Below, one piece after another: positions 1-43,093 of a stretch of 43,093 nt of DNA. The translations under genes and the position numbers were made by a program. Origin of the DNA: a virus; the IMG/VR virus record IMGVR_UViG_3300042558_001849, positions 1-43,093 of that record; one strand, 5' to 3'. Each line of letters opens with the position of its first letter. The first letter of the stretch is position 1. The notes below the pieces were generated by a model. That model did not search any database and had not been told where the DNA came from. It saw nothing but the letters and a program-made list of their open reading frames with translations.

Positions 1-3000
1 AGAATTGTGTTCCTGATACATTAAGAGGGGTTATTTTAGCACCACCTTTAACCGCATTTAATGCCAATGAGTACTTGGCGATAGGATTTCTTAACCTTTC
101 TACCCGTTCAAAATTACCTTCGTTTATAAACTTAATATTAAGCAGATAAGAAGAAAAATTATGCAGATTGCTCTGATTCTTCCCCTCTGGGTTTTTAGTC
201 ATATTACTCGTAGAATATGGCAAATACTTTGACATGGTGTTTTGGAAGTCAAGAACAACTCCTTTGTATCCTATAAACTTCTTACCGTCTATTTCTTGAG
301 CATTTTCTAAAAAGTCAAATATATCAAAAGTAATTTCTAGTTCTGTGTTCTTTACGTATTCTAACTTATTTACCAATTTTGTCAAGAAATTTCCACTAAC
401 GGAGTAAACCTCGTTACGTACAGTAGGATATGATTCCATCTGAGAAGTGATATTTACCCCGAAGTTTTTCATTACTTTTTTTATGCTGTCCTCAGTGTAT
501 CCACCTCTGATTGTTTTTAACTCCTTGTTTAAGTAATCTAAGAGAGAGTTAGGTGTCAACTCATCAAACTCCTTGTCTGCAAAAGCCTTAAAACTGTCCA
601 ACATTGCAGACTTAATATTTTGTGCATCTAGTCTTCCTGATTCAAAAATATCATAAGAAAATTTCCGGTCAGGTCTTTCTTTAGAGTATTGGGTATTAAG
701 ACCTGCAAATTCTTGCTCAAACATTTCCTCTTCATACACTGGCTCTCCATACTCCTCTTGCTCATACCAATTATCTTTAGAGTTTATTTCTTTCTGCTTG
801 ACTATAATAGTAGGCACTAAAACCTTTGAAAAAGATTGCTCTATTCCTTTCAAAATAAACATTTCTTCATAAGCACTATCTCCTGTGCCAGTTAATTGCT
901 CTAGGCGTTCTAGCACTATGTTCATTTCAGGCAATTTTTTGTAGCCTTTTAATTTTTCCTTAATTTCCTCGATGTCAAGTGAGCCATGCACTGCATCAGC
1001 AATACTGTTCCATAAGGTAGTATAATCACTAGGAATTAAATTACCGTTTTTATCCTTGGCATAAACATACTGTCCATTATCCATTACTGGTTCCCCATCT
1101 TCTAGGAGGATCTTAGGAATCATTTTAATAAACACTCTCGCATATTTAGTACCAGCATCTACTGAACTGATAGAACTTTCTGTTCTGTCTTGAAATTTAG
1201 TCTCGGTATCAGACTGAGTTTTGTCTTTTACTTCAAGTTCCGCTAGTTTTGAGGATTTTAACCAAGTCTCAAAAGTAGCATCAAAGTCTTTCAAGAAAGG
1301 TTTAAGATACTCAGCCCTTAAAGGGTCTTTAGATTCTAATTCTAACTCTTCTAATAGCACTTCTTTAACCAATTCAGCATCCAAATCTCCATTTAAAAGA
1401 TCAGCAAACTGCCCTATATCCCATGCCAGATTCGAGAGTAACATGTCTAAATGAGCAACAGGTATTTCTGGTACACGGTCAAATGAACCTAGTATTTTTT
1501 TCTTGCTTACTAAAGTTCTTTTCTTAGGTCCTATCTCCGAGGGTACATTTTCTACAAATTGTTGAACTTTTGAAGTCCTGTTAAATATCAATTTGAGAAG
1601 ATCAAAAGTAACTTGCTCTTGTATGCTTGGATTCTCGTAGAATAAACTGGCTATTTTAGACATTAACTCATTTAAAAGACCAAGAATGTATTCGTAAATT
1701 CCTTGGTTGCTTGTTGTCTCATAAGTAAAACCTGATTCTTTAATCAAGTCCTGCATAAAAGGCATAGTCAAGGAAGTTACAAACTCTTCCATGCTTTCTG
1801 TATAATACTGCATTCTGTCAATACTATACATACTTCTAAGATGGTTTCTTAGTCTGTCTAATTCTTGGTATTCTACTGTGTCTTTTTGGGAGCCTAAATT
1901 ATCTGCTGTGTAAGCATGGATCAATTCTTCAAGTACGTATCCTTTTACATTTCCCTTGGTAATTTGGGAAGCCCTTAAATAAATTTGACCATTAGTATAG
2001 GCTGCTATTAAGTCAGTGCCTAATTTGTCCATTTCAGCATCAGACAGGAAATTGACTGACTTACCCTCTTTCAAAAGAGAATAAACCAATTCACCTTGCT
2101 CGCTTAGTGGTTCCCCTTTGATTGAATTGATAGGAACTGTTCCTACTGGGAAATCTTGAACCTCTTGAATATCAGAAACTTCAAGTCTGTCCCTATCGTA
2201 AGTAAATACATAGTTTTCTGCATAACCCAACCTACCGTTTACTTGGGTTAATCTAGTGCTTAGTTTTCCTAGTAAATATTCTTCCTGTTCAGGTTTGGGC
2301 CATAAGGTGTCTTTAATACCATTGTCATAAGTTAACCTTTTGGTGTAACTACCTACACTGTTTCCCTCGAATGTTTTGGGTACACGTATTCTCTGACCTA
2401 ATAGAGCCAATCTAACCTTGGGTGTTATTTCACGCACTGGTTTTTGATTGGTTTCAGTCACATAACTTCCCTCACTTTTATACCTTTCGACTGAATATTC
2501 TATCTTGAAATTGTCACCTTCCTTGTAAGGGTAAAAAGCAATTCCTCTGCTTGTAACTTTAATTCCTTTGGTTAAAGCCTCTTCGTATGTTTGAACATCT
2601 TTGGGAGTGGTGAATTCACCTAGCATTAATATTTCGTTCAGGTAATTAATAACTTTAGAAACTTCTGCAAAAGATTTGTAATCGCCTGCCATTAACCCTA
2701 AAACCTCTTTGTGCAATTCCTCTCCATCAGTAAGGGTTCCAATGGAAATTAATTCAACACCTTTAGGCCCTCTTAATCTAGGTACACCTCTGTCCCCAAA
2801 TGGTGCTTCTTTATCAGGAATGAATATTTGGTCAAGAGTTACTCCTCTCTCTTTAAAACTTTTATACTCGCTGTCCACAGAGGTTGCTTCTACCCTGTAA
2901 GTTATTTCTTTTCCTTCACTCAACAACTGCTCAAATTCTGCACGTTTCTGAGAAGGCACGGATAGGTAAAGTTGAGAACCTCTTTTTCTTTCTTCTTCTA

Positions 3001-4006
3001 TCTTGTAATCAAATATATACGCCTTTGACTTATCAGTAGTCAATTCACCAGCCTCAAATTGTTTAGGTTTAGAGGTTAAATATAATGGCTTCCATACACC
3101 GTTTTCTTTCCTTTCTAAAATAGCAACTACTCCTTTCCCAGAATTAACTTGAGCCCTTGTTAAAGGAACTCCATTGGCTAAAGGTTGCACAAAATCTTCA
3201 CTGGCTCTCACCACTTTAACTCTAGTTTCTCCTTCTAGCCCTAAGATCAGGGCTTGTCTGGCCAAATCCAATTCATCAGTACTTGTGCTGAAAGTCTTGA
3301 AAATCAACCCTTTAGAGGCAGTTGTTTTGGTGATAGGTTCTGGAGCCACCACCTCTTTCTCCTCGTAGTCCTTAAAGTTATCAAGTGTAACAGGCTCAAA
3401 TCCCATCACTAGATTGGCACGTTTTTCTGCTATTGACTTAGATATTGAGTCATCTATTTCTACGCCAAAATCCTTGGCTATCTCTAAATAATAGTCAATA
3501 ATCCCGTTGTCTCCTATTACTGAGTTTAAGAATTTGCTGCTTTGTTTGTCAGTTTTTTCAAGTATTTTAGGGACTTGGTTTTCTAGGACATTCTTTACAT
3601 TAGAAGCATCAGGTAAAAAGTAGTTTCCTAAGAAAAGTGTGGCTAGAGTGTCTAAGTCAGAAGCCTTTCCTAATTCCGTATTAATGTCAGGGATAGTGAT
3701 GCTGTACTTATTCACGGTAGCCCCCTTAACTAAACCTTTTAAGTTCTTACCCAGTTCGAGGTTGGGCAAAGAAACTTGCACCTCAAGACCATTTGCTGTG
3801 TCTATAACTTGTAAAAACTTGAGTTTTTTAGCAACCCCTTTTTGTCCTTGGAAATCCAAAGAAACTGGAATTGCTTTTTTGTCCACCAATAAAGCCTTTT
3901 TGAGTGCTTTCTTGAAGTCCTCTATGTTGTCGAATTTATTCCCAAGTTGTTTTGAGAGTAAAGGGTCTTTTATAATTAATTTACAATTCAATAAACTTAG
4001 GTTCAT
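1..4006 (-). CDS. Giant virion cargo protein, 5' part only (candidate virion RNA polymerase N-terminal region)
   Basis: This reading frame starts with ATG at 4006 and overlaps the preceding stop as ATGA. It stays open for about 1,335 codons to the window edge, so the C terminus is missing. It is the last of a series of giant proteins downstream of the tail muzzle, where crAss-like phages encode ejected cargo and a multi-subunit-like virion RNA polymerase of roughly 2,000 residues or more. I see no DxDxD-type polymerase catalytic motif in the visible part, so the RNAP idea is from position and size only. Residues 693-697 read E-E-L-I-H followed by AYT, with E741 in an EEFV context. This looks like a zincin HExxH site in which the first His has become Glu. 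Most of the rest is hydrophilic alpha/beta sequence with no clear membrane segment. Confidence 0.6.
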   Translation of the reverse strand, partial: MNLSLLNCKLIIKDPLLSKQLGNKFDNIEDFKKALKKALLVDKKAIPVSLDFQGQKGVAKKLKFLQVIDTANGLEVQVSLPNLELGKNLKGLVKGATVNKYSITIPDINTELGKASDLDTLATLFLGNYFLPDASNVKNVLENQVPKILEKTDKQSSKFLNSVIGDNGIIDYYLEIAKDFGVEIDDSISKSIAEKRANLVMGFEPVTLDNFKDYEEKEVVAPEPITKTTASKGLIFKTFSTSTDELDLARQALILGLEGETRVKVVRASEDFVQPLANGVPLTRAQVNSGKGVVAILERKENGVWKPLYLTSKPKQFEAGELTTDKSKAYIFDYKIEEERKRGSQLYLSVPSQKRAEFEQLLSEGKEITYRVEATSVDSEYKSFKERGVTLDQIFIPDKEAPFGDRGVPRLRGPKGVELISIGTLTDGEELHKEVLGLMAGDYKSFAEVSKVINYLNEILMLGEFTTPKDVQTYEEALTKGIKVTSRGIAFYPYKEGDNFKIEYSVERYKSEGSYVTETNQKPVREITPKVRLALLGQRIRVPKTFEGNSVGSYTKRLTYDNGIKDTLWPKPEQEEYLLGKLSTRLTQVNGRLGYAENYVFTYDRDRLEVSDIQEVQDFPVGTVPINSIKGEPLSEQGELVYSLLKEGKSVNFLSDAEMDKLGTDLIAAYTNGQIYLRASQITKGNVKGYVLEELIHAYTADNLGSQKDTVEYQELDRLRNHLRSMYSIDRMQYYTESMEEFVTSLTMPFMQDLIKESGFTYETTSNQGIYEYILGLLNELMSKIASLFYENPSIQEQVTFDLLKLIFNRTSKVQQFVENVPSEIGPKKRTLVSKKKILGSFDRVPEIPVAHLDMLLSNLAWDIGQFADLLNGDLDAELVKEVLLEELELESKDPLRAEYLKPFLKDFDATFETWLKSSKLAELEVKDKTQSDTETKFQDRTESSISSVDAGTKYARVFIKMIPKILLEDGEPVMDNGQYVYAKDKNGNLIPSDYTTLWNSIADAVHGSLDIEEIKEKLKGYKKLPEMNIVLERLEQLTGTGDSAYEEMFILKGIEQSFSKVLVPTIIVKQKEINSKDNWYEQEEYGEPVYEEEMFEQEFAGLNTQYSKERPDRKFSYDIFESGRLDAQNIKSAMLDSFKAFADKEFDELTPNSLLDYLNKELKTIRGGYTEDSIKKVMKNFGVNITSQMESYPTVRNEVYSVSGNFLTKLVNKLEYVKNTELEITFDIFDFLENAQEIDGKKFIGYKGVVLDFQNTMSKYLPYSTSNMTKNPEGKNQSNLHNFSSYLLNIKFINEGNFERVERLRNPIAKYSLALNAVKGGAKITPLNVSGTQF

Positions 4007-4440
4007 AAAATAAAATATTCTGTTTTGTTTGAAATACAAGGACTCGCTAAAGTAGGAAAGTTAAAACTGTACAAAGTTCCTTCCCAATTTATTTTTTCTT
4101 GTGAAACTATTTTGTGGTCTGTGAGGTGAGTTTTAAAGTGCTTACAACCTTTTGTAAAAAATGTAGATGTAGGTTCTAACCGGATTACTTCGTCAAATTC
4201 TACATAATTTTCCCACTGCTCTAGTAAGGATAACTCAGTGGCAAGTTCTGTTTTTTTAATCTTGGTTTTGTCCAACACTCCTGAATAATGAAATTTTGTA
4301 AAAACAGTTTGCTTTTGCCATACTATCTTATTTTCAGAAAGCGTTAGAAATACAGTGTCTAAAGTTATACTAGACAGTAACTCCCATCCGTTGTCAGTAA
4401 ATACAAAATGAAAATCTGGTATAGCCAGTAATTTATTCAT
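4003..4440 (-). CDS. Hypothetical protein (145 aa) between two giant virion proteins
   Basis: I chose the ATG at 4440 because it overlaps the upstream TAA stop as TAATG. A TTG two codons earlier is also possible. The protein has about 145 residues, mixed beta/alpha composition, many aromatic residues and no Cys-rich or catalytic motif that I recognise. Its stop overlaps the start of the next giant gene as ATGA, so it is probably translationally coupled to both neighbours. By position it may be a chaperone, adaptor or small virion partner of the giant cargo proteins; that is inference. Confidence 0.8.
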   Translation of the reverse strand: MNKLLAIPDFHFVFTDNGWELLSSITLDTVFLTLSENKIVWQKQTVFTKFHYSGVLDKTKIKKTELATELSLLEQWENYVEFDEVIRLEPTSTFFTKGCKHFKTHLTDHKIVSQEKINWEGTLYSFNFPTLASPCISNKTEYFIL

Positions 4441-7400
4441 TAACAATCTAAATTTATTAGGTTATTTTGCACTGACTGCAAAAGTACTTGTTTTAATTCA
4501 TTACTAGCATCTTTTGAAAAGAAATCTATTTTTTCTTCCAAAGTGGCCTCTTGCTTTCCATAAAGTTCTGCTATTTTAGAGTCAATTTCAGCATTGATTT
4601 TATCTATAAGTTCTTGTTTAGTTTTTGCACTACGTGCTCCTATTGTCATAAAACTATTATATTCGGAATCAAACTCTATATTTCTCAAGTATCTTGCTTT
4701 GTCATCTTCGAGTTCCTTTACTTTCCTTTGTATTTCTTTTTCTTGCTTTTCTTTTTTCCTAGCCTCTACTCCATCTTTTCCGTATCTAATTGTGTCTGCA
4801 AACTCTGCTATGTTAGAAACATCCTGATACCCTAATAAAAACTTGTGTGCCATTTCAAAAGTGTCAAAAGTGTATACGCTTGTATTAGTAAAAGTACCAA
4901 TGTTTGCATAGTATGCTGGACCATTGTTTTGTATAAACCCATCATTAAAACTTGTTCTTCCTGTTTCAAATAATTCCTGCCTTCTTGTATTAACAATACC
5001 TGCTTTTTCTTCCAAAGTAGATTCTTGTTCAGATTGTGTATTAAAAATAGTACTAATATCTATTCCAGTAAAATCTTTGGTGCTTAGAATTATATACTTT
5101 TCTAAATAGTCTTTTGTTTTGTAATTACTGTTACCAATTAGTTTTCTTTTAACACTGAGTACTTGTTCAACCTTTTCACTGGGTATAAATTTACTGTTTA
5201 CTATTTCTAATATTCTTGAAATCCCTGCATCCACACTGTCTTTGTTTCCAAAGTCAATAGAATCCAAAACAGCAAAAGCATCTTTACTTATGGTAAGACC
5301 GTTAAAATCGGGCAAGTCTCTCAAATTAATTTCTTTATTTTTTTCATCTTTCTTTTCAAGTTCACTTCCCCAAGTAAGTACTATTTTCTTATCCAAGTAA
5401 ATTTTACCATCTTTTACTTTTACAGTACCTTTAGTAATTTGTACTTGTCCTTTCTTGGGCCTTCCTGTTCCCCTTAATTCCGCTACATTTTGATGGCTGT
5501 CTATGAAACTAAATACTTCTGTTTCGGAATTGGGGTCAAAATAAAATTCACCAGTAACTCCGTTGTGTTTTACTATAATATTACCGTTTGATAAACCATC
5601 AAATTGCCCGTTGAACAATTTTGCAGAGTCTGTTACAAAAGTCATAGGAAAATTTGTAACAGATTCCGCTCTGGTTGAATCCGGTAAACTTTCTGGTATT
5701 AACAAGTCTGTAACTGGTTCCTTCTCTATAACTGGTTCTCCATCCAATGAATAATACTCGTGTCTTTCTGGTCTGTTTAACTTGATCTTATCTTGTAACA
5801 AATTCCCGTTTGTTAAAGTCCATATTGAAATACCATCAGCAGTAGCCAGAGTTCCTTTGATTATGTATCTTCCTCCGTCTTTTTTAGGCTCTTTGACCAG
5901 TTCTTTACCTTTGATTAATTCGTCAAGTTCCGCTTGGTTTTCTTTCCTCATCTTCTCTTTTTGTGCTTTGTCTCTAACCATAGCATCATACGCATCCACC
6001 TCTATCTCTTCATCTGTCATTACTCTTACTCCCTCATTTACAGGTTCTTGTACAATTGGAGGTGTGGGTGCAGCAGGTGTTGGTGCATCAACTTTTGTAA
6101 TTTCCCACTGATAAATTGAAGTTATTCCATTGTTAGTGTAATTATCTGGACCAAACACAATAGTATTGGTCTCATTTCCAACTTCTCTGCCTCCTATAAA
6201 AGTCCCCCTAGTGTCTCCCAGAATGTATAGTTTACCCCCAAAATTTACTATGTCCCCAGAATTAAGAGTTCTGAGAAAATAATACTGGTGAGGTCCAAAA
6301 TCAATAGGTTCTGTGTCGGGGTTATTGGCTTGTTCTGCTTCATCCAAACCTGCGAGTGTTTCCACCATGTCAGTAGCAGATTGCTCTGGATTGTCAGCAT
6401 TTTTTATCAACTCCTCTTGGGTTGCCTTAATCATTTCTTCTTGTAACCTAGCCTCTTCAAGTTGTCTCATTTTTTCTTCAAGTGACCTACCACTGGCAGT
6501 TCCTGCATACTCGTGTTCTAGGATTAACTGTTGAAGAGTTTCAGGGTTGTCTAGGTTTTGACTGATTCTTTCGTAAAGAACCTCTAAATCTAGTAACTGC
6601 CTACTTGTTGCTTTTTCTCTTAACGTATCTCCCAAGTCCGAGTAATAGTCTTTTTGGTTCTTTAATGCCTCAATTTGGCGATTCTTAAATCCTAAATAAC
6701 TGCCTATGGTGTCCCTGTCACCCAAGGCCACAAGAGTAGCATAAGTAATGTCAGAATCTTGAGGATTGTTGTTTCCTAGTTTAATCTCTTCTTGGAGGGA
6801 AAATACATCACTTTGAGTATTTCTAAGTCTCCCTAGAAGATAACTCTGATTTTCTTTCCAATCCTCAAACAATTTCTGTTGAACTGTTGAAACTTTGCTT
6901 TGGTCAACTTTGAATTTCTTAACTAAAAGATCCTTCACCTTACTGTTAGAGAAAGGGTTACTTTTAAAAGACTTTTCTACGGCTATTTTCTCGTCTTGAA
7001 TTTGTTCTACTTCGGTAATTAATTTATTTATTACCTTAGATTTATCTAGGTCAGATTTTAAACCTTGAGTTGGGTCTTGATAAAATGCTTTGTTGTATTC
7101 TTCAAGAGAAAGGTCATTTAAGTCCTCAAGAGAACTCTTTAAGTCTTCTACCTTACCAAATTTTGCAGCATTACTCACCGTTCTGTAAAGAGACTTGTAA
7201 GCATTTTGAAACTGGTCTGTTCTGCTTTGATTCGTAAGAGAGTCTTCAAGGCTTGACAATTCACCAACACTAGCCCTAAAAAGATCTAGGTCTTTGTTCA
7301 TAGTGTCAGTGATTCCTTGCTGTCTGTCTGACCCAAATATGTTATTTTTAATACTGTTTTGGATTTCACCACCGGGCATTACTGCCCCACTAATAGATCC

Positions 7401-8843
7401 TGTTAAACCACCTATCAATACTTCTTTCCAGAAATCCCCTTCTTGAAGAGTCTTAGGTACTGCATTAGCAAGGTATTCAGCCATACCTTTGGTAGTCTTT
7501 TTGTCAAACTTGTCCAAGTAATAATCGTGAAGTGAGTTTCCTACAAAATACTGAGAACCCTCTTCTAGTCCCTCAGATACTATTCCTTTAAAAAACACAT
7601 CTTTTGCCAGTGCTTTATACGCTGCCTTTTTTGACCATTCATTTGTGGCTTTTAACCCTGCTATTTTTACGTAATCAGCACTTGCTTTTTCTAGCACATC
7701 TGCACCTTTTGCCCAACCCAATAATTTAGGAAACTGGACTAAGTTACTCGCAGATGTAATGGCTAGGTTTAAAAACATAGTATTTTTACCAGCAGCAGAA
7801 GCAGTGTCATCTATTCCTTTTAAAAATTCACTGGTGAATGGTTTTCCTTCCTGATAAGCCTTTTCTAATAAGTCAGTTTTAGTATCTACATAAGTTTGAT
7901 ACCCTTCTATCATAGATTCTCCCTGTGAAGAAAAGTAAGTAGTAGCAGTTAACTGTGCTGCTTTTTTGATTCCAAATGCTTTATTGGTGGTGTTTAGGCT
8001 TCCAAGGATTCCTTGAGAAGTAGCAAGCCCTACTACATCATCTATCTTACCTAGAACTGCTCCTTTTGCCAATCCTCTGTAAGCAGCCTTCATTCCCTTC
8101 ACTGCGTTGGATAATTGTTTTCCTGCTGCTATGAGAGCCACAGGAGTTGCTGTTCCTGCTGTTAACAAGGAAATTCCAGCATCCACTACCACTGCGTTTG
8201 CAAGTGCTCCCACAGTGAACCCCATGTTCTTTAAAACAGTATCTCCCCAAAAATTTGCAGCACCAGTAGGTGTAAAAGCATTTACCACCCATGATCGGTC
8301 AGTCTCTACTTGAGTAAGATAATTGGGGTATTTGTCTTCAAGATCCTTGAGCCATTCTTGAGTTTGGGAGAATGCACTGTCCGTAAATAATTCGTTTGAA
8401 CCGTTTCTGATTGCATCAATCTGCTTGGGAAGACTGGTAAATCCTGAGATAAAACTGGCTCCTGCTGTTGCTCCTGTTTTTACAATCGAGTTATAAAGTT
8501 GTTCACCTGCTCCTTGTTTTTTACCATAAGCATCCTCAGTGCTAAAAGAACCTTGAACATTTGGGGTAAACTGCATAAAAGGATTACTGTACCTTTCTTC
8601 TTGTTTAGTCTTATAGTCGTAAAGTGGTGCACCTTTTTTTGCTTCTCCTAAATCTTTTTTTAGGAAAGTGTCTAAGAGGTTACTACTGTCCACAACTGGT
8701 GCTACTTTCCCCGCAGGTGTAGGAGTGTAATTAACTACACTCGCTGGTACAGTAGGCAACAAGAATGAAGGTTGAATCTCTTGAGGTTCAACAAACTCCG
8801 AGGATTGAGGCACTATAAATTCACTAAGGCTTTCTGGTGGCAT
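4440..8843 (-). CDS. Giant virion cargo protein with glycine/alanine-rich hydrophobic segments (1,467 aa)
   Basis: The N terminus (about residues 1-50) is Pro-rich. Hydrophobic, Gly/Ala-rich stretches occur near residues 118-137, 206-241 and 474-492, the type of segment expected in a protein that inserts into or crosses a membrane during DNA ejection. The middle (about 500-830) is highly charged and likely coiled coil. A low-complexity Glu/Ala/Pro linker follows, then a mixed alpha/beta C-terminal half and a final charged helix. I see no catalytic motif. The gene overlaps the upstream stop by 20 nt. Its place among giant proteins downstream of the muzzle matches the ejected cargo proteins of crAss-like phages. 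A function such as forming a trans-envelope conduit is inference. Confidence 0.75.
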   Translation of the reverse strand: MPPESLSEFIVPQSSEFVEPQEIQPSFLLPTVPASVVNYTPTPAGKVAPVVDSSNLLDTFLKKDLGEAKKGAPLYDYKTKQEERYSNPFMQFTPNVQGSFSTEDAYGKKQGAGEQLYNSIVKTGATAGASFISGFTSLPKQIDAIRNGSNELFTDSAFSQTQEWLKDLEDKYPNYLTQVETDRSWVVNAFTPTGAANFWGDTVLKNMGFTVGALANAVVVDAGISLLTAGTATPVALIAAGKQLSNAVKGMKAAYRGLAKGAVLGKIDDVVGLATSQGILGSLNTTNKAFGIKKAAQLTATTYFSSQGESMIEGYQTYVDTKTDLLEKAYQEGKPFTSEFLKGIDDTASAAGKNTMFLNLAITSASNLVQFPKLLGWAKGADVLEKASADYVKIAGLKATNEWSKKAAYKALAKDVFFKGIVSEGLEEGSQYFVGNSLHDYYLDKFDKKTTKGMAEYLANAVPKTLQEGDFWKEVLIGGLTGSISGAVMPGGEIQNSIKNNIFGSDRQQGITDTMNKDLDLFRASVGELSSLEDSLTNQSRTDQFQNAYKSLYRTVSNAAKFGKVEDLKSSLEDLNDLSLEEYNKAFYQDPTQGLKSDLDKSKVINKLITEVEQIQDEKIAVEKSFKSNPFSNSKVKDLLVKKFKVDQSKVSTVQQKLFEDWKENQSYLLGRLRNTQSDVFSLQEEIKLGNNNPQDSDITYATLVALGDRDTIGSYLGFKNRQIEALKNQKDYYSDLGDTLREKATSRQLLDLEVLYERISQNLDNPETLQQLILEHEYAGTASGRSLEEKMRQLEEARLQEEMIKATQEELIKNADNPEQSATDMVETLAGLDEAEQANNPDTEPIDFGPHQYYFLRTLNSGDIVNFGGKLYILGDTRGTFIGGREVGNETNTIVFGPDNYTNNGITSIYQWEITKVDAPTPAAPTPPIVQEPVNEGVRVMTDEEIEVDAYDAMVRDKAQKEKMRKENQAELDELIKGKELVKEPKKDGGRYIIKGTLATADGISIWTLTNGNLLQDKIKLNRPERHEYYSLDGEPVIEKEPVTDLLIPESLPDSTRAESVTNFPMTFVTDSAKLFNGQFDGLSNGNIIVKHNGVTGEFYFDPNSETEVFSFIDSHQNVAELRGTGRPKKGQVQITKGTVKVKDGKIYLDKKIVLTWGSELEKKDEKNKEINLRDLPDFNGLTISKDAFAVLDSIDFGNKDSVDAGISRILEIVNSKFIPSEKVEQVLSVKRKLIGNSNYKTKDYLEKYIILSTKDFTGIDISTIFNTQSEQESTLEEKAGIVNTRRQELFETGRTSFNDGFIQNNGPAYYANIGTFTNTSVYTFDTFEMAHKFLLGYQDVSNIAEFADTIRYGKDGVEARKKEKQEKEIQRKVKELEDDKARYLRNIEFDSEYNSFMTIGARSAKTKQELIDKINAEIDSKIAELYGKQEATLEEKIDFFSKDASNELKQVLLQSVQNNLINLDC

Positions 8844-11412
8844 TGTAATCTGTTTTTATGAATGATTGAATGCTGTTAATTAACACATTAATGTCCGTTG
8901 AATTGTCTCCACCAAATTTGTCAGGAATTACAGTGCCATCAGGTTTAGTTACCCTGATGACTTTAGTGCCACTAGCAGATGGGGTTATTTCAAACATATA
9001 CCCTAAATAGTTAGATTTGTAAGGTTTGTATTTAGCAGCAGTATTCATCATAACATTTCTACCATCCTTGGGTTGAGTCTCAAACAAATATGCTTTACCC
9101 GGTACTACTTTTTCCATCACATTACCATCTCTTGTTGGCATCATTATGTTTGCATCATCCAGTTGTTTTGCGTACTCATTCTTGAACTTTACAACACCTT
9201 TATCACCAGAACCAGAAGGAATAGCTATTGACTCAATGGCACTAACTCCAAACAGAGTCCTAAATTGGTCCGATCCTAACTTAGTAGCAGCACTAATCTG
9301 CCCCTGATAAGGGATTATTTCATCAGGAGAACTTGTTTGCACATAACCAAACTGCTGATACTGTGGGAGTTTGTCTGCAAGCATAGACTTTAATACTGGG
9401 TCTTCTTGAGAATCAGCATAAGTTTTTAGGACTTGTTTTAAGCCAGCATCATTGTCTAAGTAAGTTTTTGCAGTGACTTTACTACGAGGAGTAACACCAT
9501 ACATAGCACCAGCAGCAGGGCTTTCAATACTTTCTGTTTGTCTTTCTTTCTTTAAATCAAACAATAATTCACTCAGTTTTTTCTTCTGGTAATTTCCAGT
9601 GTAAGGTTGGCCATTAATCTTAGGACTAGTTGGTACGTTAATGTATACTTCTCTACCTGAGAGAAAATCTGCTTCACTTAATTGGTCACCATTTTCAGTT
9701 CTTGCGTATGGGAGTATGTTTTTAGTCTCAGTCTTTGCAGATCTGAGTGCCCCATTAATCTTTCCTAACTCTTCTGTTAAGTATTCAGAGGTGTAATCAT
9801 TGTCTGATTTGTTTTTAATCAAAGCCTCTGTTAGAGAGTTAGGGTTGTTTCTTTGTTCTATTTCCCAAACTCTGAATGCTTCTTTATTAGGGTTTCCGTT
9901 TACATCATAAGCCAAATTCTTGTTAGTCTGGAATATGTCCCACATATCCGCATAATAATTCCCTTTGTGTTTTTCGTAAAAATTCCTCCAATTTTCAGCC
10001 TTAATAGTGTTATTGTCAAGAGTAGGAGCAGCAATTATATTGTCTGATTTCTTTGCATATTCTTCTTGTAAAGTTACCAAGCGATTAAACCCACTCAGCA
10101 ATTCTTGTTCATTCTTAGAAATGTCTGCTACATCTGACCACAATGAAGGGTCTTCTTTCCCTTCTTTTTCTTTTAATGCTTTAGTTGCTGCTACTTCTTG
10201 ATCTAACTTATGTTTGATGTACATTCTATTAGTCTGGCTGTCTTCTCTGAATTTAGTTTGAGCCATCATAGCATCTATCTTTTTTTGGGCAAGATAATTA
10301 GCATCCGGGTTTATCTCGTTTACTTCTTTTTTCCACGAGAAAGCATTCACAGCATCTTTAACTTTTTCAGCCTTTTTTACCTGATACACATAACCTAACA
10401 TTTCGTTGTTGGATAGTTTCAAGAAATCTTCTTTAGTTTTTTCCGCGTTTGCTCTTCCTGCAACATTTGACTCTAGGATTTGGAGGTTGTTTTTGTACAA
10501 TTCGTTCTCTTTAATTAATTGTGCCTCTTCCTCTGGTTTGAGAACAGTTTTTAATTTTTCGTTGTTGAACAGAATCCGTTGAGAAATTTCTGAAATTCTT
10601 GCAGTTTCTACACGGTTTTCAGCATCTGCTACTGACTTATATTGGTCATAAAGATAACCTTTGTCACCAGCCTTTAGAATCTCGTATTTACTCAAAACCT
10701 CCAACTGTGAGATGTCATCAGCACCAAATTGTTCATCATACAATGCCTTAACCCTCTCCGGTGAGACTCCTTCATAGATGTGTTTAGTTAAGTATCCAGT
10801 AGGACTGTTTTTTTCATCCACAGACTGTCTATCATTGCTTACGTAGTCTGCGTGTAACAATTTACTAAGATTATCTAGAGGAACTTTTAAATCCTTGTAA
10901 GGAGTGTAACTAGATTTCCTAAAGTTAGGATCAGTCACCTGAGACAAGCCTTTTTGCATAAAATCGTAATAACCTCCATCCCAGTTCATCCACACAAACT
11001 CATTTATGTCATTGTACCCATTGTCTTTTCTTCCAGAATTTTTAAGGGTCTGAACATCATTGTATTCTTTCTGGTATTGTTTAGAGAGTTGGCTTGCTTT
11101 AATTAACTCAGTGTCAGTGCTTATCTTTTGGAACAATTCAGCCACCTTGTTTTGATTTTCCATAATGGTCAAATCCCCTAAATCCCCTGAAAGATCAGCA
11201 GATAATTGCTTATTGTACTCAGCAAGTCTTTCTGCTCCCTCAAGATTAAGCATAGAAATGTTAAGACTCCTGTTTTGGAGTTGATTAACCGTGTTTAAAG
11301 CATTGGCTTGTTCTTGATTCTTCTTTGAGAGTATGGCCATCTCAAGATTCAAGTCATAATTTGACTTCTGGTATTGAGGCAGTACTCCTTGGCTATATTC
11401 GTTTATATACAT
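8824..11412 (-). CDS. Large virion cargo protein, mostly helical (862 aa)
   Basis: The protein is hydrophilic and largely helical. It has a Gln/Asn/Leu-rich coiled-coil-like N-terminal region (about residues 20-130) and many Lys/Glu-rich helices to about residue 560, followed by a more beta-like C-terminal region rich in Gly, Thr and Asp. It has no signal peptide, membrane segment or catalytic motif that I recognise. The start overlaps the upstream gene's stop, and the reading frame ends in TAG followed directly by TGA. It sits between the zincin-containing protein and the hydrophobic 1,467-residue protein, so it is most likely another ejected inner virion protein. The specific role is unknown. 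Confidence 0.75.
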   Translation of the reverse strand: MYINEYSQGVLPQYQKSNYDLNLEMAILSKKNQEQANALNTVNQLQNRSLNISMLNLEGAERLAEYNKQLSADLSGDLGDLTIMENQNKVAELFQKISTDTELIKASQLSKQYQKEYNDVQTLKNSGRKDNGYNDINEFVWMNWDGGYYDFMQKGLSQVTDPNFRKSSYTPYKDLKVPLDNLSKLLHADYVSNDRQSVDEKNSPTGYLTKHIYEGVSPERVKALYDEQFGADDISQLEVLSKYEILKAGDKGYLYDQYKSVADAENRVETARISEISQRILFNNEKLKTVLKPEEEAQLIKENELYKNNLQILESNVAGRANAEKTKEDFLKLSNNEMLGYVYQVKKAEKVKDAVNAFSWKKEVNEINPDANYLAQKKIDAMMAQTKFREDSQTNRMYIKHKLDQEVAATKALKEKEGKEDPSLWSDVADISKNEQELLSGFNRLVTLQEEYAKKSDNIIAAPTLDNNTIKAENWRNFYEKHKGNYYADMWDIFQTNKNLAYDVNGNPNKEAFRVWEIEQRNNPNSLTEALIKNKSDNDYTSEYLTEELGKINGALRSAKTETKNILPYARTENGDQLSEADFLSGREVYINVPTSPKINGQPYTGNYQKKKLSELLFDLKKERQTESIESPAAGAMYGVTPRSKVTAKTYLDNDAGLKQVLKTYADSQEDPVLKSMLADKLPQYQQFGYVQTSSPDEIIPYQGQISAATKLGSDQFRTLFGVSAIESIAIPSGSGDKGVVKFKNEYAKQLDDANIMMPTRDGNVMEKVVPGKAYLFETQPKDGRNVMMNTAAKYKPYKSNYLGYMFEITPSASGTKVIRVTKPDGTVIPDKFGGDNSTDINVLINSIQSFIKTDYNATRKP

Positions 11413-14400
11413 TATTTTATGTCTATTTGTTTTGCAGAACCATCTGCACTTACTAGAATAACCATGTTGCCCTGTTTTACTAAACTGGCCCCATTGGGGA
11501 GATTTTGTGTGGTTTGGTCCGATTGAGCAAACTGGTCTAAAACATTACTCTTTAAATTAGAGGTGCTTTGAGGCTTATATTTAGTTCTACCAGTAATAGC
11601 ACTTGTTTCAAAATAAGGACTCAATTCATTTGCTACTCTAAGTTCATCAGCGTATCCTAAATAGTTCTTAACAGACCCTACTATGGCTTCTTTTTGGTTA
11701 TTCTTAAATCGTGCTTTAAGGTCTTCGACACGTGCTTTTCTTTGTCTGTAATTGTCTATGTCATTTATACGAGCATCTATGTTTGAATCTTGATACCCTT
11801 GTAATTTGTTCAAATCAGCACTCTGTTTCTGGTCATACCTTTGAGCATTGTTAAAATCAACCTGTGATTGATTACTTTGAGACTGTGCAGTAACTTCTGC
11901 TATGCGAGCCTGTTTAACACTCTCAGGTAAATTGGAGTTCATAATCCCATTAATTTGAGTCTGAGCCACTCTTTGAGTTTCCTTGTTATCATAATCATAA
12001 AACCGATTAAACAAAGGCTGCTTTTGGTGGTCATACAATATCGGATTGTCTATTTGTAAGTTATCAGAAAGTACTACTCCTATGTCTAATATAGTTCCTG
12101 CAAGTTTGGAGTTGATTCCAAATTTGTCTTTGTTTCGTGCAAACCAACTTTGTCTAGCCTCTATTTTTGGGTCACTAGAAGTAGGTTCATTGAATGTAAC
12201 AGTCCTTTCATCTACTCCATTAGGGTTAGGTAGATAGGGCATTTTTTCCTGAAATGTATCAGAGCCTAATTCTGCAAGTTCAGCAGGTGTGGGCATCTGT
12301 TCAGAATAAGTAGGCTTAAACCCTGTTCTTGGTGTAATAACTGGAGCATTGGGCTGAGTTACTGGTTTTATTGAATTACCTGACAATTTTCTTGCTGTCC
12401 TTGCTTTTTGAACAGGCGTAGTAGGTTGAGCAATTGGCTGAACAGGTTCAACAACTGATTGAGTTGGTTGAGAGACTTGAGTAGGCCCAGCAATAGGAAA
12501 TTGAGGACCTCTGTAACCATTGTCCCAGTTTTCCGTAACAGGCTGAGTTCTCATGCTTGGAAATTTATCCTTGGTTCCTAATTGATAACCAGTTTTAGTT
12601 TCAGGCGTATTCCCAACTAGAGGGAATTCTGGACCTCTATAAGAAGATTCTTGTACAGGCGCAGAATAAACTTTAGTATAGTTACCATCACTTTCTCTTT
12701 TGTAGAAGTTCTTAGTAACAGGGTCATACAATTTACCATCAGGCAAAGTCTCAAATCTGTCTGAAATTCCTGAATGGTTAAAGTATTTACCCTCTTGGTA
12801 TTTACCACCTTTTTGATAAGATGTTTGAAGTTTTCTGCCTACTTGTTTTTGGTCTTTCAAACTTTCTTGACCTTGAAATACAGTCTCTAACATGGCTAGT
12901 TTATTGTTTAAAGAAAACTTTGCCGTCTCCCTAGCATAAGGGTCTTTAGAATCTTCCAATACTTTGAACTCCTTTTTAGTGTCGTACTTTTTAGAAGCCT
13001 GTGCAAAGGTAGTTTTCTTTTTTACACCCAGTATTTTTTGGAGTTCTTCTGGGACAACCAGATAATCAGAGAATACTTTTTCTCCGTTTTCAAGGATAAC
13101 AGGAGTACCACCAGAACTGTGTCTTTTACCATCTACGTGTTTTAAAGCACCATCTAGCCCAAGCACAGTTTCTCCTTTTTCTAATTCTGCATTGGATATT
13201 GAAACAGGCACTTGCAGTTGACCACCATCTTGAAATACTTGTTCGTACTGGTCTAAAAAAGCATCTTGTTCTTCTGGACTTAACCCACTTAAATAAGTTT
13301 GCATTTCACCACCTTCTTGTTTTTCTCTAAACCTGTCTTTTGATTTAGATTTTCCAGAAGGGTTACGGGGTATATCACCAAAGAATAACATATCTGCTAC
13401 GTGAGGCACTTTACCTGCTTCCATGTCCAAATAATATTGGTTACTCCCTACATAACCAGTAGTGTCAGATGGAAAATTACCGTCTTCAACTCTTTGTCTT
13501 TGGCTTCTTTTGTCCATAAAGTTTAAAAGGTTTGCACCCGGATCTACACCACCAGATTGTAGTTTATATTCTCTTACTTTATTTCCTTTGAATTTGTGCA
13601 TACCTGTGTTTGGTTGTAATATTTTTGCATCTCCTTGGTCACTTACTGCAAGTATTGGAAATGCCATATCTTTGGTTGTGATTAATGGGAAGTTTATATC
13701 AAGAAACTTTCTATCCTTATAAGGAGAGTTTTTCTTGTAACCCAGTTTTGAAATTCCTCCTTCTTTCCCGTACTGGCCCATAGAGTTTTTTTGAGTGCTG
13801 GAAAAAAAATTCAGAGCGTCTATAACACTATTTTCATCTTTTGTATTTTGCAGCAACCTATCAAAAAGAAAATCTCCTTTTAGTTTTTCTTTTGCTTTTT
13901 CAAGATGTTCTTTTGTAAAGTCTTCTGTATTAGCATCATAAATACCATTTCTGTACAACAAAAATCTTACTGCATCCACATCTGCTTTGTACTCAGTTGG
14001 AGTGTCATCGTGACTAGCATCGTGCATTCCTTTTGGATTAGATTTTAGTTTCTGAAAAATAGCCTGATCCCTCTTGCTCATTTCTCTTTTACCTTTGTTT
14101 AATAAATGGCTTATTTCATGCGCTACTGTACCTGCACTGTCTTCTTTTGTGTTAATAAGAATTTGGTCTTCTATTACATTGTAAGAAGTCCCATTTTCTA
14201 TCCAATCTTTTCTTAATTTATCTTTCCAGTCAAGTTCTGCTACATCTTTGATTTTATAGTCTGAGTAATTAGCACTTTTAAAATTAGGAGATGTTAATGC
14301 TTGATCTACTTCATCTATTAGAACTTTAGGAAAAGATTTTTCGTGTCTTTCTTTTGCTTTTGGGGAATCGTAGTAATTGGTTAAAAAATTAGATGCTGCT

Positions 14401-14600
14401 TTTATCGGGTTTTTGTCCAAAGCAGGATCTTGATACCAATCGTAAGTACCATCTTTTTTTCTAACAACACCAAAGTCTTTACCAGTAATTTCATCTTTTA
14501 CAATAAATTGTCCTGCATTGCCTTTTCTTGCTTTGTTAGAATCAAATTTAATATTCCCCAGCATTTGAATATTCGAGCCTCCTGCTTGGTATTTTTTCAT
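11412..14600 (-). CDS. Virion cargo protein with zinc metalloprotease (zincin) domain and Q-x-G-G motifs (1,062 aa)
   Basis: Residues 161-165 are HEISH, followed by LLNKG. A likely third ligand is E203 in TEYKAD, so an active gluzincin-type metalloprotease domain is visible in about residues 90-250. The protein opens with MKKYQAGG and repeats related x-Q-x-G-G motifs (LQSGG near 347, KQEGG near 427, FQDGG near 456, YQKGG near 595). Residues about 464-515 hold a GETVLG...HSSGGTPVILE...VFSD module that I associate with Bacteroidetes phage virion proteins. A duplicated YRGPxFPxxGxT motif lies at 654-665 and 696-707, followed by a Pro/Thr/Gln-rich linker and a helical C terminus. The start overlaps the upstream stop as TAATG. 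Likely roles are virion-protein maturation or cleavage of host envelope proteins on ejection; neither is shown by the sequence. Confidence 0.75.
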   Translation of the reverse strand: MKKYQAGGSNIQMLGNIKFDSNKARKGNAGQFIVKDEITGKDFGVVRKKDGTYDWYQDPALDKNPIKAASNFLTNYYDSPKAKERHEKSFPKVLIDEVDQALTSPNFKSANYSDYKIKDVAELDWKDKLRKDWIENGTSYNVIEDQILINTKEDSAGTVAHEISHLLNKGKREMSKRDQAIFQKLKSNPKGMHDASHDDTPTEYKADVDAVRFLLYRNGIYDANTEDFTKEHLEKAKEKLKGDFLFDRLLQNTKDENSVIDALNFFSSTQKNSMGQYGKEGGISKLGYKKNSPYKDRKFLDINFPLITTKDMAFPILAVSDQGDAKILQPNTGMHKFKGNKVREYKLQSGGVDPGANLLNFMDKRSQRQRVEDGNFPSDTTGYVGSNQYYLDMEAGKVPHVADMLFFGDIPRNPSGKSKSKDRFREKQEGGEMQTYLSGLSPEEQDAFLDQYEQVFQDGGQLQVPVSISNAELEKGETVLGLDGALKHVDGKRHSSGGTPVILENGEKVFSDYLVVPEELQKILGVKKKTTFAQASKKYDTKKEFKVLEDSKDPYARETAKFSLNNKLAMLETVFQGQESLKDQKQVGRKLQTSYQKGGKYQEGKYFNHSGISDRFETLPDGKLYDPVTKNFYKRESDGNYTKVYSAPVQESSYRGPEFPLVGNTPETKTGYQLGTKDKFPSMRTQPVTENWDNGYRGPQFPIAGPTQVSQPTQSVVEPVQPIAQPTTPVQKARTARKLSGNSIKPVTQPNAPVITPRTGFKPTYSEQMPTPAELAELGSDTFQEKMPYLPNPNGVDERTVTFNEPTSSDPKIEARQSWFARNKDKFGINSKLAGTILDIGVVLSDNLQIDNPILYDHQKQPLFNRFYDYDNKETQRVAQTQINGIMNSNLPESVKQARIAEVTAQSQSNQSQVDFNNAQRYDQKQSADLNKLQGYQDSNIDARINDIDNYRQRKARVEDLKARFKNNQKEAIVGSVKNYLGYADELRVANELSPYFETSAITGRTKYKPQSTSNLKSNVLDQFAQSDQTTQNLPNGASLVKQGNMVILVSADGSAKQIDIK

Positions 14601-15019
14601 TATGACAAGAATTTAAGTTTGTATTTAGTCAATGCTAGTTTTTCTGTCAAGTTATCAATCATGTTTTGTTGAAAACTGTGAGGGAAAACATAACGATTAG
14701 AATCCACAAAAGTACACATTTCTGTGATTATATCTTTGTTTATTTCTGAGGATACTATTTTTTCGTGCGTAAGATTCAAAATCTCCTCTGTCTGAGCAGT
14801 TTCAGTAAGACTGTCACACAACTCTGATAGAGTGTCATAGAGGTCTCCTATGGCAAGATGTGCAGCAAATGAACCTGTTCCTGTAACTTTAAGATGAAGG
14901 AATTTGGTGGCTGTCTGAAAGTAAAATAATTTAGAAAGGAAAGAGGAAATGGTTACAGGTTGTAACTCCTTCTCTTCTTGACTATATGGTACTTCGTTTG
15001 ATACTTTTAATTTAAACAT
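14600..15019 (-). CDS. Ferritin/Dps-like small protein of the DUF5856 type (139 aa)
   Basis: The segment around residues 30-75 reads like the first helices of a ferritin-like bundle, with F-Y-Q-T-A-T-K-F-L-H-L-K-V-T, then S-F-A-A-H-L-A-I-G-D-L-Y-D. This resembles the H-L-x-H-W-x-T...S-F-x-x-H-x-A-L-G-x-x-Y pattern of Dps-like proteins and, from memory, the phage DUF5856 family. The usual Dps Trp and some metal ligands are missing, so a structural rather than iron-oxidising role is possible. The predicted make-up is all helical. The stop overlaps the zincin cargo gene as TAATG, which suggests co-translation with that virion protein. Confidence 0.55.
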   Translation of the reverse strand: MFKLKVSNEVPYSQEEKELQPVTISSFLSKLFYFQTATKFLHLKVTGTGSFAAHLAIGDLYDTLSELCDSLTETAQTEEILNLTHEKIVSSEINKDIITEMCTFVDSNRYVFPHSFQQNMIDNLTEKLALTKYKLKFLS

Positions 15020-15027
15020 ATTATTTT

Positions 15028-16308
15028 TTATCTTTTTATGTAATCTAATATATTCGGGTTTCCGTACTTCTCTTTCTCAGATTGAGACACTTCAAAATTA
15101 CCAGTTACTAACCTTTTTTTAGTGTCTGCTAATCCCCTGTAATGCAAAAATCTTATCATTTCTTCTTCTGTAAATCCGTACTTATCTGCGTATGGTTTTA
15201 ACTTTTTAATCTCTGGCTTGTAAATATCATTCACTACGTAGTTCATAAAACTTTCTTGTGTTTTGGGGGAGTTTTTGAACTCGTTCATTATCTCTTCATT
15301 GGTTCCATCTATGCCCATGTACTCACCTATTTGTTTGGCCCAATACTTAGGATGGAATTGGTACTTACCTGTGGTTCCAGTTGTAGGGTTAATCACAGAA
15401 TAATCACCTCCTGATTCGCTCTGCCCTATTCCTGCAATTACTCCGTCTGCACTCATGCCCGAATCTGATGAGTAATTTTCATACTCGTCTTGAATTGGGG
15501 AATACTCATTTTCGTCTTCAAACACCCATTTTAACAGTTCTTGGTTTTGATTTACTTTCATTTCTTGTTCTGAGTTTTCAGTACCAAGAAAAGCATTAGG
15601 ATCAAAATCAGTGGAGTAAATGTCTGTTTGGTTTGTAATTTGAGAAGCATCCCCACCTTCTTGAGCCATTCCAGAAGCCATAGTTTTAGCAAGTCCTACA
15701 TATTGAGAGGCTGCTTGTCCTACTGATGATATTCCTTGTTGTTGGGTCTGCTTGTAACGGTTGATGTTTTGTTGATTCAACCCTTGATAGTATTCTTCCC
15801 ACTGTCTTTGGATGTCTTGATTGGTGTCTTGAAGATTTAGATTAAACCCGCCTTCTTGAAAAGAATAAGGAGTATTTACATACTCGTTATTCCTTATATC
15901 CTGTTTTCTTTCCTCAAGATCAGCCTTATAAGCATTGTCTAATCTTTTTTGCTTTCTTTTTTCTTTGAAAGATTTACCTATTTGATAACCACCATAACCT
16001 GCTTGTGCAAACATCCCCAGAATAGGAATAGAACCAGCAGTTTGCCCTATTATGTCAAGCGTAGATTGAGATTGAGATTGGGATTGGGATTGGGATTGAG
16101 TAGGAGGTGTTTGAAAACTTTGTCCTTGAGGTATTTGAGAAAGCATATTTGGAATTCGAGCATTTTGTAATGCTTGAGCCTGCTGTGCCTGCTGGATTGC
16201 AGGAGCAGTCATGCTTTGTACTTGACCCAAAGGTAACTGTGGTAATTGCTGGATAACTCCACCACTTTGATATTTTTTTAAAAACTTTTTACTTCTTTCT
16301 GTTAACAT
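15028..16308 (-). CDS. Virion lytic transglycosylase-like protein with N-terminal Q-S-G-G motif (426 aa)
   Basis: The C-terminal part (about residues 284-405) contains G-Q-S-E298-S-G-G-D-Y-S, then T-G-K-Y-Q-F and a helical tail with FLHYRG. This is the pattern of a lysozyme-fold transglycosylase, with E298 as likely catalytic acid. The N terminus is KKYQSGG (11-17), followed by Gln/Ala-rich low-complexity sequence, a (QS)6 run at 71-82, a short hydrophobic Gly-rich segment (about 85-112) and two further Q-E-G-G motifs (151-154, 216-219). A virion-borne muralytic enzyme would open peptidoglycan during DNA entry. Its gene follows the muzzle gene directly with a TAATG overlap, consistent with a tail or cargo location. 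Confidence 0.7.
   Translation of the reverse strand: MLTERSKKFLKKYQSGGVIQQLPQLPLGQVQSMTAPAIQQAQQAQALQNARIPNMLSQIPQGQSFQTPPTQSQSQSQSQSQSTLDIIGQTAGSIPILGMFAQAGYGGYQIGKSFKEKRKQKRLDNAYKADLEERKQDIRNNEYVNTPYSFQEGGFNLNLQDTNQDIQRQWEEYYQGLNQQNINRYKQTQQQGISSVGQAASQYVGLAKTMASGMAQEGGDASQITNQTDIYSTDFDPNAFLGTENSEQEMKVNQNQELLKWVFEDENEYSPIQDEYENYSSDSGMSADGVIAGIGQSESGGDYSVINPTTGTTGKYQFHPKYWAKQIGEYMGIDGTNEEIMNEFKNSPKTQESFMNYVVNDIYKPEIKKLKPYADKYGFTEEEMIRFLHYRGLADTKKRLVTGNFEVSQSEKEKYGNPNILDYIKR
16064..16099. repeat. Hexanucleotide tandem repeat (GATTGR)x6
   Basis: Six perfect-length copies of GATTGA or GATTGG lie in the transglycosylase-like gene. Read on the minus strand they encode a Gln-Ser dipeptide run. 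The unit length is a multiple of three, so slippage would change linker length without breaking the frame. Confidence 0.9.
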
Positions 16309-19300
16309 TACTTTTGATTTATAGCATCTGTGAGAGGCTCGTTTAATTGAAGTATAATCTTGTCGGACTGTGCTGCTCTAAGATGAATTACATTCCACTT
16401 TCCTTTAATGGTTTCACGAACCGTAGGTGGTTTGTCCACTATATTGAGAGGAAAATAATACATTCCGTTGGATTGGTATTCTAAGATGGCTCCTTGACTG
16501 TGGTTATTTTCTAACTTGTTAATGTTAAAAGTATTTCCCTTAATTCTAGTGACCTCTGCTTGACCTTCTCTATTTTGGGAAAGACTTTGAGTTCTGTCAT
16601 TTCTATCCTTGAGTAAGAGGGTAAGAATACCAGTAGAACTGTTATTGTTATAAACAAATACTTGGTCAAAAAATTTCTTAGAATAAGCAAACTTTTTGTA
16701 ACCTTCCACCTTTATAAAATCTACTATAACCGAAATACTTTGCAATTCAGAATCTTCTTGTTGCACTTCTACGAATCCTACATCAAATAATTCTACTGAA
16801 CCATAATACCTTTGATAATCGTATTTTTTATTGTGTTTCCATATTCCGTTGTTTTTGACTGAACAGAAATTATTAGGCATAGTAAGATACCAGTCAGGAA
16901 CAAATGAGTGGAATGAAATAAACCCGTCAGTGTAAGGAGAATAAGAAATAGTCCAACCAGTCAGTTTGTCCGTGAAAAACAGCATTCCTGTAAAATTGTC
17001 ATACACTGTTACCAAGGAATTTTTATATCCGGGATTAGTATTCGAGAGATAAGTCTCAAGGAATGAACTTACACCTACCAATTCCTTGAGTTGACCAGTC
17101 CATTGAAAAAGTTTTTTTCTGTATCTATCTAGGTAGAAAGTTCCAAATCGAGTATTAATAAAGGAATTAGGATCTACTGATCCTGAGTATCCTGTAAACT
17201 CATTGGCTACTTTTCTCAACCTTTTGGAAAAAATGTCTCCTTGGGCCAAAAAGATAGTGTTACCTTCGTTTGTTTGAAAAGTATAATCTTCTTGGGAATA
17301 TAAAATCATATTTTCAAAAAGAAAAAATATAGAGTATTGATCTATATAATGCAGCCCTGTAAATTCTCCGTAAATCTGTGGAAGAATTGTGTAGTTAAGT
17401 GGTAAGAATTTTAACCAGTTATCTCCTGCACTTTGTAAATCGTTTTTAAGTGAGTAAGTAACAGTGAAATTTGCATCACTTTTAGTGTAACCGCTTAACT
17501 TAATTTCTTCGACTGTTTTATTGAGTAATGAAAAGTCATAAAGATAAGTAGGTTGTAAACGAATATTATCAGCCTTTGACAATTCAAAGTAAGTAGTTTC
17601 TGGAAAAAACCTAGAGTTAGGTGTCATGTCTTGCTCCCTAAAGTTTCCTATAAATTCACTCTCACACCAATAATAAGGACAACCTGTTACCCAAAGATAA
17701 AAATACCCAAAATCTGCTCCAGATTCTAACGAGTTATTAATAAAACAACTCAACCTAGCCTTGTCTCCTGCGCTAGTAAGGTTGTCATACCAGTAAGTAG
17801 GATACCACACATTACGTTTGTCTCGGTAATTATACTCAGTGTTGTAAGGCACATCGTATAAATATTCATCAAACATAGGCATCTTTCTAAAATCAGAGTG
17901 ACGACTTATGTAAGTGTCACCCCCAAAAAAGTCTGCTTGTAAGTTATAATTCTTAAAACAAGACTCAACCGGAATATAAGTAGGTTGATTTACATTCCCA
18001 TATTGGTTTTTCTGAGGAGTACGTACTCCCACGTAATAAGAAACTGCTTGTATAGGATACTCTACGCCTCCTATGGTTATGTTGTCACAAGGCTGCGTGC
18101 TGTCTCTGCAATCTATATCTCCCCTAGTAAATCTGGAAGTGTCTTCATTAATAGGGTTAGGTACGTCTTTTTCAACCTCTAAGTAGTAAGAAGTCTCTCT
18201 TTCTTTATTATTAAACCTTTCTCCGTTAGAAACAAATTGTTTAATAGGATACAACCATTGAGATTGTTCTATTTTTCTCCTTTCGTCAAGAGGTTCTTGG
18301 AATACTTGAAATGACTCAAACTGTGCGTAAGAGTCAAACTGTTGTGCGTAAGGGTGACTTGTTTTTACATCAGGCACAGTTGCTCCTATGCCTACTTTGG
18401 GGTGTCTGTAAACCTCGTTAAATTTGGAAGTAATTTTCCCTATCTCCTCAGTGTACATTTTTAACTCTGTGCCAAACTCATTCCTAGTTTCTCTGTAATG
18501 AATATCAGGAGAATGATAAGTAAACCGATTTTTATAATATAAGTCAGCATGAAGATGGTTGGGAAAACCAGTGGATTCATTTGTCTGAGTTTTAGAAAGA
18601 TAAACATCTTTCTTTAAGTCATTATAAGGGTAATTGGGATACATTATTTCAGTACCTTTGTCAACTTCTTTGTTGACATTATAAAGTAAACCTTTGTGAA
18701 GAATAGACTTGTTACCTGTTCTGTCAGAGTATAAAAGTCTATATTTCCAACCAGTCATGGACTGCCCATTAACTACTGGAGGAGACACGTTCTTTAACCT
18801 TACTCCGAGTATGTTTACACAATTATCCGGTACAAACTTGGTTACATCATAAGAGGACAACACAGGTTGATTATCTTCATCAAACCCTAATATTTCCGTA
18901 ATAGTCTCCGTAAAGCAAGTTCCATTATTATGTATGTGCGTAAGATCACTAGAAGGAAATCTATGCCTACGTATAGGTTGACAACGGAGGTTTCCCCACC
19001 TGTTTTCATCAGGATATTTTAAATCCTTGCATTCATAGTAGCCCATTTTACCAACCTTGGTTACAGTAGGAACTTCTAAACACGCTATACAATCACCTGC
19101 TACCACACTCGTTATATAAGCAGTGTTTTTGACTTCCCACACTTTAGTAGGTACATCTGCACAAGGTTCTAAATTTTCATACGTGTACAAGGATTCAGGA
19201 ATGTCTGCATTCTCAGTTACTACACCTGTGGGTGTGGTCAACATGTAATTAGGACCTAATGCTCTTCCGGGAATATGATACACACCTCTTCTTCTTCCAA

Positions 19301-20390
19301 GTTCATCCAGCCACTCTATTGCAAAGTCATAAGTTTCGTCTCTAAGAAACCCTTTAAACAAATGTGCCTCTTTTGCTGGTACTTTCTTTTCTAGCCATTC
19401 TACTTGAATGTTGTTGGCCAGAAGTTGATATTCTAAAGGTTCAACTGCTTGATGTTTCCCCAATAACAACGTTTCATCATTGGTGACTATGTGACTAGAA
19501 GTGTCATATACTACCCGTTTAGAAAGGGCTGTGTTGATGTCTAAGACGGTTGCATTCGAGAAATTAGAAAGGTTAATAGAAGTAGTTCCCTGAGAATACT
19601 CTCCAAAATTGTAAACTACTTGTCCGTTTCTGGTCTGGGTTACTAGGATTACTGTAAAATATTGAAAAGGCGAATATACGCATTCTACACTGAGATCAAA
19701 CCCTATGTCTTGTTTGTAACTTTGGTTTTTAACCACGTCACTGAAATAAAAATCAGAAAAAGTAATTCCATCCTCAGAATAAGCAATTCCAACTTGATAG
19801 GTTCCTGTGGAAAAACTTCCTTGTTTGTTTGTCTTGAGTTTAAGACAAGGAGGTTTGTGAGTTTTATTCAATCTGATTTTATTACAATCCAAAGCATCAG
19901 TTGTGATAATCCCACACGTCAAACAATCACTAGCATTAGTAACTTTGGGGTAATTTCCTAATAAAGTTTGATCTATGTTTAAATACCTGTTAGGATTCTT
20001 TCCGTCTATCCAGTAAATTATTCTTTCGTTTGTTTCATTGAGTCTCTTAGACACACCACGAATAGGAAACAAAGGGTCAAAGTTCAAACAAGGATCATTT
20101 ATTAATTCTGTTTGAGTGCAGTTTTCCAAGTTTACTAAAACTAGTTTAGAACTAGAACCTTTAAGACCTACTATGTATTGAAACTTATCTAATGAAATGG
20201 CTCCTACAAATGTGTCTGTAAATTTTACACACAACTCATTGGAGAGCATGTTTTGAATAAACACCTCTGAATTACCTTCGTGCCCTTTTACAGTCCCGTT
20301 CAACATATAAACCAAATCTCTCTGCTCTAAGGCTGAGAAATGTGAGTCCAAGTTTAATTTAGGAAATGCAAGATTTTTTACAGTCTTCAT
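16308..20390 (-). CDS. Tail muzzle / stabilisation protein, P22 gp10-like (1,360 aa)
   Basis: This is a very long, beta-rich protein directly after two ring/adaptor-type genes, exactly where crAss-like phages encode the giant 'muzzle' (stabilisation) protein related to podovirus tail-needle-hub proteins. It begins with NLAFPKLNLDSHFSALEQRDLVYMLNG, matching the usual start of this family in which the N-terminal strand precedes 'alNG' and a propeller-like repeat region. Paired Cys residues occur around 158-185 and again around 413-470. It is rich in Tyr, Trp and Asn, as expected for an exposed tail protein. The start overlaps the upstream stop as ATGA. The name rests on position, size and general sequence character. 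Confidence 0.75.
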   Translation of the reverse strand: MKTVKNLAFPKLNLDSHFSALEQRDLVYMLNGTVKGHEGNSEVFIQNMLSNELCVKFTDTFVGAISLDKFQYIVGLKGSSSKLVLVNLENCTQTELINDPCLNFDPLFPIRGVSKRLNETNERIIYWIDGKNPNRYLNIDQTLLGNYPKVTNASDCLTCGIITTDALDCNKIRLNKTHKPPCLKLKTNKQGSFSTGTYQVGIAYSEDGITFSDFYFSDVVKNQSYKQDIGFDLSVECVYSPFQYFTVILVTQTRNGQVVYNFGEYSQGTTSINLSNFSNATVLDINTALSKRVVYDTSSHIVTNDETLLLGKHQAVEPLEYQLLANNIQVEWLEKKVPAKEAHLFKGFLRDETYDFAIEWLDELGRRRGVYHIPGRALGPNYMLTTPTGVVTENADIPESLYTYENLEPCADVPTKVWEVKNTAYITSVVAGDCIACLEVPTVTKVGKMGYYECKDLKYPDENRWGNLRCQPIRRHRFPSSDLTHIHNNGTCFTETITEILGFDEDNQPVLSSYDVTKFVPDNCVNILGVRLKNVSPPVVNGQSMTGWKYRLLYSDRTGNKSILHKGLLYNVNKEVDKGTEIMYPNYPYNDLKKDVYLSKTQTNESTGFPNHLHADLYYKNRFTYHSPDIHYRETRNEFGTELKMYTEEIGKITSKFNEVYRHPKVGIGATVPDVKTSHPYAQQFDSYAQFESFQVFQEPLDERRKIEQSQWLYPIKQFVSNGERFNNKERETSYYLEVEKDVPNPINEDTSRFTRGDIDCRDSTQPCDNITIGGVEYPIQAVSYYVGVRTPQKNQYGNVNQPTYIPVESCFKNYNLQADFFGGDTYISRHSDFRKMPMFDEYLYDVPYNTEYNYRDKRNVWYPTYWYDNLTSAGDKARLSCFINNSLESGADFGYFYLWVTGCPYYWCESEFIGNFREQDMTPNSRFFPETTYFELSKADNIRLQPTYLYDFSLLNKTVEEIKLSGYTKSDANFTVTYSLKNDLQSAGDNWLKFLPLNYTILPQIYGEFTGLHYIDQYSIFFLFENMILYSQEDYTFQTNEGNTIFLAQGDIFSKRLRKVANEFTGYSGSVDPNSFINTRFGTFYLDRYRKKLFQWTGQLKELVGVSSFLETYLSNTNPGYKNSLVTVYDNFTGMLFFTDKLTGWTISYSPYTDGFISFHSFVPDWYLTMPNNFCSVKNNGIWKHNKKYDYQRYYGSVELFDVGFVEVQQEDSELQSISVIVDFIKVEGYKKFAYSKKFFDQVFVYNNNSSTGILTLLLKDRNDRTQSLSQNREGQAEVTRIKGNTFNINKLENNHSQGAILEYQSNGMYYFPLNIVDKPPTVRETIKGKWNVIHLRAAQSDKIILQLNEPLTDAINQK

Positions 20391-21187
20391 AAATAATGTG
20401 TGTTTCTAGGTCTGATGAAATTCTTATAGGCTGAATATCTTTTGTTTAAGACTGCTCTTAAATTGTAAAAGTCTTTAACTTCATTCATTTTATAAAACGA
20501 ACGTGCTATTGCTTGTTTTTCCACCAATTTATTTTGGAGGTATTGGAGCCTCTGGATAGCGTCAGATACCTGATTAAGATAGAGCACCTCAAGACACTCA
20601 ACCTCCATTGCTGTTTCTATCCAATCTGTAATCTGGGTATGGTCAGGCACTAAAAACTCTTCTCCATCCCAATTGTCAGATAGGTAAGTAAGAATAATAT
20701 TCCCGCTAAAATTTGCATAAATCTTACCGTTCTGAATAGTAATAGAATCGCCTACTCTGCTGTCTAAATGGACCGGAAACAAAGAAGTGTATTTGATTTT
20801 TTCAAGATTAAACTCCTGTATAATCTCTATAAGATTTCCGCAAGTATCTTGGCAATAATCAAATTTAGTTTTGCATACTGGAATACTTACTACTTCCCTT
20901 TCCGAGATTCTCATAATTCCTTGTTCTCTTTCATTCAAATCGTAATACTCGACTTGTTCATAGCCCATAATACTTTCTACTTTGAAAAAATCACAAGGCA
21001 GATCACATTGTTTGTCTTGAATATTGAGAGTTACCACTTTTAATTGATGAGCCTTAAATCCTATTCTGTCAAGGCAAGATTTAATTGCTTTGTACAAATG
21101 AGACTCATCTACTGTACCTTGGGCAAAGTAAGTGGAGAGTCTGTTTTTTACGTTGTTTACGAGTACTTCACTGCTTATAAAATTCAT
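20387..21187 (-). CDS. Head-tail ring/adaptor protein (266 aa)
   Basis: The N-terminal helices (V-N-N-V-K-N-R-L-S and H-L-Y-K-A-I-K-S-C-L-D-R-I-G) are followed by a beta-rich middle with L-P-C-D-F-F-K-V. A helical C-terminal half contains D-H-T-Q-I-T-D-W-I-E-T-A-M. This helical-beta-helical order resembles P22 gp4-type connector proteins and the ring proteins that stack between portal and muzzle in crAss-like phages. The gene overlaps both neighbours by ATGA, including the muzzle gene that the ring would contact. The exact ring position cannot be told from sequence. Confidence 0.65.
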   Translation of the reverse strand: MNFISSEVLVNNVKNRLSTYFAQGTVDESHLYKAIKSCLDRIGFKAHQLKVVTLNIQDKQCDLPCDFFKVESIMGYEQVEYYDLNEREQGIMRISEREVVSIPVCKTKFDYCQDTCGNLIEIIQEFNLEKIKYTSLFPVHLDSRVGDSITIQNGKIYANFSGNIILTYLSDNWDGEEFLVPDHTQITDWIETAMEVECLEVLYLNQVSDAIQRLQYLQNKLVEKQAIARSFYKMNEVKDFYNLRAVLNKRYSAYKNFIRPRNTHYL

Positions 21188-21855
21188 ATTGAGTTCTCTC
21201 TTTGTGACTCTGACATGTTAACCACGTTGTCAGTTGGTCTGTTTAAAGTAGGTAACAATTTTTGGAGAGTGCTGGTTACAGCAGGAGCCACCAAATAACT
21301 AGGAACTCCACAAGGTTTGTCTAACATACTGGAACAAGGCTTAATTATGGGGTTACATTCACAGTCAACTTTAGTCTCAAAAAATACCCCACTTAACACC
21401 AAATTAGAATAAGATAGATTGGTCCACAAATACCCATCATAAATAAATGCAAACCTTCCCTTAGAATATCGCAGATTAGTTTTAATCTGAAACTCTAAAG
21501 GCGTAACCAAGGTTATATTGACAGAATTATCAGGTGTGGAAATAAACTGAACCAAAGGACCTGTTGATGTTTCAAACAAGTCAGGTATTTTAAAAAGTGA
21601 CTTATAAATCGAATAAGTTAAAGGTATGCTCAGATTACACAAAAGAGGTGAACTCTTTTCCATTTTCAAGCAGACTTTCTGCCAAGCCTCTGTGGTTTTA
21701 TAAATTTTTCTCTCGTTGTCCGCGTCTCTTTTAATAAAAACCTTGGCCTCTGAAACGAACTCATTCCACAAACCTCTGTTGGAGTACATGCTGTCTGATG
21801 TAGTCTCCTTGAGTGCTGACCTTAACCTTGCTACTATTGTTCCTATTGTGTCCAT
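21184..21855 (-). CDS. Head-tail ring/tail protein (223 aa)
   Basis: The N terminus (G-T-I-V-A-R-L-R-S-A-L-K-E) is helical, followed by R-G-L-W-N-E-F-V-S-E-A-K-V-F-I-K-R-D-A-D, a segment typical of crAss-like ring proteins. A beta-rich middle and a Cys-containing stretch (C-E-C-N-P...C-S-S-M...C-G-V-P) near residues 165-185 come next, then a disordered C terminus. It ends in an ATGA overlap with the next ring gene and starts 4 nt after the preceding stop. A place in the portal-to-muzzle collar is likely from context; the fold is not proven. Confidence 0.6.
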   Translation of the reverse strand: MDTIGTIVARLRSALKETTSDSMYSNRGLWNEFVSEAKVFIKRDADNERKIYKTTEAWQKVCLKMEKSSPLLCNLSIPLTYSIYKSLFKIPDLFETSTGPLVQFISTPDNSVNITLVTPLEFQIKTNLRYSKGRFAFIYDGYLWTNLSYSNLVLSGVFFETKVDCECNPIIKPCSSMLDKPCGVPSYLVAPAVTSTLQKLLPTLNRPTDNVVNMSESQRENSI

Positions 21856-21859
21856 TTAA

Positions 21860-22342
21860 TTACCTGTGTGGATTATTGACTGATTTTAGATTCGGAAACA
21901 CCAAAAAGTGCATATAACCTTTCTTGATTCTTTCCTTTAATGACATTCGGAGAGAGTAAGAACTTTTAAAATATCTTACACCACTCCATTTTGAAGGAAT
22001 TAACAACAAGTGTGCTCTAAATACTAATCCTCCTGTTTGTACATTCCTAAGGTACACTTTTTTGTTGGCTATTTTTGAAGATTTGTGGTCTATTGTTTTG
22101 CGTAAATTACCACTTACCCTCAATGTTCCCAAACCCTCGAAATAAACCCCGTCTGTATTGTTTACTACCTCAGAGGCTATTAAATAACCAAGTTGCCTCA
22201 AACAATTTTCGGATACTCCTTTAGTCCCTATCACGTTATTTTTTAGGTAGGTACTAATTGTGTCCTCACTGTAAAAGTTGTAATCACCTTGATTCTTTGT
22301 GGACCTGTATTCATTGTGAGGTGCTATGCAGTTATTGACCAT
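21860..22342 (-). CDS. Conserved virion-module protein with GLGTLRV motif, possibly IHF/HU-like (160 aa)
   Basis: The protein has a helical region (about 30-62), then N-T-D-G-V-Y-F-E-G-L-G-T-L-R-V-S-G, a basic stretch, Q-T-G-G-L-V-F-R-A-H-L and a basic C terminus (S-L-K-E-R-I-K-K-G). The G-x-G-T-L-x-V block recalls the turn of HU/IHF proteins, and crAss-like structural modules carry IHF-like genes. However, the HU DNA-binding arm (R-N-P-x-T-G) is not visible. The order LG-T-L-R-V, then T-G-G-x-x-F-R, also fits a widespread small phage structural protein family. I favour a conserved head-tail module protein and hold the IHF reading as the alternative. Confidence 0.5.
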   Translation of the reverse strand: MVNNCIAPHNEYRSTKNQGDYNFYSEDTISTYLKNNVIGTKGVSENCLRQLGYLIASEVVNNTDGVYFEGLGTLRVSGNLRKTIDHKSSKIANKKVYLRNVQTGGLVFRAHLLLIPSKWSGVRYFKSSYSLRMSLKERIKKGYMHFLVFPNLKSVNNPHR

Positions 22343-22389
22343 AAGATATGGAATTTATTTTAAATTGGGGCAAATTTTGTTTAATTTTT

Positions 22390-23499
22390 TTAGATAAAAA
22401 AGTAATGCTCTGTTATCTTGTTTTCAGAGAGGCTTAATATGTCCATGCAAACTCCTCTAGTGTTGGACATAAAGTTGGTTTGGACCCATTTTGAAGAACC
22501 AAATAAAGAGAGAACATTTTTGTACCTAAAGAATTTGTTGTATTGGGTGTTGGCTTGATGAAGGTCACCCTTAATAAAATGAATGTATTTAGAACTTAAC
22601 CCTACTTGGTCTATGTAAGACTTGATGTAAAGTTCTGTCTTCTGGTCAAGATTTAATGGTAAACCGTGTTTCATGTCTTTCCAATCTTTTCCGTGGCATA
22701 TTAAAAATGTGTGATCTTCTATCTCAAAATGCTCAATAAACTTATTTCCTACTACGCAATAAATTCCTTTCAATTCTAAGAGAGAAGCAAGGTTATTGTT
22801 AAGAACCCACTCTAATTCCCCTCCGTGGTTTGAATCTCCTACTGACCTAAACTCTATGGCTCCAGAATAATGGTTTTGAAGTGTGGTAAAAAAGTCAAGA
22901 TGACTTTGCATAAACACTCTGTAAACTTCTTTTGTGTCCAAGTTCTGGGGGAGCCTGTGACTCCTAGAACCTGTATAACCTTCTTGCCCGTCAATTGCAT
23001 CCCCTAGATCACATACTATTATTTTTGAGAAATGAAAAATAGTGTCTAAGTTAATTATTTCATTTAAAACCAATTGAAGCCGTTCCTGAAATATTTTTCC
23101 AGAATAGTTATTTTCTAACATAGAGTCTTCACTAACTTTTGCTCCTATGTGTTTGTCTGAAAGATACACCAAAAGAACGTTTGAGTTCTCTTTAGGATTT
23201 ACTTGGAGAATAGAAGGCTCAAATTGAACTTCTTTTATTTCTTCCTCATTGAACCGGACTTGTAAAGAAACTTTTCCTTTGTTGTTTACCCAAGCCCTTT
23301 CTATGGTTGAATTTTCAGGCAAATTGGTAAGCATATCTGGAAGGCTTTTTTCTACTAAACCTTCTTTGTATTGCTTTTTTGCTTCTCTGATTTCATCTTC
23401 TGTGGCTTTATAAGTGGCTTTCAATTGGTTAAAAGAATACGTAATTCTGATTGGGTTTTCAGTAAATGCAAGTACTATTTCTTTAATTTTTTCTAGCAT
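22390..23499 (-). CDS. Calcineurin-like metallophosphoesterase (369 aa)
   Basis: The motifs of this superfamily occur in order. They are D115-x-H117 in Y-L-S-D-K-H-I-G, G-D167-A-I-D170 in C-D-L-G-D-A-I-D-G, N224-H225 in V-G-D-S-N-H-G-G, H269 in L-I-C-H-G-K-D, and H314 in I-K-G-D-L-H-Q. These supply the usual two-metal site. The N-terminal 100 residues look like a helical and beta extension that may bind nucleic acid. The substrate is unknown; phage relatives include nucleases and phosphodiesterases. The gene has its own promoter-like box 5 nt before ATG and follows an intrinsic terminator, so it starts a separate transcription unit inside the structural region. Confidence 0.85.
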   Translation of the reverse strand: MLEKIKEIVLAFTENPIRITYSFNQLKATYKATEDEIREAKKQYKEGLVEKSLPDMLTNLPENSTIERAWVNNKGKVSLQVRFNEEEIKEVQFEPSILQVNPKENSNVLLVYLSDKHIGAKVSEDSMLENNYSGKIFQERLQLVLNEIINLDTIFHFSKIIVCDLGDAIDGQEGYTGSRSHRLPQNLDTKEVYRVFMQSHLDFFTTLQNHYSGAIEFRSVGDSNHGGELEWVLNNNLASLLELKGIYCVVGNKFIEHFEIEDHTFLICHGKDWKDMKHGLPLNLDQKTELYIKSYIDQVGLSSKYIHFIKGDLHQANTQYNKFFRYKNVLSLFGSSKWVQTNFMSNTRGVCMDILSLSENKITEHYFFI

Positions 23500-23504
23500 G
23501 GTTG

Positions 23505-23512
23505 CAAAGTTA
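23505..23512 (-). promoter_or_regulatory. Bacteroidetes-type -7 box (TAACTTTG) before the phosphoesterase gene
   Basis: Read on the minus strand, TAACTTTG matches TAnnTTTG exactly and ends 5 nt before ATG at 23499. A TTTA about 18 nt upstream may stand in for the -33 box. A start about 5-8 nt downstream would leave almost no 5' leader. Confidence 0.6.
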
Positions 23513-23582
23513 CAAACTTTTCCATTGTTATAAAGGTTTTTATATTTCTGGAACTAATAAATAAAATTATTAAGGGTAGCAT

Positions 23583-23613
23583 ATAAATAAAAAGGCAAAC
23601 ATTACTGCTTGCC
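23583..23613 (-). terminator. Intrinsic terminator after the fibre-like gene
   Basis: On the minus strand GGCAAGC pairs with GTTTGCC (7 bp with one G-T) around a 6-nt loop, followed by TTTTTATTTAT. It lies 58 nt after the stop at 23672. A 12-base T run on the minus strand (23635-23646) lies between the stop and the hairpin. It would end the capsid-to-fibre transcript before the phosphoesterase unit. Confidence 0.8.
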
Positions 23614-23671
23614 CTCCAAACCTATTAATATATGAAAAAAAAAAAATTTAAAAGCCGTTCTTTATTTTATC

Positions 23672-24196
23672 TTAAAGTACCACCCATCCGTAGGAAGCCG
23701 CATTTGTTTTAATGTATGCTACTCTTAACACTCGACTTGGAAGTGCTCCTACGATAATATTATAGGAAGGACTTGTCAATACTGGATTATAACCATAAGG
23801 CAAAGGAATGTTAAAACTCCAAGCACCCGACGCAGTAGGAGTTGTGTTTATAAAAGTATAAATTTTATCTGCGTATGCAAGATTTCCCACAGGAAGAGTT
23901 ACAGTAGCATTTACGTTGGTTACAGATTCAAGGTCTTGTAAAAAGATTACACTGGAATTGGCTCCAAGAGTAAAGTTACCATCCCCTATTGTGTGAAATT
24001 CTGACACCAATGGTGCAGGATTTCCTGTTATACTTTGAAGGATATTGGTCAAAGACCTAGAAGAATTGGGTACAACATTTTCTCCCAATAAAGGTTCTTT
24101 GTTAAATATAACACAATCAGTGTTGATTGTTGTTCCACAACCCAAGCAAGGTTGTATAGGAGTACAAGTAGTACAAGGTTGAGCGCAGTTACACAT
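23672..24196 (-). CDS. Cys-rich N terminus, beta-rich fibre-like protein (174 aa)
   Basis: The first 28 residues hold eight Cys, as C-N-C, C-T-T-C, C-L-G-C-G and one more Cys. A short helix-prone connector (S-L-T-N-I-L-Q-S-I) and a beta-rich C-terminal domain rich in Thr, Asn, Val and Gly with no charged core follow. This layout suits a trimeric head- or tail-fibre protein with an N-terminal attachment segment. It shares the N-terminal Cys theme with the two genes before it and is separated from them by a direct stop/start overlap at 24196. An intrinsic terminator follows. Receptor binding or decoration is inference. Confidence 0.6.
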   Translation of the reverse strand: MCNCAQPCTTCTPIQPCLGCGTTINTDCVIFNKEPLLGENVVPNSSRSLTNILQSITGNPAPLVSEFHTIGDGNFTLGANSSVIFLQDLESVTNVNATVTLPVGNLAYADKIYTFINTTPTASGAWSFNIPLPYGYNPVLTSPSYNIIVGALPSRVLRVAYIKTNAASYGWVVL

Positions 24197-24813
24197 TATT
24201 TTTTATATTGTATTCCGTCCAAAAATATAGAACCAATTAAACTTGTAACAGGAGTTATACCTGTCCAAACCATAGTTGCTACACCAGAGGTGGATATTTG
24301 AAGAAATGGTTGCTCGTTTGCTACATTGGGCAAAGAGTAACTGTGAGAAAATGTTAATCTTTTAGTGTTGGTAGGAATTAAGTCCGCAGGTACATTAAAT
24401 ATGGGAACAAGAGTAGAACCAGCATTAATAGTGCCTGAAAGTTTTACCCAACCGTCTTGAATGTATCCAGTTGCGGGGTTATTAGATTCCACATTGGCCC
24501 ACCTTTCTAAAAGGACAAGAGGATAATTTAGCAATGGGGAAGGCCCACATCCTGAGCCACACCCACAACCAGAATCTTGCTCTAAAGTGCATACCTTGGC
24601 TATGAGTGCTTCTATGATTGACTTGAGGTTTTTATCACAACCAAGAGTAAGGCAAGCAGTATCTACTGCTTTCCAGTTGATTTCTCCTTGCTTATCAACC
24701 AGCCATTTAAGCCAGTCATTCAGAGTATTCCCACAAAAATTAGCATGGTCAGGCTTCATAAGGCTGACTTCTGCTACTTGATTTGTTGAAATTGGATTAA
24801 TAATGTTGCTCAT
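24196..24813 (-). CDS. Fibre-like protein with Cys/Gly-rich hinge (205 aa)
   Basis: The N-terminal 75 residues are helical, with N-D-W-L-K-W-L-V-D-K and S-I-I-E-A-L-I-A-K-V-C-T-L-E, a short coiled-coil-like region. A Cys/Gly hinge (C-G-C-G-S-G-C-G) follows at about 82-90. The last 115 residues are beta-rich and jelly-roll-like, with D-G-W-V-K-L-S-G and an S-I-F-L-D-G-I-Q-Y end. The architecture suggests a trimeric decoration or receptor-binding fibre. It starts inside the end of the 35-residue gene and overlaps the next gene's start. Confidence 0.6.
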   Translation of the reverse strand: MSNIINPISTNQVAEVSLMKPDHANFCGNTLNDWLKWLVDKQGEINWKAVDTACLTLGCDKNLKSIIEALIAKVCTLEQDSGCGCGSGCGPSPLLNYPLVLLERWANVESNNPATGYIQDGWVKLSGTINAGSTLVPIFNVPADLIPTNTKRLTFSHSYSLPNVANEQPFLQISTSGVATMVWTGITPVTSLIGSIFLDGIQYKK

Positions 24814-24904
24814 ATATAGTTATTAACTCTTCACAAGTTAATTTTTTTTGTTTACCTATTCCTAGATATTTGTTAAGAATAAAAGCATAAACTTTTGTGT
24901 TCAT
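24797..24904 (-). CDS. Microprotein (35 aa) coupled by ATGA
   Basis: ATG at 24904 overlaps the preceding TGA as ATGA, and TAA at 24797-24799 lies inside the next gene, which begins at 24813. The peptide is basic and helical (M-N-T-K-V-Y-A-F-I-L-N-K-Y-L-G, then K-Q-K-K-L-T-C-E-E-L). The tight coupling on both sides makes it likely to be translated. The function is unknown. Confidence 0.6.
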   Translation of the reverse strand: MNTKVYAFILNKYLGIGKQKKLTCEELITIYEQHY

Positions 24905-25119
24905 AATATGTAATTATTAAACATGTTACAATCTTTAGAGTAAAGGTTTAAAGCACTTTTTATAAAGGAAACTTGACTAAAATTTTCGTTTGCTATTGCC
25001 TGCTCCAATTTTGTCAACAACTCTTCTTGAGTGTAAACACAATCTTGAGGTATTGCAACTACTTCTTTGTTTGCTTTGTTCATTAAGGCTGCTTTTGCAG
25101 CACAACTAGTACATGCCAT
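24901..25119 (-). CDS. Small Cys-containing protein (72 aa)
   Basis: It begins M-A-C-T-S-C-A-A-K-A. Two more Cys follow, one near residue 27 and one near residue 64, and the middle is helical and Glu/Leu-rich. It overlaps the upstream gene's end by 14 nt and the downstream microgene as ATGA. It could be a small structural adaptor or zinc-binding protein of the head-tail region. I do not recognise the family. Confidence 0.6.
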   Translation of the reverse strand: MACTSCAAKAALMNKANKEVVAIPQDCVYTQEELLTKLEQAIANENFSQVSFIKSALNLYSKDCNMFNNYIL

Positions 25120-25561
25120 ATTTTGCGTTGATTTGATTAAAGATTATAATTCCTTTTGAGCATTCTTCACTAGTACCATTAACAAGACTTTTTGCAACTT
25201 CTAAGTAAAGTAAATCCTCCAAACCTTCGCACTTGTTGGCAAAGATAAGTATCTTTTTCCTTAGATTCCAAAAACGAAGATAATTTATTTTTATAAAAAC
25301 CTCTTCATTAGGACAAACAGAAAATATTAACTTGTAAACACCATCTCCTAGAGTAGTATCCCCCCAACCTAATTCTTGTGTTCCTAGCATTAGTCTGTGC
25401 TCAGGAACAAAAAAAGTGTTGAATGGTTGGGTAAAATTGGGTGGCGTTACACTCAATAAAGAGTTAGTAATTGGCACGTCAGGATTATACCTAGAACAGT
25501 CCCAGATCACAAATTCTTTTTCTGTGTCTTTAATTTCAAAATTTAATACTGTCTTGTTCAT
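25106..25561 (-). CDS. Hypothetical head-tail module protein (151 aa)
   Basis: The first 95 residues look like a beta-sandwich with alternating hydrophobic strands, including F-V-I-W-D-C-S-R-Y and V-Y-K-L-I-F-S-V-C-P. The last 50 are helical (L-R-F-W-N-L-R-K-K-I-L-I-F-A-N-K-C). It starts in a stop/start overlap with the 214-residue ring-like gene, so it is probably a ring or tail-hub component. I cannot assign a named family. Confidence 0.6.
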   Translation of the reverse strand: MNKTVLNFEIKDTEKEFVIWDCSRYNPDVPITNSLLSVTPPNFTQPFNTFFVPEHRLMLGTQELGWGDTTLGDGVYKLIFSVCPNEEVFIKINYLRFWNLRKKILIFANKCEGLEDLLYLEVAKSLVNGTSEECSKGIIIFNQINAKYGMY

Positions 25562-26205
25562 TAAGTTGTTGCTTTTTGTCCAGATGTCTGGTATCTAAAT
25601 GAGTCTCCATTGTCAGAAGCCAATTGATTGACTGCCATTGTTAGAATTTCAATAAGAGAAGATTCCTGAAATTCAGGGTTTATGTTTACATTAAGGTTTC
25701 CAAATTCATCTGAGTAGCCATCCTCCATATTGACTAAAGTAGGTACTCTGTAATAAAGCAGTTCTATTTTGTTTATGTTGAAATCGCCATAAACTTTTAA
25801 CTTTTTGCCACTTATAGTTACAATGGATTCTGCCCATTCTAAGGAAGGTTTCCAATTGTCATCACTTAGAAGTCTGTTTATTTCTTCTTCTTTTTTAGGG
25901 TAAAGAAACAACTGACAAGGTGTAAATCCTAATGCTCTTCTAAAGTGGTAGTAATCCCCGGGGAGTAGACCTTCCCAGTAGCCTTCCTTTTTGACTGGTT
26001 CAAATTCATACGTAGTAGATAAGATGTCTATTTCATCAGTCCTAATTATGTTAGAACTTGAAATTTTACACCTTTCTTCCACCCAAGTAGTTTGAGCAGC
26101 ATTAAAAGTCCTTACAAAAATGTGTTTTGGTACATTATTACCGTAATTGGTAGATAAAGCATTTAACCTGTCTTGGATGTATAAATAGCAATCTGTTATT
26201 GTCAT
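25561..26205 (-). CDS. Head-tail connector / ring protein (214 aa)
   Basis: The N-terminal helices (I-T-D-C-Y-L-Y-I-Q-D-R-L-N-A-L-S, then I-F-V-R-T-F-N-A-A-Q-T-T-W) are followed by strands and a Y-Y-H-F segment. A beta hairpin region with I-E-L-L-Y-Y-R-V-P comes next, then a C-terminal helix beginning near E-S-S-L-I-E-I-L-T. This matches the helical-beta-helical build of podovirus and crAss-like ring proteins. The start lies 9 nt after a strong hairpin that follows the 663-residue gene, so its translation may be dampened relative to that gene. Confidence 0.65.
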   Translation of the reverse strand: MTITDCYLYIQDRLNALSTNYGNNVPKHIFVRTFNAAQTTWVEERCKISSSNIIRTDEIDILSTTYEFEPVKKEGYWEGLLPGDYYHFRRALGFTPCQLFLYPKKEEEINRLLSDDNWKPSLEWAESIVTISGKKLKVYGDFNINKIELLYYRVPTLVNMEDGYSDEFGNLNVNINPEFQESSLIEILTMAVNQLASDNGDSFRYQTSGQKATT

Positions 26206-26214
26206 AATAAAGGA

Positions 26215-26236
26215 GCAGGGGCTTTTACACCCCTGC
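26215..26236. terminator. GC-rich hairpin after the 663-aa gene
   Basis: GCAGGGG pairs with CCCCTGC (7 bp) around an 8-nt loop. It begins 14 nt after the stop of the 663-residue gene and ends 9 nt before the next ATG. No T run follows on the minus strand, whereas TATTTTT follows on the plus strand. It could protect the 3' end, attenuate sense reading or stop antisense transcription. Confidence 0.6.
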
Positions 26237-26250
26237 CGTATTTTTAATTA

Positions 26251-28242
26251 TTACACTTGTTCTACTTTTGCAAGTGGGAAACCACTGCTAAGTTGACCTT
26301 TCAAGTTTTCAAACAACACTATGTCATTTTCGTGAATGTAAAGAGTAATTACCTCTTTTTTACCAGCCATAGGATGGTTTTCAAAACGAGAAATGTGATT
26401 GGTAATGTTGATAGCGTAGTAAAAGTCATTTACTTTCACACCAAATTCTGTACCTTGACGAGCCAAAAGCAAAAGAGAATCTTTGTCTGTAAGGTTCATA
26501 AAACGCTCTTGACGGTCATTCCTAGTGATAAGAATTTCCTTGATAACGTCATATCCTTTCAAAATTTGATACTCAGCACTCTTAGTTTTACGGAATGTAG
26601 GGCTTTTTGAGCCACATACATAAGGTTCACCATCAGGCTTGTAAATAGTCACCGAAAGATTTACAGGATCCTTTTCTTGGTAGAAATTAAGATCATAAAT
26701 ACCTTCTGGAAGACCCGGTTCAGGCATGGTCAAAGTGGTAAACTTAATACCACACTTACAACATTTGTCAGCAGGAGCAGGAGGAACAGGACAACCTGAA
26801 CCATTTACAGTCCAACCTTCACATGGAATTACTTCCCATTTGAAACCTTTCCAAGATGGAAGACTGTTAAATTTAGCCCCATCATGTCCAAATACGTCAC
26901 AACCATCTACAAGAAGATTGTCACAGTATTGGGTTACATCGAATCGGATAATACAAGCGGTACTACCAGCATCAACCAAAAGAGTACCGGGTACAATTTC
27001 AGGGTTACCAGCGTAATAAGCCTGAATTTCAGCCAACTCTTCTGGATTTGATTGACAGTCAGCATTTTGCTTGGTCAAAGTCAAAGCACGAGTAATTTTG
27101 AAACTAGTACCAGCAGAAACCCACGCAGTAGTAATAGGAGCAGTTTGAGTACATTTTGCAGTAGTCAAGTCTAAGTCTTTTACAATACGTGCATCACCCG
27201 TAGGAGCAGTTAGTTTAGCAGAACTCACCACATAGTAAGTACTTGTTCCAAAACTGAAATTTTCTTTCTTAGCATAAGTAGCAGTTGCAAAAACAGTTTG
27301 CACTGCTGTCAACTGTGCTCCCAAAGTTACATCAGCATTGGTGTTGTCAATCTCAACCACATAAGCAAACCCAGCAGCCACTGATGTAAAACCAGCAGGA
27401 CAACTTGTACAGTCACGCACAGTAGTCAAAGACTGGCTGTATGCAGCAGGTGCAGCAGTAGCAGCCAATTGAGTAAACTCATACGTAGTGAAAGGTGCTT
27501 TACGCTCTCTCACTTTAATAGTGGGAGTGTACTGTGCTTGAACCTTTGCCATGTCCACTGCGTCTCCGTTGTCACACACAGTAAGTGTGTAAGTAGTGAA
27601 GTTAGTTTTTGCAGGAACACTCAAAGCAGGGGAACAAGAAATAAGTTTTTCTACTTTGTAAAAACGTTTTACCCAGAAAAGATCCGAGTCAAAACGTGCC
27701 ATAAGGTCATCAATTACATAACTGCAATCAATTTTACCATCCACGCAACCGCATGAAGCATCACAACATGGAGTATCTACTGATACTATTTCATTACGCT
27801 CATACGCACCAAAAACATTCTGTACATTTTGGCCTTGTACATTGATTTGAAACTTGTAGTTTTTACCACATTCAAAATTCAAACTTTCACAATCATCCAA
27901 GCCATTCCAGCCGAGGTAGTAAATTTGTTCGAGGTTTTGTTTTTGTGGTTTTACAAATTTCAACTTTGCGATATTGCCCAAATCCGTAGATTTGAAAGAA
28001 ATATCAGAGTTTAGAGAGTTGTACAATTTGTTAACTCGTTGCCCATCAGTTGCTTGTGGTGCATTGGGAGAACCTACTGCAAAGTAAGCATCACCAGTTA
28101 GTGCACTCACATTGATTGTTTTGTGGGTTTCCTTGTCCACCAAACCAAACTGAAAGGGTTTCAAATCAACAGTTTTAACCCCCGCAGGAGCAATTGATTG
28201 AACCACCCAATTTAACTCATTTCTGTCAGAGAAATTAGCCAT
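26251..28242 (-). CDS. Large virion protein with Cys-rich motif, probable head/auxiliary or tail structural protein (663 aa)
   Basis: The N-terminal domain (about 1-150) is beta-rich, with N-F-E-C-G-K-N-Y-K-F-Q-I-N-V-Q-G. A Cys cluster follows near 156-171 (P-C-C-D-A-S-C-G-C). A long Ala/Thr-rich beta region (about 200-400) lacks charge and looks like tandem Ig-like or decoration domains. A Cys-containing stretch near 475-500 (C-P-V-P-P, then C-C-K-C-G) leads to a C-terminal domain with mixed strands. It lies two genes after the capsid protein and ends in a GC-rich hairpin, which suggests high expression. It may be a capsid decoration, head-fibre or tail component. I do not recognise a specific family. 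Confidence 0.55.
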   Translation of the reverse strand: MANFSDRNELNWVVQSIAPAGVKTVDLKPFQFGLVDKETHKTINVSALTGDAYFAVGSPNAPQATDGQRVNKLYNSLNSDISFKSTDLGNIAKLKFVKPQKQNLEQIYYLGWNGLDDCESLNFECGKNYKFQINVQGQNVQNVFGAYERNEIVSVDTPCCDASCGCVDGKIDCSYVIDDLMARFDSDLFWVKRFYKVEKLISCSPALSVPAKTNFTTYTLTVCDNGDAVDMAKVQAQYTPTIKVRERKAPFTTYEFTQLAATAAPAAYSQSLTTVRDCTSCPAGFTSVAAGFAYVVEIDNTNADVTLGAQLTAVQTVFATATYAKKENFSFGTSTYYVVSSAKLTAPTGDARIVKDLDLTTAKCTQTAPITTAWVSAGTSFKITRALTLTKQNADCQSNPEELAEIQAYYAGNPEIVPGTLLVDAGSTACIIRFDVTQYCDNLLVDGCDVFGHDGAKFNSLPSWKGFKWEVIPCEGWTVNGSGCPVPPAPADKCCKCGIKFTTLTMPEPGLPEGIYDLNFYQEKDPVNLSVTIYKPDGEPYVCGSKSPTFRKTKSAEYQILKGYDVIKEILITRNDRQERFMNLTDKDSLLLLARQGTEFGVKVNDFYYAINITNHISRFENHPMAGKKEVITLYIHENDIVLFENLKGQLSSGFPLAKVEQV

Positions 28243-28279
28243 TCTTTGTTTATTTAATAATTAATTAATAGGACCTAAC

Positions 28280-29113
28280 TTAGATCCTGTTTGAATTTCG
28301 TAACTGTGCCTTTATAGTGTATGCTTCATCATTTGCAGCACCTGTACCAAGTTCGTCTTGGTTAGCAGGGTTTGAAAAGAAAGCAACCACCTCTTCTATT
28401 GTTCTACCGTATCCAGTACTAGTTACAGGGTTTTGATACTTTCCATTTACGGAACGAATCACTGCTACTGCTACTGCTTGCTTAATGGTTACTACGAGAT
28501 CTATGTGCTCTACGTCTTCTTTTAAAGCACGTAAAAATCTACTTGCGTTTGTTTCCTGAGTAATATAATCAGTCAGTTTATCATACGCTATAATCTCGTT
28601 AGTAATACCACTGTTAATTTCTAATAAATATTGGGCAAACAAAGTAATTTGAGTACGTTTGTTGTTCCAAAGTTCTTGAAGTGCAGCAATCGCTTCATTC
28701 AAGAGTTGTTTTTTGTTGACTCTTTTTTCTGTGTTTTTCTCTTCGTCAAAAAACTCAAAAATAGTAGTATCTACTGGACCTGTAATTTCTCCAGTTTTTA
28801 CCAGACCAAAACCATTGTTTGATGTAAGCAAATGTTTTTTGAACTGGTCTATTGGAGTATCTCCTATGATACAGTCTGTGTGGTCAATCTCAATACTGAA
28901 ACTGTCCAAAAATTTAATACCTTCTGGTGAGTCAAACTTTACTCCTAGACTATTCTCAAAATACTCTTGTTTTTCTGGAGTCAGATTCAAGACGTATTTT
29001 CCACCCACAAAAGGGATTGCTAAACTACTAGAGCAGTCTGGGTGTACAGTAAACCCTAGATTTTCAAATCCTACCCTTGGGTTATCTTGTGCTTTTTGTT
29101 TTATAAGTGTCAT
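28280..29113 (-). CDS. Hypothetical protein downstream of the capsid gene (277 aa)
   Basis: I chose ATG at 29113, which gives M-T-L-I-K-Q-K. A GTG further upstream would put the start inside a strong hairpin. The N-terminal third is strand-rich with D-N-P-R-V-G-F-E-N-L-G-F. The middle has K-K-Q-L-L-N-E-A-I-A-A-L-Q-E-L-W-N, a long helix. The C-terminal part contains I-K-Q-A-V-A-V-A-V-I-R-S and G-R-T-I-E-E-V-V-A-F-F. The position directly after the major capsid protein fits a head-completion or auxiliary capsid protein, but no family is recognised. Confidence 0.6.
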   Translation of the reverse strand: MTLIKQKAQDNPRVGFENLGFTVHPDCSSSLAIPFVGGKYVLNLTPEKQEYFENSLGVKFDSPEGIKFLDSFSIEIDHTDCIIGDTPIDQFKKHLLTSNNGFGLVKTGEITGPVDTTIFEFFDEEKNTEKRVNKKQLLNEAIAALQELWNNKRTQITLFAQYLLEINSGITNEIIAYDKLTDYITQETNASRFLRALKEDVEHIDLVVTIKQAVAVAVIRSVNGKYQNPVTSTGYGRTIEEVVAFFSNPANQDELGTGAANDEAYTIKAQLRNSNRI

Positions 29114-29123
29114 AATATAATAT

Positions 29124-29147
29124 GTGGGAGGATATTTCACCTCCCAC
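29124..29147. terminator. GC-rich hairpin after the capsid gene
   Basis: GTGGGAGG pairs with CCTCCCAC (8 bp, perfect) around an 8-nt loop. It lies 16 nt after the capsid stop and 10 nt before the next ATG. On the plus strand it is followed by TAGTTTTTTT, as in an intrinsic terminator; on the minus strand no T run follows. The same build recurs at 26215-26236. Confidence 0.65.
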
Positions 29148-29163
29148 TAGTTTTTTTAAGTTA

Positions 29164-30840
29164 TTAATAAACAGGTTCAAAAATCATTTTACCTGTGAAT
29201 GGATTGATTGGTTTAATAATCAAAGATTTTGTAGGATCTACCAAACGGTAAGCCTTCAATTTCTTTTCTACATAAACTTCAAAACCCGGAATGTCTTTAT
29301 TACCGTGATGTGGCCTTCCACCCATATCTTCGTATGCTAATTTACCATTGGTATAGAAGTGGTTGAAATCCCAGTCAGCACCATAAACCAATTCTTCTAC
29401 GTTACCACCTTCACCAGAAAGATCATCAATGACCATCATATAAGAACTTAAACGGTGTCCATCATACATAGGGTTGTTGTACTCATTAGAAACGATTGGG
29501 TCAAATGCTGGTACGTGTGTAAAGTTTAAAATACCATATTCCCAACGATAAGACATAAAGTTTTGAGTGTCAAGATACAACTTCTGATTGTCAGCACCTT
29601 TGATGTAATCTTTGGCTTGTGTAATCATGTTTGCTTGTAAGAACCTGTTACGAATTTGGGTACGGATTAACTTGAGTGCACCAGCACCACAACCAATGGT
29701 CATTTCCTGAACTCCATAAGGGTCTATTTTGTCTTTCAAACGAGACAACAAAAGTGCTTCAAGACGCTCAAGAGTGAATTTAGGAATGTTGAAACTTGCG
29801 TAAGAGCCCAAGTTAAACTGATGGAACAAACCGATTGGCAGATTAACCTCAGTTTTACCATCCACCTTCATTGTGCCACCAGAACCCCAGATTGCGTAAT
29901 AGTCCACATCACGCTCTACTTCCATCATAGCAATTGCTTCTACGAGAGGAATGTATGCTTTTTTTACAATGTCTTTTTTAACAAGACCCATTGCTGCTGC
30001 TTTGTCAGTCTTGAAGTGGTTCATGTACACATCAATAGGACTAGTACCACGCATGTAAGCATCACTTGCTGGTGAACCGGGTGCAAATTGATACATTTCA
30101 CACACTTGACGGTACTCTTGAAGAGACTTAGTAATATGGCCTGATACTTGAGAATAAGCAGCATCACGTGTTACACTGAAAGATTTGTGTGCATGACCCT
30201 CACCTACGTGCAAGTAATACTCTTTAAATCCACTGGTGATAGGCGCAAGACTGTCATAAGTGCTGGAAAACTCCGAACCAATAGAACCAGTCCTAAAATA
30301 AATAGTACCTGCTTGCAACATCTCCTTGGGGAAGTACTTGTACTTTCCGTTAGTAGAATTCATGCGTACAGTGTACACAAAACCTGTTGCTGGATTGCCC
30401 GTAATTTCATCAGGTGTAACTACAAGTTCCAATGCTAGATGCTTATCTGGGGTGATGATTGCACCATTACCAAAAGAACGCTTGTTAGAAAGGATCTTAA
30501 AGGTGGTTCCATCAATACCCGGAGTTTCTGTGTTGGAAATGTCTTTCAACAACTTGGTAGGCTGAGAAGCAATAGGGTATTGAAAGCGAGCAATATGCCC
30601 ATCAATCATGGTACGCTTAACACCTTGTTTGGTATTAATCATGTCCCAAATACCGTTACGCTCCATAAAGCCAGTTGTAATCCAAGGTATAATCATACCC
30701 AAATCTGTACTGTCCGAAAAACGGTCAGTTTGGGAGTTCATGCGCAACAAGTGACCAGTGTCCAAGTTGTGCATTTCGGCATTAAATTCTTTGGTTTGTA
30801 AAAAGATGCCATTGTACAAACCCGTCTGTGGTAAATTCAT
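29164..30840 (-). CDS. Major capsid protein (558 aa)
   Basis: The size, the position after portal and scaffold-like genes, and the sequence character all point to an HK97-fold capsid protein. That character includes a long helix (F-T-L-E-R-L-E-A-L-L-L-S-R-L), Gly-rich turns, G-S-G-G-T-M, and a large mixed alpha/beta body without Cys-rich or low-complexity parts. The codon use is smooth and the gene is followed by a strong hairpin, both consistent with high expression. Crass-like MCPs are usually about 500 residues, so this one is slightly longer. The assignment rests on context plus composition; I see no short diagnostic motif. Confidence 0.7.
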   Translation of the reverse strand: MNLPQTGLYNGIFLQTKEFNAEMHNLDTGHLLRMNSQTDRFSDSTDLGMIIPWITTGFMERNGIWDMINTKQGVKRTMIDGHIARFQYPIASQPTKLLKDISNTETPGIDGTTFKILSNKRSFGNGAIITPDKHLALELVVTPDEITGNPATGFVYTVRMNSTNGKYKYFPKEMLQAGTIYFRTGSIGSEFSSTYDSLAPITSGFKEYYLHVGEGHAHKSFSVTRDAAYSQVSGHITKSLQEYRQVCEMYQFAPGSPASDAYMRGTSPIDVYMNHFKTDKAAAMGLVKKDIVKKAYIPLVEAIAMMEVERDVDYYAIWGSGGTMKVDGKTEVNLPIGLFHQFNLGSYASFNIPKFTLERLEALLLSRLKDKIDPYGVQEMTIGCGAGALKLIRTQIRNRFLQANMITQAKDYIKGADNQKLYLDTQNFMSYRWEYGILNFTHVPAFDPIVSNEYNNPMYDGHRLSSYMMVIDDLSGEGGNVEELVYGADWDFNHFYTNGKLAYEDMGGRPHHGNKDIPGFEVYVEKKLKAYRLVDPTKSLIIKPINPFTGKMIFEPVY

Positions 30841-30882
30841 ATTGTATATATGTTTTTAATTCTTTTTATTCTCTACTTTGCT

Positions 30883-32067
30883 TTATCGTGGTTGATTTAC
30901 TTTTAAATTCCACCTTGAAACCTGTTTAGTTGGTTGTTCTTTAGGAGTGGTTTTTAATTGGCCACTTTTTGAACTTGTGTCATACTTGTGGTCTTTCACA
31001 AATTCATTCGTAACTTTATTTTCTACCACTCTTCTGTATTTTTCATCAAAAGCCTTCCTGTCTGAAAGAAGTAAGGCTGCTAATGCTAAAGTCTCTACGT
31101 CTCCTTTTTCCGAGAATCTGTTGTAAGCAATCAAGGCTTCAAGGTAAGGCATTTCTGTTTTACTACCGTTTGGGAGGCTAACCGAAATAGGATTAGAATC
31201 CATAATTGCTGTTAACCTTTTGGTTTCTTCGGTTGTAAGTGCTACTTCACCTATTTTTTGAGTCTTTAAAGTGTTTTGTACTTTGCTCAAAAAGTTTTGT
31301 CTGCGTTGTTGTTCCATAGCCTTCATCTCTCTTACTCCTTCTTCTTTTTTTCTTGCAACTTCTTCCGTCTTTTGGTCCAGTTTAGGTTTAATCCGAGTAG
31401 CCTCTTTAGAAAGCAAACCTGCTGTTTTTAAGTCTGCTACCTTTTCATCTACTTCTTCACTGGTCCAATTTTCATTCTGAAACCAAGTACGAACTATTTT
31501 TTCTTGGTCAAACTCATTGTCTAAAGAAAGAGTTTTGATATTACTCTCTTCGACTAAAACCCGCATAAAACTTAAAATTTCAGCAGGGTCTTTTGATTCC
31601 AAATCAAAGTCAATAATTCTTTGAGTGACTGGTGAAATGTCATTCGTGTAAAAATCTTGAATGGCTTCATCTTTTGCAAGGTCAACATTGTGCGCAATTA
31701 ATTTACTAATTACTTCCAAGGTTGGTTCTGTTGTGTCATCAAATCCTTCATACGGTTTTAAGTTACCTCCGAAAATATTGTCTGCAAGAGAATTGGCTAT
31801 GGTTACATATTCATTCTCTATTTCTGCGTTTGCGTCAGCATCTTTAGGTTCTCCAAGATCAAAACTTAAATCGTCTTTATTTACTGTACTATCTAATGTC
31901 AAAGAAAAATCCTCTTTAGTAGGATCTGGTTTTACTGGTTCTGGTGTTTTTTCTCCTTCTACTGTAACCACTTTATCTATTGGTGCAGTGTCTGAAAAGT
32001 CTAGTTCTGTTGCTTTTACCAAAGGATCTGAGAACCCCAAATCTATTGATTGTGTTGATTTAAACAT
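30883..32067 (-). CDS. Scaffold-like head assembly protein (394 aa)
   Basis: The first 100 residues are acidic and disordered (rich in Asp, Glu and Pro). The middle is helical, with a charged coiled-coil segment near 225-265 (E-E-V-A-R-K-K-E-E-G-V-R-E-M-K). The C terminus is basic and disordered, ending K-V-N-Q-P-R. An acidic body with a short basic C-terminal tail between portal and capsid genes is the usual pattern of a scaffolding protein. A TTTG-N19-TATATTTA promoter-like pair lies upstream. No protease motif is visible. Confidence 0.6.
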   Translation of the reverse strand: MFKSTQSIDLGFSDPLVKATELDFSDTAPIDKVVTVEGEKTPEPVKPDPTKEDFSLTLDSTVNKDDLSFDLGEPKDADANAEIENEYVTIANSLADNIFGGNLKPYEGFDDTTEPTLEVISKLIAHNVDLAKDEAIQDFYTNDISPVTQRIIDFDLESKDPAEILSFMRVLVEESNIKTLSLDNEFDQEKIVRTWFQNENWTSEEVDEKVADLKTAGLLSKEATRIKPKLDQKTEEVARKKEEGVREMKAMEQQRRQNFLSKVQNTLKTQKIGEVALTTEETKRLTAIMDSNPISVSLPNGSKTEMPYLEALIAYNRFSEKGDVETLALAALLLSDRKAFDEKYRRVVENKVTNEFVKDHKYDTSSKSGQLKTTPKEQPTKQVSRWNLKVNQPR

Positions 32068-32111
32068 AAATGTACGTCGTTTAATCTAGTGATTTTAAAT
32101 TTTTTAGTTAT

Positions 32112-32142
32112 TAAATATAGTTATTTTAAATTTGATTGCAAA
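32112..32142 (-). promoter_or_regulatory. Promoter-like TTTG-N19-TATATTTA before the scaffold-like gene
   Basis: On the minus strand TTTG (32139-32142) is followed after 19 nt by TATATTTA (32112-32119), one base short of TAnnTTTG. This matches the Bacteroidetes -33/-7 spacing. The predicted leader is about 35-40 nt. Confidence 0.45.
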
Positions 32143-32150
32143 GCAAACTC

Positions 32151-32169
32151 TAATTAATTTGGTTAATTA
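32151..32169. other. AT-only inverted repeat after the portal gene
   Basis: TAATTAA, five spacer bases, then TTAATTA make a 7-bp A/T stem. It lies 12 nt past the portal stop. It is too weak for a reliable terminator and could equally be an operator. Confidence 0.4.
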
Positions 32170-32181
32170 ATTACTTGTTTA

Positions 32182-34863
32182 CTATTTGTTTACTACTGCT
32201 ACTTTCAAATTATCTTTAGAAATTTTAAGTTTTGCAGCAATTTCTTCACGTTTTACTTGTAATTCCTCCCTTCTTAGAGATTCATTGGTGTCATTAGTAA
32301 GTCTGTCTGCTTTTAGTTTTTCCCTCATAGCACCTCTTTGAGACTCAGCCTCTTTTGCTTGGTTTAAGACAGACATATAGTAATCTTTTTCTGCAAGATC
32401 TGCCTTTTTTAAGTTAAGTAATTCCTCAACTCCTGTACCTTGCCCAAATGAAGACTGGCCTACTACACGCATTTCTTGAATGTATTCATCTGATTCTATC
32501 TTGAGAAGTAGTTTTTCTTTTTCCCACGCTAATTCAGAAGCCTTAATTCTCTCATCTGCTTCAATTTTTGCTTGTAATTGTCTTTGTTCGTTTTCTTGTT
32601 GCTTCTGGACTTCCGCTTGTTTTTTTACAGTCAAATCTTTAAGAGCAGAATATATGTCTGAAAGAGAATGAGTACTTAACATTTTAATCTTGTCTTCTAA
32701 ATCAGCACCCATAGTATTGTCCCTACGTACCATTTCTTTCATCTCTGCAATTAATAGTGCATCATCAAAACTTGAGGATGTGTAAACTCCTAACATGTAA
32801 AGAGGAAAATCCTCAGTAGTAGTCTGAAATATTTGTCTTTCCCCCTCAGAGTTAAGATAAGAATCAGCAGTACTTCCTTCTTTGATTTTTAGATACTTGG
32901 TAATCTCTAGGAAAGTTTGCCAACCCTTTTCCATCATGGAATAATGGTCATCATACACCTCTTTGACTGCGTTTACAGTTCTTTGCACTCCTTGTGCTAT
33001 TCCTGCTTCTGTTTCCTGAGGACTTATTTCTGAAAGGAATTGAGAAGTAATTCCTAAGACCGAATAGCACTCTTCTTTAATAGACATGGCCAATTGTACT
33101 TTTTGGGCAATTTCATCCATTCTACTCAAATCCACTTTCTGACCAAACCCACCAGTGAGTTGACTTCCTCCTTGCATGTTAGAAGGAGAAGTGTCCACAG
33201 CACCAATACCTAAGTCACGGGCTGTCATTGCAAACTTTACAAGATTATTTTTGCCCCAAGAACCATCCATAGATTCAGAAGGAATAGCATTTTGGTTCAT
33301 CACAAAGAATGGACCTATTTCAGTCTTTAGAATTTGCATGATGCGATTCCACACAAAATTAAAAGCAATTTCCCATACTTCTGTTTTGTCCACAATCTGA
33401 CTAGACTCTGAATACTTATTGGTAGTGGCTCCACCGTGTACAGGAATGTAAGATCCAAACCTTCCTATTTTTGGATCTGAGAGTTGAACTTTATATTTTT
33501 CGATGCTTAACCAAACATCATCACTGAGGTCAGGATTTGCATTCCGTGAGAAATTTAATTTCTGGACTCTGTGGAGTTCGTTAATATAAAATACTTCCAC
33601 ATGTTCACCTTCGAGAAGATATTCTGCTGTTTTTGGTTTACCCTTTAAATAAGTGGGCTTAAAGACTGGAAGGTATGTTTCATCCACTATCTTAGTAACT
33701 TCCTCTTCACCTACTCGGAAAGTGACTTTTTTCATAATACGTGGAATTTGCACGTACATATTCAATATCTCAACCAACCTTTCTCTGTATTCTTCTCCCC
33801 TGTGTCTGTGAGTAGTGTCTTCTTCTGTTCTAAACGCGAGATAATTTTGGATGTCTGCTTCTACTGGTTTCTTAGTCTCAAACTCAAAATTAGCAGCAGT
33901 CGTTGCTGTGAAGTTAGTACTGCCAAATCTCAAGTGTAATTTCTGAATGGTTTCTTCATTTAATTTATCTCCGAACCTTTGAATAATAGTTTCAGGAGCC
34001 TCATACTCGTACCACATAAACATGTAAGAATGACTTACATCATCGTTGTGAGGACTTTTTAAATAGGCAGCATTTTCTGGTCTGATTACTTCTGGTCTTA
34101 CTTCATCTTCTTTAAGATTAAGATGTAGGAAAGGTCTGTCATTAATAATCCGGTTTCTAAAGAGTTGTTTTTCTATGTCTGGCATATTAAACTTTCTTTT
34201 GGCGTTTTCCATGACATGATTGGCCCACTGTTCAATAGTTAATCTAAATTCTGTGTTGTAATACTTCTGAATTTTTGGGAGTTGTTGGAATATTTTAATT
34301 TGTTCCTCATAGACATCTGGTTGACTTTCAGGTGTAATCCCTTGGGCTTCTAGGTCTTGGTTAAAAAACTGCATAGCACTAGAAACTAGAAGGTTTCTAA
34401 TGTCTCCATTCTTGCGGTCAAGTATGTCATTCTGGGCCTCTCTGTTTACAGCGAGTACTGAGTAACCTACTTTAGTCTTAGAGAGAAAAGAAGTTAACAC
34501 ATTGACTATTTTAGAGGTTAAAGGGAAAAACTCTATTTCTTCCAATTCATCCTCTACGTTGTCCACTAAAGACAACTCCTCTTTTAAAGAAGTGTCCTTT
34601 AAATAATCTTTAAGGTCAAGAGTACCATTGGCTCTTTGTTGATTTTTTATAATTTTGTTACGATTTGCAGCAATGGTTCTTCTTCCTTTCTGCTCGTATA
34701 TTAATACGTTCTGTTTTAATAACCTAAAATCATTTTCTGTTTTATCTTTCTCAGTCAGAACCAACTTGTTTTCGTTGAACCTGTGTAATACGTGAGAAAA
34801 ATCAGAACCTTTTTTGTTAGGTATTTTTATTTTTGGCCCTGTCTTTGACCCTAATTTGTCCAT
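32182..34863 (-). CDS. Portal protein (893 aa)
   Basis: It follows the large terminase gene and precedes the scaffold and capsid genes, and is the size class of crAss-like portals. The N-terminal half is rich in helices and strands with aromatic residues, including Y-M-F-M-W-Y-E-Y-E-A-P-E-T and L-R-F-G-S-T-N. An I-S-P-Q-E-T-E-A-G-I-A-Q-G-V-Q segment near residue 610-625 resembles the portal helix region where a Gln/Thr-rich loop precedes the stem. The last about 150 residues are a long charged coiled coil with Gln-rich repeats, as in portal crown/barrel domains. A perfect TAnnTTTG box sits upstream. Confidence 0.75.
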   Translation of the reverse strand: MDKLGSKTGPKIKIPNKKGSDFSHVLHRFNENKLVLTEKDKTENDFRLLKQNVLIYEQKGRRTIAANRNKIIKNQQRANGTLDLKDYLKDTSLKEELSLVDNVEDELEEIEFFPLTSKIVNVLTSFLSKTKVGYSVLAVNREAQNDILDRKNGDIRNLLVSSAMQFFNQDLEAQGITPESQPDVYEEQIKIFQQLPKIQKYYNTEFRLTIEQWANHVMENAKRKFNMPDIEKQLFRNRIINDRPFLHLNLKEDEVRPEVIRPENAAYLKSPHNDDVSHSYMFMWYEYEAPETIIQRFGDKLNEETIQKLHLRFGSTNFTATTAANFEFETKKPVEADIQNYLAFRTEEDTTHRHRGEEYRERLVEILNMYVQIPRIMKKVTFRVGEEEVTKIVDETYLPVFKPTYLKGKPKTAEYLLEGEHVEVFYINELHRVQKLNFSRNANPDLSDDVWLSIEKYKVQLSDPKIGRFGSYIPVHGGATTNKYSESSQIVDKTEVWEIAFNFVWNRIMQILKTEIGPFFVMNQNAIPSESMDGSWGKNNLVKFAMTARDLGIGAVDTSPSNMQGGSQLTGGFGQKVDLSRMDEIAQKVQLAMSIKEECYSVLGITSQFLSEISPQETEAGIAQGVQRTVNAVKEVYDDHYSMMEKGWQTFLEITKYLKIKEGSTADSYLNSEGERQIFQTTTEDFPLYMLGVYTSSSFDDALLIAEMKEMVRRDNTMGADLEDKIKMLSTHSLSDIYSALKDLTVKKQAEVQKQQENEQRQLQAKIEADERIKASELAWEKEKLLLKIESDEYIQEMRVVGQSSFGQGTGVEELLNLKKADLAEKDYYMSVLNQAKEAESQRGAMREKLKADRLTNDTNESLRREELQVKREEIAAKLKISKDNLKVAVVNK

Positions 34864-34880
34864 AATCTATATTTTGTGCG

Positions 34881-34908
34881 CAAATTTAGTATATTTCTAT
34901 TAAGCAAG
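34881..34908 (-). promoter_or_regulatory. Promoter-like element before the portal gene
   Basis: TAAATTTG on the minus strand (34881-34888) matches TAnnTTTG exactly. CTTG lies 16 nt upstream, shorter than the usual -33 spacing. ATG is 17 nt downstream. Confidence 0.5.
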
Positions 34909-34955
34909 GTAGTAAAGCAAATAAATTTTATTATTATTTACTAACCTTGGGCTTA

Positions 34956-37900
34956 TTATTTTCTTTTCTTAAAAGGAGAACCCATTTTCATTACTACTTT
35001 TTGCTCTCTTTTTACTCCGTTTTCTCTTACTTGTCTTTGCTCTTTTACTACTAGATTTCGATTGGTGTTTGATCTGGCTGCAATTAAGGCAAATGTAAAT
35101 GCAACTAATCGGTCTGTGTTTAACTTAGGGGTGTATTTGAGCATCTCCTCTAGGAGCATAACATCTCTTAGTCTTGTAACTCCATACACGGGAGTTTTTT
35201 CCCCGTCTTTCATTATGTTAAGGATAACTTCATCAACATAAGCAACTGCAAAATCTAAAGCCTTTTTTTTAAATTCTCCCTCCATCCTAATTCCTATTTC
35301 GTTTACTATGGTAGAATTGGGCATCCATTCGTTTAGAAGGTATATTTCTTTTCTTTTCATAAACATGTGCCCTAAGTCTTTTCCTATGGCCCATTCGTGA
35401 AAACCTGTTACGTTTGATTCTACTGCTATTCGAGCATTGTAATATTTGCAAAGGTTCATGCACGTTTCGTAAGTTTCTTCCCAAGTTGGATACCTACCTG
35501 TGTATCTGGCCACTGGAAAATCACTTACCATTTGCCCATTAGCATTTACGTGAGCAGCCTTAAATATAACCACTGACATCAAAGACTTAGAAGTAGTGGT
35601 GTTGGTTTGTCTGATAGGGTCAATTCCTGCGTAATATAAACCCCAAGGTGGATTATCTATTGGTAGTTCATCTACTTCTACTACTCCTCTATTATCCTTA
35701 GTGGGGTCAACCTTTAGAGTTGAGATAGGTTTGTTGTACGAGATTTTGTGGGTGATTTTACTGTCAGTAACTTCCAGTTCTACTGTAAGAGGTTTATAGG
35801 TTTGACGAAGTAAAGTCTGGTGTTCTTTTATGATTCGAGTGGGGAAAATATTATCCTCCCGGATAGCAAAAGCATCTTGAAGATTAAAAGGATGCTGAGA
35901 TTTCCAAAGAATGTAATTGTCTTTTTCTCTCCTTTTTTCGTCTTCTAAGTTAAGATAGTACTTGGCTAATTCTATGTCTGAATTTCCATCCTTATCGTAA
36001 CACTTAATCTGTTTACCATCAACACTTGCTATATAATTCCAAAAGTCTGGGAAAAAGAAACAAATCTCTTCATCTGATTCTACCTCTGAGAATATATCTT
36101 TGATCCCTAAGAACCCATAACCAGAAGGATTGAAAGCAATGTTTTCTAATGGCCCACAATCTTTTAATTCACCCACGGCTCCTGATACTGTAATGTGCCC
36201 AGTTTTAACACCTCCCATTTTTGTGGCTGCTTCTGCAAACTCCAACACTTTGTCTAGGTTTGGAGCAATGCCTGCTTCTTCGTGAAAAAGATCAGTTATG
36301 TGACCACCTACTGCTTTTGCAGGGTTCTTTTTAGTGGTGGCTGCCACTAAACGAGATTTTAATCCTACCCATTTTTTCTTTGTGTTAACTGTACCTTCAA
36401 TTACACTTCTTTTCTGTTCCCATTCTAGTCCTGCATCTGGTTCAAATGATCTGTACCAAGGAGTATGCTCATTTAGAAAGTTACGGTAGTTAACAGCAAA
36501 TTTCCAAGAACCATTAGTGTTTACAAAATCTTCTTCATATCCTATGACTTTACAAACACTCTGCTTAACAAACCATAGTTTTCTCATTAACTTTGACATT
36601 AGTTTCAGTGTGTTATGAGTAAGTACATAGTCTTTAGTAATGTAAGTATGGCTAGGATGGTCAACTTCAATACAAGTGGACTCTTCTTTTCCAAGTTTTA
36701 CTACATTAATAATACTGTTTTTTGTACGTCTTTCTCTGTCTAGTATTTGTCTGTATTTCTTACGCCTTAATCTAAACAACCTTATTTTATTTCCAATACG
36801 TACCCTCCAAAATATGTGGTCAGTTTCTTTTGCTGGTGGAAATTCACAACTATGAACTGGAATCCCCAAAGACCTGCATAATTCTACCACATCTGCTTGA
36901 AGTCTTTCGGATGTAGTCGTAAGTTGAATATCATAACCTTGTTCAGAAATATACCCGTCTGTATCCATAAGCCCCTGTAATAAGGCTATCCGGTTTTCTA
37001 CACTAGATTTTAAATAAACCTCTGGAATGAATTTGTTGTAGCAAGTCGTACCTGTTAAACCTAACTCCTTTAGTTCTCTTAACAAAGGATTTACACCATA
37101 TTGAGCGTTTACATATTTAGAATCTAAAGATGTAAATCTTTTTGCATACATAATAGTGGCCCGGTAATGATTTTCTGCTTGTTCTCTTTCACCTGTATGG
37201 TAATCTTCTCCAAGGTCTTCAAGGACTAAATCAAATACTTCTTGGTCTGCTGAGGTCAGCCTACATTGAGATTTGGTGAAAGAACCATCACCTAGTAAAG
37301 CACCCAAAGCATACGCAGGGATTGGCACAGTATTCTCAGGATAAATAATGGGATCAATTTCCTCCACTCCATACCTATAACCTTTATACTCTTTTTTCTC
37401 CCCACTTTTTAAAGTTGCTGTTGCTTTATAAGTTATGCCTTTTTCTAACATTTGCTTCAAAGACAAAACTTTTAAAGTATTCCTTTCTCGCACCTCCCAG
37501 AGATGATTAATACCACATCTTACTTTTCTTTTGTCCAAAAATTCTATTTCGTAAACATCTTTTACTCCTTGTGGATAAACACCTATTACATTGGTTAACT
37601 TGCCATCTTTAGAATAAACTTTGTCTCCTACTTTTAAATCTCCAATAGGTCTAAAACCATGTTCTGTGAGTACAGGTTCTGAATTAGGTTGTTCAAAGCC
37701 TTTCTGGCGGGCTTTGCAGACAGCAGAGTTTAGATCAGATAATCTAGCAATTTCGTCATACAAATAAAAATGGTAATCTCCATCCCATAATTCTGCAAAA
37801 TCCTCCCTACCTTTTAATTTATCTACAATAGGAGTGTAGTTAAGATACCAATAAAAATCTCCGGGTAAATAAAACTCGTTAATGATTACACCTTGACCTA

Positions 37901-38144
37901 TTTTTTTCTTCTCAAAAGCAAAATGTTCTTTGTATTGTTCTGAGTCTTCCGAGAAGTCACAATACCTTCCTGTCGTTTGGAATTTAGTGGCAGGTTCAAC
38001 CCATAGATAAGTGTCATACAAACCATATTTACCCGGTTCTTTGAACTGAGATTTTACGTATGCAAGAAACTCCTTGTCATTTTCGTAAATAGTGTATGAC
38101 CAAACTCCATTTTTAAGAGTAGGTATTCGCTTTGTTGTAAACAT
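34956..38144 (-). CDS. terL: Terminase large subunit (TerL), interrupted by an intein
   Basis: Residues 144-150 are K-A-R-Q-K-G-F and residues 512 onward are T-L-K-L-M-S-K. Joined, they give K-A-R-Q-K-G-F-T-L-K, a Walker A-like motif of phage TerL. Walker B with the catalytic Glu lies at D618-L-F-H-E622-E623. The nuclease acids appear as A-G-I-D842-P, I-A-V-E909-S-N and N-T-D1011-R-L. A 361-residue intein (151-511) is inserted exactly in the P-loop, so the unspliced protein should lack ATPase function; the mature extein product is about 701 residues. The gene starts at 38144 in a TAATG overlap with the small upstream gene and is followed by the portal gene. TerL translocates DNA into the procapsid and cuts concatemers. 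Confidence 0.9.
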   Translation of the reverse strand: MFTTKRIPTLKNGVWSYTIYENDKEFLAYVKSQFKEPGKYGLYDTYLWVEPATKFQTTGRYCDFSEDSEQYKEHFAFEKKKIGQGVIINEFYLPGDFYWYLNYTPIVDKLKGREDFAELWDGDYHFYLYDEIARLSDLNSAVCKARQKGFEQPNSEPVLTEHGFRPIGDLKVGDKVYSKDGKLTNVIGVYPQGVKDVYEIEFLDKRKVRCGINHLWEVRERNTLKVLSLKQMLEKGITYKATATLKSGEKKEYKGYRYGVEEIDPIIYPENTVPIPAYALGALLGDGSFTKSQCRLTSADQEVFDLVLEDLGEDYHTGEREQAENHYRATIMYAKRFTSLDSKYVNAQYGVNPLLRELKELGLTGTTCYNKFIPEVYLKSSVENRIALLQGLMDTDGYISEQGYDIQLTTTSERLQADVVELCRSLGIPVHSCEFPPAKETDHIFWRVRIGNKIRLFRLRRKKYRQILDRERRTKNSIINVVKLGKEESTCIEVDHPSHTYITKDYVLTHNTLKLMSKLMRKLWFVKQSVCKVIGYEEDFVNTNGSWKFAVNYRNFLNEHTPWYRSFEPDAGLEWEQKRSVIEGTVNTKKKWVGLKSRLVAATTKKNPAKAVGGHITDLFHEEAGIAPNLDKVLEFAEAATKMGGVKTGHITVSGAVGELKDCGPLENIAFNPSGYGFLGIKDIFSEVESDEEICFFFPDFWNYIASVDGKQIKCYDKDGNSDIELAKYYLNLEDEKRREKDNYILWKSQHPFNLQDAFAIREDNIFPTRIIKEHQTLLRQTYKPLTVELEVTDSKITHKISYNKPISTLKVDPTKDNRGVVEVDELPIDNPPWGLYYAGIDPIRQTNTTTSKSLMSVVIFKAAHVNANGQMVSDFPVARYTGRYPTWEETYETCMNLCKYYNARIAVESNVTGFHEWAIGKDLGHMFMKRKEIYLLNEWMPNSTIVNEIGIRMEGEFKKKALDFAVAYVDEVILNIMKDGEKTPVYGVTRLRDVMLLEEMLKYTPKLNTDRLVAFTFALIAARSNTNRNLVVKEQRQVRENGVKREQKVVMKMGSPFKKRK
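36612..37694 (-). mobile_element. LAGLIDADG-type intein in the TerL Walker A loop, with class 3 features
   Basis: It spans TerL residues 151-511. The junction after F150 begins E-Q-P-N, with no Cys or Ser at position 1. The C end is T-H510-N511 followed by Thr512. A Trp at 216 in I-N-H-L-W-E-V, Cys491 in T-C-I-E-V and Thr512 form the W-C-T set that defines class 3 inteins, which splice through a Cys in block F instead of residue 1. Two LAGLIDADG motifs are visible: A-L-G-A-L-L-G-D286-G and L-Q-G-L-M-D-T-D396-G, each with its acidic residue, so the homing endonuclease may be active. The exact N-junction is inferred from extein continuity. Confidence 0.85.
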
Positions 38145-38692
38145 TAAAAATCAGAGTTTGTATCATCCTCATCAATTGCTATTTTGGATGCACCTTTTCG
38201 TTTAATAACTTCTTGCCTGAATGCAGCATCTACTGCATTAAAGTTGTTGATAGTGGTAGAGGCGTTGTTTTGAATTTGCTGGATATTTGCCAAGTTTCCA
38301 TCTTTTCCTCCCACTACTTGAGCAGTTCTCAGATAATCACCCACATTATCCATTGCTATTTTTAAGGATTGAAGGTATCTTTGCGTGGGTGTTTCACACA
38401 ATTCCTTCATTTTTTCTGCTGCTTCTATGAGAGGAATATCAAAAGAAGGGTTGTAATCACCCGGACAGTCTTTCATAACTCTTTCCTTCCTAAAATCTTC
38501 GTGAAGCAAAAGATGGGGGCTTTCCGGGTCATACATAAAATGAAGATAAGTAAATGCTGATATGGCATTGTTCATACCGTTTACCTCGTCCTTATTTACA
38601 TAGTAATCGTATGCCTTTCTGAAAGCAGGAACTACTAATATAACCTCGTTTACTATGACTCTATTTTCTTTTATTGTTAGTACTTTTTGCAT
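38144..38692 (-). CDS. Hypothetical protein, candidate small terminase subunit (182 aa)
   Basis: A mixed alpha/beta N-terminal part (V-P-A-F-R-K-A-Y-D-Y-Y-V-N-K-D) is followed by helices and an acidic C-terminal tail (D-E-D-D-T-N-S-D-F). Its TAATG coupling to TerL and its size are typical of a small terminase subunit. I see no clear helix-turn-helix motif, so the TerS label is from position only. It overlaps the nuclease gene by 32 nt. Confidence 0.5.
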   Translation of the reverse strand: MQKVLTIKENRVIVNEVILVVPAFRKAYDYYVNKDEVNGMNNAISAFTYLHFMYDPESPHLLLHEDFRKERVMKDCPGDYNPSFDIPLIEAAEKMKELCETPTQRYLQSLKIAMDNVGDYLRTAQVVGGKDGNLANIQQIQNNASTTINNFNAVDAAFRQEVIKRKGASKIAIDEDDTNSDF

Positions 38693-39422
38693 TTTTAAAA
38701 TGATTTAGTAATGCTATGACTTCTTTCTTTAGATAATTAACTGGATATGGAACTGACTCAAATGCTTTATTTTCTGAGAATAAAATATGATGAATGGTTA
38801 GTCCGTTTGGTTTTAACTTATACCCTGCTTGTTCTAAAATGTAAGCGTATATGCTTAATTGGAGAGTGTAATGAGTCCCGTTACAATCACCTAAATGTGA
38901 AATAGGTGGATACATTTTTTTCTCACTTCGAGTTTTAGAGTCGGGGTTAAAAACCATAAACCCGCTAAACTTCAATTCTTTATTAGTCTTGAAATCCTCA
39001 AGTATAAATGTTTTGTCCTCAAATATCTCTACGTAATCTGCTGTACCAGTTAGATCGAACTCAGGCAAGTAAACCATAAGTTCTGGATACACACCCGGTT
39101 TTAGATTGGTAATATCGAATGCTTCTTTTAAGCCATTCCTTTCTTCGTGTTTGAATACTTTTCTTTTTTTGTCCTTGTAGTATTCTTCTTCTCGAAAAGC
39201 ATGATACGCTTTCCCCCTAACTATTGACTTATCATTTTCCTCTTTCCATTCTTTGAGAATTAACTCAGGGGTGGTTTTTCTTTTCTCAGCCACTTTAACA
39301 GACATTTTTTCTGCGTCAAAGTGCTCGTGGTATTGAGCAAGGAGCCTTGAGACAGAAGTCAATTCTTTCTCAGGGGCATCTCTCCAAAAGTATCTGTGTT
39401 CTTCTTCGTTAAATAATAACAT
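38661..39422 (-). CDS. PD-(D/E)XK nuclease, Cas4/RecB-like (253 aa)
   Basis: The protein shows G-K-A-Y-H with a nearby Glu cluster, P-E-L-M-V-Y, then G-T-A-D-Y-V-E-I and I-L-E-D-F-K-T-N-K as the D-x(n)-D/E-x-K core. A helix T-L-Q-L-S-I-Y-A-Y-I-L-E (QxxxY) follows. This is the order of the RecB/Cas4 nuclease fold. I see no four-Cys iron-sulfur cluster set, so it is not a classic Cas4. A nuclease next to terminase is common in crAss-like genomes, where it may process ends or degrade host or recombining DNA. The gene ends in TAG, which argues against TAG recoding in this phage. Confidence 0.85.
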   Translation of the reverse strand: MLLFNEEEHRYFWRDAPEKELTSVSRLLAQYHEHFDAEKMSVKVAEKRKTTPELILKEWKEENDKSIVRGKAYHAFREEEYYKDKKRKVFKHEERNGLKEAFDITNLKPGVYPELMVYLPEFDLTGTADYVEIFEDKTFILEDFKTNKELKFSGFMVFNPDSKTRSEKKMYPPISHLGDCNGTHYTLQLSIYAYILEQAGYKLKPNGLTIHHILFSENKAFESVPYPVNYLKKEVIALLNHFKNAKSTNNKRK

Positions 39423-39712
39423 TATATAATCTTGCCTTTAATGATAAAATTGTGTGTAATTCCCCCTACTTTAATCCAAGCAGATTCATCCACCACACCA
39501 AATTGATTTGTTTTATCTATGGTAACTATTACGTTAAAAGCCTCATCTTTTTCTACTATCCTAGGAAATGAAACAGTGGTGCAACTGCAACTAACCCCTG
39601 AATCTTCTATGGTTAAAATGTCTCCGAAGTTCCTTCCTGCAAAGAAGAATGTACTCGGTGATGTGCTGCTTATAATCTGATTGTGAAGTGTGTTTGTGTT
39701 AAATCTTAGCAT
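39422..39712 (-). CDS. DUF1573-like single Ig domain protein (96 aa)
   Basis: Residues 36-55 contain S-G-V-S-C-S-C-T-T-V-S-F-P, and later strands include F-N-V-I-V-T-I-D and I-K-V-G-G-I-T-H. The C-x-C-T-T signature followed by a beta strand pattern is typical of DUF1573 (ASPM-SPD-2-Hydin-like) domains. A single-domain form in a phage may decorate the head or act in the host envelope; neither is shown. The stop meets the next gene's start at 39422. Confidence 0.55.
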   Translation of the reverse strand: MLRFNTNTLHNQIISSTSPSTFFFAGRNFGDILTIEDSGVSCSCTTVSFPRIVEKDEAFNVIVTIDKTNQFGVVDESAWIKVGGITHNFIIKGKII

Positions 39713-40092
39713 GGTGGGTTGTCTTTAAATAGGTTAGTAAACAAATCAGTGTCTGTCAAAGAAACCCCCCATGTCAATCTTGGGGAATTTTTTAGAACAT
39801 TAAATCCCATAGGATCAGTAGCATAAAGCCAATCATTTGCTGAAAGGTTTTCTGCGGAAACAGATTCAATAAAGTTTTTGTGGATTTCTACTTTATTTTC
39901 ACCAGCGTCATTTAAGTAAAACTCGTACAATTTACCATTAATAAGTCCTATGGTTAGTTTTTCTGCCCCATCTCGCCATATTCTTCTAAAAGCAAAATAA
40001 CCATTTTTTAGCCTTTGGTAATTAAAAGTAGTTTCTATTGGTTCTTGTATGTTCATAAGTGGGTTTTGATGAACTGGATATTGGTGATACAT
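39706..40092 (-). CDS. DUF2829/Tad2-like protein B (128 aa), candidate Thoeris inhibitor
   Basis: The start chosen is ATG at 40092, one base after the previous stop. Residues about 22-38 read Q-R-L-K-N-G-Y-F-A-F-R-R-I-W-R-D, and later come L-S-A-N-D-W-L-Y-A-T-D-P-M-G-F. The order LKxG, R-x-x-W and then D-L-x-A-x-D-W is the family pattern of DUF2829, which includes Tad2. Tad2 sequesters the signal molecule gcADPR made by Thoeris ThsB. It is a clear paralogue of the gene just upstream but has a longer loop between the two motifs. A defence-inhibitor role is inferred from family only. Confidence 0.55.
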   Translation of the reverse strand: MYHQYPVHQNPLMNIQEPIETTFNYQRLKNGYFAFRRIWRDGAEKLTIGLINGKLYEFYLNDAGENKVEIHKNFIESVSAENLSANDWLYATDPMGFNVLKNSPRLTWGVSLTDTDLFTNLFKDNPPC

Positions 40093-40093
40093 A

Positions 40094-40420
40094 TTATTTT
40101 GTGTAAGGTTTAAAAAACATTGGTTGAATAGGCGGGTTTTGTTTACCACTATAATAATGAGAACTAGTAGCACAAATAACTGGTGGTAGATTTTCTTTTA
40201 CTTTTGTATAACCATAAGGGTCTAAAAAATACTCCCAGTCATCCGCTAATAAATCTTCTGTTAATGGGTTCCACACTCTACTAGTAGAAGTTGTAGCAGT
40301 ATTTTCTGTTTCTAATTCGTGCAATAAAAAAGTAGAATTTCTTATCCCCAAGAAAAATGGATCCCAAGATTTTCTCTTTGCAAATTGCCCGTTTTTTAAT
40401 CTTTGAATATCTAATAACAT
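40094..40420 (-). CDS. DUF2829/Tad2-like protein A (108 aa), candidate Thoeris inhibitor
   Basis: ATG at 40420 is one base after the preceding stop; an in-frame upstream start inside that gene is less likely. The first 25 residues read L-D-I-Q-R-L-K-N-G-Q-F-A-K-R-K-S-W, and near residue 55 D-L-L-A-D-D-W-E-Y-F-L-D-P-Y-G-Y follows. This is the strongest Tad2/DUF2829 match of the pair. Tandem paralogues with the same Q-R-L-K-N-G-x-F-A-x-R-x-x-W start suggest duplication and divergence, possibly to bind different signalling nucleotides. The family link is by motif only. Confidence 0.6.
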   Translation of the reverse strand: MLLDIQRLKNGQFAKRKSWDPFFLGIRNSTFLLHELETENTATTSTSRVWNPLTEDLLADDWEYFLDPYGYTKVKENLPPVICATSSHYYSGKQNPPIQPMFFKPYTK

Positions 40421-40421
40421 A

Positions 40422-40700
40422 TTATTTGTTTTTAAGTTTGAATTTTTTCCATTCACTCTCATTTAACATTTCAGGATAACAATTTCCTTCACATGCTTTG
40501 CTTGAGTAAAAAAGTTCTGGTGTTTTGCATTTGCAAATTTTGCAGTGTCCATTGAGGCATTCTGGGGATATTTCTTTGACTAGGATTTCTCTGAGTACAA
40601 CTTGTTCTCGAATGTAACCCGGAAGTCCTTTAAATCTGTATCTAAAGTGCCCTTGAAAAAATGCGTAAATATTTTTAAGTGTTATTTGATTTAGTTTCAT
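40422..40700 (-). CDS. Cys-rich small protein with probable zinc site (92 aa)
   Basis: The C-terminal half carries E-C-L-N-G-H-C-K-I-C-K-C-K-T, then K-A-C-E-G-N-C-Y-P-E-M, a set of Cys residues fit for one or two zinc sites. The N terminus has G-L-P-G-Y-I-R-E-Q-V-V-L-R-E, a pattern I associate with small Bacteroidetes phage proteins of unknown function. Both ends are tightly joined to neighbours (TAATG upstream, one base downstream). Confidence 0.65.
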   Translation of the reverse strand: MKLNQITLKNIYAFFQGHFRYRFKGLPGYIREQVVLREILVKEISPECLNGHCKICKCKTPELFYSSKACEGNCYPEMLNESEWKKFKLKNK

Positions 40701-41083
40701 TATTTTTTCCTTGTTTTAAATGTCCTTCCTCTGGTAAGAAGGGTGTTTGAGTATTCTAAGTATTTTTCTTGCTCTTCTAGGTTCCTTTCCACGTTTTTAT
40801 TTAAGACCTTAATCTTGGGAGACAAATCATTAAATCCTTTTATTTTTCTTCTATTTGAGTTGACCACTTCTTTTAACTTTTTATTAGAGGTAGCCACTGT
40901 CCCTAAGTTTAAGAATCTGTATTCAAGTTTGTCTGTGGTTTCTACTCTTGACTTAAAGTGCTTAAAGTATCCTTTGACAAAACTCCACAATTCATCCTGA
41001 TCTAGTTCTGGATGTAACTCCTTAATAAGATCAAGATATTTAGTTTTTAAAGTTTCTATGGTTAACGTGGTCTTGCTCTTCAT
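40700..41083 (-). CDS. Hypothetical basic helical protein (127 aa)
   Basis: I chose the ATG at 41083 over a TTG one codon upstream. The protein is helical and Lys-rich with E-L-W-S-F-V-K-G-Y-F-K-H-F and a basic C terminus (R-G-R-T-F-K-T-R-K-K). It overlaps the upstream gene by 44 nt and the next start as TAATG. DNA or RNA binding is plausible from charge, but no family is recognised. Confidence 0.65.
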   Translation of the reverse strand: MKSKTTLTIETLKTKYLDLIKELHPELDQDELWSFVKGYFKHFKSRVETTDKLEYRFLNLGTVATSNKKLKEVVNSNRRKIKGFNDLSPKIKVLNKNVERNLEEQEKYLEYSNTLLTRGRTFKTRKK

Positions 41084-41453
41084 CAAATGAGTACTGACTA
41101 ATTAAAACATAAGGAGTGTGTACTAAGTTTATGTCAGGGTTTAAAATCGCATCAGGCCAATGCCCATGTATTAGGTTTTCCCTGCGGAGCGCACTTTCAT
41201 AATTGTTCATAGAATCTGGAGAAGTACTGATTCGAGACTCTAAGACTTTCTCCTTATAATCTTTGCCATAGACTATAAAGTAAGCCAAAATGTATTTTTT
41301 AGTCTCTGTGGTTCCTTTTTCTTGGAGAATAATGTCTAGTTGACGTTTATAAAATTCAACCTTAGACAGTTTTTCTTCCATAAAGTTAACCGAGACTCCC
41401 TGATCTATGACTACTTCTACTCCTAGTTTATCTTTTAATGGTGTTATTTGCAT
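41040..41453 (-). CDS. Hypothetical protein (137 aa)
   Basis: The centre of the protein (about 40-95) is helical and has a weak helix-turn-helix look around S-M-N-N-Y-E-S-A-L-R-R-E-N. The C terminus (N-P-D-I-N-L-V-H-T-P-Y-V-L-I) is strand-like. It is the first gene after an 89-nt gap and may start a small transcript, though I see no clear TAnnTTTG box there. Function unknown. Confidence 0.6.
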   Translation of the reverse strand: MQITPLKDKLGVEVVIDQGVSVNFMEEKLSKVEFYKRQLDIILQEKGTTETKKYILAYFIVYGKDYKEKVLESRISTSPDSMNNYESALRRENLIHGHWPDAILNPDINLVHTPYVLISQYSFDEEQDHVNHRNFKN

Positions 41454-41542
41454 TTAATAATTTTTGATTTAAATTAACTGATAAAAGTGGAAACCACAAT
41501 TTGTAAATAACTTTGTAGTATGTAACTATACTTATTTTTGCC

Positions 41543-41893
41543 CTAGTGTTTAACCGTATATGTGACATATCTATTTATGATTTTTTTGAAAATAAAGTTG
41601 TTCAAATAAGCAAATGCTTCATCATTCTCTTGAGAAATAGGTACTCCCACTGCGTGAAGAATGTAAGAAGTAGCATGAATACATTCGTGGTTTAAGTTTG
41701 AGAGAAAATTTAAATCAGGAACCAACATGTAAACAGTATGATTATCCTCATCGTAGTATGTGACTGCACAAGCATTTTTATAGTCTATTGATTTTTTTGT
41801 GACTTTTTTAAATACTTCCGCACATTTCTCAATAGTGTCTTCCGTGATGAAGACTATTGCAGCATTGTATATTTCTACTTTAAATCTTAGCAT
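41543..41893 (-). CDS. Minimal zincin-like metalloprotease (116 aa)
   Basis: H69-E-C-I-H73 with a likely third ligand E92 in N-D-E92-A-F-A-Y-L gives a short gluzincin-like site. The first 60 residues form a beta sheet-type region ending M-L-V-P-D-L-N-F-L-S. At 116 residues it is about the minimum for a zincin fold; similar small proteins are common in Bacteroidetes phages as far as I recall. The start overlaps the DUF5662 gene's end by 14 nt. Substrate unknown. Confidence 0.65.
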   Translation of the reverse strand: MLRFKVEIYNAAIVFITEDTIEKCAEVFKKVTKKSIDYKNACAVTYYDEDNHTVYMLVPDLNFLSNLNHECIHATSYILHAVGVPISQENDEAFAYLNNFIFKKIINRYVTYTVKH

Positions 41894-42389
41894 TTAGGAT
41901 AATTTTTACACATTCATGCACTTTTTTTGCTGTACTTTCCGCAAATCCGAATTTGTGAATATTACTTTGTACCCAAGTTTCAAAAGGATTTCCGTATGAT
42001 TTTCCTGCTCCTATCCAATCAGCCAGCATTTCGATGATGTAAATGTCGGGCATTTCTAAAGGGCTTGTTATTCCTGATTTATCTACCATGAACCAGTGTT
42101 CAGGATGATGAGGATTATTCATGTAATGGTGATGCCACGCTAGATCAAAAGCATTAATTACTTCTGGGGTTCTAGGTACTCCTTCTTCTCCAAAGAAATA
42201 ATCAGCATAACCCTTAAATTCTGCCTTAGAGTATTTAGACTTGTCATGCTTGTCTAAATTGGACATGAATTTAATTGTGGAGTATTCTAAAGGTAAGTCC
42301 AGTTCCATTAAAACCTGACCTGCTTCCTGAACAAATCTTATATGACTGTTCACTGTGTTTAAGTAAAGTTCTTCTTTTAAATTTTTCAT
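41880..42389 (-). CDS. DUF5662 protein, HD-like metal-site protein (169 aa)
   Basis: The protein contains H-D-K-S-K-Y-S near residue 42, A-W-H-H-H-Y-M-N-N-P-H-H-P-E-H-W near 85-100, and E-M-L-A-D-W near 125-135. This His/Asp pattern matches DUF5662, and it resembles an HD-type phosphohydrolase site. I start at ATG 42389, which begins M-K-N-L-K-E-E; an upstream extension would add a hydrophobic peptide not expected in the family. A TAnnTTTG box ends 4 nt before this ATG. The cellular role is unknown; nucleotide hydrolysis is a guess from the motif. Confidence 0.75.
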   Translation of the reverse strand: MKNLKEELYLNTVNSHIRFVQEAGQVLMELDLPLEYSTIKFMSNLDKHDKSKYSKAEFKGYADYFFGEEGVPRTPEVINAFDLAWHHHYMNNPHHPEHWFMVDKSGITSPLEMPDIYIIEMLADWIGAGKSYGNPFETWVQSNIHKFGFAESTAKKVHECVKIILNAKI

Positions 42390-42393
42390 GGAG

Positions 42394-42401
42394 CAAAGGT
42401 A
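42394..42401 (-). promoter_or_regulatory. -7 box TACCTTTG before the DUF5662 gene
   Basis: TACCTTTG matches TAnnTTTG and ends 4 nt before ATG at 42389. No clear -33 TTTG is seen. A near-leaderless transcript would result. Confidence 0.5.
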
Positions 42402-42459
42402 AATAAAAAAGTTATTTAGTAGTTTCTTTTTTATAAGTAATTTTACTGAAAATTGTATT

Positions 42460-42591
42460 ATGGCACAAACGAGCAATAAGGACAACGAAATAATAATTAT
42501 TAGTACCCAAGGTACTGTAAGTGAAGAAGATACTAAAGCACTTGAAAAAGCATTACAAGAGGCTTTAAAGAAAGACTCAGAGAAGAAGTGA
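42460..42591 (+). CDS. Small acidic/lysine-rich protein on the plus strand (43 aa)
   Basis: ATG at 42460 opens a 43-residue frame ending TGA at 42589-42591. It encodes M-A-Q-T-S-N-K-D-N-E-I-I-I-I-S-T, then a charged amphipathic helix (E-E-D-T-K-A-L-E-K-A-L-Q-E-A-L). It is the only plausible plus-strand gene in the window and overlaps the end of the minus-strand 73-residue gene by 15 nt. The composition looks protein-like, but a frame this short can be chance. Confidence 0.45.
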   Translation: MAQTSNKDNEIIIISTQGTVSEEDTKALEKALQEALKKDSEKK

Positions 42592-42798
42592 TACTACTCT
42601 GTGTTTTTTGAGGTATTTCTTTAAAGCCCTTTTCTTTTTAGGGATTCTGGTTTTGGGTGAGAATGAAAATTCTGCACTACTAATTTTATGTACGTAAGAT
42701 TCAAGCATTTCTGAGGGTAGCCATAAGGAGTTGGTGAAATGCTCTCTTGAAACTTTAATGGTAAATGAAGTACCTTGTGTGCCGGGTGTATTTGTCAT
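42577..42798 (-). CDS. Hypothetical small basic protein (73 aa)
   Basis: The N terminus is Thr/Gly-rich and may be disordered, followed by a strand (S-F-T-I-K-V-S-R) and a strongly basic C terminus (K-K-K-R-A-L-K-K-Y-L-K-K-H-R). An exact TAnnTTTG box lies 16 nt before ATG. It is the first minus-strand gene after the divergent region, as expected of an early gene. Function unknown; nucleic acid binding is plausible. Confidence 0.55.
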   Translation of the reverse strand: MTNTPGTQGTSFTIKVSREHFTNSLWLPSEMLESYVHKISSAEFSFSPKTRIPKKKRALKKYLKKHRVVSLLL

Positions 42799-42814
42799 AT
42801 ATTTATATTTTTTG

Positions 42815-42822
42815 CAAAGATA
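42815..42822 (-). promoter_or_regulatory. -7 box TATCTTTG for the leftward transcript
   Basis: TATCTTTG matches TAnnTTTG exactly on the minus strand and lies 16 nt before ATG at 42798. A TTTA is found 16 nt upstream. Confidence 0.55.
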
Positions 42823-43093
42823 AGGATAATTCTGAATCTAAAGTGTGTGTTTAAATTTTTTATATAGTTTTTTTGAAAGTTTATATTTGTGTGGGATTAG
42901 AGGGTATAAGAAAACCCCTCCCCTGCGTAGAAAATGAGAAAAAGAATTAGTCTTGTGTGAATTTCAAATAGTCTTCAAAAATTGAGTGGTAGAATGTTAG
43001 GGTAGTTGGTACTATCAATGCCGCCCCCTCCTTAAACTTCAGGAGAGACCCCCTAGTCTTTCAATTCCGAGAGATTAGTTTTGGGGTAAATCA
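42823..43093. other. Divergent non-coding region
   Basis: No convincing reading frame, tRNA or repeat array is seen in about 270 bases. It has one promoter-like box per strand at its left end. Two short inverted repeats are visible: GAGGG with CCCTC (42900-42920, 11-nt loop) and CTCCT with AGGAG near 43028-43045. It probably separates the leftward structural block from a rightward gene block beyond the window, as in crAss-like genomes. Confidence 0.6.
42882..42889 (+). promoter_or_regulatory. -7 box TATATTTG for rightward transcription
   Basis: TATATTTG matches TAnnTTTG on the plus strand, 59 nt from the leftward box at 42815-42822. The upstream flank is T-rich without a clear -33 TTTG at the right spacing. 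Confidence 0.4.

Follow-up and report, generated by a model that had tools for sequence, protein, structure and literature searches.

The gene for the large terminase subunit (TerL) of a crAss-like phage is very probably interrupted, within a deviant P-loop, by a full-length class 3 intein that carries a LAGLIDADG homing endonuclease and would splice as proposed below. The window, by which we mean the whole stretch of DNA analysed, is a virus record of 43,093 bases, and the TerL precursor occupies an open reading frame of 1062 aa at 34956-38144 (-), stop codon included. An N-extein of residues 1-150 (37695-38144 (-), from alignment with intein-free TerLs) and a C-extein of residues 512-1062 (34959-36611 (-), from TerL alignments), which starts with Thr512 at +1, flank an insert, bounded by residues 150 and 512, that gives Hint and LAGLIDADG matches. 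Alignments, the structural model and family comparison place the intein at TerL residues 151-511 (361 aa, E1 to N361), and its position at 36612-37694 (-), the in-frame codons for E151-N511, agrees exactly with that given in the initial annotation. Sequence comparison and a predicted structure establish its architecture, junctions, catalytic residues and relatives, as well as the empty site in a sister phage.

On the C-extein side, residues 512-1051 match phrog_6681, terminase large subunit (E 1.2e-64), and the C-extein includes a Walker B-like LFHEEAG (619-625) and a nuclease domain. Virion genes of crAss-like type are present in the window: the Crassvirus major capsid (Crass_capsid PF23898) at 29164-30840, the crAss muzzle (PF25731) at 16308-20390, a portal matching phrog_6547 and a sub-threshold match to the cargo protein PF25725. 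TerL homology together with this gene neighbourhood identifies the window TerL, as judged from sequence, as that of a crAss-like phage (Crassvirales). Named relatives of the portal and capsid are Leptolyngbya phage Lbo-JY46 and csAssE-Sib, at about 20-26% identity, and the portal resembles those of Cellulophaga phages at about the same level (20-26%). Used as single queries, the window TerL or portal matched only a 131-kb contig with identical sequence. Because 11,186 bases of the window (30959-42144) are 100% identical to part of that 131,429-base IMG/VR contig, IMGVR_UViG_3300034279_001376, the two are probably the same phage. At its left end the window also has an open reading frame of at least 1346 aa (2-4039 (-)) that runs off the edge.

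To fix the junctions, the intein was removed by script and the resulting product, computed at 701 aa as had been predicted (about 81.2 kDa, with an intein of about 41.5 kDa), was aligned to nine TerLs. The P-loop column stays in register across all nine, with KARQKGF|TLK in the window facing, for example, KSRRKGY|SFK in crAss-like TerLs that are intein-free there. L036, a 56-kb contig, serves as the best control: it encodes an intein-free TerL of 717 aa, 46% identical across 706 alignment columns, in which KARQKGI|SLY faces the window's KARQKGF|T without a gap at the join. Because the alignment to intein-free TerLs, L036 above all, is gap-free at that point, the boundaries lie at Phe150|Glu151 and Asn511|Thr512, where the initial annotation had put them. 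That annotation had also placed the insert exactly in the Walker A loop, which is correct insofar as it sits directly before the P-loop Ser/Thr, the classic place, but the loop itself is deviant and does not have the lysine of GK[S/T]. The N-extein ends in the deviant Walker A KARQKGF (37695-37715 (-)), and the residue before the Ser/Thr, where GK[S/T] has its Lys, is Phe in the window and Ile in L036; most of the crAss-like TerLs compared have Tyr or Phe there.

The insert is not a chance occurrence, because tblastn with the intein matches 768 phage records (best E about 1e-51), and in 730 of these the match covers 80% or more of the intein. Neither Rfam families nor tRNAs were found in the window, and we rejected an intron on those grounds. 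The GC content of intein and exteins is alike (about 0.35-0.37), so that base composition does not point to a recent arrival; at third codon positions the intein is slightly poorer in GC than the exteins (GC3 0.24 vs 0.30). A 100% identical copy occurs in L001, such that one allele of this exact intein was found among the sequences compared.

Class 3 inteins are defined by Trp at B:12, Cys at F:4 and Thr at G:5, and their +1 residue (G:8) is Ser or Thr (Tori and Perler, PMC5222942). In the window intein, His214-Leu-Trp216 (37497-37505 (-)) supplies the B:10 His and the B:12 Trp, is near-invariant in 14 aligned inteins, and aligns through Trp216 with Trp67 of MchDnaB1. Cys491 (36672-36674 (-)), the predicted first nucleophile at F:4, aligns to Cys124 of MchDnaB1 and is invariant in the 14. 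Thr509-His510-Asn511 (THN, in LTHN; 36612-36620 (-)) occupies G:5, G:6 and G:7 and is likewise invariant, and Thr512 (36609-36611 (-)), assigned from the TerL alignments, is both the +1 residue (G:8), predicted to act as second nucleophile, and the Ser/Thr of the TerL P-loop. The block F-G of the window intein aligns to CVEVDNPAHLYL..THN of MchDnaB1. His B:10, His-Asn at G:6-G:7 and a +1 Ser/Thr are thus all present, as His214, His510, Asn511 and Thr512. The N-terminal Hint segment with blocks A and B (intein 1-70, 37485-37694 (-)) aligns to the class 3 DnaB inteins 6rix, 6riy and 6bs8 and to gp41-1. Within it, Gly61 stands at the threonine position of the B-block TxxH motif, which does not contradict a class 3 assignment because that Thr is generally missing from class 3 inteins (PMC6195587). 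The initial annotation had located Trp216, Cys491, Asn511 and Thr512 correctly; its reading of the W-C-T triplet was right for Trp216 and Cys491, but the T of the triplet is Thr509 at G:5 and not Thr512, which is the +1 residue. Because Thr509 is present at G:5, the class 3 call survives this correction.

An intein of class 1 or class 2, with a hidden Cys or Ser as its first residue or with Thr512 attacking the N-terminal junction directly and Cys491 dispensable, would share some of these features, since Asn511 and a +1 Thr512 fit any intein class and the class 1 intein gp41-1, a close fold match to the window intein, also has THN (PMC7664689). However, the empty site in L036, together with the EQP start of the L083 and L119 inteins, fixes the junction such that position 1 is Glu151, as claimed, and is not a Cys, Ser or Thr nucleophile. 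The complete W-C-T set is present and is conserved in the family. We consider a class 1 or class 2 mechanism highly improbable.

The endonuclease domain spans about residues 119-318 of the intein (36741-37340 (-)), from Pfam LAGLIDADG_3 (E 9e-9) and Hom_end matches and a match of the model to I-Tsp061I over 119-318. Both of the expected LAGLIDADG motifs are found with their acidic residues intact: YALGALLGDG (residues 278-287, acid Asp286; 37284-37313 (-)) and LLQGLMDTDG (388-397, acids Asp394 and Asp396; 36954-36983 (-)). With these two motifs and a matching fold, the insert is predicted to encode a LAGLIDADG homing endonuclease. The AlphaFold2 model of the intein (mean pLDDT 90.6, pTM 0.88), built in line with a check that had been suggested for the Hint domain, gives a complete PI-SceI-like protein with Hint and LAGLIDADG parts, which superposes on PI-SceI along its entire length (Z 27.9, 2.9 A over 319 residues). 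Among mini-inteins it is closest to two of class 3, Msm DnaB (6bs8; Z 20.4, 1.6 A over 123 residues) and Mch DnaB1 (6rix; Z 20.0), but the scores of the Prp8 and gp41-1 inteins are no more than 1 Z unit away. Because these scores are so near, fold alone cannot set the class, and it is the residues that do.

The sequence conservation also bears on whether the splicing domain might have decayed, leaving TerL dead or in two fragments. Decay does occur in the family, as in the L026 intein, whose LAGLIDADG acids are lost (GNG, INTG). In the window intein, by contrast, every residue needed for splicing is intact, as are the acids of both LAGLIDADG motifs, and TerL is an essential protein with conserved exteins; we give decay almost no probability.

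Relatives of the class 3 intein were collected with a scan that used a 3-row intein alignment. In intein numbering, C341, T359, H360 and N361 do not vary among the 14 aligned inteins, and W66 hardly does. A broader set of 94 related inteins, from viral contigs and phage records, was found entirely by similarity to the window-intein family and includes some near-duplicates; 94/94 of its members have both the Trp of block B and a Thr at G:5. The +1 residue is Thr in 69, Ser in 24 and Cys in 1. In 86 rows the intein starts with Glu (50), Ala (29) or Asp (7), and in one with Cys; the last two residues of the N-extein are GK in 85 and GY or GF in 5. Cys F:4 in the related inteins was read by eye from the block F-G tails; L120 has two inteins, of which the tail shown is that of the second, and the first has Cys F:4. 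A related class 3 intein occupies the same insertion site in five other crAss-like TerLs (L083, L119, L120, L123 and L139). In L119 the context, KARQKGF|EQPNSEP, is identical although the exteins are only about 25% identical. The TerL of L083 (L083:372-4565) has two inteins, one of class 3 in the P-loop and one of class 1 (Cys1, HN|C) near the C-terminus.

On the intein tree, the window intein groups with eight others in a supported set (98/86) whose nine members are six crAss-like TerL inteins together with L017, L019 and L118. The inteins of DAC15 and cr111_1 belong to another supported set, and the two sets imply that the inteins of crAss-like TerLs arose more than once or have moved. Bacterial genomes scanned with the intein yielded one relative, the Thomasclavelia cocleata copy (L117), at a locus of 7,080 bases whose size and match coordinates are as in L026. 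There, a class 3 intein lies in a Sak4-like P-loop protein (L026:3001-4080), apparently in a Thomasclavelia cocleata element; this is the copy without LAGLIDADG acids.

The exonuclease gene beside terL (38661-39422 (-), phrog_298) is intein-free in the window, but its ortholog in L036 (L036:361-2121) contains a class 3 intein at the active-site motif, GDYK|G...THN|TNQELK. For terL the pattern is reversed, and the mosaic distribution suggests that inteins were gained and lost through homing; the window and its intein-free sister L036 form a clean pair for homing tests. The PHROGs "terminase large subunit" families 19299, 36964 and 15 match non-terminase proteins through their intein part (L026:2911-5103 and L036:361-2121), which is likely an annotation trap. 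Profile annotation of TerL should allow for the intein, as the intein itself appears to be what several "terminase" profiles match.

We infer that the intein splices, that its endonuclease cuts and that the element homes. In the proposed mechanism, Cys491 (F:4) would attack the Phe150-Glu151 bond to give a block F branched intermediate, the N-extein would be transferred to Thr512 (+1), and Asn511 would then cyclise, yielding the 701-aa TerL and a free 361-aa intein. The endonuclease would copy the element into intein-free TerL genes at co-infection. An intein lodged in the codons for the ATP-binding loop may be retained because the site is conserved and packaging would be restored only by precise splicing or precise loss. 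Since the precursor would be unable to form a normal P-loop, the TerL ATPase should need splicing; by analogy, the P. horikoshii RadA P-loop intein has been reported to disrupt ATPase function (PMC6195587).

Whether splicing also times DNA packaging, as the initial annotation proposed by way of inference, is a separate question, and that proposal found no support. Slow or conditional splicing that delays packaging would be in keeping with an insertion that should block ATP binding by the precursor, and the class 3 P-loop intein of M. smegmatis DnaB is inhibited by peroxide via a disulfide with its catalytic cysteine (PMC6195587). However, five phage TerL inteins studied elsewhere were fast to splice in a reporter, and only one of them left readily visible precursor (PMC5050341); moreover, L036, the closest TerL relative compared, is intein-free, so that no conserved need is seen. 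We regard regulation of TerL by the intein as very unlikely. The residue aligned to the redox Cys48 of DnaBi1 is Val47 in the window intein, and a toggle of the DnaBi1 type is rejected because the cysteine it needs is replaced. A conditional switch using some other sensor, with TerL active only once splicing is released late in infection, seems slightly less probable again.

Earlier publications already describe class 3 inteins in phage TerL, inteins of the TerL P-loop and inteins of crAss-like TerLs (PMC5050341, PMC7886860). What is added is the placement of the class 3 mechanism and a common P-loop site in several crAss-like TerLs, including some with a Walker A without the usual lysine. The mycobacteriophage TerL inteins (Kelley et al. 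2016, PMC5050341), for which splicing and cutting are proven by experiment, share with the window the TerL host, P-loop sites (TerL1-a and TerL1-b), class 3 members and LAGLIDADG, but belong to other TerL families and hosts, and TerL1-a inserts between an invariant Lys and Thr whereas the window has Phe before Thr. The mini-inteins Mch DnaB1 and Msm DnaBi1 (6rix, 6bs8) share the Hint fold and the W, C, T, H and N catalytic residues, but are without an endonuclease. PI-SceI (the VMA intein), which resembles the window intein along its full length in combining Hint with LAGLIDADG, differs in being class 1 with Cys1 and in being longer (454 residues). From the same phage order and gene come the crAss-like TerL inteins in the cited parts of Yutin et al. 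(2021, PMC7886860), according to which TerL of the Delta group typically contains an intein; there, one TerL's inteins are termed Hint-Hop type and a splicing class is not given, and the window phage is only distantly related to the genomes named. The TerL inteins of Bacteroides phage DAC15 and cr111_1 have the class 3 signature and the TerL P-loop site, as in the window, but are only 29% and 27% identical to the window intein and share their separate supported branch with inteins that other phages have in P-loops.
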